NCBI RefSeq assembly: GCF_036894955.1 | Contig: NZ_CP145905.1 | Coordinates: 441,501 to 505,500 of the forward strand | Direction of reading: 5' to 3' | Length of the DNA stretch: 64,000 nt | Origin: Paenibacillus sp. KS-LC4 | GTDB taxonomy: Bacteria > Bacillota > Bacilli > Paenibacillales > Paenibacillaceae | Part shown: positions 1-64,000 of the stretch, in pieces | Layout of the letters: each line of letters begins with the position of its first letter | Numbering within the stretch: position 1 is the first letter of the stretch | The notes under the pieces: model-generated | The model's input: only the letters and a program-made list of their open reading frames with translations | Told to the model about the DNA's origin: nothing | Database searches by the model: none | Made by a program: the position numbers and the translations under genes

Positions 1-309
1 ATGGCGGCCAAGCAGCCGAAGCCGATTATAGACGGCGCCAATGTTTATTTTAACCATTTGAACCCAAGCAATAAGACAGTACGGCAGGAGACGATCCAGC
101 AGTTTCTGTACACGCTAGCAGAGAAAATAGACGAGCTGCCTAAGCCAGAGGCGGTTCGCGCAGAGCTGCGGGAAGTCGTTTCGCTTATTCAGCAGGAGGC
201 TCAGGCAGAGCGGCGAAATCCGACCCTTTTGCGTGCGCTTGCAGCGTATTTGAACAATGTCTTCGAGCTAAGGGCAGATGTGCGCCAGCTGAATCTCCTG
301 CTGTTCTGA
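1..309 (+). CDS. Hypothetical protein, probably C-terminal part of a gene cut by the window edge
   Basis: An open frame runs from the first base of the window to a TGA at 307-309 and encodes 102 residues. Base 1 happens to be an ATG, but nothing upstream is visible, so a ribosome site cannot be judged and the true start may lie outside. The protein is soluble, helix-rich and charged, with several Glu/Lys/Arg heptad-like stretches and a hydrophobic end (NLLLF). I recognise no family. It is followed by 175 bp of AT-rich intergenic DNA before the chemoreceptor gene, so it is probably the last gene of an upstream unit. Confidence 0.55.
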   Translation: MAAKQPKPIIDGANVYFNHLNPSNKTVRQETIQQFLYTLAEKIDELPKPEAVRAELREVVSLIQQEAQAERRNPTLLRALAAYLNNVFELRADVRQLNLLLF

Positions 310-443
310 CCGTTTTCAATGGTGAAAGGATGGATTTAAACACATAAAACTATTTTTAACAACGATTGTAAAAATAGGCGGCAAATACAGCAGTAGAGTT
401 AGAAAATTTATTTTGTCGGCGTATTCACTCCCTCCCTAAGAAT

Positions 444-451
444 GTCGATAT
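444..451 (+). promoter_or_regulatory. Possible SigD-type -10 element of chemoreceptor gene
   Basis: GTCGATAT lies 34 bases before the start codon of the chemoreceptor and differs by one base from the flagellar/chemotaxis sigma-D -10 consensus GCCGATAT. The -35 position (TAAA expected about 15 bases upstream) is not matched well. The same octamer occurs before the second chemoreceptor at 16983-16990, which raises its credibility. Confidence 0.4.
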
Positions 452-484
452 ACATATCACATATATCTTGTGAGGAGTGAATTT

Positions 485-2185
485 ATGAGATTTAGCATTC
501 GATTCAAATTGCTAGCGGGTTTTATTTCGGTAGCATTACTGCTTGTTGCAACAGGGCTATTCGCTATACTTGCAATGAACGGGATGGGCGACAAAGCAAA
601 GGAAATGAATGAAAGATGGATGCCAAGCGTGGCGCTGCTAGGCATTATGAATGGGGATGTGTCTGACATTGAGCGTCTTGCCTTAAACATCATCGTAGAA
701 GAGGACGCAGATGAGCTCGACAAAATGAACACGGCATTGAATGAACTGCAAGATAAAATTAAAACTGAACGGGAGCAATTAGCAGCGCTGACCCAAACGG
801 AAGAAGAAAAGGCGCTATTGGATGAATTCGGGAAAAGCTTGGATCTTTATCTAGCCAAAATGCCCGAGTTTGTTGCATACGGAAAAGAAAATAACTTTGC
901 TAGAGCGAGTGAGCTGCATACGGCAGCCTATCCGCTTTGGTATACAGCTAATGATAATATTACCAAAATGATCAATCTGGGAATAGAAGGTTCGAAAAAT
1001 GCTGCGGATCAGTCGGTCGACTTGGCTGTGTCAAGCACAAATACCATTATTGCTGTAGTCATCGTAGCTGTAATACTGGCGCTTGCTATTGCAATCATTA
1101 TTGCACAGATGGTATCCAAGTCTGTGCAAAAGGTAAGCAGAGCAGCAGAGCAAATTGCTCAAGGCGATTTGACTGGGGAGACAATCGTTGTTAAAAACCG
1201 TGATGAGATCGGCGATTTGGCTAAATCCTTTAATGCCATGACCCATAGCTTGCGCGAGGTTATTCATTCCGTTTCGATGACCTCCTCGCTTGTTGCCGCC
1301 TCCTCTGAGGAGCTGATGGCAAGCGCTGACCAGAACAGCAAGGCGTCGGAGCAAATTTCCGAGACGGTCGAGGAGCTGGCTGTCGGGACAAACGAGCAGG
1401 TCGAGATGGTGAAGCGCTCCTCTCAAGCTATCGACGAAATGTCGATTGGCGTCGAGCAGATCGCCTTGCGTGCGCAAAGCGTATCCACATCGGCGCTCGA
1501 TGCGGCGACTCAATCGTCAGAGGGTAATCGGACGATTCAACAGGCCGTTGTGCAAATGGACTCCATTCAGCGCTCGATCTCCTCACTTGCTGAGCTGGTT
1601 ACTGGACTTGGCGAGCGTTCGGATGAGATTGGCAAAATTACCGATGTCATTACGGCTATTGCTACGCAAACCAATTTGCTGGCTCTAAATGCGGCAATTG
1701 AGGCGGCAAGAGCAGGCGATCACGGTCGCGGTTTTGCGGTTGTAGCGGATGAGGTCCGCAAGCTAGCCGAGCAATCCTCCGCTTCGGCTATGCAAATTAC
1801 CGGATTGGTTAGCGTGATTCAGAAGGATACAATTAACGCAGTCCAAGCCGTGACAATGAATAAACAAGAGGTATCGCAGGGCATCTCCGTTGTGACAAAT
1901 GCTGGAGAAGCGTTCGAGCAAATTTTAGAGGCTGTTAACAAGGTAGCTGGCGAAATTCAAGAGGTTTCGGCTAGCGCGGAGCAAATGGCAGCAAGCACGG
2001 ATGAGGTTGTCGGCTTCGTGAAGCAGATCTCCCACATTGCGGAGGAAGCTTCGGGCGGCGCGCATAATGTGTCAGCAGCGACACAGGAGCAGCTTGCTTC
2101 GATGGAGGAAATAGCTTCCTCGGCAGCATCGTTGTCCAGCATGGCAGAGGAGCTTCAGGATAAGATCAGCAGATTCAAAGTTTAA
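485..2185 (+). CDS. Transmembrane methyl-accepting chemotaxis protein
   Basis: A 566-residue chemoreceptor that should convert an external stimulus into CheA kinase control. Order of parts: N-terminal transmembrane helix (about residues 8-30), an extracellular helical sensor of about 150 residues resembling a four-helix-bundle (4HB) domain, a second transmembrane helix (about 182-205), a HAMP linker (about 207-260) and a long cytoplasmic signalling coiled coil. The hairpin tip is the conserved [17 protein letters not shown] followed by [16 protein letters not shown] (about residues 394-430). There is no C-terminal CheR-docking pentapeptide. A GTG at 470 is in frame, but ATG 485 is preferred because GGAG (473-476) sits eight bases before it. 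It appears monocistronic, with a terminator at 2221-2264. The ligand cannot be deduced. Confidence 0.93.
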
Positions 2186-2220
2186 GCAAGTAACGCTCCT
2201 AAGCGTTATTTGAAATAATA

Positions 2221-2264
2221 GCAAAGAGACAGCACCCGTTCATATAAGGGTGCTGTCTCTTTGC
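2221..2264. terminator. Bidirectional intrinsic terminator
   Basis: A perfect 17-bp stem (2221-2237 and 2248-2264) with a 10-base loop lies between the convergent chemoreceptor and AraC genes. The last base of the stem is the last base of the AraC stop codon, so the hairpin abuts that gene directly. No long T-run follows on the + side. Confidence 0.8.
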
Positions 2265-3064
2265 TATTTGCGAACGTATTCCTGCGGCGTGACGCCGATA
2301 ACGGCTTTAAAATCCTTAATAAAATGCGACTGGTCGTGGTAGCCAAGCTCAAGCGACAGCTGCGTCCAGTCGTGGCTGGGATTGCGATCCAGCATTTCAG
2401 CGGCATTTTGCAGCCGATACAGCTGAATGACCCATTTAGGCGAAACGCCGACATATTGGTCGAATAGACGCTGCAGCGATCTTTTGTTGATATGAAAAAC
2501 CGTACACAGTTGGTCAACCTTCGTAGCGTCGCGCTGTGCTATAATCCAATCGACCATTTGATTAATGAGCGTGACCGATTCATCCTGCACGGGCAGCTTC
2601 GGTTTAATGATACGCTCGGCGAGTTCGACCATTGCTGCTCCCCCTTCCTGTGACAGCAGCAGTTCCTCCATGGCTGCACCATCGACATCGAAGATTTCAC
2701 GAATGTCCAGCGGGCTGCCAGCTAGAGAGGACACCGGCTGCTGTATAAAAGGGTAGAAGCCGCCAGGGCGAAATTTTGCCCCGAAGACGCAGCCTTTGCC
2801 TTTTACAAGATAACTATACTTCTGCTTGGCTGCGCCGAAAATACCGCTTCTTCCCTGCTGAATAATAAGGTTCACGCAAGGGTTAGGCACAACCTCCTGC
2901 AAATACTGCTTTTGCTCAGACAAGTCCCAGCTGACGATCCAGAAATGCTTGACGAAAAAGGCGATATCCTCGGAAGGCGCGTAACGCGTAAGCTGAAAAT
3001 TTTTCTCCCCTTCCTGCAAATGCAGGAGGCCCATGCTTGGTCGATGCCCGTGTGTGCTCATCAT
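2264..3064 (-). CDS. AraC family transcriptional regulator (DUF6597-type N-terminus)
   Basis: A 266-residue regulator. The N-terminal part (about 20-150) matches the pattern of the DUF6597-like sensor found in AraC proteins without a cupin, including a VVPNPCVNLI and FRPGGFYPF pattern. The C-terminal double helix-turn-helix (about 165-263) includes FHINKRSLQRLFDQYVG and the second helix region GYHDQSHFIKDFK ending GVTPQEYVR. The start is one of two adjacent ATG codons with GGAGG seven bases upstream. It diverges from the SRPBCC gene at 3209, the usual arrangement for local control, so that gene is the most likely target. The effector is unknown. Confidence 0.9.
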   Translation of the reverse strand: MMSTHGHRPSMGLLHLQEGEKNFQLTRYAPSEDIAFFVKHFWIVSWDLSEQKQYLQEVVPNPCVNLIIQQGRSGIFGAAKQKYSYLVKGKGCVFGAKFRPGGFYPFIQQPVSSLAGSPLDIREIFDVDGAAMEELLLSQEGGAAMVELAERIIKPKLPVQDESVTLINQMVDWIIAQRDATKVDQLCTVFHINKRSLQRLFDQYVGVSPKWVIQLYRLQNAAEMLDRNPSHDWTQLSLELGYHDQSHFIKDFKAVIGVTPQEYVRK

Positions 3065-3208
3065 CCATTCCTCCGCCGTTCATTGTCATTGTCGCGTTTT
3101 TACAATACATGCTCCTGCTTGAACATTATAATAATTTTAACACAGCCAAGCATACTAGCGAGATAAGGGGAATCGGCTTTTGCCATCCTTTAAAGAAGGA
3201 GTGTAGGT

Positions 3209-3658
3209 ATGGATCTGAGATATGATTTTTATGTTAATGCCGAGCCGGAGGCTGTATGGAATGCGTTCATGAAGCCGGAAAACACGCGCAAAATCTTTTT
3301 TGGCAGCACGCTGCATTCGACGTTTGAGCCTGGCGCCCGTTATGAATACAGGGGGCCGAATGAAAAGGGCGAAGAGGTTGTCCATGTATACGGAACGGTG
3401 CTGGAATATAAGCCGAATGAGCTATTCAGCTGTACGGAGCATCCGGGGCCCTCTTATCGTGACAATCATGCGGAGCTGGAGACGCGTCTTACCCTGTCGC
3501 TCGAGAAGGTCGGCGGCTGCACGAGGCTGACGCTGGTGAATGATAAGTGGCCAGCCGACCACCCGTCGTATGAAAATACGAAGGCGAGCTGGTGGATGAT
3601 TCTCAGCAATATTAAGACGCTGGCGGAGACGGGCAAGACGCTTGATTTTGGCTGGTAG
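3209..3658 (+). CDS. SRPBCC / AHSA1-family protein
   Basis: A 149-residue protein of the START/Bet v1-like helix-grip fold, AHSA1 (activator of Hsp90 ATPase homologue) subgroup. Family features visible are the N-terminal strand YDFYVNAEPEAVWNAFM, the central GARYEYRG and VLEYKPNELFSCT strands, and a long C-terminal helix near WWMILSNIKTLAETGK. Such small bacterial proteins bind hydrophobic ligands or act as accessory proteins; no catalytic site is seen. AAGGAG precedes ATG 3209 at good distance. The 144-bp gap to the divergent AraC gene should hold both promoters. Confidence 0.85.
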   Translation: MDLRYDFYVNAEPEAVWNAFMKPENTRKIFFGSTLHSTFEPGARYEYRGPNEKGEEVVHVYGTVLEYKPNELFSCTEHPGPSYRDNHAELETRLTLSLEKVGGCTRLTLVNDKWPADHPSYENTKASWWMILSNIKTLAETGKTLDFGW

Positions 3659-3698
3659 GCGCACAAGCGCAACGGGATAGAGAACTAGAGTAGTGGGA

Positions 3699-3730
3699 GA
3701 ACCAGAGCCGTAGGCGGCTTTGGTTCTTTA
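3699..3730. terminator. Intrinsic terminator between convergent genes
   Basis: Stem 3700-3709 with 3716-3725 (one G-T pair), short loop, followed by CTTTATGTTTT. It serves the SRPBCC gene on + and may also stop the MFS gene on -. Confidence 0.6.
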
Positions 3731-3738
3731 TGTTTTCA

Positions 3739-5106
3739 TTAGTCCGCTGCTGGCTCGCTTCCGAGCGGCTGCTGCCTTTTCTGCTGCTTATGCAAAAGCG
3801 GCCTGACCACATACCAGAAATAGAGGGCGCTAATAAGCATAACGATAGCGGTAATAAGAAAAGGGAGCTGGATATTGTTGTGCTCCAGCATTAATCCTGT
3901 CGCATAGGCAGCCGCCGCTCCGCCTATACTGCGAAACAGAGAGCGCAGACCAGCAAAGCTGTTGCGGTCCTCGTCCGGGAGCGACGACATTGTGTTGCTG
4001 TCAATCAGCGTATTAAGGAAGGCGAACAGCCCGCCTCGCAGCAGCAGAGCGCCAGCAAACAGGCTAACGGAGCTCGTTGCGGACAGCACCGCTGCACTTA
4101 TAATAGTAAGTGCGAACAGCAGCATATACGTTTTCACCTCGCCGAGCCTCGACAAGATAGAGGGCACGAGCAAGGTGCCGATGAATAAGAAGGAATAATG
4201 GGCTGCGAGCAGCGACGATACCGCTTCATTTTCCCAATTGAGCTGGTACTTTACGATCACGTTCAGGAAGGGCATGGTTAAAGCGCCAGCGATGCCGGTT
4301 ATGAAAATAAACCCGGACAGCAGCCAAACCTGCTTCGTTGGCCATATTGGAGCGAATAAGCGAATGAATTTACGCGAAGCGGATTTTCCCGCCACTGTCA
4401 CTGCCGCCTGATTCACGCGACCGGCTCCCGTTTTCCTAGCCTTCGTTGCCGCTGTCGGCCGAACCTCTACGGGGTGGTGCGCCTCCTGCGTTTGCTGCTT
4501 CACCGCAGCGTGGAGGTCAGAAGGCAGCTTCCAGCCGCGAATGATCGCAAGCAGCAGCATGAATATTGCCGCCAGCCACAGCTGCGGCTTAAAGCTGTCT
4601 TCAGGCGTGCCGAGCCAGCGGGGCATATACCCGCCAAGCAGCGTACCGCCAATGTTAAAGAACATAAATACAGCAAAAAACAGGCTGTAAGCCTGCGTTT
4701 CCGATTCCCGTGACCGATTATATTGAAACAACAGCTGGGTTTCTGTTGCGACAATGAACACGATGCCGCAGGACAGCATAACCTGAGCGCAATAATATAG
4801 AAGCAAGTGATCGCTCACTGCAAACAGCGCAAAGCTGCCGGACATTAAGCTGATGCCAATGACCATAATGCGTTTTCGCCCCAGACGCCCTGCAAGCATG
4901 CTGGCAGGAATGCCGACGGCTCCCCCCATTAAGGTGCTTACTGATGTCAGGTGTCCGATTGCTTCTTCATTTACGCCGTTGGACAAAAAATATAAATTCA
5001 GCACAAGGCTAGACAGCCCCATCGTCATTCCAAAGCATATTTCGCTAAAAATCAGCCATTTTGCAGCAGGAGCAAGCTGTTTAATGGCCTTGCCATATCC
5101 AAACAT
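3739..5106 (-). CDS. Major facilitator superfamily transporter
   Basis: A 455-residue membrane protein with about twelve hydrophobic helices in two halves joined by a charged cytoplasmic loop (about 200-245). The loop after helix 2 contains AGRLGRKR, the classic MFS GxxxDRxGR-type motif, and a related LSRLGEVK sits in the second half. The substrate is not clear; it looks like a drug or metabolite exporter of the DHA type. A TTG at 5118 would add four residues; ATG 5106 with GGGGA six bases upstream is preferred. It diverges from the CcdC-like gene. Confidence 0.85.
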   Translation of the reverse strand: MFGYGKAIKQLAPAAKWLIFSEICFGMTMGLSSLVLNLYFLSNGVNEEAIGHLTSVSTLMGGAVGIPASMLAGRLGRKRIMVIGISLMSGSFALFAVSDHLLLYYCAQVMLSCGIVFIVATETQLLFQYNRSRESETQAYSLFFAVFMFFNIGGTLLGGYMPRWLGTPEDSFKPQLWLAAIFMLLLAIIRGWKLPSDLHAAVKQQTQEAHHPVEVRPTAATKARKTGAGRVNQAAVTVAGKSASRKFIRLFAPIWPTKQVWLLSGFIFITGIAGALTMPFLNVIVKYQLNWENEAVSSLLAAHYSFLFIGTLLVPSILSRLGEVKTYMLLFALTIISAAVLSATSSVSLFAGALLLRGGLFAFLNTLIDSNTMSSLPDEDRNSFAGLRSLFRSIGGAAAAYATGLMLEHNNIQLPFLITAIVMLISALYFWYVVRPLLHKQQKRQQPLGSEPAAD

Positions 5107-5278
5107 AACGTTCCCCAATCTGAAGTTGTACCGTATTTTCGTTAAACGATTCTACTGCTTCCCATGTGACATTTTAATATCCATGAAGTATAACATGAGT
5201 GGTTAGGAGCGTATAGAAGTATAACCGATGAACGATTATAATATATTTATCCATTCTACTTAAGAAAGTGGTGTGAGC

Positions 5279-5749
5279 ATGAACAGCTCTGTGTACGTAG
5301 TCATTATTTTAATCGCCGGACTGATTTTATGGAGGAGAATGCGCAGCTTCTATCGTCCGATTCGCGGCAGCGGCGTCCGATTGCTGCTTCCCGTGCTTTT
5401 CATGCTGCCAGGCATAATGCTTTTCTTTAATCCCCGCATTCATGCACCGCTGCTGGAATGGGTTATCGCTGTTGTGATTGGCTTAGCGCTGTCGATACCG
5501 CTCATCTGGACGACTAATTATGAGGTGCGCGAGGATCAGCAAATTTATGCGAAAAAGAATAGGGGCTTCATCGTCGCGTTTCTAGCGATTTTGGGCATTC
5601 GCCTGCTGCTGCGAAATTACGTTTCAATGCTTGAGCCGGAAACGTTCGCGGCCTTGTTTATGGTGATCGCCTTTTCCTATGTGATTCCGTGGCGCGTCAT
5701 GTCTTATCTTAAATTCAGAAAGCTCGCCAGAGGACGGCTTGTCGCATAA
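5279..5749 (+). CDS. CcdC / YneJ-like integral membrane protein
   Basis: A 156-residue protein with four to five hydrophobic segments separated by short basic loops, including the opening helix VYVVIILIAGLILWRRM, then PGIMLFFNPRIHAP and TTNYEVREDQQIYAKKNRGF. This pattern recalls the CcdC family (DUF1453), named for B. subtilis CcdC, encoded next to cytochrome c maturation genes; a direct biochemical role is not established. An in-frame GTG (5273) precedes the chosen ATG at 5279. No cytochrome c maturation gene is adjacent, so this is an isolated family member. Confidence 0.75.
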   Translation: MNSSVYVVIILIAGLILWRRMRSFYRPIRGSGVRLLLPVLFMLPGIMLFFNPRIHAPLLEWVIAVVIGLALSIPLIWTTNYEVREDQQIYAKKNRGFIVAFLAILGIRLLLRNYVSMLEPETFAALFMVIAFSYVIPWRVMSYLKFRKLARGRLVA

Positions 5750-5779
5750 TCTTCTGATGTATACAAGTAATAAGCAAGG

Positions 5780-5815
5780 CAGTTGGACCTTTAGGAGGTC
5801 TGATTGTCTTTTTTC
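5780..5815 (+). terminator. Intrinsic terminator
   Basis: An 11-bp stem with three G-T pairs (5780-5790 with 5796-5806), 5-base loop, then TCTTTTTT. It ends the CcdC-like transcript just before the nik promoter. Confidence 0.75.
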
Positions 5816-5837
5816 ACTTTATTCACAAGGAAGCGCA

Positions 5838-5884
5838 TTGACAGCTTATCTGCTTTTCTCTATTATTAGTGAGAATCATTATTA
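5838..5884 (+). promoter_or_regulatory. Sigma-A promoter with overlapping Fur-type box
   Basis: TTGACA (5838-5843), a 17-base spacer and TATTAT (5861-5866) make an almost ideal housekeeping promoter. Immediately downstream, 5870-5884 reads TGAGAATCATTATTA, which matches the 7-1-7 Fur box TGATAATNATTATCA at 12 of 14 defined positions and covers the expected transcription start. A metalloregulator of the Fur family bound there would block initiation. The closest match is Fur rather than the Zur or PerR variants, but this is a judgement from consensus only. Confidence 0.7.
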
Positions 5885-5911
5885 CTGAGCTGAAATGGAG
5901 ATAACGACAAC

Positions 5912-7552
5912 ATGATTAGAACAACCAAGAAAACGCTGCTATCTATTGCAGCTATGATTTTCCTTGTATCAACCGTGCTGATGGCATGTGCGAAGCAGGA
6001 AGCGTCTCCAAGCGCTAGCAATGGAACTGCTGACAACGCAGCAGTCGCAGCAGAGAAGGCCATTACGCTATCTTGGCCGCGCGATATTGGAACGATGAAT
6101 CCTCATACCTATAACCCTTCACAGCTATTTGCCCAATCCATGATTTATGAGCCATTGGTCAGCTATAAGGCAGGAGGCAAGCTTGAGCCGATGCTGGCTG
6201 AATCATGGACCATTTCGGAGGATGGCAAGGAATATACGTTCAAGCTTCGTCAAAATGTAAAATTTTCCGACGGTACATCTTTTAATGCAGCAATCGTGAA
6301 GAAAAATTTTGATTCCGTTATGAAAAACTCGAATTTGCACAGCTGGCTTGGCGTTATCAACGTTTTGGACAAGACGGAGGCTATTGATGAATACACCTTC
6401 AAAATGACGCTAAAGCAAGCGTATTATCCAGCTATTCAGGATCTTGCGGTCGTTCGCCCCGTTCGTTTCTTGGGTGAAGCCGGTTTTCCTGATGATGGAG
6501 ATACTTCTAAAGGAATTAAGAAGCCTGTTGGAACAGGACCGTGGTTGCTGGCTGAATATAAGAAGGACGAATATGCCGTATTTACGCGCAATCCGAATTA
6601 CTGGGGCGAAAGTCCAAAAATTGATAAAATCACTGTCAAAATCATTCCTGATCCAGAAACACGCGTATTGGCATTTGAAAAAGGCGAGCTTGATTTGATT
6701 TATGGAGAAGGTGTCATCAGCATGGATGCCTTCCAGCAATTGAGAGAATCCGGCAAGTATACTACTCAATTGTCCGAGCCGGTCGCAACAAGAAGCCTGC
6801 TGCTGAATACAACCAATGACAAGCTGTCCGATTTGCGGGTGCGTCTGGCGCTTCAATCTGGCTTTAACAAGCAGGCGATGGTTGAAGGAATTACGCTCGG
6901 CCTAGAAGAGAAGGCGGATACGATTTTGTCCAAAAACTTCCCTTACACGGATATCGACGTACAGCCTGTCGCATACAATACGGATCAAGCGGCTGCTTAT
7001 CTGGATGAAGCGGGCTGGAAGCTTCCTGCCGGCAAAGCGGTCCGCGAGAAGGATGGACAGGCATTAGAGCTGGAATTAATTTTTGATAAGACCGATCCGA
7101 TTCAAAAAGCGATGGCTGAAACGATGCAAGCCGAATGGAGCGCGATTGGCGTTAAGCTGAATATAACGGGCCTTGAGCTCACGACGCAAATAGAGCGCCG
7201 GAAAGCGGGCAATTATGACCTTGATTTCTGGAGTAACTATGGAGCGCCTTATGATCCGCATTCCTTCATTAATGTTGTAGCAGAGAAAGGCTGGGGCGTT
7301 GCGGAAGCCAATGCCGGCTTGCCAATGAAGCAAGAGCTCGATCAGCAAATTCATGAGGTGCTTTCCTCAACGGATGAGACGAAGCGCCAGCAGCTTTACA
7401 GCTCGATTTTGCTGACTTTGCAGGAGCAATCGGCGATTGTGCCCATTTCCTATATTAAGAAAACAGTAGTATTCCAAAACAAGGTGACGGACTTTGCGTT
7501 CCCTGCGAACCGAGACGAAAATCCTTTTGAAGGAATAAACATCAGCCAGTAG
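5912..7552 (+). CDS. nikA: Nickel/peptide-type ABC transporter substrate-binding lipoprotein (NikA-like)
   Basis: A 546-residue family-5 extracellular solute-binding protein. A lipoprotein signal peptide ends in LMAC, making Cys26 the lipidated residue, followed by a Ser/Ala-rich linker. The mature part shows the family signature around IYEPLVSYKAGGKLEPMLAE, GTGPWLLAEY and FTRNPNYWGE. The opening WPRDIGTMNPHTYNPSQ is close to NikA-type binders rather than OppA. The partners downstream are all NikBCDE-like. ATG 5912 has GGAG 11 bases upstream. Ligand could be nickel, a nickel-chelate or a metallophore; the Fur-type box upstream favours a metal-linked role. Confidence 0.85.
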   Translation: MIRTTKKTLLSIAAMIFLVSTVLMACAKQEASPSASNGTADNAAVAAEKAITLSWPRDIGTMNPHTYNPSQLFAQSMIYEPLVSYKAGGKLEPMLAESWTISEDGKEYTFKLRQNVKFSDGTSFNAAIVKKNFDSVMKNSNLHSWLGVINVLDKTEAIDEYTFKMTLKQAYYPAIQDLAVVRPVRFLGEAGFPDDGDTSKGIKKPVGTGPWLLAEYKKDEYAVFTRNPNYWGESPKIDKITVKIIPDPETRVLAFEKGELDLIYGEGVISMDAFQQLRESGKYTTQLSEPVATRSLLLNTTNDKLSDLRVRLALQSGFNKQAMVEGITLGLEEKADTILSKNFPYTDIDVQPVAYNTDQAAAYLDEAGWKLPAGKAVREKDGQALELELIFDKTDPIQKAMAETMQAEWSAIGVKLNITGLELTTQIERRKAGNYDLDFWSNYGAPYDPHSFINVVAEKGWGVAEANAGLPMKQELDQQIHEVLSSTDETKRQQLYSSILLTLQEQSAIVPISYIKKTVVFQNKVTDFAFPANRDENPFEGINISQ

Positions 7553-7577
7553 CAAGCAGCCAGCAGGGAGGCAATCC

Positions 7578-8522
7578 ATGATTAGCTATATCGGGAAGCG
7601 ATTGCTCGCAATTGTTCCCATTATTCTTTTTGCCATTCTAATAACATTCGTGCTCATTCATGTTTCGCCTGTAGATCCAGCGGAAGCCTATTTAACTGCG
7701 GCCCACATTCATCCGACGGAGGAGCTGTTGGCTGAGAAGAGGCATGAATTCGGGCTGGATCAGCCGCTGCTTGTGCAATATTGGCATACGGTCGTCAAGA
7801 TGGCACAGCTTGATTTTGGACTATCCTTTATGACCAATGAGCCGGTATGGGAGGATGTGGTGTCGAAAATGCCCGCGACGGTGCAGCTCGCCGTCAGCAG
7901 CATTTTGTTTGGGATGCTCGTCAGCATCCCGCTCGGCTTTTTATCGGCCATTTATAAAAACAGCGTGATTGATTATTTTAGTAGAGGGCTTTCCTATTTC
8001 GGAGCGTCCATCCCGCAGTTTTGGCTCGGTTATTTATTGATGTTCTTTTTCGCTGTTAAGCTGGATTTGCTTCCCGTAGAAGGCAAGGGCTCTTGGGACA
8101 ATCTCGTGCTCCCGACGCTCACGCTGTCACTTGCTCTTATCGCTATTTATACCCGGCTGCTGCGTGCGAGTGTGCTGGAGCAATTGCAGGAATCGTATGT
8201 GATCTATGCGAAGACGCGTGGAATCAAACAGCGGATTATTATGCTCAAGCATGTGCTGAAAATAGCGATTTCGCCCGTCATTACCGGACTTGGCATGAAC
8301 TTTGGCAAATTGCTGACCGGGACGATTATCGTGGAGCAGGTCTTTTCCTGGCCGGGATTTGGACGTTATTTTGTCGATGCGATTTTCAATCGGGATATTC
8401 CGGTCATTCAGTGCTATGTGTTCCTAGCGGCTTGCTTGTTCATTATTTGCAACCTAATCGTTGATTTGATACAGCTTTATATGGATCCTCGAATTTCTCT
8501 GAAAGGAAGAACCGACCAGTGA
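7578..8522 (+). CDS. nikB: Nickel/peptide ABC transporter permease (NikB-like)
   Basis: A 314-residue inner-membrane permease of the DppB/NikB type with six predicted helices. Seen are the N-terminal MISYIGKRLLAIVPIILF helix, the family region HEFGLDQPLLVQYW with LDFGLSF, and the ATPase-docking EAA-like loop near YVIYAKTRGIKQRIIMLKH. It ends with the typical MDPRISLKGR. GGGAGG stands before ATG 7578, 25 bases after nikA. Its stop codon overlaps the nikC start by four bases (GTGA), implying translational coupling. Confidence 0.88.
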   Translation: MISYIGKRLLAIVPIILFAILITFVLIHVSPVDPAEAYLTAAHIHPTEELLAEKRHEFGLDQPLLVQYWHTVVKMAQLDFGLSFMTNEPVWEDVVSKMPATVQLAVSSILFGMLVSIPLGFLSAIYKNSVIDYFSRGLSYFGASIPQFWLGYLLMFFFAVKLDLLPVEGKGSWDNLVLPTLTLSLALIAIYTRLLRASVLEQLQESYVIYAKTRGIKQRIIMLKHVLKIAISPVITGLGMNFGKLLTGTIIVEQVFSWPGFGRYFVDAIFNRDIPVIQCYVFLAACLFIICNLIVDLIQLYMDPRISLKGRTDQ

Positions 8523-9352
8523 TTGCGAGACTACGCACCTTCCTGAGGGGACAGAAAGCGATTGCCATCTGCACAGCCATTTTACTCGTTTTCGCAATGG
8601 TGACCCTTTTAGCTCCATGGATTTCGCCACATGATCCTATTAAAGTCAATTTGGCGCTTAAGCTGCAGCCGCCCTCGGCACAATATTGGCTCGGTACCGA
8701 CCATTTAGGACGCGACACTTTTTCGCGTCTGCTGCATGGCGCCCGGATTTCGCTTGGCCTCGCTTTCCTGATTTTCATTGCCTCTCTTGGGATTGGCTTA
8801 GTGATAGGAACCATCGCAGGGTACAGAGGGGGCTGGCTGGATGCTTGGCTCATGCGCTTTTGCGAAGCGGTCATGACGATTCCGAATCTCGTGCTCGTGC
8901 TAGGTATGGTCGGCATTTTTGGACCGGGGCTGCTGCAGGTTGTGCTCGCATTAATGCTGGTACAGTGGGTATATTACGCCCGCATGTTCCGCGGAATGGT
9001 TATCAGCTTGAAAGAACGCCAGTTTATTACTGCCGCTCGCATTAGCGGCTCCTCCGAGTGGAAGATTATTAGGAGGCATATTATTCCGAACGTGCTGCCG
9101 CCGATTTTGGTCATGGGAACGCTCGAAATGGGCTGGGCGATTATGGATATATCTGCCCTATCATTTCTAGGCCTAGGCATTCAGCCGCCGACACCGGAAT
9201 GGGGAGCAATGATTCATGAAGGCAAAGCCTTTATTCGCAGTCATCCGGAATTGATGTTATATCCGGGCTTAATGATTTTGTTCGTAGTCATTACATTCAA
9301 CGTATTAGGCGAGGCGTTGTCGGAGCGGTTTGGGGTAAAACGACGGATGTGA
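8519..9352 (+). CDS. nikC: Nickel/peptide ABC transporter permease (NikC-like)
   Basis: A 277-residue permease of the DppC/NikC type. Diagnostic segments are the N-terminal helix followed by WISPHDPIKVNLALKLQPPS, YWLGTDHLGRDTFSRLLHGA, and the EAA-like loop FITAARISGSSEWKIIRRH. It begins at GTG 8519 inside the nikB stop region and overlaps the following gene region in the same GTGA fashion. It should form the transmembrane heterodimer with NikB. Confidence 0.88.
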   Translation: MIARLRTFLRGQKAIAICTAILLVFAMVTLLAPWISPHDPIKVNLALKLQPPSAQYWLGTDHLGRDTFSRLLHGARISLGLAFLIFIASLGIGLVIGTIAGYRGGWLDAWLMRFCEAVMTIPNLVLVLGMVGIFGPGLLQVVLALMLVQWVYYARMFRGMVISLKERQFITAARISGSSEWKIIRRHIIPNVLPPILVMGTLEMGWAIMDISALSFLGLGIQPPTPEWGAMIHEGKAFIRSHPELMLYPGLMILFVVITFNVLGEALSERFGVKRRM

Positions 9353-9369
9353 ATAGAGGAATGAGACCC

Positions 9370-10203
9370 ATGGTGGAAAAATCTCGCAAGGTACTTCAGG
9401 TAAGCGGCTTGCGTGTGAAAGTAAAGTCGGAGCAAGGAATGCTGTCTCTGATCGAGGATATTCATTTTAATATTGAGCGCGGCCAGGTGCTAGGCCTTGT
9501 TGGAGAGAGCGGCAGCGGCAAGTCGGTAACCTGCAACTCCCTGCTGCAGCTAATGGACCCGAAGCATACGACCGTCGAAGGCAGCATTCAATTGAATGGA
9601 CGTGAGCTGAATGGTCTGAAGGCGGAGGAAATGCGGCGAATACGCGGCAAAGAAATATCCTTCATTATGCAAAATCCGATGAATGCTTTTACGCCGGTGT
9701 ATACGATCGGCGTTCCTTTCATTGAAACGATTCGCACGCATACCGCCCTTACGAAAAAACAAGCTGCGGAGCTGGCCATCACCGCGATGGAGGCGATGAA
9801 TCTGCCTGATCCTGCGAAGCTGTTGAATTTGTACCCGTTCCAGCTTAGCGGCGGCATGCTGCAAAGGGTCATGATAGCCATATGCATGGTTCTGCGTCCT
9901 GCGCTCGTCATTGCCGATGAACCGACTACAGCGCTTGATGTCGTGAATCAATTGCAGGTGCTGAGGGAGCTGGATCGTCTCCGTGTGGAGCATGGCACCT
10001 CGATTCTGCTTATTTCTCATGATTTAGGCGTCATTTCGGAATTGGCAGACGAGGTTGCCGTGATGCAGCATGGGCGAATCGTAGAGAAGGCGGACGTGTT
10101 TCAATTGTTTGACCATCCGCAGCATCCGTATACGCAAAGGCTGCTGAATGCGCGGCCGAAGCTGCCTGACCATTTGAGCGGGTATTTTGAAAATAGGGGG
10201 TAA
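9370..10203 (+). CDS. nikD: Nickel/peptide ABC transporter ATP-binding protein (NikD-like)
   Basis: A 277-residue ABC ATPase. Walker A is GESGSGKS (residues 45-52), the signature is LSGGMLQR, Walker B is LVIADEPTTALD and the switch His is in LLISHDLGV. The C-terminal HPQHPYTQRLLNA is the oligopeptide/nickel importer tail. In-frame upstream starts exist at GTG 9349 (overlapping the nikC stop) and ATG 9361; ATG 9370 is chosen because AGAGGA (9355-9360) lies nine bases before it. It pairs with NikE as the ATPase heterodimer. Confidence 0.87.
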   Translation: MVEKSRKVLQVSGLRVKVKSEQGMLSLIEDIHFNIERGQVLGLVGESGSGKSVTCNSLLQLMDPKHTTVEGSIQLNGRELNGLKAEEMRRIRGKEISFIMQNPMNAFTPVYTIGVPFIETIRTHTALTKKQAAELAITAMEAMNLPDPAKLLNLYPFQLSGGMLQRVMIAICMVLRPALVIADEPTTALDVVNQLQVLRELDRLRVEHGTSILLISHDLGVISELADEVAVMQHGRIVEKADVFQLFDHPQHPYTQRLLNARPKLPDHLSGYFENRG

Positions 10204-10206
10204 CGT

Positions 10207-11028
10207 ATGCTGCTACAGGTAAAGGAAGTCACCCATACGTATGGAGAAACGAGGCTGCTATGGCGTTCTTCCAAGCGTACCCCTGTACTATCGAACGTTT
10301 CTCTAGCTCTGGAGGAAGGCGAGTGCCTCGGTCTGCTCGGAACGAGCGGTGCGGGAAAAAGCACATTAGGCAAAGTGATTCTCGGCTTGGAAAAGCCGCA
10401 GGCAGGACAGATTCTTTTTCAGGGACATGATCTTTATCAAGCGGATAAAGCAGCTCGCCGAGCATTGCGCCGGGATTTGCAGGTCGTGTTTCAGGATTGT
10501 TATTCATCCGTTAATCCGCGCGCGACAGCTGAGCAGATCATTGGCGAGCCATTGGAAAACTATGAGCGCCTGTCCCTACAGGAGCAAAAACGAACGATTG
10601 GCGGACTGCTCGAACGGGTCGGCTTGAAGCCGGAGGATATGCGGAAATACCCCAATCAATTTAGCGGAGGCCAATTGCAGCGTATTAATATTGCGAGAGC
10701 GATTGCCTTGAAGCCAAAGCTGATTGTGCTGGATGAATCGGTCAGCAGCCTCGATATGGTCAATCAAACGCATATTTTGAGCTTATTAAGCGAGCTGCGG
10801 GCGGATTTTGGGCTTTCGTATATGTTTATAACACATGATATTAAAGCAGCCTACTCCATATCGGATAAGCTTGCAGTAATGGAGCATGGGCAAGTCGTTG
10901 AGATGTGCGAAGATAAAGATCAAATTTTTGCATCCCCTCACAGGGCCGTGAAAAAATTGCTTGCTGCGATGCTGCCTGAGCATCCTCGCTATCGTTCACG
11001 TTCGTTGAGCGGCCGCGCAGAGGCTTAA
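10207..11028 (+). CDS. nikE: Nickel/peptide ABC transporter ATP-binding protein (NikE-like)
   Basis: A 273-residue ABC ATPase, last gene of the operon, separated from nikD by three bases with GGGGG as ribosome site. Walker A is GTSGAGKS (45-52), the signature FSGGQLQR and Walker B LIVLDESVSSLD. The Glu-Ser-Val-Ser-Ser-Leu-Asp version of Walker B and the segment VFQDCYSSVNPR closely follow NikE rather than OppF, supporting the nickel-type assignment for the operon. A terminator follows at 11053. Confidence 0.88.
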   Translation: MLLQVKEVTHTYGETRLLWRSSKRTPVLSNVSLALEEGECLGLLGTSGAGKSTLGKVILGLEKPQAGQILFQGHDLYQADKAARRALRRDLQVVFQDCYSSVNPRATAEQIIGEPLENYERLSLQEQKRTIGGLLERVGLKPEDMRKYPNQFSGGQLQRINIARAIALKPKLIVLDESVSSLDMVNQTHILSLLSELRADFGLSYMFITHDIKAAYSISDKLAVMEHGQVVEMCEDKDQIFASPHRAVKKLLAAMLPEHPRYRSRSLSGRAEA

Positions 11029-11052
11029 TCGCAAACGAAGAAGATCGTAAGA

Positions 11053-11101
11053 AAAGAAGACTCCAGTCCCACTTGTAAAGTGGATTTGGAGTCTTCTTTG
11101 T
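11053..11101. terminator. Intrinsic terminator of the nik operon
   Basis: A 13-bp stem (11053-11065 with 11087-11099) enclosing a second small stem (CCACT/AGTGG). The outer stem is A-rich on one side and T-rich on the other, so it can serve both the nik operon and the convergent PAP2 gene. Confidence 0.8.
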
Positions 11102-11178
11102 TTGCATGATTATTGACGGATTCCGCTAAGCTCGAATGCGGCAAGTCGATTCGCGGCGGCAGCGAGTACGCGGCCTTG

Positions 11179-11835
11179 TCACATCGCCTTGCTCCCTACG
11201 TATTGCTTCTTGCGCACATAGAAGCGGTTAGCCGCCATGCGAACGAGCTGATACGTGACCTCAGCGACGAGTATGCCGCCAACAACATCAAGCAGGGAAT
11301 GCTGCTTAATGAATACGGTAGAGGCGATGATCAACCACAGGAGGACGCTCCAGGCGATACGGGAAACAATGCCCAGCTTCAGGTCCCGGTTGATCGTAAT
11401 GAACAGCAAATAGCTGGTGAGGCAATGCACGCTTGGGAAGCAATTAAGCGGCGCATCATTGTTATAAATAAACTGTACCAGCGTCAGCGCCAAATTACTT
11501 GGTTCAATGTCCGGGCGCGGCACATACGTAGCAAACAATAGAAAAATCACATTGCAGCCCATAACAGCAATATTGTAGGCAGCTAGGACGCGCCAATAGA
11601 TTTTGCGGTCAACAATGGCAAAGTAGATAAATGCCAAATACATAACAGGCATCCAACTCATATAAGGAAAGACAAACCAGGAGAGGAAAGGAATCTTTAA
11701 GTCAATCCAATAATAGTTGTAATGGACGGATTCAATGGAACCTACGTTTCTCCCAATCCATAAGTAAATCAAGCCTTGTATATAAATAGTTGAAACACCT
11801 AATACATGCCACCATCGTAAAAAAAACGACTTCAT
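11179..11835 (-). CDS. PAP2-superfamily membrane phosphatase/transferase
   Basis: A 218-residue protein with about six membrane helices. The PAP2 catalytic pieces are recognisable though diverged: VPRPD for motif 1, FPSVHC for motif 2 (catalytic His) and KQHSLLDVVGG for motif 3 (nucleophilic His and Asp). FPSxH with KQHxxxDV resembles the inositol-phosphoceramide-synthase-like PAP2_3 branch more than classic phosphatidate phosphatases. It probably handles lipid phosphate or undecaprenyl phosphate at the outer membrane face. AAGGAGG lies six bases before ATG 11835, so the longer frame starting at 11871 is rejected. Confidence 0.83.
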   Translation of the reverse strand: MKSFFLRWWHVLGVSTIYIQGLIYLWIGRNVGSIESVHYNYYWIDLKIPFLSWFVFPYMSWMPVMYLAFIYFAIVDRKIYWRVLAAYNIAVMGCNVIFLLFATYVPRPDIEPSNLALTLVQFIYNNDAPLNCFPSVHCLTSYLLFITINRDLKLGIVSRIAWSVLLWLIIASTVFIKQHSLLDVVGGILVAEVTYQLVRMAANRFYVRKKQYVGSKAM

Positions 11836-11887
11836 CACGGCCTCCTTAAGCGACGCACTTGCAATTTTCAATCATTTCTCTGCCTTA

Positions 11888-11916
11888 ACTATAGACAATT
11901 TAGCTTCCTATTTCAA
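11888..11916 (-). promoter_or_regulatory. Sigma-A promoter of the PAP2 gene
   Basis: Read on the minus strand: TTGAAA (11916-11911), a 17-base spacer, TATAGT (11893-11888). Distance to the ATG is about 50 bases. The rest of the 355-bp gap to the next gene holds, on the + strand, the promoter at 12104-12132 and nothing else I recognise. Confidence 0.6.
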
Positions 11917-12103
11917 ATGTTATGCGATTTCCCTGATTTCTCCTGCAACGTAATCGCGCTTTCGTGGGCAGGGCATATAGGCAGTGTGAGCCGGATTGGT
12001 ACGTTATCGGGAGAATATGGCAGGATGTTTCTGAATGCCTCCCATGAGCTTATGAGATAGTGGCTAAGCGTATATTATCGGACCTGAGGCAGTCTGACCG
12101 AAT

Positions 12104-12132
12104 TTTATACCTCCTCCAAAGTCCGCTATACT
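12104..12132 (+). promoter_or_regulatory. Possible promoter of small gene at 12191
   Basis: TTTATA (12104-12109), a 17-base spacer and TATACT (12127-12132) sit about 58 bases before the TTG start of the small gene. The -35 matches at four of six positions. Confidence 0.4.
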
Positions 12133-12190
12133 TAAAGAAACCCGATCGCTTGGGTAATTCTTATATTTGAACAAAATGGAGGTTACTCAC

Positions 12191-12364
12191 TTGACTTACA
12201 AGAAAATGCTGGGACGCCGAAACGAAATTCTAAAACGACACCTGAACTCATTCATTCTTAAAAATAACCGGGAAGGCTTGAACGGCCAAGAGCATAACTT
12301 TTACCAAAGCATGCTCAAGGAGCTGTATCAAGGCGAATCACAGCTCAATTCGATGAAAAGCTAA
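12191..12364 (+). CDS. Small basic hypothetical protein
   Basis: A 57-residue basic, helical protein without membrane segment or Cys. In-frame ATG codons exist upstream (12167, 12173), but GGAGG at 12178-12182 is placed exactly eight bases before TTG 12191, so translation probably begins there. The gene has its own candidate promoter (12104) and terminator (12434), which supports a real monocistronic gene. I do not recognise the family. Confidence 0.6.
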   Translation: MTYKKMLGRRNEILKRHLNSFILKNNREGLNGQEHNFYQSMLKELYQGESQLNSMKS

Positions 12365-12433
12365 CGCTTAGTAAATACAAATATGCATGCATCAAAAGAT
12401 ATGCGGAAAAATCCAATATGGTTCCTGTAGGCT

Positions 12434-12462
12434 GCTGGGAAATACCCAGCGGTCTTTATTTT
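12434..12462 (+). terminator. Intrinsic terminator
   Basis: GCTGGG-AAATA-CCCAGC (12434-12450) followed by GGTCTTTATTTTG. It ends the small gene's transcript before the sigma factor gene. Confidence 0.65.
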
Positions 12463-12598
12463 GTCGTTTTTGTAGATGCCAACGCTTTACCTTGCTTAAA
12501 GGTTTATGATGGCTATAGGCATTTGTAAAATTAGAGAAAACGAACCATTTGCCCATAAGGAGCCAATATAGAGTGAATACCCGTTAGGAGGCGCCCCT

Positions 12599-13180
12599 AT
12601 GAAGGATCAAGACATTCATCCGTGGTTAACGCGGATGATCCAGGGTGATTCGGAAGCATTTCGCTATGTGTATGAAGCAACAAGTGATCATGTATACCGA
12701 ACGCTGTATGTATTGTTGAATAATCGGGAGGATGCAGACGATGTGATGAATGAGGTGTACATGCAGCTTTTTAAAAGCTTGCCAAGCTATCAAACGACAC
12801 AGCCGTTCCGTCCTTGGCTCAATGGCCTGATAATGAGACAGGCGAGCAATTGGCGGCGCAAGCAGTGGCGAAAAGGGAGGCTGCTAGAGCGTTTGAAGCT
12901 GTTCCATCGGAGCGGGCATGACCAAGCTGTAGCAGATGAGCCCTATCAAGCGGAAGAACAGCGGAAGGAGATGATGGATCTCATTAATGGGCTTTCCTAT
13001 AAGCTGCGTGAAGTCATTGTGCTGAAGTATTATCAGCATTGCACACTGGAGGAAATAGCGGAAGCGCTGCAGCTGCCGCTCGGGACGGTCAAATCACGAC
13101 AGCATGCTGCGCTGCGCAAGCTTCGTCAGCTGTCGGAGCAGCAGGGAATAGGGAAGGAGACGATTTTTCATGCCGATTGA
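12599..13180 (+). CDS. ECF-type RNA polymerase sigma factor
   Basis: A 193-residue sigma-70 family protein with only regions 2 and 4. Region 2 (about 10-80) shows GDSEAFRYVYEATSDHVYRT, NREDADDVMNEVYMQLFKS and the promoter-melting segment ending PWLNGLIMRQASNWRRK. Region 4 (about 120-180) ends with the helix-turn-helix TLEEIAEALQLPLGTVKSRQ. GGAGG is correctly placed before ATG 12599. It overlaps the next gene by 11 bases, as sigma factors often do with their anti-sigma partner. Its own regulon cannot be read from this window. Confidence 0.92.
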   Translation: MKDQDIHPWLTRMIQGDSEAFRYVYEATSDHVYRTLYVLLNNREDADDVMNEVYMQLFKSLPSYQTTQPFRPWLNGLIMRQASNWRRKQWRKGRLLERLKLFHRSGHDQAVADEPYQAEEQRKEMMDLINGLSYKLREVIVLKYYQHCTLEEIAEALQLPLGTVKSRQHAALRKLRQLSEQQGIGKETIFHAD

Positions 13181-14150
13181 GAAACGAATTACAGAAGCTT
13201 TGGAGGCGCGGGCCATGGAGGCAAAACGCTCACCGGAGCTTGATAACCGTATTGGCGCATGGTTTGCAGAGCAAGCAAGCATGAACAAAGGGGGGGCAAG
13301 GATGAAAAAAGGGAGAAGCAAAGCGGCTATTCTCGCCATGGTTGCTCTAATAGCCATCGTGGTAACCGGATTCTCGGCAAAATACTTTTTCTCCATTGGC
13401 GACGACCGCATACTATTGAATTACGCGACAATGGATCAGGCTCGTTATGAGCCAGAGCTGGCAGCGGAGGCAAGATCGCAGGTCGAGGAGGTTCGGCGGC
13501 AGCTTGCAGTAGGTGAATCTGCCTTGGTATATTCCAAGGCGTTAAATGAGCTTTTGCCCAACGCTGTGAATCTTCAGCTGCCAACAGGCGTATCCAATCC
13601 ATTTTTGTATACCGACCTGAAGGAATGGCAGCTGGAATTGCAGCAACAGGTTCCCGGTTACCGGACATTCGATGCCGAGGCGCTTGGGCTTGCTTTTATT
13701 AATGGGAAGTCGGAGCGGGCCTTTGGAGAAGTGATAACGCCTGACCAGGATGAAGCCGTGAGCCAGCTGCGCGAGGAGTTGAAGGAAACAGATCGTGCGT
13801 ATGTTTGGAAGAAGCTTGTCGACACTGGCGCTAATAAGCGTTTTCCGGCTTATACGTCTACTTACCAAAATGCACAGGGTCAAATATTTACGATCATGAT
13901 GGAGGTAATGAAAGAGAAGGTCGTCATGAAAAGCCTTATTCAGGGGAAGGACATGGAGGAGGTAAACTTGAATGGCAAGCAGGCTTTGTACGGGGAAAGC
14001 CATTCGATCTGGTTTAGTCCGACAGATGAAAATCGCAGCTTGATCTTTGTGGATACACAGCAGGATTCATCAATTATTTATACGATCAGCAGCTTTGCAG
14101 TGGATGTGACAAAGGAACAGCTAATCGCCATTGGAGAGCAAATGAAGTAA
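13170..14150 (+). CDS. Probable membrane anti-sigma factor partner
   Basis: A 326-residue single-pass membrane protein. Residues 1-45 are cytoplasmic and Arg/Glu-rich (a plausible sigma-binding part, without a zinc HxxxCxxC motif), one transmembrane helix lies near 53-72 (AAILAMVALIAIVVTGF), and residues 75-326 form a large external domain. Translational overlap with the ECF sigma gene is the main reason to call it the anti-sigma factor; the external domain would then be the sensor. No catalytic motif is visible. A terminator lies at 14183. Confidence 0.72.
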   Translation: MPIEKRITEALEARAMEAKRSPELDNRIGAWFAEQASMNKGGARMKKGRSKAAILAMVALIAIVVTGFSAKYFFSIGDDRILLNYATMDQARYEPELAAEARSQVEEVRRQLAVGESALVYSKALNELLPNAVNLQLPTGVSNPFLYTDLKEWQLELQQQVPGYRTFDAEALGLAFINGKSERAFGEVITPDQDEAVSQLREELKETDRAYVWKKLVDTGANKRFPAYTSTYQNAQGQIFTIMMEVMKEKVVMKSLIQGKDMEEVNLNGKQALYGESHSIWFSPTDENRSLIFVDTQQDSSIIYTISSFAVDVTKEQLIAIGEQMK

Positions 14151-14182
14151 TGAGCTGAGGAAAAATCATTGACGGGAGAGTA

Positions 14183-14237
14183 CGTCATAGTCGAGCATAA
14201 ACACAGTAAAGACTGCTCGGCTATGGCGTTCCTTTTA
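14183..14237. terminator. Bidirectional intrinsic terminator
   Basis: A 15-bp stem with two G-T pairs (14183-14197 with 14214-14228), then TTCCTTTTAT. It separates the convergent sigma operon and cyclase-family gene. Confidence 0.75.
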
Positions 14238-14254
14238 TAGAAAGCTTAAAATGC

Positions 14255-14932
14255 TTAATATCGCTTCTCCGCGAAAACCGTAGCGAGGCTGCTGTCGACC
14301 CCTTCAATATATAAAGGAACCGCGTAGACCATGCCTATATTGGTTAAGTTATGGTCTAAATTCATATCCTCAATTAGCAGGATGAATCGGCCATCCACCC
14401 GGTCCTTCCCAAGCATGGTTTGATGGAAGGCGATGCCTTCATCCATATGCAGCGGCGATGCAGAAGAAATAAAATCCATGCCTACAGCCCGCAAGGAATC
14501 AAACACCATTAAATAATTAGCGGCAGATGCAGAAAAGCCGGGGTTCTGATTGCCATAGCGAACAGGGTCCGACTCGCGAATTTCACCGAAGCCTGTGCGA
14601 ATGAGCAGTAAATCTGATCCGGCGATTGCGTTGGCGAAAGGCTCTAGGTCTGCTTTAGTGATTAGTTCATTATCAGTTTTGGGAATATCGAGTACGGTCA
14701 CATGGGTGAAGACGAAATAATCAATGGGAAGTTCGCTTAATTTTTTGCCTTGCGGATTAAAGTGCCAAGGGCCGTCGATGTGGGTGCCGCTATGATTGAT
14801 GATCGTTATAATAAACTGATTAAATAAATCCCCTTTTTCGATGCTGAATTGCTGCTGGATTTGGACTGGTGGATTGCCTTTGTATACGGGAGTATTTACA
14901 CTTAGCGGATAAGACAGGAGCAATCGCTTCAT
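14255..14932 (-). CDS. Cyclase-family (kynurenine-formamidase-like) metal hydrolase
   Basis: A 225-residue protein of the cyclase/KynB fold. The metal-binding signature HSGTHIDGPWH is at residues 47-57, with His47, His51, Asp53 and His57 as ligands. Further conserved parts are LLIRTGFGE and the PLHMDEGIAFHQTMLG segment. Members hydrolyse amides or lactones such as N-formylkynurenine, but the substrate cannot be assigned because no tryptophan-degradation gene is near. The gene stands alone, followed by a terminator shared with the sigma operon. Confidence 0.82.
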   Translation of the reverse strand: MKRLLLSYPLSVNTPVYKGNPPVQIQQQFSIEKGDLFNQFIITIINHSGTHIDGPWHFNPQGKKLSELPIDYFVFTHVTVLDIPKTDNELITKADLEPFANAIAGSDLLLIRTGFGEIRESDPVRYGNQNPGFSASAANYLMVFDSLRAVGMDFISSASPLHMDEGIAFHQTMLGKDRVDGRFILLIEDMNLDHNLTNIGMVYAVPLYIEGVDSSLATVFAEKRY

Positions 14933-15156
14933 TTGGTAACCATCCCCCTGCTTTTATTTTAAAGTATGACTTGCGCGCGCTTGTCATTCTTTCGTTCAAG
15001 CAAGCAGCACGCGGCTCACTGATACAGCATGGTACTATCTTATGATGCAGCGGCATGTTCATGCTTAATGAACTCGAAAAATAACGAATAAATCCGCTGT
15101 TTCCGCGCTTTTTTTAATCGCTTACATTTACGCTGGTGTTTTATAAACAGATGTGT

Positions 15157-15299
15157 TATGATAAGGGTAATAAAAATTAGACCTGAATTCACATATGATA
15201 GAAGGTTATGGTTTTTGAGGTTATAGCCTGCTACCATATGTGATTTCTTATTTTTAACGAAATAAAGGGGTCATGTTTTATAAAGAAGGAGGTGCTCTT
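15157..15299 (+). promoter_or_regulatory. Long structured 5' leader of the cold-shock gene
   Basis: TATGAT at 15157-15162 is a likely -10 element; the leader then runs about 130 bases to the ATG. It contains a perfect 8-bp inverted repeat, CACATATG (15190-15197) with CATATGTG (15235-15242), and ends in AGGAGGTG. Long structured leaders that act as thermosensors are known for cspA-type genes; whether this one does so is inference. No other gene is seen between 14933 and 15299. Confidence 0.5.
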
Positions 15300-15500
15300 A
15301 TGCAAACAGGAACAGTTAAATGGTTTAACGCTGAAAAAGGCTTTGGTTTCATCGAAGTTGAAGGCGGAAACGATGTATTCGTACATTTCAGTGCAATCAC
15401 TGGCGACGGATTCAAAACTTTGGACGAAGGTCAACAAGTTGAATTCAACGTGGTTCAAGGTAACCGTGGACCGCAAGCCGAGAACGTTGTAAAGCTGTAG
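15300..15500 (+). CDS. CspA-family cold-shock protein
   Basis: A 66-residue OB-fold nucleic-acid chaperone. RNP1 is KGFGFIEV and RNP2 is VFVHFSAI, and the protein has the family's full usual length, from [10 protein letters not shown] to the end at VVKL. ATG 15300 follows AGGAGGTG at ideal distance; the in-frame ATG nine codons upstream at 15273 is not used. It probably melts RNA secondary structure in cold or general growth. It is monocistronic with a strong terminator. Confidence 0.96.
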
Positions 15501-15537
15501 GCTTTAAAACGGACTAAATTCCCGCAAGGGATCAAAG

Positions 15538-15574
15538 ACAGCTGTTCGGGATTTTTCCCGGCAGCTGTTTTTTT
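15538..15574 (+). terminator. Strong intrinsic terminator of csp gene
   Basis: Stem ACAGCTGTTCGGGA (15538-15551) with TCCCGGCAGCTGT (15556-15568), one mismatch, followed by an uninterrupted T-run to 15574. Confidence 0.85.
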
Positions 15575-15615
15575 GCCTTGGTAATAATCAGCGCAAACGC
15601 CTCATTGCATGTGCG

Positions 15616-15644
15616 TTGACGAAAGGCAGGGCTAGCGCTACACT
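15616..15644 (+). promoter_or_regulatory. Sigma-A promoter of the Gfo/Idh/MocA gene
   Basis: TTGACG (15616-15621), a 17-base spacer, TACACT (15639-15644). Transcription would start near 15651, upstream of the cre box. Confidence 0.6.
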
Positions 15645-15668
15645 GTAAGGGAATCATGTTTAGAATGA

Positions 15669-15682
15669 TGAAAGCGCTTACC
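15669..15682 (+). promoter_or_regulatory. CcpA cre box
   Basis: TGAAAGCGCTTACC matches the catabolite-responsive element TGWAAGCGNTWNCA at 13 of 14 positions. It lies about 20-30 bases downstream of the inferred start site and 36 bases before the coding region, a position typical of roadblock repression by CcpA with HPr-Ser-P. Confidence 0.65.
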
Positions 15683-15717
15683 GAAATGAGAGTCTCTTCC
15701 AATAGACTAACGGGCTG

Positions 15718-16893
15718 GTGAAGAAAGTGGAAAAAATAAAAGTAGGCGTAATTGGAGCGGGCTTTATCGGTCCCGCGCATATAGAGGCCTGCCGAAGGCT
15801 AGGCTTTGTAGAAGTGGTGGCGGTGTCCGGCTCGGATCAAAGCTCGACTGACAAAAAGGCAAAGGAGCTGGGTGTGCCGCTCGCTTATGGCGATTACCGG
15901 GACATGCTGAAAAATCCCGATATTCAGGCCATTCATAACTGCACGCCGAACCATTTGCATTATCAAATAACGAAGGAAGCTATTGAAGCGGGCAAGCATG
16001 TGCTTTCAGAAAAGCCGCTGGCGATTTCTAGTAGGGAATCAGCAGAGCTGCTGCGGCTTGCGAAGGAGAAAGGCATTGTCCACGGCATTAACTTCAATTA
16101 TCGCCAGTTTCCGATTATTCAGCAGCTTGCATCTATGGTGAGGGATGGCGATTTAGGCAAGGTTAATTTGGTTCACGGCAGCTATTTGCAGGACTGGCTG
16201 CTGTACGAAACGGATTATAACTGGCGGATGTCGTCGGATATCGGCGGCAGATCCAGAGCGATAGCAGATATAGGCTCGCATTGGTGCGATTTGATCAAAT
16301 ATGTAACGGGCAAAAAGATTGACGCGGTATTTGCGGATTTCTCCACCGTGCATCCCGTACGGAAGAAGCCGAAGCAGGCTTCCGAAACGTATCAGAAGCA
16401 TGGAAACAATGTAGAATATGAGAATGTAGCGATTGATACGGAAGACTATGCGACCGTCTTGCTCCGTTTTACGGATGGAACGAAGGGCGCCTTCTCCGTA
16501 TCGCAAGTGAGCGCGGGGCGTAAAAACCGTCTTAGCTTCGAGCTGAATGGCACAGAGAAATCAACCTTCTGGAACCAGGAGGAAGCGGAAAAGCTGTGGA
16601 TTGGCTATCGGGACAAAGCTAATGAAGTGCTGATGGCTGATCCGGCGCTTTTTGCAGCAGATGCACGTTCCTCCATTCATCATCCGGGAGGCCATAATGA
16701 AGGCTGGCCGGATGCGGTCAAGAACATGATGCAGCATTTCTATGCGTATATTCGCGACGGCAAGCACCTGAGCGGCGAAGAGCCGCCTTTTGCAACGTTT
16801 TTGGACGGGCATATTTCGATGAGCACGACGGATGCGATTTTGCAAAGTCATGAGACGGAGAAGTGGGTTAAGGTTGAGATTTTGGAAGTATAG
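15718..16893 (+). CDS. Gfo/Idh/MocA-family oxidoreductase
   Basis: A 391-residue NAD(P)-dependent dehydrogenase. The N-terminal Rossmann fold has VGVIGAGFIGPAH (about 9-21), followed by CTPNHLHYQ and the EKPLAIS motif whose Lys (about 100) is the catalytic lysine of the family. The substrate half includes IADIGSHWCDLIKYV, where Asp and His are in the position of catalytic residues in related sugar or inositol dehydrogenases. The start is uncertain: GTG 15718 or GTG 15727, neither with a strong ribosome site. The cre box upstream suggests a role in using a secondary carbon source such as a sugar or inositol. Confidence 0.88.
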   Translation: MKKVEKIKVGVIGAGFIGPAHIEACRRLGFVEVVAVSGSDQSSTDKKAKELGVPLAYGDYRDMLKNPDIQAIHNCTPNHLHYQITKEAIEAGKHVLSEKPLAISSRESAELLRLAKEKGIVHGINFNYRQFPIIQQLASMVRDGDLGKVNLVHGSYLQDWLLYETDYNWRMSSDIGGRSRAIADIGSHWCDLIKYVTGKKIDAVFADFSTVHPVRKKPKQASETYQKHGNNVEYENVAIDTEDYATVLLRFTDGTKGAFSVSQVSAGRKNRLSFELNGTEKSTFWNQEEAEKLWIGYRDKANEVLMADPALFAADARSSIHHPGGHNEGWPDAVKNMMQHFYAYIRDGKHLSGEEPPFATFLDGHISMSTTDAILQSHETEKWVKVEILEV

Positions 16894-16902
16894 CGGCAAT
16901 AG

Positions 16903-16941
16903 AGACATGGGCTTCTTCTTAGGGAGCGCCATGTCTTTTTT
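16903..16941 (+). terminator. Intrinsic terminator
   Basis: AGACATGG (16903-16910) with CCATGTCT (16929-16936), enclosing an 18-base GC-rich region, then six T. Confidence 0.75.
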
Positions 16942-16982
16942 GTTAGTATTATTAAGGAACACTCTATAAAATTAACCCTGCT

Positions 16983-16990
16983 GTCGATAT
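16983..16990 (+). promoter_or_regulatory. Possible SigD-type -10 element of second chemoreceptor gene
   Basis: GTCGATAT, the same octamer as at 444-451, here 38 bases before the start codon used. TAAA is present at 16967-16970 but 12 rather than 15 bases upstream. Confidence 0.4.
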
Positions 16991-17028
16991 TATAGTATAA
17001 CGCTTTTAATAAAGGGGAAATGGAAATT

Positions 17029-17862
17029 ATGACTACCGTTCAAGCTCTGATTGAAGCGATGCCTTTCATTCGACAAATGATTCGTGAAGATGTTTCGCTA
17101 TCCATCATTGATGAGAAATCCTATGTTTACTATGATACAGAGGACCTGTTCAAGCTCGGATTTAAATCCGGCGACCCTTTGCTGGAGGCTAATCAGAACT
17201 ATAAGGATTTGAAGAATGGCAACGAGAGGACGGTAGCTCATATTCCGAAGGAAATAGCTGGTATTCCGCTGGATTGCTTATTTCTGCCTATAAAAAATGA
17301 ACAAGGCGAAATGCAAGCTTGCCTGTGCGTCGCCTACAAAATGGATAATCAAGAGCTGCTGAAGCAGCTCATGGATAAGACGGAGCTTTTTAATGGAAAA
17401 TTGCTTGATGGTGTCCAGCATCTGGCTGCCCATTCGGAGCAGTTGAACTCCACATCCGAGGAAATTTTAATTAATACGAAGGAAGCGGTCGACAAGTCAC
17501 GCGATGTCAATAAAGTGGCAGGCTTTATCCGCGAAATTTCAGAGCAAACCAATCTGCTTGGGCTCAATGCAGCAATTGAAGCAGCACGTGTAGGTGAAGC
17601 GGGAGCAGGCTTTGGCGTGGTAGCGTCGGAAATTCGCAAGCTGTCCGTGGATACGAAGGGGGCGACCACGCGAATTGAGCAGTCGCTCAAGCTGGTGCAG
17701 GAGTCAATCAAGCTGATGGAAACGGAAATTGCTGAAATCACATCCTCCTCCCAAGAGCAAGCAAGGCTGGTCAGCGATCTCATGGAGGTTATTGAACAGA
17801 TCAACGAAACGGGGCTGGAAATGCACGGCTTTATTAAAAAAGTCATCTCGTATCAGCAATAA
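17029..17862 (+). CDS. Soluble methyl-accepting chemotaxis protein
   Basis: A 277-residue cytoplasmic chemoreceptor with no membrane helix and no HAMP. Residues 1-110 form a small sensor domain of mixed alpha/beta character (it includes DGPLL-like loops and [21 protein letters not shown]), and residues 125-277 are a shortened signalling hairpin with the tip [20 protein letters not shown] and [13 protein letters not shown]. The architecture resembles the soluble B. subtilis receptor YfmS. ATG 17020 is also in frame; 17029 gives a better distance to AGGGG. It probably senses an internal signal and joins the receptor array through the tip. Confidence 0.88.
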
Positions 17863-17943
17863 ACCGATAGCAAAGGGCGATTTTACTCCATTTGCGCATG
17901 TATGCTATGATTCGAGCATACCCTACAACTGGAATGAAATCAG

Positions 17944-18897
17944 GTGAAAGTTATTAAAATCGGTTTTCGGACGATTAAGACGGCAGTTGGCGTCAGCCTG
18001 TCGATCTTAATCGCCCATTATTTGCAGCTTGAAAACTTTACGGCAGCGGGCATTTTGACGCTTCTTTGTATTCAGCGCTCTCGCCGTCAGTCGAATCAAG
18101 CAGCCATCAGCCGCTTTCTTGCTTGTATGACGGGCATGCTTTTCTCGATGCTCATGTTTCAATTGCTCGGCTACCATGCGTATGCTTTTTTGGTCGTGCT
18201 GCTGTTGTTCATTCCGTTTTGCGTGAAGCTGCGCATACATGAAGGCATAGCAAGCAGCGCGGTTATTATGATGCATGTATTTGTCCATGGCAAGGTCGAG
18301 GTATCTTTTCTGTTCAATGAGCTGTTCGTCGTCGTGATTGGCCTTGGCGTTGCGCTGCTGGTTAACAGCTACATGCCGAGTATTGATAAGGAAATGACCC
18401 GCTACAAGCAGGAGACGGAGCGTTATATTGCCGTCATTCTCAAGGAATATGCTTGTTATTTGAAGAAGGGGTATACGCTGTGGGATGGAAATGAGCTGCT
18501 GCAGCTGGAAACGGTGCTGCGGAAGGCGAGCCAAATTGCCCAACTGGATGCGGAAAATTACCGATCACTCAAGAAAGGGCCGAGCTATCGTCAATATTTT
18601 GAGCAAAAGCGCAAGCAATATGATTTGCTGGAGCGTCTGCTGCCGCTGGTCTCGCAAATTACTTCGCAGTTGGAGCAGGGTGAACGGATTGGCGAATGTA
18701 TGGAGCAGCTCGGCGCTTATGTTGGCGAGGCAGAGTCTTCACGAGAAGACCGTTACGATTATTTTTATGAAATGCTGCGCGGCGTGCGCGAATATCATAA
18801 GCTGCTGCCTTTGCCGCAGACGAGGGATGAATTTGAAAACCGCGCCAGCCTGTTTGCGGTAGCTAATGAGCTGGAGCGGTTTGTCAATACACTTTAG
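17944..18897 (+). CDS. Aromatic acid exporter-family membrane protein (YqjA-like)
   Basis: A 317-residue protein with four to five N-terminal membrane helices (residues 1-145) beginning FRTIKTAVGVSLSILIAHYL, then a long cytoplasmic helical domain (about 150-317). This is the ArAE_1 plus C-terminal domain organisation of the FUSC-related family typified by B. subtilis YqjA. Family members are annotated as aromatic acid exporters, but a substrate is rarely demonstrated. It begins at GTG 17944 with a weak upstream GGAATGAAA. It lies 81 bases after the soluble chemoreceptor; no terminator is seen between them, so they may be co-transcribed. Confidence 0.8.
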   Translation: MKVIKIGFRTIKTAVGVSLSILIAHYLQLENFTAAGILTLLCIQRSRRQSNQAAISRFLACMTGMLFSMLMFQLLGYHAYAFLVVLLLFIPFCVKLRIHEGIASSAVIMMHVFVHGKVEVSFLFNELFVVVIGLGVALLVNSYMPSIDKEMTRYKQETERYIAVILKEYACYLKKGYTLWDGNELLQLETVLRKASQIAQLDAENYRSLKKGPSYRQYFEQKRKQYDLLERLLPLVSQITSQLEQGERIGECMEQLGAYVGEAESSREDRYDYFYEMLRGVREYHKLLPLPQTRDEFENRASLFAVANELERFVNTL

Positions 18898-18923
18898 CCC
18901 TCCGAAGCGGCAAGCAAAACAAT

Positions 18924-18978
18924 AAAGCCAAGCTATTCTCTTCCTGTACTCTGGGAGAGGGTGGCTTGGCTTTTTTAT
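18924..18978. terminator. Intrinsic terminator
   Basis: Stem 18924-18934 with 18963-18973 around an inner pyrimidine/purine stem (CTCTTCC with GGGAGAG), followed by TTTTTT on the + strand. It separates the exporter gene from the convergent RacA-like gene. Confidence 0.75.
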
Positions 18979-19000
18979 AACGGGCTGACAGGAGCCGCTT

Positions 19001-19612
19001 TCAGAAGAAGGAGAAGGGCAGCCGGAAGAGATTTTTTTTCTTATTCTGCTTGCGCTCCATGCTCGCTGCAGCATTTTGCAGAGCAACAAGCGAGGAAAGC
19101 TGCCTATTGCGCTCCTGCATGCTCGATAGGGAAGCCGCCAATTGATTAAGCGTTTGACGAATTTCCTCCAGCTCCTCGCGGTGATGAAGCAGCTGAACGC
19201 CAATGACCTCGTCTGCTTTGCGCGCTAACGTTCCTTCTATGCGCTCCAGGCGTTCTGCCAGCTCTTCCTGCGGATTTTTGAGATCACAGGCGGAATCGAG
19301 TCTGTTCTCCGCAGCCTCCAGGCCGAAAGCGGGAAATTGAGCGGAAGCATCAGCGGCACTGGCAGCCACTTGCTGAAGCCCGGTGACATCGACCGTTTGA
19401 ATGAGCGCAGGCAAGGTCATCTCATGAAGCAGCTCACCCGCCTCAAGCTTCGTCTTTACGCTTTGCAGCTTCTCTAAAGCAGGCTCATCAAAAATATAAT
19501 GACCGAACATATCCTTGCTAAAGGAGGCGGGAAATAGGGCAACCCAGCGTCTGATCGTCGTTTCGCTCACAGCGAGCTGTCTGGCAGCATCTTTCGTTTT
19601 TAACAGATTCAT
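19001..19612 (-). CDS. RacA-like chromosome-anchoring protein (MerR-type HTH)
   Basis: A 203-residue protein with an N-terminal MerR-like helix-turn-helix (LKTKDAARQLAVSETTIRRW, residues 4-23, then the FGHYIFDEPALEKLQSVK wing), a variable linker, a long coiled coil (about 115-178) and a basic, aromatic tail (KKKNLFRLPFSFF). This layout and length match RacA, which binds centromere-like sites and anchors the origin region at the pole during sporulation. An alternative is an ordinary MerR-like regulator with a coiled coil. GAGGTG lies eight bases before ATG 19612. The 289 bases between this start and 19901 hold no recognisable gene. Confidence 0.62.
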   Translation of the reverse strand: MNLLKTKDAARQLAVSETTIRRWVALFPASFSKDMFGHYIFDEPALEKLQSVKTKLEAGELLHEMTLPALIQTVDVTGLQQVAASAADASAQFPAFGLEAAENRLDSACDLKNPQEELAERLERIEGTLARKADEVIGVQLLHHREELEEIRQTLNQLAASLSSMQERNRQLSSLVALQNAAASMERKQNKKKNLFRLPFSFF

Positions 19613-19901
19613 TAGCGAGCACCTCGTTTCATTCGTCTTTGCTGTTAAGTATTCGTGGTGGATGAGGTACTCCCTGCTAGGGTGACAAAGGTAGTGTCGA
19701 ATCGCTAAAACTAGTGTGAAACTGCCGAAAAATGCAACTGCCGCGCGAGCTTACGCGCTTTCTCCCGTAATTGGGAAATCCCTTTGTGAATATGGCGTCC
19801 AAACGTACGAGGGTTGCTTTTTTTCGACAGCAAAAGCCGGGTTTGCGCTATTCTTTTTACCTAAAAATAGGTAGTATAGAGAAAAGGAAGTTTTTCCAGC
19901 T

Positions 19902-20825
19902 TTACTGAGTGTCCCATTTGTATTTTTCATTATAGATTTCGGAAACCTCCGCGCCAAGCGCTCCCCAATTATGCTGCGGGTTATTGCGAATGACATTGTA
20001 GAGCCGCAGAAAGCGGTCCTTCGGCAGCTTGCGTGCATAGCGCATAACCAGATGCGGGTATAAAATGACGTAGCGCTTCAAGCGAACGGCTGCACCGGCA
20101 ATGCCGACGAGAATAGGCTCCCCGCCCTTCATTCGCAAAATTTGCGCTTCATGAATGAGGGCGTAGCGGAACGCTTTCTCCTTCAGCAAGCCTCGATTCA
20201 GCTTGGCAAGCTCGCCCATATATTGGACAAGGTCCGGATTGAAGTGGTCGAGCAGCAGCGGCTCCAGCATCAGGTCCATATCTTTGCGCAGTACAAATGA
20301 TTGCAGCAGCAAAATTTGCTCTACCTTAATTTGGTCCGTGCGAACGAGCGTGCCGATCTCGCGCAGCATCTCATATGCTCGCTGCTTCTCGCCGTTATGA
20401 AATACCGCGATTGCGGCTTCGCGGTCGAGCCGCAGCCCGTCCACCAGCTTAAACGACTCTCTTTGCAGCAGCTTCCCTAATTGGAAGCTAATCCGCTCGG
20501 CACGCGTGCTTCGGCGCATCATCCATAACAGGGCGAGAGACGTTACGCCGCCAGCGGCGCAAAGACTTGTCTGCAAAGTTGACTCCGAAAAGAATATTCC
20601 AGCGGCAACAAGGGCAAGGATGAGAATAGTTTCCTTAACGATGCTGCTTCGTTGCAGCGACAGCGCCTTTTTCTCCAGTTTAATGAGGGAGGATTTCCCA
20701 CAGGAGGGGCAGGTTTTGTAGCCAAGTATAGTGAAGCGGCCGCAGCTGCGGCAAATTTTAAGCTTTTCATAAGCTTGTCGTGTTTTAATGTAGGGATTCA
20801 GCTGAACGGGTATTTTTTTCATCAT
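19902..20825 (-). CDS. Zinc-ribbon membrane protein of unknown function
   Basis: A 307-residue protein I cannot assign. Residues 25-45 hold a zinc ribbon with two CxxC pairs (CRSCGRF and CPSCGKS), residues 62-102 form two transmembrane helices in a hairpin, and residues 110-307 are a cytoplasmic, helix-rich region that may contain TPR-like repeats (for example EKQRAYEMLREIG and NRGLLKEKAFRYALIHEAQ). Two ATG codons are adjacent (20825, 20822); GGGGGA lies upstream. The start overlaps the stop of the small gene at 20822-20974 by four bases (ATGA), so the two are translationally coupled. Confidence 0.75.
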   Translation of the reverse strand: MMKKIPVQLNPYIKTRQAYEKLKICRSCGRFTILGYKTCPSCGKSSLIKLEKKALSLQRSSIVKETILILALVAAGIFFSESTLQTSLCAAGGVTSLALLWMMRRSTRAERISFQLGKLLQRESFKLVDGLRLDREAAIAVFHNGEKQRAYEMLREIGTLVRTDQIKVEQILLLQSFVLRKDMDLMLEPLLLDHFNPDLVQYMGELAKLNRGLLKEKAFRYALIHEAQILRMKGGEPILVGIAGAAVRLKRYVILYPHLVMRYARKLPKDRFLRLYNVIRNNPQHNWGALGAEVSEIYNEKYKWDTQ

Positions 20826-20974
20826 GAGTTCCCCCGGTCGTTGCTCTTAAAGATAGCTAAGGCAAGCTGATCAAGCTGCTCTGGCGTGGGTGCTTTCTTA
20901 TGCTGATTATAGTAGTGGACACCCCGGAGTAAGACGAAAAGAAACAATATTCCCAGACATACGTATGTAACCAT
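20822..20974 (-). CDS. Small single-pass membrane protein coupled to zinc-ribbon gene
   Basis: A 50-codon frame from ATG 20974 to TGA 20822. GAGGA lies nine bases before the ATG. The product starts with one hydrophobic helix (MVTYVCLGILFLFVLLRGV) followed by a basic patch and a soluble tail with PTPEQLDQLALAIF. Its stop codon overlaps the start of the downstream gene in the classic ATGA form. The combination of ribosome site, membrane-helix composition and stop/start overlap is strong support for a real gene despite its length. Function unknown; it may be a subunit of the downstream protein. Confidence 0.62.
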   Translation of the reverse strand: MVTYVCLGILFLFVLLRGVHYYNQHKKAPTPEQLDQLALAIFKSNDRGNS

Positions 20975-21095
20975 AAGCGCGAGTCCTCTCTTATGCTTGA
21001 AGTGATTTAAGCCATTCTATCAGGTATACTGACAGTATATCATTATTGAGACAACAAGGACCAATATGCTTAATTTGTGGAGAAGGAGCCAGAAG

Positions 21096-22874
21096 ATGAT
21101 TCAAATATATCGTTACCTCACCCTGTTATTACTTATAACGTTACTTCCACTAGCCGGATTTGCTCCCGCTCCAGCACATGCAGCTGCGCAGAGCTCGCAA
21201 ATCGACGCCGTTCTGGTACTGGATGTCAGCCAGTCCATGAGCACAAGTGATCCGGCCGGCATCGGCAATGAGGCGATGAAGATGTTCATCGACATGCTGT
21301 CCGAAAAGGGCGATCAGGTGGGCATCGTATCCTATACCGATCAAATCCAGCGGGAGAAGGCGCTGCTCGAAATTAGCTCGGCTGCGGATAAGACGAACCT
21401 CAAGCAGTTCATCGACCAGCTCAAAAGAGGGGCCTATACCGACATCGCTGTCGGCGTGAAAGAGGCAGTGCAAATATTGAATGACGGTGCCGACCCCGAT
21501 CATGAGCCTTTGATCATCGTGCTGGCGGACGGAAACAATGATTTTAATTCGAAGTCGGGACGCACGCAGGCCGATTCGGATGCCGATATGGCCGAGGCGC
21601 TCAAGGAAGCGACCAGCAAGGGCTATCCCGTCTATACCATTGGACTGAATGCGGATGGCAAGCTGAATAAAGCGGCACTGGAAAGCGTGTCCCAACAAAC
21701 GGGCGGGAAATCGTTTTCCACAAATACAGCGGCTGATCTGCCGCAAATTCTAAGTGAAATTTTCGCCAGCCACTCACAGCTGAATGTCGTGCCTGTCGAT
21801 TCTTTTACAGCGGATGGCAATTATCAGGATGTCAAAATCACGGTACCAAACAGCAACGTGCTTGAGGCGAATATATCTATTACATCCTCCAAGCAGGTTG
21901 AGGCAAGGCTCATTGATCCGGCGGGCAATAAAATAGCCATTCCAAGCGATCAGGTGCTGCTCTCCACTTCCAAAACGTATTCCTTAATGAAGCTGCTAAA
22001 GCCGGAGGAGGGCGATTGGACGCTTCAAGTGAAGGGGGCGGATCGCGACAAAATCGACATCAATCTTATTTTCAACTATGATCTGGCGCTGGAGATGGAT
22101 AAGCTGCAAAGCTCGTCATACAGCAAGGGAGACAGCATTCCTATTAACGCTTATCTGGTAAGCGGCGGGAGCAAGTTAAGTGATCAAGAGCAATATCGCA
22201 ACATGAAGGCGGTTCTGTACGTCAATGATTTGGATAGCGGCACGACAGAGGAAGTTCAGCTGAGCAATGCGGGTGATCATTTTGAAGGCACCTACAAGGT
22301 GGCAGATAAGCATGATTATGAGCTGAAGGTTCGTGCGGAGGAGGCAAGCTTCTACCGTGAAACTGCCGCCGTAAAAATTAGTGCCAAAGGCGGCGCTTCG
22401 GCGAGCACAGGCACGGGGACTGCTGCGGAAAGCGAGAAGCCATTCCCGCTCATTCCCGTCATTATCGGAGCGCTTGTTCTAATAGCGCTGCTGGTCGCTG
22501 CATATTTCATTATGCGTTACTTGAAGCAAGCGCGGCGCGGCTTTGTCGGTCAGATCATCATAGAGATTCGCGATGAGAATACGGGCGACAAAACGTTCCC
22601 GCAATATAAAAAGCTGAATGCCTTCCGCGGCAAATTCTCGCTGCATCAGCTGCTGCAGCTGGCGCCGGAGCTGAAGGAAACGGAGAAGCTCATTTTCGTA
22701 CCGGGCAACGGCGACCGCCTTGTTCTTCGTAATGGCTCGCCGTGTACGGTGGAGAAATCCGGTCGTGCGGTTGATGCCAGCGGCAGCGGCGGCCTTGAGG
22801 TCAAGAGCGGGGAGCGGTTGACCATTCCTTTGCAGCAGATCGATAAAACGATTTTTATCGAATATATAGTGTGA
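21096..22874 (+). CDS. Membrane-anchored von Willebrand factor A (VWA) domain protein
   Basis: A 592-residue protein: signal peptide (1-30, ending AHA), extracellular VWA domain (about 36-215), a beta-rich external region (about 225-435), one transmembrane helix (about 450-475, PLIPVIIGALVLIALLVAAY) and a cytoplasmic beta-rich tail of about 115 residues. The metal-ion-dependent adhesion site is intact: Asp43-x-Ser45-x-Ser47, a Thr in GAYTDIAVGV and an Asp in VLADGNND. ATG 21096 is preferred to the in-frame ATG 21066 because AAGGAG lies seven bases before it. It lies upstream of the tubulin/GTPase operon, separated by repeat-filled DNA, and is probably part of the same system as a surface sensor or adhesin. 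Confidence 0.85.
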   Translation: MIQIYRYLTLLLLITLLPLAGFAPAPAHAAAQSSQIDAVLVLDVSQSMSTSDPAGIGNEAMKMFIDMLSEKGDQVGIVSYTDQIQREKALLEISSAADKTNLKQFIDQLKRGAYTDIAVGVKEAVQILNDGADPDHEPLIIVLADGNNDFNSKSGRTQADSDADMAEALKEATSKGYPVYTIGLNADGKLNKAALESVSQQTGGKSFSTNTAADLPQILSEIFASHSQLNVVPVDSFTADGNYQDVKITVPNSNVLEANISITSSKQVEARLIDPAGNKIAIPSDQVLLSTSKTYSLMKLLKPEEGDWTLQVKGADRDKIDINLIFNYDLALEMDKLQSSSYSKGDSIPINAYLVSGGSKLSDQEQYRNMKAVLYVNDLDSGTTEEVQLSNAGDHFEGTYKVADKHDYELKVRAEEASFYRETAAVKISAKGGASASTGTGTAAESEKPFPLIPVIIGALVLIALLVAAYFIMRYLKQARRGFVGQIIIEIRDENTGDKTFPQYKKLNAFRGKFSLHQLLQLAPELKETEKLIFVPGNGDRLVLRNGSPCTVEKSGRAVDASGSGGLEVKSGERLTIPLQQIDKTIFIEYIV

Positions 22875-22875
22875 T

Positions 22876-23097
22876 GGTTTTAGGGTTCGTAAAACCGCTG
22901 GGGATGGTGAAGGGTGGAGCTGCGCGGCGTGAAAGGTTTGGCCTACGATCGTCATTGCCCTTGGAATTGTTGAATAAACCGCCGAGCGGTACAATTCCAA
23001 GGACAAAAACGAACGCTCCGCTTCTCCAGCTCAAACCTTTCACTTCGCTGCGCTCCCCCTTTCACCGCCATGGTTTTAAAGAACATTAAAACCGTGG
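22876..23097. repeat. Large imperfect palindromic element A
   Basis: A 222-bp non-coding palindrome starting two bases after the VWA stop codon. Nested arms: GGTTTTA/TAAAACC hairpins at both ends (22876-22896 and 23068-23097), a 35-base imperfect arm pair (22906-22940 with 23032-23066) containing the perfect 12-mers GTGAAAGGTTTG and CAAACCTTTCAC, a second perfect 12-mer pair (22959-22970 with 22991-23002), and a five-base apical stem (22978-22982 with 22986-22990). No transposase is encoded. A dispersed palindromic element (MITE or REP-like) is the best guess. Confidence 0.75.
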
Positions 23098-23139
23098 GGG
23101 TTCTAGCGGGGGAGATCACCCCGTGAACCTAACAGATGT

Positions 23140-23300
23140 AAAGACAAAAGATAAAAGCAGAAAACACAAAGCACAAAGATGAAAGCAGAAAGATGAAAGC
23201 AGAAAGCACAAGGCAGAAAGCAGAAAGATGAAAGCAGAAAACACAAAGCAGAAAGCAGAAAGCACAAAGATGAAAGCAGAAAGATGAAAGATAAAAGATG
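23140..23300 (+). repeat. 23 uninterrupted purine-rich heptamers
   Basis: Exactly 23 consecutive 7-base units fill 161 bp without any insertion or deletion. Consensus AAAGNNN; 20 of 23 units begin AAAG, the others AAAA (2) and AAGG (1). The last three bases alternate mainly between CAG, ATG, CAC and ATA. Almost all bases on the + strand are A, G or C, with T only in the sixth position. The period is not a multiple of three, so the open frame on the minus strand is a by-product. Confidence 0.9.
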
Positions 23301-23407
23301 GAGTGCAAAAATTAGGGAGTGTGAGCAATCTGGAGTCGGCTTGCTGAGATTATAGCCGAGATCGTGTCGCTCAGGACACTTACTCCTTTTTTGAAGGACT
23401 GAGATTC

Positions 23408-23523
23408 CGCTATTTTGGTTTTTAAGGCGATTTCAAGGGGCAAGCGGACTGGAAAGCCGTTATCCTACCCATTATTCCGTCAAAATAGCCATTTTCAGCG
23501 CATTAACGGCTCCTGAGTCCGCT
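23408..23523. repeat. Interleaved imperfect palindromic element B
   Basis: Two inverted pairs interlock: CGCTATTTTG (23408-23417) with CAAAATAGCC (23481-23490), 9 of 10 matched, and a 20-base pair (23443-23462 with 23504-23523), 16 of 20 matched, bounded by AGCGGACT and AGTCCGCT. The interleaved order could form a pseudoknot or alternative hairpins in RNA. Between this element and 23957 I see no gene. Confidence 0.55.
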
Positions 23524-23957
23524 GCTTATGACTAACCCATCATTTAGTTGATATAGCGTCTCCTGTGTCCGCCAAGTCTTTCTTTGTACAAGGAGCAGGT
23601 CTCAGTCATAAGGGGCATGGAGAAAAAATATTAGAGGATTTGCGAGGGGGGAGGAGCCTTGCGGTCGTCTATTGTAGATAAGCTTTTGCGGCAATATAGG
23701 GCCGGCGGGAAGAATGGTGAGAAAAGCGGACTGGGATGAAATGAAAAGATTAGCTTAGCCTTGCGAAGCGTTAGCGCTCGTTTAAAGCTTCCCTTAGGAA
23801 AGCAGCTTCGTAACCATATGCCGTTAACTCTTAAATTTCCTCCTCGGGGAATCATGAATAGAAATTCAGGGGGAAGGACGTTTGGAGATCGGAAGTGAAG
23901 TCAAACTTTGCCTACAATGCAGCTTCCTTCTCACCATCTTTCTCATTATCCTTCTAA

Positions 23958-23997
23958 ACAGCCATACAGCCATACAGCCATACAGCCATATAGCAAT
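23958..23997 (+). repeat. Octamer tandem repeat in leader of tubulin-like gene
   Basis: Four perfect copies of ACAGCCAT (23958-23989) followed by a degenerate fifth, ATAGCAAT (23990-23997). The array ends 35 bases before the ATG of the tubulin-like gene, so copy-number change would alter leader length or promoter spacing. Confidence 0.85.
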
Positions 23998-24032
23998 TAC
24001 AGCAATGATTCATACCATTTGGAGGTAGAACA

Positions 24033-27000
24033 ATGAAGCCGATTGTTAGAGAACATATCCAGCAGCTAGATGTTTCATTAGGCGGAGGTATCGTCAGTGA
24101 AAAAATTCGCGTCGATACGATTGATAATCCGATCCTCATTATTGGCCTCGGCGGCACAGGCATTGATGCGCTGTTGCGCCTTAAATACCAGATCAACCGC
24201 CGCTTTAAGCTGCCGGAAGATCCCCTGTCCAAACGCAAGCTGGAAAAGCCAAATAACGTGGAGTTTCTAGCCTTTGAGACCAATGAACAGGACCGCAACA
24301 AAAAATATAAAGGCATTGGTCTTGATCCAATCAATGAGTTTGTGCTGCTCTCCAATGCCGAAGTCGGCGGCTTGCTGCAAAATCGCAGCATTTTAGAGCC
24401 ATATATTACGGACTGGCTGTCGCCAGAGCTAAGCATTACCGATGGCATGAACGGTGCCGCCGGCGTACGTCAGGCAGGACGTTTATTGCTTTTTACAAAG
24501 ATCAACCAGGTTGTGCAAAGCATTGATAAAAAAATCAAGACGCTTTCCGTCGGCACAAGCAAAAAGCTGATGGTATTCCTGCTCACCGGTCTATCCGGCG
24601 GTACGGGCAGCGGCTGCTTCCTTGATATTTCATATATCGTGCGCGGTATAATTGAGCGCGATCATGGCTCGGCTGGCGTTGACCGCGTCAACACGCTGGG
24701 GTACCTTTTTACGCCGGATATTAATCTCGCGAACAAAAGCTTAAGCGAGCATACGAGAGAATATATTAAGAAAAATGGCTATGCCGCGCTCAAGGAGCTC
24801 GACTACTGGATGAATGTTGATGCCCGCGGCGAGCGCTTCAAGCAGCAATACGGCAGCATTCTCAGCGTCAATTCGCCGCTTCCGCCGTTTAACCTTTGCC
24901 ATCTGATTTCGGCAACGAATACCGAGGGCAAGCTGCTGGAGAACGCATATGACTACTGCATGAACGTGACAGCGGAAAATATTACGAACTTCATGGCCAG
25001 CGAGGATAAGCAATCCGGCGAGGAATTTGCTATTCATGACTATATCAGCAACATTCGCACGAATATTGCACAAATGAACAAGCAGTATCCGGCGAACTAC
25101 GATTACAACATTATTGGCGCTTCATCGGCGGTACTGCCGATTGAGGAGATGACGACCTTTTTGGCGTATCGCCTGTTTAGCAAAATGGACAAAATGTTCC
25201 ACAAGGCACCGACGCAGGACGATGTGGAGAAATTCGCCCGCAAGCTAGGCATTGATCTCGATACGATGATCAAGACGTTCGAGTCGCGCGTGCCCGAGCC
25301 GCTTCCCGGCTTTGAGAACAGCGAGCGTCTGAACTACAGCAATGTAGTGAAAATGCAGGTGGTTAACATGGATACGGAGCTGGAGCAGACGTTTCTAGCC
25401 CGTGCCCGCGAGGAATATGTGAAGGCGAAGAAGCAGCTGCCAGGGGAAATCGTCGGCCAGTTCACCGAGCAAATACGCCGTACCTTCCTGCATCCAGAGC
25501 AGGGGCCGTTTTACGTGTCACGCCTGCTGCATACCGAGAAGGGCTTCTGCCTGCTGAAAATGCTGCTATCCTATATTGAAGTGCTGCGCGAAACGCTGCT
25601 GCGCCTGCCGCGCGACATTGAGTCGGCCAGCATTCAAGCGGAGGAGCGGATGGGCGATGCGAAGAGTGCCTTCGTGTCCAAGGACAAGAAGAAAAACAGC
25701 TACATCGAAGCAAAAATCAATGAATATTGGCTGCGCGCCGATGTAGAGCGCACCGAGCAGATGATTGAGTTCTATGAGGATCTATATCAGCTGCTGAACA
25801 ACGAGAATAATCGCTTCTATAGCGTATTTACCGAAGTGCTGAACGTGCTGAACGGCATTTTTGCGAAAAATGGCGATATTTTGATCAATGGAGACGAGCA
25901 AGCCGATCACAAGGGCAACAAAACCTACTATTGGAATTTAGTTGGTGTGCCAGATATTTCTGATGTGATCGCCCGCATTATGGATAAGAAGGATGTCGAT
26001 GATCTCATTCGCGACTTCTCGCAGGGGCTGCTCGATCATTCCGACCAGTGGGTGAAGGAGAAGGATATTGATATTGTTAATTCCATCTCCAACTTCCTGA
26101 CCGATAAATTCGGCGATTTGATTACGAGATCAATGGAAGATTTCCTTATTATGAAATATGGCAATGACGAGTCCATTGAGAAATTTGTCGAGCGCTTTAT
26201 AGCGACTAAGCTGGATGAAGAGGCGGTTGCGGTATTCAATTTGAGCAACAGCTCAGGCAACCTGCATTTCCCTTCATGGGGCTTCGTATCGGTGCCGCAG
26301 CATGCGCCAAGCATACTCAAGGGCATTCGCAATTACCAGAGCAATGCTGTAGGCAAATCGCATTTTACCATTAAAGAGAGTGAAGTGAAAAACCGGATTT
26401 TCTGGCTGAATACGAAAAACGGCGTGCCGCTGTTCGTCTATACGCCGCTCAAGGTATATGAGGAAAGCTATGAACGGACGATTCTCGATAAGGAAGGCGT
26501 CGGCCGCCATCTCGTCATGACGGAGAAGGTTAACTGGACGAATCTGCCTTCGCCAATTCCTGAGAAATCATGGGGCGATACGTACAGCAACGCGAGGGTG
26601 AAGGGCTATAATGCCCGCGTTCGCGCCGAATTCCAGCGTGCGCTGGGGTATCGGATTATTAGCGAGAAGGGCGTCGACAACAGCATGAGCAGCCGTTATG
26701 CGGTGCAGTTCACCCAGCCCTTCCAGCTGCAAACGCTTCTTAGCTCCTACAATATGGAGGCCGCTGCCGCTAAGCCGAATCTTGGCGAAGTAAAGCGTGC
26801 CGTCATTGAGCTTCGCCGCTTGCTGGCTGAAGGCTTGGCACCGGATGGAGTGAAGGATATTTTCGGCAGCCTGAATGAAGATTTGGCGCAGGAAAACCTT
26901 ATTCGTTCGCCAGAGCTGCTGGCGCGTGTGCGCGAGGAACTGGCGAAATACGACGCGATTAGCGATAAGGTTGCCGAGCTTGAGAAGCTGCTGAGCCTGC

Positions 27001-27422
27001 ATCAGGATGAGGAAAAGTGGCTGGATCAATTTATTGAGGCGCTTTATACGGAAACGATTGTGAAGAAAGGCGCGCTGTACGTCTATGACCGCGACCCAGA
27101 GGAAGAGGCGTGGGCGCCATTCGCTAATCTGATGAAGAGCAGCAGCTTCGTGGAGCATGAGGTGTTCGAGAGCTTCCGAGGGCTGGATGAGAAAAGCCGT
27201 GCCGCTCTTCTGCGCAAAGCATCGCGCCGGGTGACGGATTTGACGGCGACGGAGGATACGAAGCTGCTCGTTCATAAGCTGGATGAGCTGTTTAATGCCT
27301 TCCTCGACGCTCGCGACCGTCTGGAATACGAGCGAATTGAACTGGCGAACGGAGAAGATTTGTACCAATTCTACAAGCAAATGACGAGCAAACTAAACGA
27401 CATACGCAGAAAGTTGAAGTAG
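24033..27422 (+). CDS. Bacterial tubulin-like GTPase (Tubulin_2 family)
   Basis: A 1129-residue cytoplasmic protein. The N-terminal 400 residues carry the tubulin/FtsZ nucleotide fold: first-strand loop IGLGGTGIDA (37-46) and the tubulin signature LSGGTGSG (187-194), which corresponds to FtsZ GGGTGTG. This matches the large tubulin-like family known from bacterial conflict and envelope-associated operons rather than FtsZ (about 380 residues), to which it adds a 700-residue helical C-terminal region. TTTGGAGG precedes ATG 24033. It is the first gene of a six-gene operon with VWA, TRAFAC-type GTPase and GAP1-like genes. Whether it polymerises is unknown. The fold call is firm; the role is inference. 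Confidence 0.82.
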   Translation: MKPIVREHIQQLDVSLGGGIVSEKIRVDTIDNPILIIGLGGTGIDALLRLKYQINRRFKLPEDPLSKRKLEKPNNVEFLAFETNEQDRNKKYKGIGLDPINEFVLLSNAEVGGLLQNRSILEPYITDWLSPELSITDGMNGAAGVRQAGRLLLFTKINQVVQSIDKKIKTLSVGTSKKLMVFLLTGLSGGTGSGCFLDISYIVRGIIERDHGSAGVDRVNTLGYLFTPDINLANKSLSEHTREYIKKNGYAALKELDYWMNVDARGERFKQQYGSILSVNSPLPPFNLCHLISATNTEGKLLENAYDYCMNVTAENITNFMASEDKQSGEEFAIHDYISNIRTNIAQMNKQYPANYDYNIIGASSAVLPIEEMTTFLAYRLFSKMDKMFHKAPTQDDVEKFARKLGIDLDTMIKTFESRVPEPLPGFENSERLNYSNVVKMQVVNMDTELEQTFLARAREEYVKAKKQLPGEIVGQFTEQIRRTFLHPEQGPFYVSRLLHTEKGFCLLKMLLSYIEVLRETLLRLPRDIESASIQAEERMGDAKSAFVSKDKKKNSYIEAKINEYWLRADVERTEQMIEFYEDLYQLLNNENNRFYSVFTEVLNVLNGIFAKNGDILINGDEQADHKGNKTYYWNLVGVPDISDVIARIMDKKDVDDLIRDFSQGLLDHSDQWVKEKDIDIVNSISNFLTDKFGDLITRSMEDFLIMKYGNDESIEKFVERFIATKLDEEAVAVFNLSNSSGNLHFPSWGFVSVPQHAPSILKGIRNYQSNAVGKSHFTIKESEVKNRIFWLNTKNGVPLFVYTPLKVYEESYERTILDKEGVGRHLVMTEKVNWTNLPSPIPEKSWGDTYSNARVKGYNARVRAEFQRALGYRIISEKGVDNSMSSRYAVQFTQPFQLQTLLSSYNMEAAAAKPNLGEVKRAVIELRRLLAEGLAPDGVKDIFGSLNEDLAQENLIRSPELLARVREELAKYDAISDKVAELEKLLSLHQDEEKWLDQFIEALYTETIVKKGALYVYDRDPEEEAWAPFANLMKSSSFVEHEVFESFRGLDEKSRAALLRKASRRVTDLTATEDTKLLVHKLDELFNAFLDARDRLEYERIELANGEDLYQFYKQMTSKLNDIRRKLK

Positions 27423-27426
27423 GCCT

Positions 27427-29814
27427 ATGAGAGAGCTTCTGGAGCGGTATGCAGCTGATTATGCGGCTGCCGAGCAAATGCTCAGCGGTCATGGAGACGA
27501 TCAGAGCATCATTCATTATCCGACTGTATTTTTGTATATTGGCGACGAGGCGGGCCAAGCGATTGAGCCGATGATACAGATGAATGCGGCGAAATGGGAA
27601 AATAGCGCCGGCGTCATTTATTTTCACGCCGCGTCCGCTAGCGGGAAAGGACGGCAGGCGGCAAGCGCCGCCCATACCGCCAAGGTGACAGAGGTTGTGC
27701 TCAGCGGCTTGTCGCCGCTCGGCAGCGACCATAAGGCGGGGCGCAAGGAGCTATGGGAAGCCTTCCGCGGCAATGCCGGCTACTTGGCTGACCTAAACCG
27801 CGCGCTCCGCGGTGTCAGTGATACGATTGCCGATTATGGGAGGCTGTATGCCTCCTTTGATCGGCTGCATTTGGCGGTTATTACGCGTGCCGATGACCCG
27901 ATGAATGCGCTGGTGCCGGATATTTCCTTGCTGGCACAGGCGATTTTTCAGCAATCGTTCAAATCCGTGCAGATGGATCTTTATACGCTAATCAGCGAGC
28001 GTGAGCAAATGGATACCTTCGCTCACGCCAGCGCGATTGGCGTGAGCTTTCTGCGCGAGCTGGAAGGGATGCAGCGGCCGGATTATACGTTCTCGGCGCT
28101 GCTTGAGGTGACGGGCGACGGGCTGGCGATTCCGGTCGTTCATCCTCCGTCACCGCTGTTCGATCTCGTCTATGTGCTGTCGGACCGCAACGAGAAGGGC
28201 ATGACCGCCGTCAACGGCATTCGAGACAATTACGATATTATTTGCCACATTCAGCTGCTCAAAAACCGCAAGCGCAAGGATGCTCAGGCAGATGAAGCCT
28301 ACGGCGGCTACAATAACTCGACGTTCAAGAACAGCCTGCGTACGGAATCAGGCAGGCAAGGCTTCGTCTCGGCGGGGCTGTCCAAGGTGAAGCGCCCGAA
28401 TTATTCGATTGCGCTGACGGTGCTGTATCATCTTCATATGCAGCTATCCGAGCTGTTGGCGAAGGAGCCTGAGCTCAGCATGCGGGAGAAGCTTGCCTGC
28501 TTCGGCATCGACCCGGCCTCGGTCGATGCGATGCTGCTACAGCTGCTGCCGAGCGATGAGCAGCTTGCCGACATGACGGGACTTCTAACCTCCGGCGTTC
28601 GTTATGAGCAGTTGAAGCCGTTATCGCTGCGGGACGCTGAGGAGGCGCTGTTTGGGGACGGAGCCTCCGTCTTTTTCCATAATCATTTCGCCCGCACGGC
28701 GCAGCAGCGGCTGTCCGAATTTGGCGCGGCAGCGGAAATGCGCCGTGCTGTTGCCAAGTTCGAGCGGGAGCATACTGACATTAGCTTCTACCAGCTATGT
28801 GCTTGGACGGAGCCAAGCGGCGACGATGGCAGTGTGCTTGCAGGTGTGCGCAGCCGTATTAAGGAGCTGGCGATTGCCGTGGAGCAGGCGCGCGAGGAGC
28901 TGGGGCGCACGCAGTCGGGACGCGCGGAGGATGTCCGCATTCAGCGGCTGCCTTTTATGGATAAGCAAAATTTGCGTTCGTTTATCCGTGCCTTTTTTCA
29001 GCTGGTGTATGGTCAGAAGTGGGAGCTGCTGCGGCTTGAGCTGGAGCTGTCGCTGTATCGCCGCTTGGCGGATGAGCTGGAGCAGCTTCATGAGCTGTAC
29101 CGGCTGCGCGTCAAGCAGATGGCGGATATGGCAGACGTCATGAAGCAGACGGCGCTGCAAAGCATCAAGACCGCTGACGATTACATCGGGCAAAATATTT
29201 TTGAATATTATGCTCGGGTAACTTGTGATATCGTGCTGGAGGTTCAGGATAAACGGGGTGCAGGCATCTGGTTTGATGAGCGTTATCTCGGCTCTGCGGC
29301 GGAGCTGCTGGAGCAGGGCAATGAGGCTTACGTGAATAAGCTCGCGCAGCTAGGCTTGAGGCATGTGCTGACGGCGGAGCCATTCGCCCAGACGTTTGAG
29401 GAGGAGCTGCTTCGCAGAGCGAATGTGACGATTGACTACACGAACCGCCAAGCGCTGGCGAAAGAGGATTTGTTCAAGCGCCTTTACCGGACGCTGGAGG
29501 AGAACGCATCGATTAACGTTCGGCTGCTGGACTACACGCATGAGCATCGCTACGAGGAAAAATATATGTTCGGCGATGCGGAAAGCGAATTTGTGCAGTA
29601 CGCGCTTGGCGTCGACGAAACGTCGCGAATCTACAAGCTCGGCTGCATTCACGAGAAGCGCAGCAGCGGTGTGGAGAAGCTGAATCTGATGGGTGGCTTC
29701 CACCTGGAAGACCTGTTGTATTATCGCAATGGCAAGGTGTATTACGAGACATATAGAGAGAACGGCTATGCGTTCCACGGCGTGGACCCGGCAGGCTTGC
29801 CGGAGCTGCGCTAG
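27427..29814 (+). CDS. Large partner of the tubulin-like protein, unknown family
   Basis: A 795-residue soluble protein starting four bases after the tubulin-like gene stop, so translation is probably coupled. No motif is certain. Its N-terminus (PTVFLYIGDEAGQAIEPM, about 32-49, then a hydrophobic strand GVIYFHA) has the strand-glycine loop-helix rhythm of the tubulin-like first strand but without the Gly-rich nucleotide loop, and its length and helix-rich C-terminal half also resemble the gene before it. It may therefore be a degenerate, non-hydrolysing tubulin paralogue; this is inference. The C-terminal third (about 510-720) is strongly helical. There is no signal peptide or membrane helix. 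Confidence 0.7.
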   Translation: MRELLERYAADYAAAEQMLSGHGDDQSIIHYPTVFLYIGDEAGQAIEPMIQMNAAKWENSAGVIYFHAASASGKGRQAASAAHTAKVTEVVLSGLSPLGSDHKAGRKELWEAFRGNAGYLADLNRALRGVSDTIADYGRLYASFDRLHLAVITRADDPMNALVPDISLLAQAIFQQSFKSVQMDLYTLISEREQMDTFAHASAIGVSFLRELEGMQRPDYTFSALLEVTGDGLAIPVVHPPSPLFDLVYVLSDRNEKGMTAVNGIRDNYDIICHIQLLKNRKRKDAQADEAYGGYNNSTFKNSLRTESGRQGFVSAGLSKVKRPNYSIALTVLYHLHMQLSELLAKEPELSMREKLACFGIDPASVDAMLLQLLPSDEQLADMTGLLTSGVRYEQLKPLSLRDAEEALFGDGASVFFHNHFARTAQQRLSEFGAAAEMRRAVAKFEREHTDISFYQLCAWTEPSGDDGSVLAGVRSRIKELAIAVEQAREELGRTQSGRAEDVRIQRLPFMDKQNLRSFIRAFFQLVYGQKWELLRLELELSLYRRLADELEQLHELYRLRVKQMADMADVMKQTALQSIKTADDYIGQNIFEYYARVTCDIVLEVQDKRGAGIWFDERYLGSAAELLEQGNEAYVNKLAQLGLRHVLTAEPFAQTFEEELLRRANVTIDYTNRQALAKEDLFKRLYRTLEENASINVRLLDYTHEHRYEEKYMFGDAESEFVQYALGVDETSRIYKLGCIHEKRSSGVEKLNLMGGFHLEDLLYYRNGKVYYETYRENGYAFHGVDPAGLPELR

Positions 29815-29861
29815 AGGCACAGCGAAAAAGCCGAATGCACGTAAGAGAGGATGCTATACAC

Positions 29862-31148
29862 ATGCAGCGAAAAATAAACCTGCTACTATTGTTGTTTAGC
29901 TTAATAGGGGGATTCATCGGCTACGCCATCGGAGAACTGATGCTGACGCAGTGGACGGGCGATATGCCGCGTTCGGTTCTTATGGGCTTATATTTTGGCG
30001 TACTCGCATTATTTATCGGGCTAGGCTGCTTTGTTGCAGAGCTGGTCAATCCGCATTTGAACGGCTCATCCTGGCGCCAGCGGTACACGGGGCTTTCATG
30101 GAAGCTGTTCGTACCGGCGACCTTTGCGCTGCTATTTGTAGCGGGCTTGGGCCTGCAATTTTTTTACGGCTTGAATATTGGCGGATTAAAGCAGGTGAAA
30201 GACATCGTCCTCGTCATCGACAATTCCGGCAGCATGGCGGAGACGGACCCGGACAATCAGCGTTATGTGGCGGCGAAGCAACTGATTGACCAGATGGACA
30301 ATGACAAGCGCGTTGCGATTGTAGGCTTCAGCGATTTGGCGCAGCAGGTGCTGCCGTTTACGAGCGTCGACTCGGCTGCCAATAAGGCGGCAATTAGTAC
30401 GGCGATTGACTCGCTTGTGCCGACGGATGGCGGTACGGATTTCAGCCGCGCGCTGGAGGAAGCGCTGAATACGATTGAAGCGAAGGCGGATACAAAACGC
30501 GGTACGATGGTGATTTTGCTGTCCGATGGCTTCAGCGAATCCGATGTGGCTCCGCAGCTGGCGCTCTATAAGGAGCAGCAGATTGCTATTAATTCGGTCG
30601 GCCTCAGCCTCGTAGATTCGAGAGGGGCGGATTTGCTGCGCAACATCGCTGAGTCAACAGGCGGTGCTTATTACGATGTGCAGAAGGCAACGGAGGTATC
30701 TACGGCCTTCCAGACGATCTACGAGACGATTGATGATCGTACGCTCGTAACCGAGCGCACAGGACCGATGGCCGATGCAACGTTTTACAAAATCGTTCGC
30801 GTTATCTCCATGCTGCTGATCGGTGGTGTGCTGGGCGTGGCGATCGGATTGTTTTTCGACAATCGCTATTTGGCGCGCAGCTTTGGCATCGGCGGCGCAG
30901 TTGGCGGCTTGCTGTCTGGCCTCCTGCTGGAAGCGTGGCTGTCTGGCCATTCTCTCAGTGATTCGTTCACTCGCTTTGTGGCGATTGCGCTGCTTGCGCT
31001 TATGATCTCTTTATTCACCTTAATCGTGCCGATTAGGGAGAATAGCCGTCCGGTAAGCGACAGACGCCGCGGGGCTCCAGTCCCAAGGGAGCGCGGAACA
31101 TCTGGCGGCGACGGAAGAGCGAAGGATAGCCGCAACCATGGATTTTAA
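29862..31148 (+). CDS. Multi-spanning membrane protein with VWA domain
   Basis: A 428-residue protein. Three N-terminal membrane helices (about 6-27, 40-60, 80-102) precede a VWA domain (about 112-290) with a complete metal site: Asp120-x-Ser122-x-Ser124 (DNSGS), a Thr in TDGGTDFSRAL and an Asp in LLSDGFSES. Three more helices follow (about 306-325, 335-353, 365-388) and a basic cytoplasmic tail rich in Arg. With the N-terminus inside, three helices place the VWA domain outside, as for the VWA protein at 21096. The in-frame ATG 29835 has no ribosome site; AGAGAGG supports ATG 29862. Third gene of the tubulin operon. Confidence 0.83.
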   Translation: MQRKINLLLLLFSLIGGFIGYAIGELMLTQWTGDMPRSVLMGLYFGVLALFIGLGCFVAELVNPHLNGSSWRQRYTGLSWKLFVPATFALLFVAGLGLQFFYGLNIGGLKQVKDIVLVIDNSGSMAETDPDNQRYVAAKQLIDQMDNDKRVAIVGFSDLAQQVLPFTSVDSAANKAAISTAIDSLVPTDGGTDFSRALEEALNTIEAKADTKRGTMVILLSDGFSESDVAPQLALYKEQQIAINSVGLSLVDSRGADLLRNIAESTGGAYYDVQKATEVSTAFQTIYETIDDRTLVTERTGPMADATFYKIVRVISMLLIGGVLGVAIGLFFDNRYLARSFGIGGAVGGLLSGLLLEAWLSGHSLSDSFTRFVAIALLALMISLFTLIVPIRENSRPVSDRRRGAPVPRERGTSGGDGRAKDSRNHGF

Positions 31149-31173
31149 AAGTCAGCTAGGGGGCGATTGACAG

Positions 31174-31815
31174 ATGCGATTTGTGGAAGCAGAGGGCGAT
31201 TCGCCGCGAATCAAAGGCTTGACTCATACGCTGAATGGCGACCGCTGCACGCTGCAATGGCTGTGGCCGAGCGGCGTCGAGGCGGTTTATATCGGCAAGG
31301 CGGAGGCTGAGCAGGCGGCATTCAGAGGAACGCCGGACCTTGCATCATTAAAGCTCTATACGAGGGCTGAATACAAGTCAAACAACGGCTATCATATACG
31401 GCTGGAGGGCATCGGGCGCTACCGCTTTACCGTCTACATTTATGAAGAGGGAGCGGAGGATGGCAAAGTCATCTGGCTGCAGAGCGATGGCCAAAGCGAG
31501 CTGGATGTGAGCGCCGGCAGAGCGAAGATCCGCTATTCCGTCAAGCAGAAGACCGGATTTCTTCAGCGGTATAAGACGGTTTCGATTCAGGTGACGGCGG
31601 AGGTGCCGATTGCCAAGGATGTATTATGTTATGTGAAAAAAACGGGCGGCTATCCGGCAAACAAGGATGATGGCATGATGTATCCATTTGCCGCTGCTTT
31701 CGCCTCCGGGCGGAATGTGCTGCCGCCAATCGAGGTCGGCAAGCAGGACTTCATCCGTGTATTTTTCACCGATGGCCCGCGTTTCGCACAGCTGTACGAA
31801 CTGGTGCCGGAATGA
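31174..31815 (+). CDS. Beta-rich protein of the tubulin/GTPase operon
   Basis: A 213-residue soluble protein without signal peptide or membrane helix. Its alternating hydrophobic pattern suggests two small beta-sandwich (Ig- or FnIII-like) domains, split around residue 115: TLQWLWPSGVEAVYIGK and YRFTVYIYEEG in the first, KTVSIQVTAEVP and DFIRVFFTDGPRF in the second. No catalytic motif is visible. It sits 25 bases after the membrane VWA gene and 22 bases before the GTPase gene, so it belongs to the operon and is probably an adaptor. I do not recognise a named family. Confidence 0.7.
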   Translation: MRFVEAEGDSPRIKGLTHTLNGDRCTLQWLWPSGVEAVYIGKAEAEQAAFRGTPDLASLKLYTRAEYKSNNGYHIRLEGIGRYRFTVYIYEEGAEDGKVIWLQSDGQSELDVSAGRAKIRYSVKQKTGFLQRYKTVSIQVTAEVPIAKDVLCYVKKTGGYPANKDDGMMYPFAAAFASGRNVLPPIEVGKQDFIRVFFTDGPRFAQLYELVPE

Positions 31816-31837
31816 CAGCAGGAAGGGGAGATAAGAC

Positions 31838-33097
31838 ATGGGCTTTTTTGATTTTTTGAAAAGAAAACCGCAAGCAGAGCAGCTGCAAGGCTCTTACGAT
31901 ATTGTATGCCCATTTTGCTTCGGCAAATTTTCGCCAGAGGATGTCGTATTTCGTGCCACGCACAGCCGCGAGGACGATGAGGATTACGCTTTGGGCGAGG
32001 ATGAGCAGCTGAATCGGTACAGAGAGCGCTTCGGCCTTGATTCCGTGTATGACATAGAGGCGATTATTCATCCCGAGGATGTGCCGGAGGAGAAGCATCT
32101 CTACGCAGGCGAAGTACTAATCGGCTTGAACGACCGCTACGGAGAGCTGACGCGCAGAAGGCTGTGTCCAAAATGCCATAACGAGCTGCCGGTAACATCG
32201 GGCAAGGTGCCAAGCAATATTATTTCGATTATCGGCGCTTCTCAGGTTGGCAAATCGGTGTATATGACAGCGCTCATCCATACGCTGCAAAATACAACCG
32301 CCGATCATTTCAACGCGGCTTGCATGCCGCTTACGGCGGAGATCAGCCGCAAGTTCCGCACGAACTATGAGGAGCCGCTGTTTGGGCGCGGCGATCTGCT
32401 GGCTTCCACACAGAAGGAAAAAATGCAGGAGCCGTTCATTTTTCAATTCGTCTTCCGCGATGAGTCCAAGCCGCCGCTGACGCTTGTATTTTTCGATGTG
32501 GCGGGCGAGGGCATGGTCGAGGAGGATTATTTGGGGCTGCATGGGCAGCACATTAAAAACTCCTCCGGCATTTTGTTCATGGTCGATCCGCTGCAAATCC
32601 GCTCCATCCGCGAGAAGCTGCGCATTAACCACGGCGACAAGCCGGGCGAGTGGGCGCCGCAATATGACGAGCCAAGGGATGTCGTGCTGACGATGTTCAA
32701 GGATTTTATCGCCTATCAGGACAACAGCAAGACGGATATCCCAACCGCGGTCGTCTTGACGAAGAGCGATATGCTGCATGCGCTTAAGGATGAGGAAGGC
32801 GAATATATTAAGTCGAACAGCAATATTTTTCACAATATGGTTCATCGCAATTATTTCAACTTAACAGAGTTCGAGAACATAGATGGCGAAATGCGACGCT
32901 TTATCGAGAAGGTTGATCGCCCATTTAAAGGGACGATGGACGTTTATTTTAAGGATACGGCCTATTATGCGGTATCGGCGCTCGGCAGCAATCCAGTCAA
33001 TCAGAAGATGGAAACGGTCGTCAGTCCGATTCGAGTGGACGAGCCCTTTATATGGCTGCTGTATAAGCTGGGTTATATAGAGGGGAGAAGAGAATAG
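31838..33097 (+). CDS. TRAFAC-type GTPase with zinc ribbons (double-GTPase-like)
   Basis: A 419-residue cytoplasmic protein. Two CxxC pairs (Cys24/Cys27 in CPFC, Cys110/Cys113 in CPKC) form a split zinc ribbon. The P-loop domain follows: Walker A GASQVGKS (133-140), Walker B VFFDVAGEG with Asp220, the guanine-specifying TKSD (308-311) and SALGSN near the end. A Gln before the Val-Gly-Lys-Ser and DVAGE in place of DTAGQ are typical of the atypical GTPases found with GAP1 proteins. GGAAGGGGAG precedes ATG 31838. Its TAG shares one base with the GTG start of the next gene, so GTPase and GAP1-like protein are made together. Confidence 0.83.
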   Translation: MGFFDFLKRKPQAEQLQGSYDIVCPFCFGKFSPEDVVFRATHSREDDEDYALGEDEQLNRYRERFGLDSVYDIEAIIHPEDVPEEKHLYAGEVLIGLNDRYGELTRRRLCPKCHNELPVTSGKVPSNIISIIGASQVGKSVYMTALIHTLQNTTADHFNAACMPLTAEISRKFRTNYEEPLFGRGDLLASTQKEKMQEPFIFQFVFRDESKPPLTLVFFDVAGEGMVEEDYLGLHGQHIKNSSGILFMVDPLQIRSIREKLRINHGDKPGEWAPQYDEPRDVVLTMFKDFIAYQDNSKTDIPTAVVLTKSDMLHALKDEEGEYIKSNSNIFHNMVHRNYFNLTEFENIDGEMRRFIEKVDRPFKGTMDVYFKDTAYYAVSALGSNPVNQKMETVVSPIRVDEPFIWLLYKLGYIEGRRE

Positions 33098-36000
33098 TGA
33101 AGCATTCTACCTCTATGATTGGCCAGCAGCTGTATACGCGGGAGCGGCGGGGCATTTTTCGTTCGACGGAAGGTTATGACACGGTGGCTAAGTCCGACGG
33201 GCTGGATCAGCAGTTTGTGAAAAAGCAGCTGCATCCGCTTTGCGTCTATGACGCTCCGGCCGAGCTGGCAGCAAGCGGCGAGAAGGATGGCGCCGCTTAT
33301 CCAGAAACGGCATATGTGCTGCGCTTGGAGGGCGGCGAGGCGGTTGTTGGCCGCAGCGTCTATCAAGCTGTGGACTTTACGGGGCTGCGCAGCGCCTTCT
33401 TCACACACAATTATGTAATTCCAGCCGCGATTGCAGATGCAGACCCAGATAGCTATAAAGCCTACCTCGGCGCTGCCTTCGTGGACAGCTATGACATAGA
33501 GCAGGGCATGGAGCTGCCTGATTTGGCGGCGCTCCCGCAAGTGGCGGGCAGCGCTTGGACGGCCCGAGAGGCCGGGGCCGCAAGCGCTGCGGCAGGCGGC
33601 GCTGGTGCTGGTGCTGGGCAAGCAGGCTCTGGCGGAAGCGGTCAGCGGGCGGCGCTCGCTGCGCTGAACATAAGCGAGCAGCGCTTTAAGCAGCTTCTAT
33701 TTGCCGTTATGGCCTCCGTTGGCGGACGCAAGAAGGTGTATGTGGCACTTGATGTGCCTATCGGACAGCTGCCTGAGCAAGCGAAGGCGCTGCTGGCGGT
33801 GCTGTATGCGAGCTTGCCTTATGCCTTCCGCAAGCAGCTTGGCTTCATGACGTTTGCCAAAGAACCGCAAAGCCGCAAAGGGATTCATCTCACCTTCGTC
33901 GAGAAGGGCAGCCTGCGGGCAGGTGATCGCAATGTAGATAAGGACTACATCTTCGATTTTGCGAATGACCGTTTCCTCAATGTGGATTTGGATAAGGGAG
34001 AGCATCCTTATTTGGATTTTGCCTGGGATGCACTGGACGAGCCGGATCGCGCCGAGCGATTTTATCAGTTCGCCGAGGAAATGCTCAGCGGCATGGGGCA
34101 GGAGCGGTTAATGGGGCTGGGCTCCTACCACGAGCTAAGCGTCCTCTTCCAGGTTGAGGAAGGCAGCGATGAGCTGTATGAGCTGCATAAAAGCGCGGTG
34201 CTGCGCGGGATGCTGGAGTATTTGCGGCCAGCAGGAGCGCTTGTGCAGCGCATTCGAATGAATGACTTATTTTTGTCCCGCTTCGATTATGAGTTTGATG
34301 CTGTTCGTGGCGGTCGCGTGCCGGAGCCATTCATCGCGGAAAGCTTCAAGGATTATTATCTCATTGATAGTAAATATAATGGCAGCAAAATCGTCGATTA
34401 TTTCATTCGCTCCTTGCTCGCTGCCCAGCAGCAGGGTCAAGCGGCAGCGATGGCGGCCTACTACGGAGCGTTAGAGACTGAGCCTCTCCTATTGAAGGAG
34501 TTTGTCAGCAAAATGCTGGCAAGCGGGGCGCTGCTGGAACGGCTGCTGCTCCCGTTTCTGGATGGCAAGCTGCGGGATGCAAGATCAGCGAAGGATATCA
34601 TTATTTTTATGGGCAAATGGGGCAAGGACTTCCCAGCCATACTCGATAATGATGTCGTGCACAAGCTCGTCAGGCAGCAGCTCAAGGATAAGCTGATGGA
34701 TGAGGCGCAGCCTGTGCAGGTATTCCAGCAGGTGCATGAGCAACTGGACAAGCTGAGTGCCACTGCTTTCGACAGCGACGAGGGCCGCGTGAAGACGAAC
34801 CATTTGACGGCGGGTATTGGCGTCCGTCTGTTCGAGCTGGAGCTTGTCGCTTATCGTACGCTGCTGACGGAGCTGGATTTGGATCGGCTGTCGCAGCGGG
34901 AGCTGCATAAAGGCAGCTTTCTGGAGAAGGCGGATCGGCTGGAGCAGTGGAACGCTCAGTTGACTGATCCTAGGCAAAGGTCGACGGCGCTTATTATTAA
35001 AGCGGCTTACGATTGGTTTTTCAAACCGCAGCCGAAGCCGAGCTTGTTCGCCAAGCTGTCCCCCGTCGAAATCGATCGCGCCCAGCAGCTTGGACGGCGC
35101 TGGATGCTGACGGTCGATTCGGAAATGAAAGCGGAGCGGTTCGAGCAGCTTGTGCTCGCCTTTTATCGCAGCTCAGACATGGAGACGATTGATTATGCAG
35201 GGCTGCTGGATACGCTGCGCAAGAGCGCAGGGGAAAAAGAGCTCATTTATCAATTTTTTGCATGGTCGGAGCGCCATGAGGATTTTATGCGGCCGCGAGG
35301 CTTCGTGCCTGCGTATGCAACCGCCATTACGAATTATTTCAGGCAGCATGACCGCGATGCCTTCAAGAGCCGCGCGAATCGGAATGAGTATTTTTCCAAG
35401 GCAGGCCCAAGGCTGCAGGCTGTTTACAATCAGGTAAGAGGGGATCTGTCTTCGCCTCTGGCGAAAATGTTTCGGCAAAATCGCAAGCCGTTTCTCTTCT
35501 CCATAGTTATAGCCTTTGCCATACTAACAGCAGGCATAGGCGGCTTGCTTGCGCTTGGCGGCGGTGACGAGCCTGCGGAAGGAGACAATCTTCCTGGCGC
35601 GACGAATAGCCCTGGCCTGACTGCTCCAGACGCAGCAATTCCCGATACACTCGTATATGCGGCGAAGCAGGAGGGTGTTGACGGCAAACAAACAACAACA
35701 CTCGTATTCCGGTTCACGGATGCTGCCCTATGCAGCGCCTTCTCCCCGGATACGATAGCTGTTGTCGCAGCAGATAGAGAAACTAAGGAATATAGCGGTC
35801 TAACGTTCATTCCTAGCTGTACGGCTGCCCCTGCGGAATCCCCTGCCGGGACAGGGACGGATGAAAGCGGAGCTTCTGCCAGCCCGGGCGATATTGCATC
35901 GCCTACTCCTACAGCAACTAGCGATGCAGCGGCACTTAATACAGGCAATGTAGAAAATGCTGCCGTTGGTACAGCAGATGGCGTGTCGGCAAGTCCCGGC

Positions 36001-36339
36001 ATCGTCTCCCCATCGCCGGATGCAAGTGCAGGAGCAGGCGACGATGCAGCCTCCAGCGGCGGAAGCAGTGCAAGCCCAAATGGAACAGACACCAGCGAGC
36101 CGGGTTCTGCTGGCAGCATAGCGCAGCCTAACCCGAGCGATTATCCGAACCGCGTCGTTGTCGATTTAGGCGAGGATGTGGAGCTGCTTCCAGCGAGCAA
36201 ATTGAAGGTGGGCAGCGTTGATTATACGCTGTCCGAGCCTTTTGCTGATGCAGGCCTATCTGCTACAGATGATGCCACTAGCACTAGCACTAGCAACAGC
36301 AATAGCGAAGAGACACCATCAGCCAATCCAACAAATTAA
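33097..36339 (+). CDS. GAP1-N2-type GTPase-associated protein with transmembrane anchor
   Basis: A 1080-residue protein. Residues 1-150 match the GAP1-N2 pattern (QQLYTRERRGIFRSTEGYDT, then SDGLDQQFVKK and AVDFTGLRSAFFTHNYVIP), followed by a Gly/Ala linker (about 150-185) and a long helical GAP1-M/GAP1-C-like region (about 190-790). One membrane helix lies near 798-820 (FLFSIVIAFAILTAGIGGLLAL), after which about 260 residues are outside: two beta stretches embedded in a Ser/Thr/Ala/Pro-rich tail with repeated SASP and TSTS tracts. Start is GTG 33097. The family is named for its constant pairing with TRAFAC GTPases. It would connect the cytoplasmic GTPase to the cell surface. Confidence 0.8.
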   Translation: MKHSTSMIGQQLYTRERRGIFRSTEGYDTVAKSDGLDQQFVKKQLHPLCVYDAPAELAASGEKDGAAYPETAYVLRLEGGEAVVGRSVYQAVDFTGLRSAFFTHNYVIPAAIADADPDSYKAYLGAAFVDSYDIEQGMELPDLAALPQVAGSAWTAREAGAASAAAGGAGAGAGQAGSGGSGQRAALAALNISEQRFKQLLFAVMASVGGRKKVYVALDVPIGQLPEQAKALLAVLYASLPYAFRKQLGFMTFAKEPQSRKGIHLTFVEKGSLRAGDRNVDKDYIFDFANDRFLNVDLDKGEHPYLDFAWDALDEPDRAERFYQFAEEMLSGMGQERLMGLGSYHELSVLFQVEEGSDELYELHKSAVLRGMLEYLRPAGALVQRIRMNDLFLSRFDYEFDAVRGGRVPEPFIAESFKDYYLIDSKYNGSKIVDYFIRSLLAAQQQGQAAAMAAYYGALETEPLLLKEFVSKMLASGALLERLLLPFLDGKLRDARSAKDIIIFMGKWGKDFPAILDNDVVHKLVRQQLKDKLMDEAQPVQVFQQVHEQLDKLSATAFDSDEGRVKTNHLTAGIGVRLFELELVAYRTLLTELDLDRLSQRELHKGSFLEKADRLEQWNAQLTDPRQRSTALIIKAAYDWFFKPQPKPSLFAKLSPVEIDRAQQLGRRWMLTVDSEMKAERFEQLVLAFYRSSDMETIDYAGLLDTLRKSAGEKELIYQFFAWSERHEDFMRPRGFVPAYATAITNYFRQHDRDAFKSRANRNEYFSKAGPRLQAVYNQVRGDLSSPLAKMFRQNRKPFLFSIVIAFAILTAGIGGLLALGGGDEPAEGDNLPGATNSPGLTAPDAAIPDTLVYAAKQEGVDGKQTTTLVFRFTDAALCSAFSPDTIAVVAADRETKEYSGLTFIPSCTAAPAESPAGTGTDESGASASPGDIASPTPTATSDAAALNTGNVENAAVGTADGVSASPGIVSPSPDASAGAGDDAASSGGSSASPNGTDTSEPGSAGSIAQPNPSDYPNRVVVDLGEDVELLPASKLKVGSVDYTLSEPFADAGLSATDDATSTSTSNSNSEETPSANPTN

Positions 36340-36350
36340 GCATGCAGTAG

Positions 36351-36390
36351 CAGCCCTCTGTCAAGTTAATAGACAGGGGGCTGTTTATTG
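36351..36390 (+). terminator. Intrinsic terminator of the tubulin/GTPase operon
   Basis: CAGCCCTCTGTC (36351-36362) with GACAGGGGGCTG (36372-36383), one mismatch, followed by TTTATT. It closes the 12.3-kb operon. Confidence 0.75.
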
Positions 36391-36591
36391 TGCAGCTGGA
36401 AGCAATATTTTTTGCTAAAGTTCATCCCAGAGCATGCCCAAGCGGCGCATTCTGAATTATAATAAAAGACAGGATAATTTTACATATAAGCAAGGGGATA
36501 TAAATTATAAATTATAAATGAGAGAGATTAGAGGCGGCTGCTATGGAACGTGCAATTAGTCAATCAGCCTGCCTTGAGAGGGGAAAAACAA

Positions 36592-38349
36592 TTGAAGATC
36601 AAGCTTAAGCATGTCATGGCTGCTCTGACGGCGCTTGCTTTGCTGTGTCTATATCGGGGGACCTTTTCGCAGGCTGAATTTTATTTCCAAGATCGCGTGA
36701 TGCAGCGGGAAAGCCCGGTCGATACACAAATCGTCATTGTCGCTGTCGATGATCAAAGCTTGGAGGATTTCGGCAGCTGGCCGTGGAGCCGCAGCGTCCA
36801 TGCGCAGCTGGTGGATACGCTGAGCGAGGGCAAGCCGGAGGTAATTGCCTTTGATGTCACCTTTGCGACGAGCTCGGATGAGGAGGCGGACAGCGAGTTT
36901 GTCGATGCGGTTGCGAGAGCAGGCAATGTCGTGCTGCCTGCCTACGGAACCTTCGCCGCGTCGGCGCGTTTAGGCGCGATTGAAGCGGAGGAGCTTTCCG
37001 AGCCGTTCGAGGGCCTTAAGGAAGCGGCCGCAGCGACTGGCCACATCAACACGATTACCGATTCAGATCGGGTCGTGCGCAAGGCGCTCTATTCTTTTAA
37101 TAAAGAGGGCATACAGATCAATAGCTTTGCATGGGAAATTTACAAGCTGTACATGCAGCGTTTAGGCAAGCAGGCGGAAGCGTCCAAGCCGCCGCTCGAT
37201 GGCTTTCAGCGTTTCCCAATTGCCTATACGAGCGGTCCCAATCAGTATGAGGCGATCTCTTATTCGGCCGTGCTGAGCGGTGACGTTCCGGCGGACTATT
37301 TTGCCAATAAAATTGTCTTGATCGGTCCTTATGCGGTCGGCTTTAACGATGATTATTTGACGCCAATGAACGATAAGCAAGCGATGAACGGCGTAGAGAT
37401 TCATGCGAATATTGTCCAGCAGCTTATGGAGCAGGATTTTAAGCGGGAGCTGGATTGGAAATGGAATGCGCTCGTGCTGCTCGCGGCTGTCGTGCTGGCC
37501 TATTATTTGTTCCGCAAGCTAAATATGCTGCTTTCCTTTCTGTCGGTTGCGGTGCTTATCGCCGTATTTATCGTAGGCGGACGTTATTTATATGGGCAGG
37601 GTATTTTGCTGTCGCTTGGATATGTGGTGCCGCTGCTGACAGCCAGCTGTCTAGCGGTCGTCATTTTCAACTATGTAAGCGAGCTGGCGGAGCGGCGACG
37701 GGTGACGGATATTTTTGGCCGCTATGTGGCGCCGCAGGTCGTCAGCCAGATTTTGAAAAATGGCGAGGACGGCTTGAAGCTGGGTGGGAGCAGGCGCGTT
37801 CTGACGGTGCTGTTCGTCGATATTCGCGGGTTTACGCCGCTGTCGGAGAAGGCTGAGCCGGAAGAGATTGTTGAAATTTTGAATCAGTATTTGGATTTGA
37901 CCGCCAGCTGCATCTTTGAGCAGGAGGGGACGCTCGACAAGTTTATTGGCGATGCGACGATGGCGATCTTCAATGCCCCGCTGCTGATGGAGGATCATCC
38001 GATGAAAGCAGTACGCGCCGCATGGGCGATGAAGCAGGGTTCAGTGGAGCTGGAGAAGAAGCTCATCGAGCGCTTCGGCTTTGGAGTGAAATTCGGCATT
38101 GGCATCCATACGGGGCCTGCGGTTTTCGGCAACATCGGCTCCAAAACGCGGATGGACTACACGGCAATTGGCGATACGGTCAATACAGCCGCCCGGCTGG
38201 AAAGCCATACAAAGCCGGGACAAATTGTGCTTAGCGAGTCTACATATGAGGCAGTCAAGGATCGAATTTTGGCGGAATCTCTTGGAGAAATAAAGGTCAA
38301 GGGCAAGGAGCAGGGCATTCATATTTATGAATTGGAGGGGTTAAAATGA
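36592..38349 (+). CDS. CHASE2-domain class III adenylate cyclase
   Basis: A 585-residue membrane receptor-cyclase. An N-terminal membrane helix leads to an extracellular CHASE2 sensor (about 35-290; note VDDQSLEDFGSWPWSR and VLIGPYAVGFNDDYLTP), then three membrane helices (about 297-365) and a class III cyclase domain (about 395-585). Catalytic residues are complete: metal-binding Asp in LFVDIRGFT and in FIGDATMAIF, Lys just before it, adenine-specifying Asp in MDYTAIGDTVN, and Asn/Arg in NTAARLE. TTG 36592 is the likely start, with GAGAGGGG eight bases upstream; the open frame begins earlier at 36550. TATAAT at 36458-36463 may be its promoter -10. Its stop overlaps the FecR gene start (ATGA). 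Confidence 0.9.
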   Translation: MKIKLKHVMAALTALALLCLYRGTFSQAEFYFQDRVMQRESPVDTQIVIVAVDDQSLEDFGSWPWSRSVHAQLVDTLSEGKPEVIAFDVTFATSSDEEADSEFVDAVARAGNVVLPAYGTFAASARLGAIEAEELSEPFEGLKEAAAATGHINTITDSDRVVRKALYSFNKEGIQINSFAWEIYKLYMQRLGKQAEASKPPLDGFQRFPIAYTSGPNQYEAISYSAVLSGDVPADYFANKIVLIGPYAVGFNDDYLTPMNDKQAMNGVEIHANIVQQLMEQDFKRELDWKWNALVLLAAVVLAYYLFRKLNMLLSFLSVAVLIAVFIVGGRYLYGQGILLSLGYVVPLLTASCLAVVIFNYVSELAERRRVTDIFGRYVAPQVVSQILKNGEDGLKLGGSRRVLTVLFVDIRGFTPLSEKAEPEEIVEILNQYLDLTASCIFEQEGTLDKFIGDATMAIFNAPLLMEDHPMKAVRAAWAMKQGSVELEKKLIERFGFGVKFGIGIHTGPAVFGNIGSKTRMDYTAIGDTVNTAARLESHTKPGQIVLSESTYEAVKDRILAESLGEIKVKGKEQGIHIYELEGLK

Positions 38350-39986
38350 GAGGCTTCAAATTCAAATGGCTGCTTGTATGGATAGTTGTGTGTTATGCAG
38401 CACTGCCTGCAGCAGCATGGGCGAAGGATACCGATAAAGTCGGCAAGCTGACGTCTGTTTCGGGCAAAGCCGAGGTGAAGAAGGGCGGCGGCACAAAAAG
38501 CTTCAATGCGTTCAAGGGCATGGCCATTACGCAGGGAGATACGATTAAGACGGGAAGCAATGGGAAGGTCAGCATGGATCTCGACAGCGACAAGGAAGTG
38601 ACGATTGGAGCAAGCACGACACTGCTTATCAGCGAGCTGGTCAAAAGCGCCAGTGCGCTTGGCGGCAAGACAAAGCTGACGCTCCAGAATGGGTCAGTCA
38701 TTATTCAAGTGAAGAAAAAGCTCACTGGCGATTCCCGCTTTGAAATTGAGACGCCAACAGCGACAATGGGCGTTATGGGCACTACATTCGCTGTTTCGTA
38801 TGAGCAGGACAACACCTATGTCGGCGTGCTTGAAGGTATCGTAAGCGTTACCGGAGAAGATGGCGAGCGAATCGCAGCGCTAATGGCGAATGAGCAGATT
38901 GAGCTCAATCAAGCAGGCGAGGGCGCGAAAGAGCCGCTTATGCTCGTCGATCTTCCGCTGGCTGCGCTGGAGAAGATGCTGGAGGAGCTGGAGCAGCAGG
39001 CGGATACGGTAGCGAACGCAGCGCTCAAGCAACAAATAAGCGAGCTCGTGAAGCAAAAGCAAGCGGAGCTGGAGCAGGCGGCACAAGCAGCAGGGCAGCC
39101 TTTCAGCAAGCCGACTATTGTATATGATCAGCGCGCTTCTAGTGTGCCAGCGAGCGGTGGAGGAAACAGCGGTTCTGGTTCGGGCGGAGGCACAGCAACG
39201 CCGACGCCAACACCAGTGCCGACGGAAACACCGGCTCCGACGCCAACGCCAACACCAGTGTCGACGGAGACACCGACGCCAACACCGACGCCAGTCGTGT
39301 ATGAAGGAGCGCCTAAGGCAGATACGTCTGCTTTTTACAGCAATCTAAATCATTATTTTATAAATAGCACAACGATCGTTATTCCTTTTACGACGCTGCT
39401 TGCTTACAATGAGCAGGAGGATGATCCAAATCGGACGCTTTTGGACGGCGTAATATTTGCCATTAATGATCCCGAGTTTTTCTGGGAAGCCGAGAGTGCA
39501 ACGATAGATGGCAAAAATTTGGTTATCCAATTAGCTAATGAGATTCCTATCAATTCCAGACTGTATATATCTGTACGTGGAAATTATTTGAAAAACGCTC
39601 AAACAGGTGAGGTGCAGGCGGACTTTACCGAGCTTGGCCGGGATGGCAATGTTATAGATTTTAAGCCAGCGCTTAGCCAAACGAATCTTCGCTATGTACA
39701 GAATCTGAGCGAATCGACTGAATTGGATGATATATTCATCTATCATCTCGGCTATAGCAATGCCACTATGACAATGACTTTGACAAATGCAGCAGGCCCG
39801 GTAGCTTTTGATTCCGAGGTAGCCTATCACACTCAAGTGAGCGGGGAAAATCATTTCACCTTCTCCTTTAATCATCAATGGCTCGAAACTTTGGATGCAG
39901 CAGTGCCTTATACGTTGTCGGTTAAGCTGGATTTGGAGGGCGAAGAGATTGCAGATTTGACCATGAGCATTGTGGTGGAGAATTAA
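38346..39986 (+). CDS. Secreted FecR-domain protein
   Basis: A 546-residue exported protein. Signal peptide about 1-26 (ending AWA), FecR domain (about 35-165, with GDTIKTGSNGKVSMDL and TPTATMGVMGTTFAV), a Glu/Gln-rich coiled coil (about 205-250), a Gly/Ser and Thr-Pro-rich spacer (about 268-322), and a C-terminal beta domain (about 325-546). It overlaps the cyclase gene by four bases (ATGA) and is therefore co-translated. CHASE2 receptors and FecR proteins commonly co-occur, and FecR may be the extracellular partner of CHASE2. The reading frame continues after the stop as a relic (see 39987-40190). Confidence 0.86.
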   Translation: MRGFKFKWLLVWIVVCYAALPAAAWAKDTDKVGKLTSVSGKAEVKKGGGTKSFNAFKGMAITQGDTIKTGSNGKVSMDLDSDKEVTIGASTTLLISELVKSASALGGKTKLTLQNGSVIIQVKKKLTGDSRFEIETPTATMGVMGTTFAVSYEQDNTYVGVLEGIVSVTGEDGERIAALMANEQIELNQAGEGAKEPLMLVDLPLAALEKMLEELEQQADTVANAALKQQISELVKQKQAELEQAAQAAGQPFSKPTIVYDQRASSVPASGGGNSGSGSGGGTATPTPTPVPTETPAPTPTPTPVSTETPTPTPTPVVYEGAPKADTSAFYSNLNHYFINSTTIVIPFTTLLAYNEQEDDPNRTLLDGVIFAINDPEFFWEAESATIDGKNLVIQLANEIPINSRLYISVRGNYLKNAQTGEVQADFTELGRDGNVIDFKPALSQTNLRYVQNLSESTELDDIFIYHLGYSNATMTMTLTNAAGPVAFDSEVAYHTQVSGENHFTFSFNHQWLETLDAAVPYTLSVKLDLEGEEIADLTMSIVVEN

Positions 39987-40190
39987 GGGACGTGCCTTAT
40001 TTTAACGAGAATCGTGGATGCAGCGGATTATAAGATTGAATAGGAGCCGGGCAGAGAACCTACGATTACGCTAACAGAAGCCTTTTATAATCGCTTGGAT
40101 GTGGGAAGCCATTTCGTTGAAGTTCTTATTATGCAAAAAGGGCAAGAGGTAAGCGCAGCGCTCATTGAAATTTTAATTGTGCCGTCATAA
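39987..40190 (+). pseudogene. In-frame relic of a further C-terminal domain of the FecR protein
   Basis: After the FecR stop (39984-39986) the same frame stays readable to a second stop TAG at 40041 and then to TAA at 40188. The last stretch encodes a clear beta-domain end (ITLTEAFYNRLDVGSHFVEV, then IMQKGQEVSAALIEILIVPS) that resembles the end of the intact FecR domain (LSVKLDLEGEEIADLTMSIVV). This looks like a lost tandem domain interrupted by two nonsense codons, similar to X2/Ig-like modules. No start or ribosome site of its own is present. Confidence 0.6.
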
Positions 40191-40222
40191 GTATAACCAG
40201 CTTAAAGGGAGTGGAAATTCAA

Positions 40223-41728
40223 ATGAACAAAAAAGGAATGCTGCTAGCAATCAGTGCGCTGTTGGTCGCATCGCTGCTGCCGCAAGGAGGCATAGCCGCG
40301 GCTGCTGGGGCAGCCACGGGAGCAACAGCCAGAGCAGAAGCAGCTATGGAAGCGTCAGTCGTGGAGGCGACGGCTTCCGCAGTAATCTATGAGCTGCAAG
40401 GCCTTAAGCAGCCATGGGGCTTGACGGCAGCAGCGGGCGGCGGCGAGCTGCTTGTCGTGAGCTCGGGCAGCCATAACATCGGTCGCTGGAGCGGTGCTGC
40501 GGGTGCAATCACTGCTGCCGCTGGCAGCGGAGCAGCGGGATATATGGATGGGGATGCAGCAGCGGCCTCATTCCGCTCGCCTTCTTTTGCTGCGACGGAT
40601 ACGAAGGGCAATGTGTATATTAGCGATACAGACAACCATGCTATTCGCAAATTAGCGGGTGGCAGGCTGACGACACTGGCGGGAAATGGAGAAGCTGGCT
40701 ACATGGATGGCGAGCAGAGCAAGGCGCGTTTTAACTCGCCAACGGGTATTGCGGTTGATACGGAGGGCAGCGTTTATGTGGCCGATACGCTTAATCATGT
40801 TATTCGCCGGGTTACGCCGGAAGGTATCGTATCGACATTTGCTGGACAGGTGCCTTCAGGAGAAACAGGTGATTATGTAGATGGGACGGCAGCGCAGGCG
40901 CGGTTTAATGAGCCCACAGGGCTTGCTTTTGACGAAGCGGGGCGCCTTTTTGTCGCAGATAGTGGGAATCATGTAATTAGGGTAATAGATAAAGGAAAGG
41001 TTACGACGCTTGCAGGGCAAAAGACAGCTGTCGATCCTTTGACCGGCTACCGGATGGGAGGCTATCAAAACGGAGCTGCTGCTGATGCGCGCTTCAATCG
41101 CCCGCGAGGGCTTGCTTATGCAGATGGTGTCCTGTTTGTGGCGGATAGCCTCAATCACCGAATTCGCGCTGTGACAGAGAGCGGCCGGGTGGTGACACTG
41201 GCTGGAAGCCATGCGGCTGGCGACCGAATCGGCACAGCTGGTCAGTCTCAGTTCAACCAGCCCTCGGGTCTGTTTTACCGCTCGGGAAAGCTGTATATTT
41301 CCGATCCACCGAATGGCAATGTGAAGGCGCTAGCGGTTGATCCGGCTAGGCTGCAGCCTGTGCGTAATGCGGAGGATCTATTGTCTGGCATTGATTTGTT
41401 GCCTGCGGGAACAGCCGTACAGCTGTGGCTGGACGGCAAGCAGCTGACGAGCGGTCCTTCACCTTACACGAGCGAGAACAAGGTGTATATCCCGGTTCGA
41501 AGCGTATTTTCAGCATGGGGAGCTGAGCTGAATTGGCATGCCGAATCGAAAACCGCCAAGCTGCATAAAGGCGATTGGTCACTGAGCCTTAAGCCGGATT
41601 CCAGTGGCAAGGTTGTCATAACGAGAGGCGTGCTTTATATCGAGGCAAGCCACTTGGAGGCCTTGACTTCATTCCTTGCCGTCTATGACGACGAATATCG
41701 CGCCGCTGTCCTGGACAGCGGGCAATAA
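40223..41728 (+). CDS. Secreted NHL-repeat propeller with copper-amine-oxidase-N-like domain
   Basis: A 501-residue exported protein. Signal peptide about 1-25, an Ala-rich linker, then at least five NHL repeats (about 55-385) with the recurring pattern FNSPTGIAVDTEGSVYVADT, NHVIRRV and LAG, forming a beta-propeller. The C-terminus (about 390-500) carries a domain like the N-terminal domain of copper amine oxidase (VQLWLDGKQLTSGPSPYTSE, then VYIPVRSVFSAWGAELNW), common in Paenibacillus surface proteins as a binding module. ATG 40223 is chosen; the in-frame GTG 40211 falls inside the GGGAGTGG ribosome site. It is close to the cyclase/FecR pair but with no clear link. Confidence 0.85.
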   Translation: MNKKGMLLAISALLVASLLPQGGIAAAAGAATGATARAEAAMEASVVEATASAVIYELQGLKQPWGLTAAAGGGELLVVSSGSHNIGRWSGAAGAITAAAGSGAAGYMDGDAAAASFRSPSFAATDTKGNVYISDTDNHAIRKLAGGRLTTLAGNGEAGYMDGEQSKARFNSPTGIAVDTEGSVYVADTLNHVIRRVTPEGIVSTFAGQVPSGETGDYVDGTAAQARFNEPTGLAFDEAGRLFVADSGNHVIRVIDKGKVTTLAGQKTAVDPLTGYRMGGYQNGAAADARFNRPRGLAYADGVLFVADSLNHRIRAVTESGRVVTLAGSHAAGDRIGTAGQSQFNQPSGLFYRSGKLYISDPPNGNVKALAVDPARLQPVRNAEDLLSGIDLLPAGTAVQLWLDGKQLTSGPSPYTSENKVYIPVRSVFSAWGAELNWHAESKTAKLHKGDWSLSLKPDSSGKVVITRGVLYIEASHLEALTSFLAVYDDEYRAAVLDSGQ

Positions 41729-41742
41729 TAGGACGTTTTTAT

Positions 41743-41771
41743 TTGGGAAGTTAAGCGTCGTATGATATGAT
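41743..41771 (+). promoter_or_regulatory. Promoter of the squalene/phytoene synthase-family gene
   Basis: TTGGGA (41743-41748), a 17-base spacer and TATGAT (41766-41771). The -10 hexamer covers the in-frame ATG at 41767, so that ATG would not be part of the mRNA. Confidence 0.5.
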
Positions 41772-41808
41772 TATAAGAAATGTGAAGCTACTTTTGGAGG
41801 GAACACTC

Positions 41809-42615
41809 ATTACTAACGTCGTCCTTAATGATGCTATGACCATGCTGCAGCAAACGAGCCGGACTTTTTATATTCCTATCAGCCGTCTCGTGCCCGGCTT
41901 GAAGGAAGCTGTGGCATCTGCATATCTGTGTATGCGGGCTATTGATGAAATAGAGGATCATAACGACATCTCAGACCAATTGAAAGTCAAGCTGCTCGTC
42001 GGAATGGAAGAAGCTTTCCAGTCTCCTGACGTGACAGCCGCCACACAGAAGCTTTTGTCCCCTTATGAGGATGTTTTGCCAGCTGTATCGATGCGGGTAA
42101 ATGAATGGGCGGAGCTGTGTCCGTCGACTGTTGCACGCACCATCTATCGCTATATCGCGATGATGTCGAAGCAAATGGCAGAATGGGTGGAGAAAGGCTG
42201 GCACATCCATACGGAGGAGGATCTCGACCGTTATACATACAGCGTAGCTGGAATGGTAGGTGAGATGCTGTCGGAAATCTGGTTATGGTTTGATGGTACG
42301 AAGTCGGATGCAGTGAAGGCGGTCGCTTTTGGCCGTGGGCTGCAAGCCGTCAATATTCTTCGCAACCGCGATGAGGATTTGGAACGGGGCGTGGACTTCT
42401 ACCCAGATGGCTGGGGGCCTAAGGAAATGCTGGCGTATACGCGTCGCAATCTGAAGGTAGCGGATGCTTATATCGCGGATTTGAAGAAGGGGCCCGCGCT
42501 AAGCTTCTGTAAAATTCCACTCACGCTGGCTCATGCTACTGTGAACCTTATTGCCGCAGGCGGCAACAAGCTCACGCGCGATGCGGTGCTTAAGCTGGTT
42601 AACCGATTGAACTAG
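41809..42615 (+). CDS. Squalene/phytoene synthase-family protein, probable ATT start
   Basis: A 268-residue trans-prenyltransferase of the head-to-head type. The first Asp-rich motif is YLCMRAIDEIEDH (Asp46 and Asp50 in DEIED) and the second is AVNILRNRDEDLERGVDFYP, both needed for binding the two prenyl diphosphates through magnesium. GGAGG at 41796-41800 is eight bases before an ATT codon at 41809; the only upstream ATG (41767) has no ribosome site and lies within the likely -10 element. No other carotenoid or hopanoid gene is in the window, so the product (phytoene, squalene or dehydrosqualene) is open. Confidence 0.8.
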   Translation: MTNVVLNDAMTMLQQTSRTFYIPISRLVPGLKEAVASAYLCMRAIDEIEDHNDISDQLKVKLLVGMEEAFQSPDVTAATQKLLSPYEDVLPAVSMRVNEWAELCPSTVARTIYRYIAMMSKQMAEWVEKGWHIHTEEDLDRYTYSVAGMVGEMLSEIWLWFDGTKSDAVKAVAFGRGLQAVNILRNRDEDLERGVDFYPDGWGPKEMLAYTRRNLKVADAYIADLKKGPALSFCKIPLTLAHATVNLIAAGGNKLTRDAVLKLVNRLN

Positions 42616-42643
42616 TTGCCGATTGGACAGGTCGGCGCTCATT

Positions 42644-42697
42644 ACCCGCAGGGATAACGACTTTGCACGTAAAGCCGCTATCCCTGCGGGTTATTTG
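42644..42697. terminator. Strong intrinsic terminator
   Basis: A perfect 13-bp stem (42644-42656 with 42679-42691) followed by TATTTGTTATTTTTG. Confidence 0.85.
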
Positions 42698-42755
42698 TTA
42701 TTTTTGTATATATTCTGCATGGATTCTATGCTGTTTAACTTATCCTTTATTGCGC

Positions 42756-43169
42756 TTAAAGCGTCTGATTAATCACAATCGACAGCTTGTAATTGGCATG
42801 CTCGTTCAGGTCAGTGAGAAACTGGTCAAGCGCGGCATTGGATGGGAAGCGGCATTCCATCATGTAGCAGGTTTCGCCGCTCGTTTTGTAATGATGGAGG
42901 ATGACCGTCTGCTGCTGTACAAACGCCAAATAAGGCCCATGATATAGCCCGCGTATATAAACGTGGATGAAAGCATGGACCGCAAGTCCAGCTTTAGCCT
43001 GATTGAAACGAATCGTATATCCCTCGATAAATCCCTCTGCCTCCAGCCGGCTGACACGATTTGCAGCGGCCTGACCGGTCAAATGAACGAGCTTGCCGAG
43101 CTCCTTCATCGAGATACGGCCATTTTTCGACAGCTCCTCAATAATGCGTTTATCCGTATGATCCAGCAT
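42756..43169 (-). CDS. Lrp/AsnC-family transcriptional regulator
   Basis: A 137-residue regulator. The N-terminal winged helix has LDHTDKRIIEELSKNGRI and the recognition region LTGQAAANRVSRLEAEGFI; the C-terminal RAM-like sensor follows (about 65-137), with a rather weak glycine pattern. GAAAGAGG lies nine bases before ATG 43169, so the longer TTG start at 43178 is not preferred. It diverges from the MBL-fold hydrolase gene across 118 bp and may control it. The effector is probably an amino acid, as in the family, but unproven here. Confidence 0.88.
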   Translation of the reverse strand: MLDHTDKRIIEELSKNGRISMKELGKLVHLTGQAAANRVSRLEAEGFIEGYTIRFNQAKAGLAVHAFIHVYIRGLYHGPYLAFVQQQTVILHHYKTSGETCYMMECRFPSNAALDQFLTDLNEHANYKLSIVINQTL

Positions 43170-43287
43170 AAGCGACAACCTCTTTCAAAAATCAAGTATT
43201 TGGTGCAATTTAAATGATTGCTGCTATGTTCATGCCATTTCTTTGATAGTAACCTATTAAAGAGCAATAATAAAGGAGGAGCAGCCT

Positions 43288-44046
43288 ATGCAAATTACCC
43301 AAGTTCGCAATGCAACTTTGAAAATAAACTACGGTGGCCTGAGCTTTTTGATTGATCCTTTTTTGGCGCCAAAGGGTACTTATCCGCCGATTCCTAATAC
43401 AGCTAATCAGGAGCAGTCTAATCCGACGGTCGAGCTTCCCTTTCCAGCAGAGCATCTGCTCCCTGTAGATGTGGTCATTGTTACACATTTGCATATTGAT
43501 CATTTTGATCAGGCGGCGATTGAGCTGCTGCCGAAGAAAATGCTGATTTTAGCACAAAATGAGCAGGATGCGGCAGCCATTCGTGAAAAAGGCTTTCAGC
43601 AGGTACAGCTGTTTTCACCATCGGCGCAGCTTGGGGAAGTGAGCCTCAGTCGAACCTATGGACGGCACGGAACAGGGGAAATCGGCGATCAAATGGGCGA
43701 GGTGTCGGGAATTATTTTTCAGCATGCGCAGGAGCAGACGCTTTATGTGGCGGGCGATACGATTTGGTGCGAGGAGACGGGAGCGGCAATTGATAGCTAT
43801 GAGCCGTCGGTCATCGTCGTAAATGGAGGCGCGGCCCGCTTTTTGCAAGGCGATCCAATCCTTATGACGGAGGAAGATATTTATGCCACGCATCTTGCGG
43901 CGCCGCAAGCGGTCATTCTCTCCTCCCATATGGAGGCGGTCAATCATTGCATGCTGTCTAGAGATCAATTACGCGAATATGCAGCCAGCAAAGGGCTCAG
44001 CGGCGTAATCCTTGCGCCAGAGGACGGAGAGACAATTACGAGGTAA
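43288..44046 (+). CDS. MBL-fold metallo-hydrolase (UlaG-like)
   Basis: A 252-residue metallo-beta-lactamase-fold protein. The metal signature THLHIDHFD (66-74) supplies His67, His69, Asp71 and His72; VAGDTIWCEE gives the next Asp and SSHMEAVNH a distal His. The N-terminus (MQITQVRNATLKINYGG, then FLIDPFLAP) is typical of the UlaG/YcbP-like branch, which acts on lactones or phosphodiesters. Substrate unknown. AAGGAGG precedes ATG 43288. It is divergent from the AsnC-type regulator. Confidence 0.85.
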   Translation: MQITQVRNATLKINYGGLSFLIDPFLAPKGTYPPIPNTANQEQSNPTVELPFPAEHLLPVDVVIVTHLHIDHFDQAAIELLPKKMLILAQNEQDAAAIREKGFQQVQLFSPSAQLGEVSLSRTYGRHGTGEIGDQMGEVSGIIFQHAQEQTLYVAGDTIWCEETGAAIDSYEPSVIVVNGGAARFLQGDPILMTEEDIYATHLAAPQAVILSSHMEAVNHCMLSRDQLREYAASKGLSGVILAPEDGETITR

Positions 44047-44070
44047 TTATAGAGTTCATGAAGTTAAAAA

Positions 44071-44114
44071 ATCTCCAGCCTCGCTTTAACAGCGGTCGGC
44101 TGGAGATTTTTTTC
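44071..44114. terminator. Bidirectional intrinsic terminator
   Basis: A 10-bp stem (44071-44080 with 44098-44107) flanked by an A-run before and seven T after, extending the stem further. It serves the MBL gene and perhaps the DUF1304 gene. Confidence 0.85.
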
Positions 44115-44158
44115 TATTTATTGCTAGTTACTTAGTAAGGCTTTACAGTCTGCATGAT

Positions 44159-44515
44159 CTACGTAAACAGTACAAGCAGCAGCGTAATTAGCGCAGGCAG
44201 CCCCTGCATAACCAAGATGGAGCGCTTAGTAGTAAGACCGCCGTACAAAGCGGCAACGAGTACGCAAATGAGGAAAAAAAGCTGGATTTGATAGCCGAAA
44301 TCGGCATTCGGATGCACAAGACCCCAAATCAGGCCGGCAGCCAGAAAACCGTTATACAAACCTTGATTGGCGGCAAGCGACTTGGTTTGCTCAGCAAACT
44401 CTGGCGTTGTGTTGAATGTTTTGCGCGTCCGAGGCTTCGTCCATAGGAACATTTCCAATGCCAATATGTACAAATGCTCAGCAGCTACAAGGCCAACGAA
44501 TATTGCAGCTAACAT
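44159..44515 (-). CDS. DUF1304-family membrane protein
   Basis: A 118-residue protein with four membrane helices. Recognisable family features are the first helix AAIFVGLVAAEHLYILALEMF, the short loop WTKPRTRKTF and NQGLYNGFLAAGLIWGL before helix 3. The function of DUF1304 proteins is not known. GGAGG lies seven bases before ATG 44515, so the longer frame at 44536 is rejected. It is divergent from the AraC-GH39 gene. Confidence 0.85.
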   Translation of the reverse strand: MLAAIFVGLVAAEHLYILALEMFLWTKPRTRKTFNTTPEFAEQTKSLAANQGLYNGFLAAGLIWGLVHPNADFGYQIQLFFLICVLVAALYGGLTTKRSILVMQGLPALITLLLVLFT

Positions 44516-44709
44516 AATAAACCCTCCTGAATCCATTCAAATATTGTAAAAACATACCTATTCATCTTACTCCTAACCTCCCCCACAATCAAGCGCAGAA
44601 AATGACTTTACACGATCTTCGCATGGCTGGATTTGACAGTGCTGTGAGCAGGTGATACGTTGAGTATACGATAGCATAAGGTCAGAAGAAAGAGGCAGGT
44701 AGGCAACAG

Positions 44710-47229
44710 ATGGATCATACTTATGAAATCATTCAGACGGATCATGAGCTTCCGCTGCACATCTTTTTTCATAATGTCAGATACGTTCCAAATCATTGGC
44801 ATGACAGCATGGAGCTGCTGTTTGTGCTTAAGGGAAAGGCGATTATTGCTGTACAAGGCAAGCCATTCGTGCTTAATGAAGAGGATATTATTCTTATCAA
44901 TAGCAATGATATTCACACGATTCAATCGGAGCAGGAAAATCTGCTGCTGGCGCTGCAAATTCCCGACTCCTTTCTGCGAGAGCAGGGGGTAGACACGGAG
45001 CAGACCGCCTTTGAGTGCAATTCCTGCTTTCATGCTCAAGGCGATCAGCAGAAGTTCATTGAAGTTCGCACGCTGCTGTCTAGCATTATGTGGAATTATA
45101 ATAAAGCCGGATATGGCTATGAAATTAAAGTCCGCTCCCTGCTGCTGGAGCTGATATATTTGCTGCTGCGCAAATTCAGAAGCACGCAGGAAACGCGGGA
45201 ATATTCTATTAATCGCCGCACGATGGCGAGGCTGCTTCATTTAAATGAATATATTCAGGAGCATTACAATCGTCCGTTGACGCTTAATGAGCTTGCTGAG
45301 CGCGAAAATTTTTCAGTCTCTTATTTATCCAGCTTTTTTCAGAAAAGCATGGGCGTGAACTTCCGTACCTATATTACGCGCATTCGGCTGGAGCATGCGG
45401 TCAAAGCGATGCTTACGACACAGGAGCCGATCATTAAAATCGCTCTGGACAGCGGTTTTCCCAACTTAAAGGCTTTTCACAAGGCGTTCAAAGCGGTTTA
45501 CCAGATGACGCCTACGGAATATCGCGGTCACCGCGGACAGCCTTCCTCAGAGGCGGAATTGTCCGAGCCCTCCAGCGATAATTATTTGGCTTTTGACCGG
45601 GAAAATGCTTACACCAGCTTGTTTAAATATTTGCCAACGGAGGCGAATGCCGGAGCGATTGTTGCTGCTGCTGATCAAGGCTCCATCTACCGGTTCGTAC
45701 ATATCCGCGCCTCTGGAAGCGGGCGGACGCTCAAGCACACTTGGCGAAACCTATGTACAATCGGCAAGGCAAAGGAGGCGCTGTTTGCTCCCGTTCAGCA
45801 GCATTTGCGGATGGTGCAGCAGTCCATTGGCTTTCAATACATACGCTTTCATGGCATCTTCGATGATGAAATGATGGTGGCGCGGCTGGGGCCAGACGGC
45901 AAGCCCATATTCAGCTTTGGCTATGTAGATCAGGTGGTTGATTTTTTTAGAAGCATTGGGCTTCGTCCCTTCTTCGAGCTTGGCTTTATGCCGGGCGATT
46001 TTGCAGACCAGTCAAAGTTTTTCTTCCATAAAAAAAGCTATATGAGCATGCCCAAGGAGATGTGGCATTGGACCGCGCTACTGGAAGCCTTCATGCAGCA
46101 TCTCTTAAATCGTTATGGCAGCGCAGAGGTGGGCAGTTGGCGCTTTGAGTTTTGGAATGAGCCTGATGGCGGATTGTTCTGGCCGGGAACCTTTATCCAA
46201 TTTCTTGAGCTGTATGAAGCGAGCTTTAAGGCGATTAAGCAGGTGTTTCCGCAGGCGCAAATCGGTGGTCCCTGCGTGCAGGGAGATACGCTCGTATACC
46301 GTGGCCGCTGGATGGAACGGTATTTGGCCTATTGTACCGAGAGGAAATGCTTGCCGGATTTTCTGACGATCCATATGTATCCGTTCGAATACAGGATTGA
46401 AGAAAACGAGGATAATGGTGAAGTCCAGATGAGCGATTTCAGCTACGCAGGCGAGGATTATGTTGCCGAGATGCTCGGCAAGGTGAAGCGCAAGCTGTTG
46501 GAGCTAGGCTGGACGGGCACTGAGCTGCATGTGACGGAATGGAATGCAACGCCCCATCATCGTGAGCTAACGAATGATACCTGCTTCAAAGCAGCATACA
46601 TTGCCAAAAACATCGTGGAAACGTTCGACGAGATAAGCAGTCTAGGCTATTGGACAGTAACGGATTTATTGGAGGAGCTGCCGCTGCCGCAGGAGACATT
46701 CCATGGCGGACTAGGAATGATTACAAATAATGGAATAAAGAAAGCGGCCTTCTATGCCTATGAGCTTCTCGCCAAGCTGGGCAGCAAGCTGCTGGATCGC
46801 GGCGATGGCTATTGCCTGACGATGTCGAAGGAGGGGACGTACCAGCTGCTGCTGTTTCATTACGCTCATTTTGACCAGATGTATCTTAAAAATGATATTT
46901 CAGCCATTCAGCCTCATAATCGTTATGCGGTGTTTAATCATAACGACCAATTGGAGCTGAGCATACAGCTCGAGGGGTTGGAGCCGGGGACTTACCGAAT
47001 TCACCAACATATCATTAACCGGGAAGCGGGCAGCTCTTATGATGAATGGCTGCGAATGGGAGCGCCTGCCGAGCTGATGCAACCCGACATTGATTATTTG
47101 AACCAGTGCAGCGTACCGAAGCAGCATATGTGTACCGAGATAGCTGGAGATGTATGGACGCTGAAGTTTTTTCTTGCGCCTCATGAGGTGAGGCTGCTGG
47201 AGTTCAGGCGAGAATGGAATCGAGCATAA
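44710..47229 (+). CDS. AraC-type regulator fused to a GH39 glycoside hydrolase
   Basis: An 839-residue fusion. Residues 1-140 form a cupin-like sugar sensor (NHWHDSMELLFVLKG, NEEDIILINSNDIH), residues 180-275 the AraC double helix-turn-helix (LNELAERENFSVSYLSSFFQ, ending MTPTEYRGHRG), and residues 305-839 a GH39 beta-xylosidase-like barrel. The catalytic residues are present: acid/base Glu484 in FWNEPDG and nucleophile Glu610 in HVTEWN. There is no signal peptide, so it acts inside the cell. It may sense or cleave a xylo-oligosaccharide while binding DNA; whether the barrel hydrolyses or only binds is not decided. It stands upstream of the xylanase gene, a plausible target. Confidence 0.88.
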   Translation: MDHTYEIIQTDHELPLHIFFHNVRYVPNHWHDSMELLFVLKGKAIIAVQGKPFVLNEEDIILINSNDIHTIQSEQENLLLALQIPDSFLREQGVDTEQTAFECNSCFHAQGDQQKFIEVRTLLSSIMWNYNKAGYGYEIKVRSLLLELIYLLLRKFRSTQETREYSINRRTMARLLHLNEYIQEHYNRPLTLNELAERENFSVSYLSSFFQKSMGVNFRTYITRIRLEHAVKAMLTTQEPIIKIALDSGFPNLKAFHKAFKAVYQMTPTEYRGHRGQPSSEAELSEPSSDNYLAFDRENAYTSLFKYLPTEANAGAIVAAADQGSIYRFVHIRASGSGRTLKHTWRNLCTIGKAKEALFAPVQQHLRMVQQSIGFQYIRFHGIFDDEMMVARLGPDGKPIFSFGYVDQVVDFFRSIGLRPFFELGFMPGDFADQSKFFFHKKSYMSMPKEMWHWTALLEAFMQHLLNRYGSAEVGSWRFEFWNEPDGGLFWPGTFIQFLELYEASFKAIKQVFPQAQIGGPCVQGDTLVYRGRWMERYLAYCTERKCLPDFLTIHMYPFEYRIEENEDNGEVQMSDFSYAGEDYVAEMLGKVKRKLLELGWTGTELHVTEWNATPHHRELTNDTCFKAAYIAKNIVETFDEISSLGYWTVTDLLEELPLPQETFHGGLGMITNNGIKKAAFYAYELLAKLGSKLLDRGDGYCLTMSKEGTYQLLLFHYAHFDQMYLKNDISAIQPHNRYAVFNHNDQLELSIQLEGLEPGTYRIHQHIINREAGSSYDEWLRMGAPAELMQPDIDYLNQCSVPKQHMCTEIAGDVWTLKFFLAPHEVRLLEFRREWNRA

Positions 47230-47252
47230 TGTTACGAAAAGATGGGACAGGT

Positions 47253-47337
47253 GAAGGGGGAGCTGAACAAAGCTCTCCCTTCTTCTATATAAACGCCTCG
47301 CGACCGAATGTTTTATTGGTGGCGGGGTGTTTTTTTA
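47253..47337 (+). terminator. Tandem intrinsic terminators
   Basis: First hairpin: GAAGGGGGAGCT (47253-47264) with AGCTCTCCCTTC (47271-47282), one mismatch, then TTCTATAT. Second hairpin: about 47292-47331 (ACGCCTCGC with GCGGGGTGT, G-T pairs) followed by seven T. The following 290 bases to the xylanase contain TATAAT (47437-47442) as a possible -10 and an otherwise unassigned long leader. Confidence 0.65.
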
Positions 47338-47625
47338 TGAAGCAGATCGCTGCGCTTTTACGGAAAATTTTCTACATGTTTACATTTTATTATTTTAATT
47401 GCCAATTTGTTATATGGAAGGAACACCCAAATGATCTATAATGCAAGTGTTCGGTTATGAAGCGTATATGTCAGCCGGGCTATGCTGAATCGGGAAGGAC
47501 ACATCGGGAGGTCCCCCCTGGATCGAAAGGCATTTCTCGTAATCGTTCCCTCTCGTTCAGCCATTTGAGCATTGTATGCGCTTTCTTTTAGAGTTGAACA
47601 ATCGAAATGAGGAGGAGATCGTTTC

Positions 47626-50457
47626 ATGTTTTACACAGGAAGGTACACCAGAAAACTCGCAGCTATCGTACTTGTATTTTCATTGCTCGCCGCAACAGCG
47701 TTTGCTGGGCCGGTAGTCACTTATGCAGAGGAAGAGCCTGCAATTATTCTCACTTCAGATTTTGAGGATGCTACCTTGCAGGGGTGGAAGCCCCGGATCG
47801 GCGGGGAGCTTCTGACGGTTTCAAACCAAACGGCAAATGACAGCACTTATAGTATGCTGGTTGAGCAGCGGGAGCGTTCCTATTATGGACCGATGCTTGA
47901 GCTTATTAACGTGCTTGAACGCAATGTGGAATATGAATTTAAAGCATATGTACGCTTGAAGGAGGAGCCGACAGAGAATAAGACGCTGCAAATGACTGCT
48001 TATAAAAAAGAGGGTGCGGAAAGCTGGAATGCACTCGATTCGGTCGTTATCGAGCGAGCAGATTGGCAGCAATGGCATGAATTAAAGGGCCAGTTTCAAT
48101 ACAGCGATAATCCGACAGAGCTGAACCTGTTTATTGAGACACCTTATATATCGGAGGAAACGGTTGATACACTATCTTTTTATGTGGATAATTTTACGAT
48201 TAAGAGAGCTTCGCCGCTTGTCATAGAAGAGCAAATTCCTTCGCTGAAGGAGCATTTCTCAGAGGATTTTCCAATCGGCGCAGCAGTCTACACTTGGCAG
48301 ATGGATGGCGTCTATGGTGAACTGCTCAAAAAGCATTTCAGCAGCTTGACGGCAACCTATGAAATGAAGCCGAAATTTATTGCGCCAGCTGAAGGCCAAT
48401 ATGTGTTTGATGCAGCGGATCGCTACGTTCAGTTTGCAGAGGATAATAATATGCAGATACGGGGCCATGCGTTGCTCTGGCATATTGACGCTGCGGAATG
48501 GATGCTGAAGGATAGTGCGGGTCAGCCAGCAAGCAGGGAGCTGCTGCTCGGCCGTATTCAAAGCTATATTGAAACGGTAATGACACGTTATAAGGGTAAG
48601 GTTGATGCCTGGGACGTTGTTAATGAAGCGATAGCCGACAATGGCGGCGATGAGAACGGCATGCGGATCAGTCCGTTTTACACGCTAATTGGACCTGATT
48701 ACGTCGAGAAGGCATTTGAGTTTGCACGTGCGGCTGATCCCGATGCCAAGCTGTACTATAACGAATATTATACAGAGGTTCCAGAAAAACGAGCGTATAT
48801 GTACCAGCTTGTAAAAGGGTTGAAGGAGAAAGGGCTGATCGACGGTGTAGGCCTGCAATCTCACTATGGTCTATACTCGCCGCCAATTGATGAAATTGAG
48901 AAAACGCTCAATATGTTTATTGACCTGGGACTCGATATTCAAATTACGGAGCTGGATGTTGATAGCGTCATTCCATTTGGTCAGACGATGCCCTATGATA
49001 TAGCGATCAAGCAAGCACACCGCTACAAGGAGCTGTTTGAGCTTTATAAAGAGTACAAGGCGCACATTTCCTCCGTGACGCTTTGGGGCCTTCAGGATGA
49101 GAAGTCCTATAACAATCAAGCGATGCTGTTTGATGCCAAGCTGCAAGCGAAGCAAGCCTATTGGGGGCTAATTGATCCGTCGCTGCTGCCTGTGGAGACG
49201 AATCGTGTCGTTTCACTCGCAGGGACACCGGCAGCTGGTGCTGTACAGGCTAAAGAGTGGAGCCATGCGGTTGTAAGCAAGCTGAAAGGGAGCCATTCGC
49301 TGTCGGGCACGTTCCGTACGTTCTGGGATGAGGATTACTTGCATGTTTTGGTGGACGTAAACGACGTGACCTTTAATGCTAATGATCAAGTTGAGCTGTT
49401 TATTGATGAAAATAATGCTAAATCCAGCGGATATGAGCAAGATGACCGTCATATTACGCTCAAGCGCTCCGGGCAGGCGCCAAATGGGATCACCTCCATG
49501 ACGAGAGAAATAACAGGAGGCTATACTATGGAAGCTTCTATTCCATGGGAAAGCGTCCAAGCGGCATTGGGTGCTGATGTTGGATTTGATATTCGGATAA
49601 CGGATACAAATTCAGCTAATGGGGAGCAAGTGATTTATTGGAATGATAGTACGCTTAACCAGCAGAGTGATCCGAGCAAGTTCGGTATCATTCAACTGGA
49701 GAGCATGCCGAAAATCGCAGAGTCGGTTAAAGGTGAAGCCCAAATTGACGGGATCATGGAGACAGCTTGGAGTCAGGCAGTACCGTTCCAAGTGGACATT
49801 TTGAATCAGCCTGGAGGGGCGACTGGAGTTGCACGCTCCATGTGGTCGGATGACAGCCTATATTTGTTTGTTGAGGTGAACGACCCTATTGTATTGACTA
49901 CTGGACTCAACCCTTGGGATCAAGACTCGGTAGAAATTTTTATAGATGAAAACCATCAGCGGACGCCTTTTTATCAATATGATGATGTGCAGTTCCGTGT
50001 GAATGCCGATAATGTAGCAACTTTTGGCGGAGGGGCTGCGCCATCGCGGCTGGAAAGCGCGGTAGTCCGCACGGATAATGGCTATAACGTTGAGTTGAAG
50101 ATCAAATTAAACAGCCTTCAGCCAGTTCCTGGTTCCGTAATGGGCCTTGATTTGCAAGTGAATGACGATAAAGGAACGGGACAAAACAGCAATGCAAAAT
50201 GGAATGATCCGACGAATGAAACGTGGAGAAACACCTCGAAATTTGGTATTTTAACGTTTGTATTACCTGAAGCAGGCGGCGGCACTGACCCTGGACACGG
50301 CCCCGGACACGGCCCCGGACACGGCCCCGGGCACGGCTCTGGGCACGGCTCTGGACACGGCCCTGGACACGGCCCCGGACATGGCCCTGGGCACGGACAT
50401 GGCCCTGGACACGGACATGGCCCTGGACACGGACCTGGTCCTGGAAAAGGTCGCTAA
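47626..50457 (+). CDS. Secreted GH10 endo-xylanase with CBM22, two CBM9 and a Gly-His-Pro tail
   Basis: A 943-residue extracellular enzyme. Order: signal peptide (about 1-35), CBM22-like xylan-binding domain (about 40-195, DFEDATLQGWKPRIG), GH10 barrel (about 205-520), two CBM9-type modules (about 535-690 and 700-885, each with FWDEDYLHVLVDVND or MWSDDSLYLFVEVND), and a C-terminal tail (about 887-943) of GPGH, GSGH and GHGP repeats with 14 His. Catalytic acid/base is Glu334 (VVNEA) and nucleophile Glu442 (ITELD). It should cut the xylan backbone into oligosaccharides. Unlike many large Paenibacillus xylanases it ends without S-layer homology domains. It is probably monocistronic. Confidence 0.93.
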   Translation: MFYTGRYTRKLAAIVLVFSLLAATAFAGPVVTYAEEEPAIILTSDFEDATLQGWKPRIGGELLTVSNQTANDSTYSMLVEQRERSYYGPMLELINVLERNVEYEFKAYVRLKEEPTENKTLQMTAYKKEGAESWNALDSVVIERADWQQWHELKGQFQYSDNPTELNLFIETPYISEETVDTLSFYVDNFTIKRASPLVIEEQIPSLKEHFSEDFPIGAAVYTWQMDGVYGELLKKHFSSLTATYEMKPKFIAPAEGQYVFDAADRYVQFAEDNNMQIRGHALLWHIDAAEWMLKDSAGQPASRELLLGRIQSYIETVMTRYKGKVDAWDVVNEAIADNGGDENGMRISPFYTLIGPDYVEKAFEFARAADPDAKLYYNEYYTEVPEKRAYMYQLVKGLKEKGLIDGVGLQSHYGLYSPPIDEIEKTLNMFIDLGLDIQITELDVDSVIPFGQTMPYDIAIKQAHRYKELFELYKEYKAHISSVTLWGLQDEKSYNNQAMLFDAKLQAKQAYWGLIDPSLLPVETNRVVSLAGTPAAGAVQAKEWSHAVVSKLKGSHSLSGTFRTFWDEDYLHVLVDVNDVTFNANDQVELFIDENNAKSSGYEQDDRHITLKRSGQAPNGITSMTREITGGYTMEASIPWESVQAALGADVGFDIRITDTNSANGEQVIYWNDSTLNQQSDPSKFGIIQLESMPKIAESVKGEAQIDGIMETAWSQAVPFQVDILNQPGGATGVARSMWSDDSLYLFVEVNDPIVLTTGLNPWDQDSVEIFIDENHQRTPFYQYDDVQFRVNADNVATFGGGAAPSRLESAVVRTDNGYNVELKIKLNSLQPVPGSVMGLDLQVNDDKGTGQNSNAKWNDPTNETWRNTSKFGILTFVLPEAGGGTDPGHGPGHGPGHGPGHGSGHGSGHGPGHGPGHGPGHGHGPGHGHGPGHGPGPGKGR
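50291..50451 (+). repeat. 12-base coding repeat encoding Gly-Pro-Gly-His units
   Basis: Degenerate tandem 12-mers of the form GGACACGGCCCC (with T/C and A/G third-base changes, and Ser variants) encode the His-rich xylanase tail. Several neighbouring units are identical at the DNA level, which makes length change by slippage likely. Confidence 0.85.
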
Positions 50458-50590
50458 AGGGTATATTAATAATTTGTTATAAGAGCCACTCTTTTATCAT
50501 ATAGACGCAAACCTTTTGTCTTTATACTGAGTACAGACGTTAATTTACATCGTTTGTAGTACGGAATATGAACAGAAGGGGAGCGCCAAT

Positions 50591-51553
50591 ATGAAGTATT
50601 CAAGTACCCAGGCAGTGGAAAAAATAGCAAGCGCACCATCGCTTCCGGATGTACGCAAGAGTAGGAAGTGGAGAAGGACGATTGTGCTGGATTTGCTGCT
50701 GCTGCCGGCGGTCATTTTAACATTCGTTTTTGCTTATATTCCGATGAGCGGTCTTGTTATTGCTTTTCAGGACTATAAGCCGTGGCTGGGCTTTGCCAAA
50801 TCATCGTGGATTGGTCTTGAGCATTTCGAATACCTGTTTAGCACAAAAGAGAATATGCAGGTCATTTGGAATACGCTCATTATTGCCGGAATGAAGGTTG
50901 TTGGCGGGCTGATTGCCCCACTCGTATTTGCTCTTCTATTAAATGAAGTGAGAAAGGCGGCATTTAAACGAACCGTACAAACCTTCGTCTACTTGCCGCA
51001 TTTTCTCTCATGGGTTATTTTGGGCGGCATTTTAATCGACATGCTTTCCACTAAAGGGCTGATCAATCAGTTTTTAGTAGCCGTGCTTCACATCGAGCCG
51101 ATTTTCTTTCTTGGTGAAGGCAACTGGTTCCGCGTCGTCGTTGTTGTCAGTGATATTTGGAAGGAATTCGGCTTTGGCGCCATTATTTTTCTAGCCTCGC
51201 TTGCCGGTATTAATCCTTCGCTGTATGAAGCGGCGGAAGTAGATGGAGCGAATAGATGGCAGCAAACATGGTCAATTACACTGCCTTCACTTATTCCAAT
51301 TATGATCGTAGTAGGAACGCTGTCACTAGGCAACATTTTGAACGCAGGCTTTGATCAAATTTTTAATCTGTATAATGCACTGGTATTTGATAAAGGCGAT
51401 ATTATAGATACCTTCGTGTATCGCGTAGGAATTGTGGATGGCAAGTTCGGATTCTCCGCTGCGGTTGGACTGTTTAAATCAGTCGTTGGCTTCGTACTAA
51501 TCGTCGCAGCTTATCGCGCTGCATACAAATTCGCCAATTACCGCATTTTTTAA
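50591..51553 (+). CDS. Carbohydrate ABC transporter permease (LplB type)
   Basis: A 320-residue permease of the binding-protein-dependent sugar importer class, with a cytoplasmic N-terminus and six membrane helices. Typical are the opening YIPMSGLVIAFQDYKP and the EAA loop EAAEVDGANRWQQTWSITLP that contacts the ATPase. The operon has no ATPase gene, which is normal for this class because a shared MsmX-type ATPase serves them. GGGGAG precedes ATG 50591. With the next two genes it forms an oligosaccharide importer, likely for xylanase products. Confidence 0.9.
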   Translation: MKYSSTQAVEKIASAPSLPDVRKSRKWRRTIVLDLLLLPAVILTFVFAYIPMSGLVIAFQDYKPWLGFAKSSWIGLEHFEYLFSTKENMQVIWNTLIIAGMKVVGGLIAPLVFALLLNEVRKAAFKRTVQTFVYLPHFLSWVILGGILIDMLSTKGLINQFLVAVLHIEPIFFLGEGNWFRVVVVVSDIWKEFGFGAIIFLASLAGINPSLYEAAEVDGANRWQQTWSITLPSLIPIMIVVGTLSLGNILNAGFDQIFNLYNALVFDKGDIIDTFVYRVGIVDGKFGFSAAVGLFKSVVGFVLIVAAYRAAYKFANYRIF

Positions 51554-51571
51554 AGAGGAGGAGCTGAATTT

Positions 51572-52450
51572 ATGTACCACAAAACGAATTCTTATAAAGT
51601 ATTTTCAATCTTTAATTATACGCTGCTTGCTGTACTGTCGCTGATCTGTCTAATTCCGCTCATCCATATTCTCGCCGTTTCGTTCAGCGGTAAAGCGCCA
51701 GCTAATGCCAATCTGGTAGGACTGCTGCCGGTGCAATTTACAATTGATGCTTACTCTCAAACGCTGGCTAATGAAAACTTTTTACGCTCACTGTGGGTTT
51801 CTTTTGTTAGAACGGGGCTCGGAACGCTAATCAGTATGGTCGTTGTCATTTGTGCAGCTTACCCATTGTCTAAGGAAATTGGAAATTTCAAGCGCAAAAA
51901 AGTGTATACATGGTTTTTCGTGTTCACGATGCTTTTCAACGGGGGACTCATTCCCTTTTATATTTTGATTCAAAACCTTAATATGATGAATACGCTGTGG
52001 GTGCTTATTTTGCCAGGAGCAGTGTCCGTCTGGAATATCATTTTGCTGCTTAACTTCTTCAAGAATGTGCCGAAGGAGCTTGAGGAAGCGGCATTTATAG
52101 ATGGGGCGGGTTATTTAAGAACGCTGGTCAGCGTATATCTCCCGGTCTCTATGCCAGCAATTGCTACCCTGTCATTGTTTGCGATGGTCGGCCACTGGAA
52201 TTCATGGTTCGATGGAATGATCTTTATGACCGATTATAAAAACTATCCACTGGCTACCTTCCTGCAAACGATTATTGTCCAGCAGGATTTCAGTAAAGTG
52301 TCGGTACGTCCCGAGGATTTGGAAAATATTTCACAAAGAACGGTGAAGGCGGCACAAATCTTCATCGGCATGGCACCTATATTGCTCGTATATCCGTTTC
52401 TGCAACGCTTCTTCGTAAAGGGCATCGTCATTGGGGCGGTCAAGGAATAG
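51572..52450 (+). CDS. Carbohydrate ABC transporter permease (YtcP type)
   Basis: A 292-residue partner permease with six helices. Family signs are the N-terminal FNYTLLAVLSLICLIPLIHI, the conserved KKVYTWFFVFTMLFNGGLIP, the EAA loop EEAAFIDGAGYLRTLVSVYL and the C-terminal VYPFLQRFFVKGIVIGAVKE, nearly invariant in this group. AGAGGAGG stands before ATG 51572, 19 bases after the first permease gene. Confidence 0.92.
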   Translation: MYHKTNSYKVFSIFNYTLLAVLSLICLIPLIHILAVSFSGKAPANANLVGLLPVQFTIDAYSQTLANENFLRSLWVSFVRTGLGTLISMVVVICAAYPLSKEIGNFKRKKVYTWFFVFTMLFNGGLIPFYILIQNLNMMNTLWVLILPGAVSVWNIILLLNFFKNVPKELEEAAFIDGAGYLRTLVSVYLPVSMPAIATLSLFAMVGHWNSWFDGMIFMTDYKNYPLATFLQTIIVQQDFSKVSVRPEDLENISQRTVKAAQIFIGMAPILLVYPFLQRFFVKGIVIGAVKE

Positions 52451-52577
52451 GAAGGCGAGGAAGCGGGAGGTTGGTGAAGGGGAGGTGCTGCCTTAGCATA
52501 AAGCGAAAGGAAGAACGTGAAAATATTTATTTTGCAATTACAGCTTTCAAAAAGATATTAAATTGGGGGACGCAACT

Positions 52578-54272
52578 ATGTTGAATCAACTTAAAAAGCC
52601 TTTTACCGTACTGATGTCTGCTGCGATGCTTGCTGGTGTACTTGCTGCTTGCGGCACTAGCTCAGAGGCAGACCCAACGAACAACAGCAGCAGCAGCGAC
52701 AGCTTCTATTCTGCAAGCTTTGAGAATGGGAAATATACCGAGCCAGTTTCCATAACGACTGTATTTCCAATCGGCAGCAATGTGAAGTTTAAAAATGGCG
52801 AAAACATCGACAACAACGTTCATACGAAGTGGGCAAAAGAGAGACTTGGCATCGACATTAAATATTTATGGACGGTCAGTGATCAAAATAATGCTTATCA
52901 AACAAAGCTCCGTTTAATGCTTACATCAGGTCAGGAGATGCCGGATATTATTGCCTTCCGCGGCGAGCCGACTCTAATTAGCGACTTAATTGAATCGGGA
53001 CAATTTACGGATGCTGGAGAATTATTCGACAAATACGCTTCCGAAACGTATAAGCAGGCGATGGCAGAAGATCCATCGGTATGGAATCCTTATATTCGCG
53101 ATGGAAAAAGGATGGGTATTCCTATATTGGAGAACGCCTACAATAACGACCCGGTTATGTACATACGTGAGGACTGGCTGAAGGCGGTTGGCCTCGAAGC
53201 GCCAACTACGCTGGACGAGCTGGAGAAGGTTATGGACGCATTCGTTAATCAGGACCCGGATAAAAATGGAGAGAAAGATACGACAGCCCTTTCTGTAGGC
53301 TTCAAAGTCAACCTGAATACATGGATGTCTGATTCAGGCTGGATTTTTGGTATGTTTGGCGCAATGCCGAATCAATGGAACATGGGAGCGGACGGAACGC
53401 TAGTGTATGGTTCTATCCAACCGGAAATGAAGCCAGCGCTGGCCAAAATGCAGGAATGGATGGCAAAGGGCTACATCGACAAAGAAGCGGGCCTCTATGA
53501 TGAGGTTAAGGCGACAGAAGCATTTACGGCAGGTAAATCCGGTATTATCGTCGGTCCTTACTGGATGACAGGCTGGCCGATCCCTGACCTGCTGAAAAAC
53601 GTTAAAGGTGCGGATTACAAAGCTTATCCTCTGCCAGCAGGCCCAGATGGCAAGATTGGACGTCATGGCACCTTAACGAGTACAGGCGCGGTTCTGATTA
53701 ATAAAGATATGAAAAATAAAGATGCCTTTTTCGTCTACCAGAACTATTTGTTCGACAACTGGGCGAATCCGAAAGAAGGCGGAGAGTTTGAAAATGGCTT
53801 CGCTGAAAACTATGATTTTGCGCTCGATCCGAATGGAAAACCTTATCCTGCTACAGATACCGATAAAGTTCCTGGCGGCTGGGTCGATCCAATACGTTAC
53901 ACCTTGACGTTCGACGGTGCCATTATTCCGTCCTTGCGTCTCAATACGCTGGCTAAGCTTGCAGGCGGAGCAGAGCCAACGACGCGGTTCGAGAAAAACC
54001 TGTCTATGTCGCTTCCTAAGCAGCTTGAGGCTGCTAAAATCGTCATTGATCAGAAGGATACTATTATGCCGCAAATGTTTACAGGGGTTCCAACGAAAAC
54101 GCAGCTGTCGAAAAACGATATGCTGACTAAGCTGGAGAAGGAAGTTTTGAATAAAATCATTTACGGCAAAGCCTCGGTGGACGAGTTTGACACCTTTGTT
54201 GAGCAGTATCTCGCCTCTGGCGGCAAGAAAGTTACGGAAGAAGTTAATGAGTGGTACGCTACGGTTAAGTAA
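52578..54272 (+). CDS. Extracellular oligosaccharide-binding lipoprotein
   Basis: A 564-residue solute-binding lipoprotein of the LipO/YtcQ type. Signal peptide with lipobox LAAC makes Cys25 the lipidated residue, followed by a Ser/Asn-rich spacer. The mature protein has the family pattern of two alpha/beta lobes (KWAKERLGIDIKYLWTVSDQ, EMPDIIAFRGEP, and the hinge-side GIPILENAYNND). ATG 52578 is preferred to the in-frame TTG 52563 because GGGGGA lies seven bases upstream. It delivers oligosaccharides to the two permeases before it. Confidence 0.9.
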   Translation: MLNQLKKPFTVLMSAAMLAGVLAACGTSSEADPTNNSSSSDSFYSASFENGKYTEPVSITTVFPIGSNVKFKNGENIDNNVHTKWAKERLGIDIKYLWTVSDQNNAYQTKLRLMLTSGQEMPDIIAFRGEPTLISDLIESGQFTDAGELFDKYASETYKQAMAEDPSVWNPYIRDGKRMGIPILENAYNNDPVMYIREDWLKAVGLEAPTTLDELEKVMDAFVNQDPDKNGEKDTTALSVGFKVNLNTWMSDSGWIFGMFGAMPNQWNMGADGTLVYGSIQPEMKPALAKMQEWMAKGYIDKEAGLYDEVKATEAFTAGKSGIIVGPYWMTGWPIPDLLKNVKGADYKAYPLPAGPDGKIGRHGTLTSTGAVLINKDMKNKDAFFVYQNYLFDNWANPKEGGEFENGFAENYDFALDPNGKPYPATDTDKVPGGWVDPIRYTLTFDGAIIPSLRLNTLAKLAGGAEPTTRFEKNLSMSLPKQLEAAKIVIDQKDTIMPQMFTGVPTKTQLSKNDMLTKLEKEVLNKIIYGKASVDEFDTFVEQYLASGGKKVTEEVNEWYATVK

Positions 54273-54338
54273 GCTCGAACTTTAGCATTAGAATGAGCTT
54301 AAGATCGGTGTATGAGTAGGCGAATAGGGAAAGAAGAA

Positions 54339-54370
54339 AGGGCGGCTCCTGCTTGGGAGCCGCCCTATTT
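54339..54370. terminator. Strong intrinsic terminator
   Basis: A perfect 11-bp GC-rich stem (54339-54349 with 54356-54366), six-base loop, then ATTTG. It separates the convergent transport and two-component operons. Confidence 0.8.
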
Positions 54371-54393
54371 GCCATACTTTTCTACAATGAAGC

Positions 54394-56004
54394 TTATGCC
54401 ATTTCCCGGTATTCCTGTGGCGTCATGTCGAATTTATCGCGGAATACCTTAATGAAATATTGCGAATTGGAATAGCCGAGCTTATCGGAAATTTCATAAA
54501 CTTTATCGCTGGAATGGCGAAGCAAATAGATGGCAAGATCCATCTTCACTCCGAGAATGTACTCACTTAGGCTAATGCCCTTTAGCTGCTTGAACAACTT
54601 GGATACATAGACCGGATGCAGCCCAACATGATCGGCTATCGACTGAAGGCTGAGCGTAGGCAAGTGAGTGGAAACAAACACCTGTATGGCCTGTATGACG
54701 GCATTTTGCTCATTGAGGGAGTGCTCATCCAGCCTTGCATGCAGTGTATCGCAAAGCTCCTCGGCCCATTCAATTAGTTGGGTTACCGAGCGGAACATCC
54801 GGTTATACACGAGCTCCTGGCCCACTAGATCGGATAATAGCGAGTGATTTTTATGCGCGATATAATGAAAGGCGGACATAAGCAGGCTTCTAATCTCTTC
54901 CAGATGCTCCTCCGTTTGCTCAGATAAGGAAAAGTAGGAAGCTTCAATTTGCCGCAAGCGCTCCTTGAAGGCCTCCCATTGCCCAAGCTCTAGCAGGTGA
55001 TTGAGCGCTGGAGGCTCATACAGCACATGCAGCGAGCGGATGAACACCGCTTGCGGCTGATCCGAAAGCGATAAGAAATACCCGCTTCCCTTACCAACCT
55101 GCTTCTTCAATGCCGAGGTAGCATGCTCATACATAGCGCGGATATCCTGCTGAAGCTTGCCCGGAGAGGCAAGAATGACCGATATGCCGCCCTTCAAATA
55201 TTCGTTCACATTATGATGGAGCTGGAGCGAGCGATGTGTGAGCAGCTTTTTTAGAAAGTCGTTCGTAGGCAATACTTCAGCCTGCTTGGGCCGCAGCAGA
55301 AAAACAAGATAGTCGTAGCTGTCCCGACAATGCCAAATATCAAAGCTGTCCTCATACAGCTCACAAGCAATATTGGTTACTGCATATTCGAAGAGCTGCA
55401 GGCTGTTCAAGCTGTAGCGGGTGAACTGCTCCTCCAGACGAACGAGCACCAGAAAGACGTCATCTCCATCGCGAAAAGCGAGCTGGTAGCCTGACAGCCG
55501 CTCATTTAATGTTTCGGTGCTATAACGATTTCCCTGAATCAGCTGATTCAGCAGCTTGTCTTTTAATGAGGGAAGATGCTCGCGAAACGTAAGCATCGCT
55601 TGCTCATAGGAGGCTGCATGTTCAAGCTGAAGCTCGATTAAACGTATTGTTTTTGTCAGGCAGCCTGCAAGCTTTTCCTGATCAAGCGGCTTAATTAAAT
55701 ATTCAACAACCCCTTGTTCAATGGCTTCTCTCGCATATTCAAATTCCGCATAGCCGGTCAGCAAAATGCAGGGGATGCTTCTCCCGCGCGCTCTAACGTG
55801 TTTTATGAGCTCCAATCCATTCATGCCGGGCATGGCAATGTCAGTAATAACGATGTCAATGGACTGACTGTCTATGATTTGAAGCGCCTCTATACCTGAA
55901 TAGGCTTTATGAATTTTATCTATGCCATAGTCGCTCCATGGAAAAGCGATTTCCAAATCATCAATTACATAAGATTCATCATCAACTAACAATATTTGCA
56001 GCAT
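54394..56004 (-). CDS. YesN-type response regulator with AraC DNA-binding domain
   Basis: A 536-residue regulator. The receiver domain (1-125) has the acidic pair Asp8/Asp9, phospho-acceptor Asp55 (TDIAMPG), Thr82 and Lys104 (YLIKPLD). A long middle helical region (about 130-430) links to the C-terminal AraC double helix-turn-helix (about 435-535, LSLQSIADHVGLHPVYVSKL ending MTPQEYREM). Its start overlaps the end of the histidine kinase gene by 23 bases, so the two are coupled. It should activate the neighbouring sugar importer and possibly the glycosidase genes. Confidence 0.92.
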   Translation of the reverse strand: MLQILLVDDESYVIDDLEIAFPWSDYGIDKIHKAYSGIEALQIIDSQSIDIVITDIAMPGMNGLELIKHVRARGRSIPCILLTGYAEFEYAREAIEQGVVEYLIKPLDQEKLAGCLTKTIRLIELQLEHAASYEQAMLTFREHLPSLKDKLLNQLIQGNRYSTETLNERLSGYQLAFRDGDDVFLVLVRLEEQFTRYSLNSLQLFEYAVTNIACELYEDSFDIWHCRDSYDYLVFLLRPKQAEVLPTNDFLKKLLTHRSLQLHHNVNEYLKGGISVILASPGKLQQDIRAMYEHATSALKKQVGKGSGYFLSLSDQPQAVFIRSLHVLYEPPALNHLLELGQWEAFKERLRQIEASYFSLSEQTEEHLEEIRSLLMSAFHYIAHKNHSLLSDLVGQELVYNRMFRSVTQLIEWAEELCDTLHARLDEHSLNEQNAVIQAIQVFVSTHLPTLSLQSIADHVGLHPVYVSKLFKQLKGISLSEYILGVKMDLAIYLLRHSSDKVYEISDKLGYSNSQYFIKVFRDKFDMTPQEYREMA

Positions 56005-57715
56005 GTTTTTCCTCCCGTTTTTGAATCGTAATGATATAGCAGGTGCCGCCTGATGGAGGACGCTGTAACGCTAGCCCTGAGCTTTTGCCAAAATAAAGCC
56101 GCAGCCGTTGATTGACGTTGCGAATGCCAGTCCCAATAGCATCCTCGGGATGATGCATAAACTCCTCCATATGATTAGCAATGACGGCCAGCCGCTCCTC
56201 GCTTATGCCTACTCCGTTATCTCTAATATAAATGCGAATGTCCTGAGCGTCTTCCTCGGCTTTGATCTCTATTAGCCCGGGAAGCATGGAAGGCTCAATT
56301 CCGTGCTTAATGCAGTTTTCTACCAGCGGCTGAAGAATCATTCTAGGTAAACGAATGAATGATAAACTTCCGTCAACTTCAATCGTGTAATTGATCGTTT
56401 TTTTTCGCATATGCATGATGGAAAGATAATGCTTAACAAAGTTCAGCTCTTCTTGCAGCGTGGAGTCGATATCTTCAATTTTGTTAATGTAACGGCAGTA
56501 AGAAGCGAGCTCCAGCGTCATTGCTGTCACCGCAGCGTGATCTTTAATGCTGGCTTTGCTCTGAATGTAATTTAGACAATTATACAGAAAATGAGGATTA
56601 ATTTGCGCTTGGTATTGCTTAAGCCTCGCCTCTTGAATAGATAAGTCGCCTAGCAGCACCTGCTCAATGAGGAACTGGGTATGCTCGGCCATACGATTAA
56701 AGGATTTCCCCAGCATGCCAAATTCCTTCGTATGCATGGAAACTACCCTGCTGGAATAATCGCCGCGATCGAAGCGGTCTATCGCTTTTCTAAGGCCAAT
56801 TATAGGCGTTCGCACTTGATTGTGAAGAATGAGGCTGTAGATAAGCGATATAAGCAGCAGCGCGACAAGGGCGATAACGAACAGTGTATTATTTCGCGAG
56901 ATCGGCTTAATGAGCTGGGTAATGGGATGATAGTCAATAAAATAAAGCTCCAGCATGTCCAGCTTCATATAGCTGAGCAAATATTCCGCTTGATTTTCCT
57001 CCAAGGTGATGAAGCCGCTATTTCCTTGAATGAGTGGAAGAATCCAACTGTCGGCTTGAGCCAAGTCGGATGACCCTTCATTGCGGATCGCTATCATTTG
57101 ATGAGCATCGTAAAGCAGCGGTGTTCCCGAGGTATATTGCTGCATCATTTTCCGCAAATTGTCGAGTGAAATTCTGGTCTCAATATATAGCGGTCCGAGA
57201 TGGCCTTTAGTTAAATGGGAATAGTAACCCTCTCCGTCCGCCTCCATATGGATAGTCCACTGATTAAGCGGTTCATCCGGCAACTCGAATTTTTGAAAGG
57301 AGAAGCTGGGATCAGAGGATACGGTTTCCCGCTGGTCGGGATAATACAAAATGACGGTATTGTTCCAAGAGGTAGAGGCACTGTTTAACGCTAGCTTTTC
57401 AATTATGGCAAGCTTCATCTCATATTTTGAATAATCATCGCCCCGCTCCAAAACATACGGGTAGCCGCGAACCGTCTGATCCTCTGACAAGATGATGGCA
57501 TTCATTAATATTTGTTCGAACTGGTTGGATAGCTGTGAGGTCATGAATTTCACCTCTCCAAGCTTGTTATTGCGCAGCTCGGTTTGAATATCCTTGACAT
57601 TAAGCTGATAAATCCACCAGAAGATAACGACGATAGACAAAAACATCAGCATCAAGCCGAGCGCCAGCTTTTGAAAAATGGATAAACCGCCGTTTGTCGC
57701 CTGTCCTTTCAACAT
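55982..57715 (-). CDS. YesM-type sensor histidine kinase
   Basis: A 577-residue membrane kinase. Membrane helix 1 (about 17-38), an extracellular sensor (about 40-275), helix 2 (about 277-300), a HAMP linker, then the His_kinase domain with phospho-acceptor His375 in QINPHFLYNCLNYIQS and a GHKL ATPase with LVENCIKHGIEP and DNGVGIS. This is the class that pairs with YesN regulators to sense plant polysaccharides. ATG 57715 is chosen because GGGGGAG lies seven bases before it; the open frame extends to 57760. Confidence 0.92.
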   Translation of the reverse strand: MLKGQATNGGLSIFQKLALGLMLMFLSIVVIFWWIYQLNVKDIQTELRNNKLGEVKFMTSQLSNQFEQILMNAIILSEDQTVRGYPYVLERGDDYSKYEMKLAIIEKLALNSASTSWNNTVILYYPDQRETVSSDPSFSFQKFELPDEPLNQWTIHMEADGEGYYSHLTKGHLGPLYIETRISLDNLRKMMQQYTSGTPLLYDAHQMIAIRNEGSSDLAQADSWILPLIQGNSGFITLEENQAEYLLSYMKLDMLELYFIDYHPITQLIKPISRNNTLFVIALVALLLISLIYSLILHNQVRTPIIGLRKAIDRFDRGDYSSRVVSMHTKEFGMLGKSFNRMAEHTQFLIEQVLLGDLSIQEARLKQYQAQINPHFLYNCLNYIQSKASIKDHAAVTAMTLELASYCRYINKIEDIDSTLQEELNFVKHYLSIMHMRKKTINYTIEVDGSLSFIRLPRMILQPLVENCIKHGIEPSMLPGLIEIKAEEDAQDIRIYIRDNGVGISEERLAVIANHMEEFMHHPEDAIGTGIRNVNQRLRLYFGKSSGLALQRPPSGGTCYIITIQKREEKHAANIVS

Positions 57716-57880
57716 GCTCTTTCTCCCCCGTGTCTGAATAATCTTTCTTTCATTATACATGTAAAATACAGCCGATTAGGCGGCAGCTATATGGCCTTTT
57801 TTATTTTCTTTTTGAAAGAGTAGGGACGACGCGCAAGGATAATCATAAAAAGTGACATTGTTTTCAATGAAACGAGGGAA

Positions 57881-57908
57881 GGAAAGCGCTAAACAAACGC
57901 TCTATACT
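57881..57908 (+). promoter_or_regulatory. Possible operator and -10 of the GH3 gene
   Basis: GGAAAGCGCTAAAC (57881-57894) resembles a cre box at 11 of 14 positions, and with the ACGCT that follows makes an AGCG/CGCT inverted repeat. TATACT (57903-57908) just downstream is a possible -10 element. Weak on sequence alone. Confidence 0.35.
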
Positions 57909-57966
57909 TAAAGTCAGCTGATAAAGAAGATTCATCATCACCTATATCGAATTGGAGGTTTTTACA

Positions 57967-60243
57967 TTGACGAGAAACATTCAGGATATCGTAGCTCAAA
58001 TGACGCTGGAGGAAAAAGCGGGGCTTTGCTCAGGACTAGATTTCTGGCATTTGAAAGGTGTTGAGCGTCTAGGCGTGCCTTCCATTATGGTAACGGATGG
58101 ACCACACGGCTTGCGCAAGCAGCAAACAGGTGCGGATCATCTGGGAATTTTCGACAGCGTTCCCGCAACTTGCTTCCCATCGGCAGCCGGACTTGCTTGC
58201 TCATGGGATGAAGAGCTGATTGGCAAGGTCGGCGTCGCGCTTGGTGAAGAATGTCAGGCAGAGGATGTTGCCGTGCTGCTGGGACCTGGTGTAAACATTA
58301 AACGTTCCCCGCTTTGCGGACGCAACTTTGAATATTTTTCCGAGGACCCGTATTTGTCCTCCGAGATGGCGGCAAGTCACATTAACGGCGTACAAAGCCA
58401 AGGCGTCGGAACGTCGCTGAAGCATTTTGCCGTAAACAATCAGGAGCATCGCCGGATGTCGACGGATGCGGTCGTTGATGAGCGCACGCTTCGTGAAATT
58501 TATTTGGCAAGCTTCGAGGGCGCAGTGAAGAAAGCGCAGCCTTGGACCGTTATGTGCTCTTATAACCAAGTGAATGGCGTATTCGCATCGGAGAATGTGA
58601 AGCTGCTTACAGATATTTTGAAGGATGAGTGGGGTCATGAGGGCTTTGTCGTTTCGGACTGGGGCGCGGTTAATGAGCGTGATCTGTCGCTTGCAGCAGG
58701 CATGGAGCTGGAAATGCCAGCAAGCAACGGCGTAGGTGAGAAAAAGGTACTCGATGCAATCAGCAATGGCACATTGACTGAGGAAGCTTTAGATCGTGCA
58801 GTAACGCGTCTGCTTCGCATTATTTTCAAATCGGTAGACGAGAAGGTTAAGGATGCAACGTATGACAAAAACGCGCATCATCAGCTGGCAAGAACAGTAG
58901 CAAGCGAGAGCATGGTGTTGCTGAAAAACAAAGGCGGCTTGCTTCCACTTGCAAAAAACAGCCGTGTAGCCGTTATCGGCGCTTTTGCCGAGAAACCGAG
59001 ATTCCAAGGCGGCGGCAGCTCGCATATTGTACCGACAAAGCTGGATCAGCCCGTTGAAGAAATTAAGGCGCTCGTTAGTGATGCTTCTGCTGTTGTATAT
59101 GCTCAAGGCTATCACGCGGGTGATGATGCTATTGATGAAGCGCTGATCGAAGAAGCGAAGCGTGCGGCGAGCGAGGCAGAGGTTGCTGTTATTTTTGCAG
59201 GCTTGCCGGATCGTTATGAATCAGAAGGGTATGATCGTGAGCATCTTAATCTGCCTGAAAATCAAAATAAGCTGATCGAAGCGGTTGCCAGCGTTCAAAG
59301 CCGCATCGTTGTTGTGCTGCTTAATGGATCAGCGGTACTGCTGCCGTGGCTGGATCAAGTAGATGCTGTGCTTGAAGGCTATTTGGGCGGACAGGCTGTT
59401 GGTGGAGCTGTTGCAGATTTGCTGTTCGGAGAAGTGAATCCTTCCGGCAAGCTTGCAGAGACGTTCCCGCTCAAGCTGAGTGATAACCCTTCATTCTTGA
59501 ACTTCCCGGGTGAAGGAGATCGGGTGGAATACAAGGAAGGCATTTTCGTAGGCTACCGTTATTATGACAAAAAGCAGCAAGATGTATTGTTCCCATTTGG
59601 CTTTGGTCTTAGCTACACAACCTTTGCTTACAGCGATTTGAAATTAAGCGCAGCCAGCATCAAGGATACAGATGAGGTTGAAGTAACGGTCAACGTAACC
59701 AACACAGGCAGCGTAGCTGGCAAAGAAATTGTACAGCTTTATGTAAAGGATGTTGCAAGCACAGTCATCCGTCCAGAGAAAGAGCTGAAGGGCTTTAAGA
59801 AGGTAGCGCTCGCACCTGGCGAGACAAAGACGGTAAGCTTTGTACTGAATAAGCGTGCTTTCGCTTACTACAATGTGGATATTAAGGATTGGCATGTAGA
59901 AAGCGGCGACTTCGCGATTTTGGTAGGGCATTCCTCGCGGGAAATCGTCCTTGAAGCGACACTTGCAGTAGAATCTACGGTTAAGCTGAAAAAGCACTAT
60001 ACGCAAAATACGACTCTTGGCGATCTGTACAGCAACGAAGAGGCAACGGCTATTTTACAGCCATATATGCAGAAGTTTCAAGAGAATAGCCCGCTTGCAA
60101 GTGTTGATCAAGATGATGCACATGCGGAAATGATGGTCAAAATGATGCAATACATGCCGCTTCGCAACCTGATGGCATTCGGAGGCGATGCTTTCACCAA
60201 GGACATGCTTGACCAATTAATTAAAGAGCTAAATAGCTTATAA
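57967..60243 (+). CDS. GH3-family glycosidase (beta-glucosidase/xylosidase type)
   Basis: A 758-residue intracellular enzyme without signal peptide. The GH3 N-terminal barrel (about 10-285) has [25 protein letters not shown] and the nucleophile Asp231 in VVSDWGAV. The alpha/beta sandwich (about 315-520) contains [11 protein letters not shown], a Glu-rich [11 protein letters not shown] segment where the acid/base is expected, and [15 protein letters not shown] fibronectin III-like domain (about 580-655) follows. TTG 57967 lies eight bases after TTGGAGG. It should release sugars from imported oligosaccharides; glucose versus xylose specificity is open. The GPH transporter gene follows 38 bases later. 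Confidence 0.92.
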
Positions 60244-60281
60244 ATTAGCATTTAAGGCTAGGTTCAAGAGGAGAATGTGCA

Positions 60282-61652
60282 ATGAGTGCGAATCAGAAAG
60301 CAAGTGGCGTTCAAGATGACGCGTACCACAAAGTAGGATGGTCGGAACGAATTGGTTATGGTTTTGGCGACGCAGCGAGTAACCTGATCTTCACAGGAGC
60401 GGCTACATTTTTAACGTATTATTATACGGATGTCATGGGGCTGGCTGCAGGTGCAATCGGAACGATGATGCTGATCGCCCGTATATTGGATGCTTTCCTG
60501 GACGTAGGTGTAGGGGCATGGGTAGACAAAACGAAAAACAAGCATGGTAAAGCACGTCCATGGCTGCTATGGATGATGATCCCGTTTGCCGCTTCAGGCG
60601 TACTGCTCTTTACATTCCCGGATGTAGGCCCAGGCGGAGCCCTCGTCTATGCCTATGTCACTTATTTACTCATGAACTTTATTTATTCGTTCATTAACAT
60701 TCCTTATGGGGTGTTGAATTCACTTATTACGCAAGACGGCTACCAGCGCTCGATACTCAACATCGTTCGTATGCTTGGTGCGCTTGCAGGGGCAATCGGT
60801 GTCAGCTTCGCTACTCAGCCGCTCGTACAAGCATTTGGCGGCGGGGAAAAAGGCTGGATTTTAACCTTCTCCCTCTATGGCGTTCTATCGCTTATTATGT
60901 TCTACATCACCTTTAAATCGACGCGTGAGCGTGTAAAACCGTCCGTGTCTCAAAAAGAAATTCCGTTCAAGCAAGGCTTGGGCGCGTTGTTCCGCAATAA
61001 ATATTGGGCGATTATGCTATTGTTCGCTGTCGTTGTCTATACGAACAATGGCATGAGCGGCTTAAACATTTATTATGCACAGTATCTGCTGAATGATGCT
61101 GGACTGCTCGGCATTCTCAGCTTTGCCGGATTGATTCCTATTGCAATTGGCTTGTTCTTGATTGCTCCGCTTATTAAGAAGTATGGGAAACGGAACGTAG
61201 CCATAGTCGGAAGCTTTATTATGATTGTAGGCTCGCTAGTCGTCTTAATTGACCCGACGAATGTAACCTTTGTTATTGTTGGCTTGGTAATCAAGGCGCT
61301 TGGCGTGACGCCAATCATCGGTACGATTTTTGCTATGCTGGCTGATACTGTTGAATACGGCGAATGGAAAACGGGCGTACGGACAGAGGGTCTCGTCTAC
61401 AGTGCCGGAAGCTTTGGTACAAAAGCAGGCAGTGGCCTTGGAGCAGCTATTATTGGCTGGGGGCTGGCGTTAGGAGGCTATATCGGCGGACAAGAAACGA
61501 TTAGCTCCAGCGCTAGTGGTGCGATCCACTTCATGTTTATTTATTTGCCGATTATTTTGGCGGCTATCCAGATTGTCATCCTGTATTTCCATAAGCTCGA
61601 TAAGCTGTACCCGCAAATTGTTACCGAGCTGAAAGCTGTTAAAAAAGCATAA
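60282..61652 (+). CDS. GPH-family sugar:cation symporter
   Basis: A 456-residue membrane protein with twelve helices of the glycoside-pentoside-hexuronide family (MelB/XynB type). Family signs: SERIGYGFGDAASNLIFTG near the N-terminus, DAFLDVGVGAWVDKTKNKHG after helix 2 with conserved Asp residues for the coupling cation, and EYGEWKTGVRTEGLVYS in the second half. It has no C-terminal EIIA domain. AAGAGGAG precedes ATG 60282. Co-transcribed with the GH3 gene, it probably imports short xylosides or glucosides. Confidence 0.92.
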   Translation: MSANQKASGVQDDAYHKVGWSERIGYGFGDAASNLIFTGAATFLTYYYTDVMGLAAGAIGTMMLIARILDAFLDVGVGAWVDKTKNKHGKARPWLLWMMIPFAASGVLLFTFPDVGPGGALVYAYVTYLLMNFIYSFINIPYGVLNSLITQDGYQRSILNIVRMLGALAGAIGVSFATQPLVQAFGGGEKGWILTFSLYGVLSLIMFYITFKSTRERVKPSVSQKEIPFKQGLGALFRNKYWAIMLLFAVVVYTNNGMSGLNIYYAQYLLNDAGLLGILSFAGLIPIAIGLFLIAPLIKKYGKRNVAIVGSFIMIVGSLVVLIDPTNVTFVIVGLVIKALGVTPIIGTIFAMLADTVEYGEWKTGVRTEGLVYSAGSFGTKAGSGLGAAIIGWGLALGGYIGGQETISSSASGAIHFMFIYLPIILAAIQIVILYFHKLDKLYPQIVTELKAVKKA

Positions 61653-61654
61653 GA

Positions 61655-61771
61655 AGCGATGGCAAAAGCATTTTGGGCCTAATGGCGCTCGATATTATGA
61701 AGGGCACTCCGATCAAGCTTACTGCTGAAGGTCCAGATGAGGCTCAGGCGATTGAGAAATTGGCGGCTTAA
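61655..61771 (+). pseudogene. Relic of an HPr-family phosphocarrier gene (C-terminal half)
   Basis: Directly behind the symporter stop, in a different frame, codons read SDGKSILGLMALDIMKGTPI, then KLTAEGPDEAQAIEKLAA and a TAA at 61769. This is unmistakably the second half of HPr: the region around regulatory Ser46 (KSILGLM), the following helix and the GPDE loop. The first half with the phospho-acceptor His15 is absent, and there is no start codon or ribosome site. The joint coincides with the end of the symporter gene, suggesting a deletion. Confidence 0.75.
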
Positions 61772-61807
61772 TTCGAAAGCCACGCATAAGGTATGCACGC
61801 GGTTAGC

Positions 61808-61843
61808 AAAGCAGAGCGAGGAAAACCTCACTCTGCTTTTTTT
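61808..61843 (+). terminator. Intrinsic terminator
   Basis: GCAGAGCGAGG (61811-61821) with CCTCACTCTGC (61826-61836), one mismatch, then seven T. It ends the GH3-GPH operon beyond the HPr relic. Confidence 0.85.
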
Positions 61844-62040
61844 AATGAATTGAAATGATATCGAATGACAATTATATTTTTAAAAATAATCATTGTTTAA
61901 TAGGGTGTGAATTTATTCAATCATGTATAAAGCTAAATCCAAGGTCGAAAAGGATATTTATTATGAAAAATTGCATCCGTTTAATTGTGTCAGATGTTTG
62001 AAAACTGTGCTATTATTATCGGAAAGCATCCAAAGGCAGC

Positions 62041-62062
62041 GCCCCCTATAGGGGCTTTTTTA
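62041..62062 (+). terminator. Intrinsic terminator in front of AraC gene
   Basis: GCCCC (62041-62045) with GGGGC (62051-62055), followed by six T. It lies 91 bases before the AraC start. A possible promoter (TTGTGT near 61985, TATTAT near 62011) stands upstream of it, so it could act as an attenuator or end a short RNA. The rest of the 61844-62152 gap is AT-rich with nothing else recognised. Confidence 0.6.
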
Positions 62063-62152
62063 TATAGAGAAATCATGAGTGGTATTGCCTTGTTACAGCG
62101 GTCGTTCACCACATCACGATGCAAGATAGCGTAGAGAGGGATGAAGGTCATC

Positions 62153-62974
62153 ATGGCAGTGTTTCAGTATAATCCGGAGCGCCCCTTTCGTGATGCTCCG
62201 GATATGTATTTGCTTTATTGGGGCAAGGAGGCATGTAAGCCTTGTCATCTCATAGGGCCGGTCGTAAGGGAAAACTTTAAACTGCATTTTATCCATAAAG
62301 GAAAAGGGACTGTGAAGGTGGCGGGCAAAACCTACACGCTGACAGCCGGACAAGCATTCCTCATTTATCCGCAGGTGCTTATTTCCTATGAATCGGACGA
62401 GAAGGACCCGTGGACGTACTCCTGGATCGGTTTTTTGGGAGAGCAGGCCGCTGAAATCATCGCTCGGACATCTATTACGCCAGAGAACCCTGTATTTCCT
62501 ATGGATATGAAGCTGATGCCAACGTTATATGATCAGTTGACGGAGGCTGTCTCCCACCAAGTCAGCAGTGATTTGCGCCTTCAAGCTATTTTGTATGAGT
62601 TTTTGTCGCTGCTTGTCGAGTTCGTGCCTTTAACAGACAACCATATCAGTAATGCCACGCGTAAGCAGGAAGCCTACATTCACCGAAGTATGGAGTTTCT
62701 ACACGCCCACTACAGTGAACGAATTACGATGGAGCAGCTAGCTGACGTACTCGGTCTGGATCGCAAATATTTGTCTTTTCTGTTTAAAGAGGCTGTAGGC
62801 ATGCCGCCACAGCAGTATTTGCTTAACTATCGTATGGATAAAGCCTGCGAGCTGCTCGGCAAGGGTATTTACAGCATTAGTGAGGTGGCGCGTTCCGTAG
62901 GGTATCAAGATGCGCTGCTTTTTTCCAAAATGTTCAAAAAGGTAAAGGGAACAGCTCCGCGTAATTTTGAATAG
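62153..62974 (+). CDS. AraC-family transcriptional regulator with cupin sensor
   Basis: A 273-residue regulator. The N-terminal cupin-like arm (about 15-150) has FKLHFIHKGKGTVKVAGKTY and TAGQAFLIYPQ, typical of sugar-responsive AraC proteins such as MsmR or RafR. The double helix-turn-helix (about 175-270) includes ITMEQLADVLGLDRKYLSFL and ISEVARSVGYQDALLFSKMF. An in-frame ATG at 62141 would add four residues but sits too close to GAGAGGG; ATG 62153 follows AAGG. It may regulate the upstream GH3-GPH operon or the downstream aldo/keto reductase. Confidence 0.88.
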   Translation: MAVFQYNPERPFRDAPDMYLLYWGKEACKPCHLIGPVVRENFKLHFIHKGKGTVKVAGKTYTLTAGQAFLIYPQVLISYESDEKDPWTYSWIGFLGEQAAEIIARTSITPENPVFPMDMKLMPTLYDQLTEAVSHQVSSDLRLQAILYEFLSLLVEFVPLTDNHISNATRKQEAYIHRSMEFLHAHYSERITMEQLADVLGLDRKYLSFLFKEAVGMPPQQYLLNYRMDKACELLGKGIYSISEVARSVGYQDALLFSKMFKKVKGTAPRNFE

Positions 62975-63081
62975 CTCATTAAAAAAGACATTATTCCATA
63001 AATACCATCCTTGCTGACATAGGATTCATAGTCGTTTCCCGCTACAATAGGCTTATATTTAACCTGAGGGGGAACAAATAA

Positions 63082-64000
63082 ATGAGCTATTTGGCAAGTC
63101 ATAATAGATATGACACTATGACATATAACCGCAGTGGAAGAAGCGGACTGAGGCTGCCCGCTATTTCGTTAGGGCTGTGGCATAATTTTGGCGGTATTGA
63201 TTCGCTAGAGAAAGGCAGGGAAATGGTTAGACGGGCATTCGACCTCGGAATAACACATTTTGATCTGGCGAATAATTACGGTCCGCCTCCGGGCTCAGCG
63301 GAGCAAACGTTTGGCAGTATTTTGAAAGCGGACTTTGCAGCTTACCGCGATGAGCTGATCATTTCGACCAAAGCCGGCTACGGCATGTGGGAAGGGCCTT
63401 ATGGCGATTTTGGCTCCAAAAAATATTTGGTGTCCAGCCTTGACCAAAGCTTGAAGCGGATGGGACTCGATTATGTTGATATCTTCTATCATCACCGTCC
63501 AGATCCAAATACGCCGCTGGAAGAAACGATGGCTGCGCTTGACCTGATTGTGCGCCAAGGCAAGGCGCTGTATGTCGGCTTGTCCAACTATAAGCCGGAG
63601 CAGACGCGTGAAGCATCGCGCATTTTGAAGCAGCTCGGCACACCTTGTCTGATTCATCAGCCAAGCTACTCCATGATTAATCGCCATGTTGAGGATGGCT
63701 TGCTGGACGTGCTGGATGAAGAGGGTATTGGCTCCATCGTATTTTCACCGCTTGCGAAGGGCATGCTGAGCGATCGCTATTTGAATGGCATTGCTCCGGA
63801 TTCGCGCGCGGCTGGCCCGAGTGTGTTTTTGCGTCCAGAGGAAATTACCGATGAGCTTGTCGCTAAGCTGCGCCAACTGAATGAACTGGCGGCTGGCCGT
63901 GGCCAGAAGCTGTCGCAAATGGCACTTGCATGGGTGCTACGTGGTGGTCGCGTGACTTCTGCGCTTATTGGAGCAAGTAAAGTCAGCCAGATTGAGGATG
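63082..64000 (+). CDS. Aldo/keto reductase, YghZ-like (partial at window end)
   Basis: An open frame from ATG 63082 to the end of the window, 306 codons so far; the stop lies outside. GAGGGGGAA precedes the ATG. The protein follows the L-glyceraldehyde-3-phosphate reductase YghZ of E. coli closely: GKSGLRLP-like start (GRSGLRLPAISLGLWHNFGG), HFDLANNYGPPPGSAEQTFG with catalytic Asp and Tyr, STKAGYGMW with catalytic Lys, and DIFYHHRPDPNTPLEET with catalytic His. It reduces toxic aldehydes such as L-glyceraldehyde-3-phosphate or methylglyoxal with NADPH. No terminator to the AraC gene is seen in the 107-bp gap. Confidence 0.92.
   Translation, partial: MSYLASHNRYDTMTYNRSGRSGLRLPAISLGLWHNFGGIDSLEKGREMVRRAFDLGITHFDLANNYGPPPGSAEQTFGSILKADFAAYRDELIISTKAGYGMWEGPYGDFGSKKYLVSSLDQSLKRMGLDYVDIFYHHRPDPNTPLEETMAALDLIVRQGKALYVGLSNYKPEQTREASRILKQLGTPCLIHQPSYSMINRHVEDGLLDVLDEEGIGSIVFSPLAKGMLSDRYLNGIAPDSRAAGPSVFLRPEEITDELVAKLRQLNELAAGRGQKLSQMALAWVLRGGRVTSALIGASKVSQIED

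Follow-up and report, generated by a model that had tools for sequence, protein, structure and literature searches.

Layout and evolution of a nine-gene tubulin, DO-GTPase and GAP1 unit in Paenibacillus look more like those of an envelope device than of an antiviral weapon

The window analyzed here, a 64,000-nucleotide stretch of the Paenibacillus sp. KS-LC4 chromosome (NZ_CP145905.1, positions 441,501 to 505,500), carries a nine-gene unit that is a real and well-defined system of a published class. Its parts list is corrected and enlarged below, and an evolutionary argument is raised against its current functional label. The invariant layout, the lack of cargo and the slow, inherited evolution of the unit look more like those of a housekeeping envelope device than of an antiviral weapon. 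At roughly even odds (a probability of about 0.5) we read it as a vertically inherited, envelope-tethered cytoskeletal device in which a switch made of P5 and the GAP1 protein would act on assembly of P1 and P2, with an output at the envelope rather than killing. The features are listed in Table 1.

Table 1 Features of the nine-gene unit and of the insertion within it (window coordinates).
Feature	Description	Coordinates	Strand	Basis
P9	307 aa, N-terminal Zn ribbon (two CxxC)	19902..20825	-	80/80 loci
S	unlisted 50-aa single-TM protein	20822..20974	-	conserved ORF
P7	signal peptide, VWA, Ig-like region, one TM (465-483)	21066..22874	+	Pfam VWA 5e-16
Insertion between P7 and P1	dispersed palindromic repeat and 7-bp satellite-like array	22875..23320		
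P1	Tubulin_2 (FtsZl1) GTPase, 1129 aa	24033..27422	+	PF13809 9.4e-75
P2	putative second tubulin-fold protein, 795 aa, long C-terminal coiled coil	27427..29814	+	ortholog profile and AF2/Foldseek
P3	multi-spanning membrane VWA protein	29835..31148	+	Pfam VWA 7e-21
P4	cytosolic tandem FN3-like protein, 213 aa	31174..31815	+	AF2 and Foldseek
P5	DO-type TRAFAC GTPase, N-terminal Zn ribbon	31838..33097	+	PF19993/PF19975 just over cut-off
P6	GAP1-N2/GAP1-M, 1080 aa, one TM ~800-818, polar tail	33097..36339	+	Pfam

Six plus-strand ORFs, P1 to P6, run head to tail over 24033-36339 with gaps of 4, 20 (47 to the next ATG), 25, 22, and -1 bases. These coordinates and the short or overlapping junctions agree with the preliminary description of this DNA, which differs solely in the start codon chosen for P3. 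Its six-gene operon contains real and tightly packed genes, but the conserved unit is larger, having nine genes over 19902-36339. It begins at the divergent P9 and takes in S and P7. The window genes were mapped on 80 loci from other Paenibacillus species, each with 10-kb flanks, and P9 (divergent), P7, P1, P2, P3, P4, P5, and P6 were found in a single order in 79-80 of the 80, the sole shortfall being a locus (L109) cut off by a contig end. That other species have the six genes in this order in 79 complete loci puts the set far beyond chance.

In the 80 loci, the genes flanking the nine-gene block are common to the closest relative or within clades only, and no plausible additional gene was found within the block. 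Extra ORFs inside the loci were considered as cargo and ruled out, as they are low-complexity, antisense or masked stretches. Two further candidates for membership were rejected: the downstream CHASE2-cyclase and FecR genes, which are not conserved with the unit outside the closest relative, and a 580-aa gene adjoining P9 in 19 loci, which is not universal and has no Pfam family over the cut-off. The gap between P7 and P1 is about 1.16 kb in the window, where it contains a dispersed palindromic repeat, and is short in other loci. The repeat has about 22 matches in its own genome and a DNA fold z of -9.8, and the insertion is probably not part of the system. An Rfam search of 18.5-37 kb gave no match, and a promoter and terminator scan found no excess relative to shuffles. 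The window P1 shares 99% identity with its counterpart in Paenibacillus algorifonticola.

The small gene S came to light as a conserved island in the alignment of the P9-P7 intergenic region, where it forms a 50-codon ORF on the P9 strand. It is present in 81 of 81 sequences (the 80 loci plus the window), usually with a 4-base ATGA overlap with the start of P9, and in one locus (L069) it is fused in frame to P9. Substitutions at its codon positions 1, 2, and 3 number 277, 184, and 793, and this concentration at position 3 indicates that S is a coding sequence. P9 retains its CxxC pairs in all 80 loci and has one or more TM segments at about residues 61-105 and a conserved helical C-terminal half. 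Neither P9 nor S has a Pfam family over the cut-off.

The tubulin assignment of P1, made in the preliminary description from the GGTGSG signature at residues 189-194, is borne out by the Tubulin_2 profile PF13809, which matches residues 35-385 with 252.5 bits against a Pfam cut-off of 27. The motif GL[SA]GGTGSG is found in 80 of 80 orthologs and mean column identity is 86%. P2, which had been left unannotated, looks like a tubulin-fold protein with a dead GTP site, as judged from its sequence and a structural model. The window P2 scores 12.2 bits against Tubulin_2 and is assigned to no Pfam family; among its orthologs 36 of 50 match the C-terminal half of the Tubulin_2 profile (best E-value 7e-6), a few of them over the cut-off. 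The AF2 model of P2 (mean pLDDT 75.6) combines an alpha/beta domain at the N terminus with a helix of 72 residues, and a Foldseek comparison with the PDB put TubZ on top (probability 1.00, with an E-value of 0.014, which is weak) and tubulins below. The glycine loop GGxG[S/T]G is missing in 79 of 80 P2 sequences; 75 of the 80 have DDPxN. When P2 and P1 are aligned by eye, the P2 strand RIHLxVITRVDDPLN stands where P1 has KLMVFLLTGLSGGTGSG, and IGDEAGQ of P2 stands where P1 has IGLGGTG. When the P1 and P2 alignments were compared profile against profile, no significant match resulted, and thus the tubulin claim for P2 has the Pfam matches and the fold as its basis. Owing to the absence of the GTP loop we call P2 a tubulin-fold protein and not a tubulin GTPase. 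Searches of the P1, P2, and P4 profiles against the sequences of solved structures returned nothing useful.

P5 had been called a P-loop GTPase on the strength of GASQVGKS and TKSD. Both motifs are present, and the protein narrowly passes the DO-GTPase2 and DO-GTPase1 profiles (PF19993, 30.6 bits and PF19975, 27.3 bits, against a cut-off of 27). The P-loop, FFDxAGE and both CxxC pairs are kept in 79 of 79 orthologs, and the two CxxC pairs suffice for one Zn ribbon. The name GAP1 denotes GTPase-associated protein; to our knowledge an activating function has not been established. The view of P6 as a GAP1-type protein with a membrane anchor is upheld by its GAP1-N2 (4e-44) and GAP1-M (2e-29) Pfam matches and its one TM. 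With regard to GAP1-C, residues 300-797 had no Pfam match. The P6 tail that follows the TM has a median length of 238 residues, of which 75% are polar or small, and evolves rapidly, with conservation of 13-39% versus 70-78% in GAP1-N. P4, the other protein previously left unannotated, has no Pfam match and owes its tandem FN3 identity to its fold: the AF2 model (pLDDT 92.7) consists of two beta-sandwiches and the nearest Foldseek match is NCAM FN3 domains 1-2 (probability 1.00, E-value 9e-5).

Hydropathy agrees with the trans-envelope layout put forward previously, in which the VWA domains face outward and the GTPases lie inside. P7 has a signal peptide, an outside VWA domain, one TM and a conserved cytosolic C-terminal domain. 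Its VWA domain has DxSxSM, with the MIDAS kept in 80 of 80 loci, and the VWA domain and cytosolic tail are ~74-83% conserved. P3 is, as had been noticed, a multi-spanning VWA protein with an intact metal site (DxSxS between TMs; MIDAS in 80 of 80). It has five to six TMs, and the VWA domain, which lies between TM3 and TM4, is predicted to be outside. In P6, about 800 cytosolic residues are followed by one TM and then the polar tail, whereas S has one TM and P9 has a Zn ribbon, TM(s) and then a helical region. P3, P6, P7, P9, and S are the membrane components of the unit; no TM was seen by hydropathy in P1, P2, P4 or P5.

Of 52 genomes of the genus, the 26 with full-length Tubulin_2 are also the 26 with P9, and in 300 Bacilli genomes both are confined to the same 43, with zero discordant; P9 is an obligate partner of the tubulin system. 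GAP1-N2 is found in those 26 genus genomes plus one weak match in an incomplete genome. As half of the genus is without the unit, it is dispensable. Within the family, Tubulin_2 is over the cut-off in 130 of 250 genomes and, counting any match, is found in 11 of 19 genera; in a related genus 51 of 61 genomes are over this cut-off. Weak Tubulin_2 matches from other Bacilli, in frames of 440-460 aa, were left out of the system counts. Six divergent loci, with P1 identities of 60-70%, retain all nine genes without rearrangement (two in the same genus, three in another Bacilli family, f22, and one in f11), and S is present in 6 of 6. The unit is thus found throughout Paenibacillus and in a sister family, with one gene order in every locus surveyed from the two families. 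The idea of a system had been made to depend on placement of P1 among the tubulins and on joint conservation of the genes; the profile matched and the genes are conserved together.

Relative to the nearest relative, dN/dS is 0.019 for P1, 0.020 for P5, 0.047 for P7 and 0.10-0.135 for the other unit genes, with values of 0.04 to 0.18 for flanking genes. In a set of 24 genomes the identities of P1 and GyrB are correlated (r = 0.94), the mean for P1 being slightly higher (92.3 versus 90.6). Presence and absence plotted on the gyrB tree require about eight gains or losses versus 17 with shuffled labels. Two genomes (G016 and G021) carry a version that is ~70% identical and at odds with their GyrB position. 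This version is probably a transferred copy and, as it does not follow the species, the unit can be transferred. Searches with P1 gave one weak match (cyanobacterial) and none close among plasmids and no match among phages, and P5 has 30%-identity matches on two Rhodococcus megaplasmids. The unit has evolved slowly, mostly by vertical inheritance, and free of cargo.

Upstream of the unit are genes encoding an oligopeptide transporter, a sigma factor, an MCP-like protein and an aromatic acid exporter. On the downstream side are genes for the CHASE2-cyclase, the FecR protein, a squalene-synthase-like protein and, as read from translations, sugar degradation. These surroundings of ordinary transport and metabolic genes do not look like a defence island. 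PADLOC-DB gave no match for P1-P7 or P9. Its upstream mad3 and mad8 matches were rejected, as by Pfam these are ABC transporter ATPases, and PycC matches to the downstream cyclase were likewise set aside, being to a generic cyclase domain in a gene outside the unit. No conserved or plausible variable effector or cargo gene was found inside the unit in the 80 loci and, in keeping with the preliminary description, there was no toxin, nuclease or caspase effector. Defence, one output suggested there, is weakened by the slow, mostly vertical and cargo-free evolution.

If the unit is an envelope device, the VWA domains of P7 and P3, with their intact metal sites, would bind wall or surface ligands on the outside, and the TMs of P7 and P3, the TM helix of P6 and the zinc-ribbon pair S-P9 would keep the cytoplasmic complex at the membrane. 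The DO-GTPase P5 would be the switch, with the GAP1 protein P6 as partner, and the two would control assembly of the P1 GTPase together with the GTP-loop-less P2, P4 (FN3) perhaps being an adaptor. The output would most likely be local remodelling of the membrane or wall, or homeostasis under envelope stress, and less likely killing. An envelope role is favored over conflict owing to the lack of cargo, the slow change and the species-like history, although a conserved abortive mechanism would be compatible with all three; the housekeeping-like evolution makes defence less probable. The device reading also draws on the invariant nine-gene order, the all-or-none presence of tubulin and P9, the tracking of GyrB, the low dN/dS, the conservation of P7, the frequency in the related genus, the five membrane parts and the literature. 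Counting against it are the patchy presence (~8 changes), the transferable copy, the location of sll0445 in a different operon and the weak E-value of the P2 fold. A more specific proposal, tentative and on the whole unlikely, is a heteromeric tubulin in which active P1 and GTP-dead P2 would co-assemble at the membrane, with P5 and GAP1 as the switch and a surface VWA readout through the S-P9 anchor. If true, this would be a prokaryotic signal-controlled tubulin cortex with no relation to division or to the segregation of plasmids.

That the unit is instead a conflict (anti-phage) system, in which GTPase thresholding and tubulin assembly contain or kill infected cells, is the prediction of Kaur et al. 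2020, who described this exact class and found GAP1-N2 neighbourhoods to be strongly associated with a multicellular habit (PMC7159879). The patchy presence in the genus and the divergent transferred copy in two genomes fit such a system. Nevertheless, we consider it unlikely, given that the 80 loci contain no effector or cargo gene, purifying selection is strong, the sensor domains are not hypervariable and P1 identity follows the species marker. Moreover, the PADLOC models are without a match to P1-P7 or P9, the unit is flanked by ordinary genes for transport and metabolism, and no close P1 homologue was found in plasmids or phages.

Quite unlikely is a device for surface attachment, gliding or swarming in which an inner tubulin track would move or position VWA adhesins, as the conserved unit has no pilus or secreted adhesin gene and is missing from half of the genus. 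Such a device would make use of two outward VWA domains with MIDAS and of the fast-evolving extracellular P6 tail, and a Synechocystis Tubulin_2 mutant has impaired phototaxis, albeit from an operon that differs in having FtsA-like and DivIC-like genes (PMC9880817). A sensory relay with a transcriptional or enzymatic output, the tubulins being non-polymerising GTP-dependent scaffolds, seems improbable. P2 lacks the GTP loops and, in Makarova and Koonin 2010, T6-H7 elements are reported as not found in FtsZl1, which may not form filaments (PMC2875224). However, no kinase, regulator or enzyme belongs to the conserved unit, and the adjoining CHASE2-cyclase and FecR genes are not conserved with it.

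The FtsZl1/GAP1 operons are widespread and belong to those large prokaryotic GTPase systems that still await a functional assignment, and the two published predictions disagree, membrane remodelling versus conflict. The parts list is now set at nine genes, with P9 and S as two added obligate membrane components and candidate anchors. In the literature searched there was no experimental work on the Bacilli version of the operon. TubZ, to whose fold P2 comes closest, is a GTPase of plasmid or phage segregation; unlike TubZ, P2 has no GTP loop and is chromosomal. A DO-GTPase has been reported in pspF operons, which links the family to membrane and envelope stress (PMC11237479). P5 resembles YcjX (DUF463) of the phage-shock response weakly (E-value 0.098, below the cut-off) and, unlike phage-shock systems, the Paenibacillus unit has no PspA or PspC. 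The Synechocystis sll0445-0447 operon also encodes a Tubulin_2 protein, there with an experimental phenotype: phototaxis is impaired when sll0445 is interrupted, and the sll0445 protein co-fractionates with pilus proteins (PMC9880817). The Synechocystis operon belongs to a different phylum and no GAP1 is reported for it.

The operon class itself is not new. Makarova and Koonin described FtsZl1 together with the vWA and GTPase genes linked to it, for which they proposed a role in membrane remodelling. Their operons share with the Paenibacillus unit an FtsZ-like N-terminal domain with a long helical C-terminal part, a linked vWA with intact MIDAS and a diverged P-loop GTPase, but also have OmpA and a protein kinase, which are absent here. 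The text of the paper mentions no GAP1, FN3, P9 or S, and its figure and supplement have unnamed linked families A1-A2 and B1-B9 (PMC2875224). The Firmicutes GAP1-N2/tubulin/two-vWA set of Kaur et al. corresponds almost gene by gene (PMC7159879): a DO-GTPase with Zn ribbon, GAP1-N2 with a TM and a polar extension at the C terminus, two coiled-coil tubulin genes (the coiled coil here modelled for P2), two vWA genes, one being multi-TM with an outside vWA, and an FNIII component. In that theme the GTPase has two N-terminal Zn ribbons, versus two CxxC pairs in P5, and one vWA protein has a YtkA domain, to which P7 has no Pfam match even at an E-value of 1. The conflict label fits poorly with the slow, cargo-free evolution of the Paenibacillus unit, and the Kaur text consulted names neither P9, S, nor GTP-loop loss in the second tubulin. 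New here are P9, S, the GTP-loop-less tubulin partner and an evolution unlike that of defence.

Full-length units were also found in a divergent version of about 70% identity at loci L175 and L176, which lie in genomes G021 and G016, respectively, both of the same genus, and in these two genomes the divergent unit is discordant with gyrB. A transmembrane (TM) protein of 580 aa was found in 19 of the 80 loci, its gene frequently lying directly downstream of P9, the divergently oriented zinc-ribbon membrane protein gene, and it is possibly a clade-specific additional part. The CHASE2-adenylate cyclase and FecR genes are not jointly conserved with the cassette; they are a two-gene unit of their own, apart from it.

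Features within and beside the cassette (window coordinates unless a locus is named)
Feature	Coordinates	Strand	Remarks
Long palindromic non-coding repeat	22875-23099		Between P7 (VWA protein) and P1 (Tubulin_2 GTPase); DNA fold z -9.8
Satellite-like array, 7-base units AAAGCAG/AAAGATG	23140-23311		Upstream of P1
Satellite-like array, 8-base unit ACAGCCAT	23958-23997		Upstream of P1
CHASE2-adenylate cyclase gene	36550-38349		
FecR-domain protein gene	38346-39986		Overlaps CHASE2-adenylate cyclase gene
580-aa TM protein	L048 4583-6325	-	No Pfam family over cut-off

Other Bacilli carry frames of 440-460 aa that weakly match the mid-part of Tubulin_2 (for example, G371:C20:51369-51665, G364:C245 and G459:C8); these possibly form a separate tubulin-like family.

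When the genome was searched with the palindromic repeat, about 22 matches were detected scattered through it, and the repeat is REP/MITE-like.

Follow-up and report, generated by a model that had tools for sequence, protein, structure and literature searches.

A predicted sugar-responsive regulator with an intact GH39 domain and its candidate GH3-transporter operon in Paenibacillus

Introduction

Can a complete glycoside hydrolase act as the sensor of a transcription factor within one polypeptide, and if so, which genes would it control? The question is raised by a gene of Paenibacillus sp. KS-LC4 that lies in the 64,000 nucleotides analysed here (contig NZ_CP145905.1, positions 441,501 to 505,500, hereafter the window, to which all coordinates refer) and that joins an AraC-type regulator to a GH39 domain. 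Both halves, and the fusion itself, are already known from annotation, and passages of PMC8543862 mention that some GH39 xylosidases carry an N-terminal AraC-like domain, the same architecture as found here. In that work the AraC part was trimmed ahead of the alignment, and a regulatory role is not discussed in its section 5 or in the related passages. Part of PMC4730625 also describes a GH39 gene that had been annotated as an AraC regulator and came from a clone weakly active on pNPXyl. We found no described function for AraC-GH39 proteins in the open-access literature, which misses most subscription papers. As far as our searches show, the new elements are the repeated loss of the acid/base residue in the fused family only, the partnership with GH3 and transporter genes, and a candidate DNA element (see below).

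Results and Discussion

Architecture and active site of the fusion

The fusion gene (44710..47229, forward strand) is open from an ATG start codon and encodes 839 aa. Pfam places a cupin (AraC_binding) domain at aa 21-101 (44770..45012, forward; 41.6 bits, cut-off 21.1), an AraC/XylS-type double HTH (HTH_18) at aa 195-272 (45292..45525, forward; 75.2 bits, cut-off 33.6) and a Glyco_hydro_39 domain at aa 330-812 (45697..47145, forward; 262.2 bits, cut-off 26), the latter covering positions 3-468 of the 472 in the profile, which confirms the three-part architecture claimed in a first-pass annotation of this DNA. The cupin residues H29, H31, E35 and H69 (HxH...E...H) are conserved in 94-97 of 103 rows. 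By reading of the sequence only, the N-terminus (MDHTYEIIQTDHEL...) has no visible hydrophobic stretch or signal peptide, in agreement with the absence of a secretion signal noted in that annotation. The C-terminal part aligns along its length with GH39 beta-xylosidases of known structure (2bs9, E 4e-70), and in the AlphaFold model of the whole protein (mean pLDDT 82, pTM 0.72), which has a low-confidence linker at aa 276-295, the GH39 part finds its best Foldseek match in 2bfg (E 3.6e-43, TM 0.89 on target). All parts are under purifying selection (dN/dS 0.02-0.10 against three near relatives), ruling out a pseudogene, and the protein is the sole GH39 in its 6.25 Mb genome. Judged by sequence, enzyme and regulator parts are both intact in one protein. 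The label "xylosidase" is a name derived from the family.

The two glutamates expected of a GH39 enzyme are present, as the first reading had stated. Structure and family alignments identify Glu484 (codon 46159..46161, forward) as the general acid/base, aligned with that of XynB1 from Geobacillus stearothermophilus (Glu in 2bs9, Ala in the 2bfg chain), and Glu610 (46537..46539, forward) as the nucleophile, within a TEWN stretch aligned to the nucleophile motif TEYN. The third catalytic residue of GH39 as listed in PMC8543862, the His at position 555 (46372..46374, forward), is present according to the family alignment and that list. Among the substrate-recognition positions given in the same part of PMC8543862, H381, F426, N483, F490, Y557, W648 and E656 are kept. 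XynB1 (2bs9, 2bfg) shares with the fusion the whole GH39 fold, both glutamates and the glycone-site residues, but it lacks an AraC part, has 28% identity over the structural alignment, and differs at two of the positions listed in PMC8543862, Phe328 and Tyr283, where the fusion has Leu654 and Pro615 (the latter as in XylP81).

Distribution of AraC-GH39 fusions

Fusions of about 840 aa are common in Paenibacillaceae and scattered in other Bacillota. Searched with the GH39 half, 22 of 51 genus genomes and 149 of 392 order genomes gave matches at E 0.001, tallies that take in standalone GH39 and weak matches; strong matches fell mostly within open frames of ~830-880 codons. Full or partial fusions were found, among others, in Paenibacillus, Robertmurraya, Neobacillus, Lederbergia, Listeria goaensis, Aquibacillus, Tissierella, Clostridium, Anaerocolumna and a Treponema MAG. 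A profile search yielded 80 named loci. Two GH39 peptide motifs, neither of which contains E484 or E610, served to collect the set L111-L190, a procedure that favours well-conserved barrels. Altogether 122 fusions were found, 117 of them full-length (the five partial ones were dropped) and 102 distinct; for residue counts they were set beside 32 of 39 standalone GH39s, each covering more than 400 profile positions.

Fused and standalone GH39s are separated by a single change on an 80-row tree (SH-aLRT 86) and by two changes when four long rows are omitted, which fits an origin of the fusion in one or two events. These are quick trees with SH-aLRT support only, built from rows kept below 72% identity to each other and leaving out L107 and L108 as too decayed. 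With ~840-aa fusions in many genera and only one or two changes on the tree, a chance or recent fusion is rejected.

Repeated loss of catalytic residues in the fused family

Position 484 is Glu in 93 and position 610 in 101 of the 102 distinct full-length fused sequences; both glutamates, together with His555, are kept in 92, while all 32 standalone GH39s have the two glutamates. The ten exceptions (L163, L153, L152, L148, L019, L106, L102, L101, L107 and L108) all lack His555, and nine retain E610. L101 is the odd one: in a stretch that aligns poorly, position 484 shows a Glu and position 610 does not. Alignment at E484 is uncertain for L101, L102, L106, L107 and L108; for L148, L152, L153, L163 and L019 the active site was inspected visually, and in Clostridium puniceum (L148) WNAPD stands instead of WNEPD. 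Fusions without the acid/base still match GH39 (L148 275, L152 284, L019 230 and L153 188 bits, compared with 262 for the window protein). The tree needs four changes of active-site state, again four without the four long rows, and the AU test (p 0.0018) rejects a single clade of L148, L152, L153 and L019, a grouping picked once the tree was known. E484 and H555 have been lost together on about four fused branches, with fold and E610 retained.

A fused barrel that is kept after the acid/base Glu is gone fits a role in binding or sensing in which hydrolysis is optional, and we read the barrel as retained for binding, hydrolysis being usual yet dispensable. The first-pass proposal that the GH39 domain is the inducer sensor gains support from this pattern of an active site kept in most fusions and an acid/base lost without the barrel in others. 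In the Treponema MAG (L163:427-7166), the acid/base-less fusion gene points away from a row of genes for a solute-binding protein, an intact standalone GH39 and a permease, a divergent arrangement that may be read as sensor and enzyme split between two proteins. Within the intact fused set, the glycone-site residues H381, N483, H555, Y557, W648 and E656 are nearly invariant, whereas the F490 position is Phe in 60 and Cys in 32 of the 92, and the L654 position Phe in 41, Leu in 23 and Ile in 22, compared with Phe at both positions in 32 of 32 standalone sequences. Ligands probably differ, then, within the AraC-GH39 family.

A complete catalytic set (both glutamates and His555) in 92 of 102 fusions exceeds the needs of mere binding. 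The cupin is moreover a classical sugar-sensing domain with its HxH/E/H residues conserved, so the GH39 part need not be the sensor: the cupin could sense the sugar and the AraC half could be joined to an ordinary intracellular beta-glycosidase, the fusion merely linking the expression of both. The lack of any other GH39 in the genome would agree with this explanation, which we regard as the main rival but nevertheless consider rather unlikely, given that several lineages without the acid/base Glu and the His still keep the fused barrel, that a GH3 is already in the pathway (see below), and that an enzyme at the level of a regulator would be a poor bulk catalyst. A sensing GH39 pocket remains our preferred reading.

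Gene neighbourhood and the predicted target operon

Directly downstream of the fusion lies a GH10 xylanase gene (47626-50457), the first of a block (47626..57760; Pfam and neighbourhood comparison) that continues with ABC permeases, a lipoprotein and a YesN/YesM-type two-component system. The lipoprotein is without Pfam match and was judged to be of the solute-binding type by its position, and the two-component pair, with its response regulator at 54394-56004, is on the reverse strand. Beyond this block come a GH3 gene of beta-glucosidase type (57952..60243, forward; Pfam, structures and relatives' neighbours) and a GPH (MFS_2) glycoside symporter (60282..61652, forward; Pfam and relatives' neighbours), both predicted targets of the fusion, and directly after the symporter a separate, ordinary AraC regulator of 277 aa (62141-62974), conserved in G002 and G035. 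Neighbouring genes were taken as mechanically called ORFs.

The fusions of G002 and G035 have 90% identity to that of the window over the protein and 87% in the GH39 part, that of G038 65%, and in these three genomes the fusion is followed directly by GH3 and then GPH, the GH10 block being absent. Among 20 loci compared, only the window and G048 have the block from GH10 to the two-component system behind the fusion. Over 68 distinct fusion loci, a GH3 gene on the same strand occupies one of the positions +1 to +3 in 45, a GPH, EIIC or MFS transporter does so in 43, and both in 36; 23 have no GH3 there, and eight of the 68 hold fewer than three downstream genes. As a control, GH3 was within three genes of a standalone GH39 in 2 of 22 loci. 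The window GH3 is nearest to the beta-glucosidase 7ms2 (1117 bits), that of another fusion clade to the beta-glucoside phosphorylase 5vqd (512 bits), and the best NCBIfam model for the former is an arabinopyranosidase, below its cut-off. These similarities point to beta-glucosides rather than xylan, with the limit that GH3 specificity is not readable from similarity alone.

This neighbourhood suggests that the GH3-GPH operon, rather than the GH10 xylanase gene, is the regulatory target of the fusion. The first-pass annotation had instead proposed a self-limiting xylan switch of the adjoining xylanase that would respond to xylobiose or xylosides. The fusion does adjoin GH10, and the closest solved relatives of its GH39 part are beta-xylosidases, but the GH10 block is missing beside the fusion in the next relatives and in all other compared neighbourhoods save G048, the gap 47230-47625 holds no conserved element (see below), and the conserved partners are a beta-glucosidase-like GH3 and a GPH, EIIC or MFS transporter, so that we regard a xylan target as improbable.

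Some features of these neighbourhoods deserve mention in their own right. At its C-terminus the GH10 xylanase has a long tail of Gly-Pro-His repeats (GHGPGHGPGHG...); the protein is 943 aa long in the window, against 987 aa for that of G048. One clade (16 loci in cluster 2) carries a lone PTS EIIC of cellobiose/lactose type beside AraC-GH39 and GH3 (L129, L133, L139, L140, L144, L150, L160 and L165 among them). In L142, L145, L146 and L147 the fusion is followed by a GH3 of 915-922 aa, with permuted Pfam order (seen for L146), the C-terminal before the N-terminal domain.

A candidate operator in front of the GH3 gene

Alignment of the DNA before GH3 in the window, G002, G035 and G038 revealed one strongly conserved block, consisting of AAAAAGTGACATTGTTTTCA (57847..57866, forward), about ten bases, GGAAGGAA (57877..57884, forward), which overlaps the expected -35 region, and a candidate -10 box TATACT (57903..57908, forward) of the GH3-GPH operon. 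The first two, found in the footprint alignment and followed by genome and genus scans, are the halves of a candidate operator. With as many as three mismatches allowed, its own genome contains the element only once. Five of 51 genus genomes (G000, G002, G035, G038 and G048) carry it without a mismatch, and these are the ones with the five fusions most similar to that of the window. Some match at up to three mismatches exists in 35 of the 51, presumably mostly by chance because reversed-pattern controls match too, and 25 of 392 order genomes have one at up to two mismatches. The two-mismatch copies of G024 and G417 sit right behind the fusion gene, as does the G035 copy. We scanned 60 gaps between fusion and +1 gene (from the 64 loci with a +1 gene, of 68) and found up to two mismatches in five, four mismatches in one and five mismatches in four. 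A search of L111-L190 (2.68 Mb, both strands) gave four occurrences of the two-part pattern, and the gap scan places it between fusion and +1 gene in L111, L112, L124 and L127.

Two other sites of action were rejected. The GH10 promoter is disfavoured, the element being absent from the gap 47230-47625 by alignment, window scan and two-part pattern scan, and the GGAAGG found there not being common to G048. Autoregulation fares no better: upstream of the relatives' fusion genes the best matches have 5 to 10 mismatches, and the only site in the window with three mismatches or fewer is the one before GH3.

The pairing of fusion and element is weakened by the detection of the element in only part of the family and by the 23 of 68 loci without GH3, and the separate AraC protein beside the operon could bind the element instead. 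That the element belongs to this AraC (62141-62974) or to the response regulator (54394-56004), both encoded near the operon in the window and the former with a relative after GPH in G002 and G035, while the fusion regulates something else, seems to us a remote prospect, since the element, in full or weaker form, occurs in L127, L112, L124, L126, L056 and L057 without a 62141-type AraC among the near neighbours and no two-component genes lie beside the operon in G002 and G035.

Proposed mechanism

We propose, with slightly more confidence than doubt, that the fusion is a one-component activator of AraC type whose GH39 pocket senses a beta-glycoside and switches on the GH3-GPH operon. The protein would be a cytoplasmic transcription activator with the C-terminal GH39 as its ligand-sensing domain. 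The GPH symporter would bring in a short beta-linked glycoside that fills the pocket; in this state the protein could bind the two-part element (57847-57884) through its HTH pair, next to the -35 region, and turn on the operon (57952-61652), with bulk hydrolysis of the glycoside left to GH3. Here we infer DNA binding, the activating direction, the ligand class, allosteric coupling and catalysis from features that were computed: architecture, intact active site, family-wide conservation, GH3 and transporter partners, the element, and repeated acid/base loss with the fold kept. As the pocket is very probably catalytic, the sensor may also slowly hydrolyse its ligand and help to end the signal.

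A more speculative extension, which we put forward only tentatively, is that GH39 turnover works as a clock: the signal would be a bound, slowly hydrolysed or covalent glycosyl-enzyme state, and kcat would set the response pulse. If so, in lineages where the nucleophile remains but the acid/base Glu and the His are gone, the clock would have become a plain or a trapped sensor.

Should the inducer bind in the GH39 pocket, the fusion would be a one-component switch in which a single active site both senses and destroys the inducer, and natural variants without the acid/base Glu already exist to separate sensing from destroying. A large and hardly studied family, AraC-GH39, would gain a predicted target and element.

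Relation to known regulators

Sensing through a C-terminal fused domain has a parallel in Btr of Bacillus, an AraC-type activator, although the sensor domain there is a binding protein, unlike the enzyme domain of AraC-GH39. Trigger enzymes such as BirA and PutA resemble the fusion, as predicted here, in that one protein both carries an enzyme domain and regulates genes; we know of none that is a glycoside hydrolase. The AraC part of the fusion matches the Btr model NF049932 weakly (43 bits).

AryK of Staphylococcus aureus (NCBIfam NF047455) is an AraC regulator of similar length to the fusion and, according to part of PMC3922988, regulates toxin expression and metabolism. The window fusion reaches 224.6 bits against this model in two stretches, below its cut-off of 850, and is thus outside the AryK equivalog. 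L101 and L102, the nearest of the fusions to the AryK model, match it over nearly the whole length and show a decayed GH39. Via such intermediates, the C-terminal parts of the staphylococcal regulators look like decayed GH39 domains, and the AraC-GH39 family may help with the ligands of these related regulators.

Elsewhere in the window, a GAP1-N2/GAP1-M protein, a CHASE2-nucleotide cyclase and a FecR-domain protein are encoded in one row (33097-39986).
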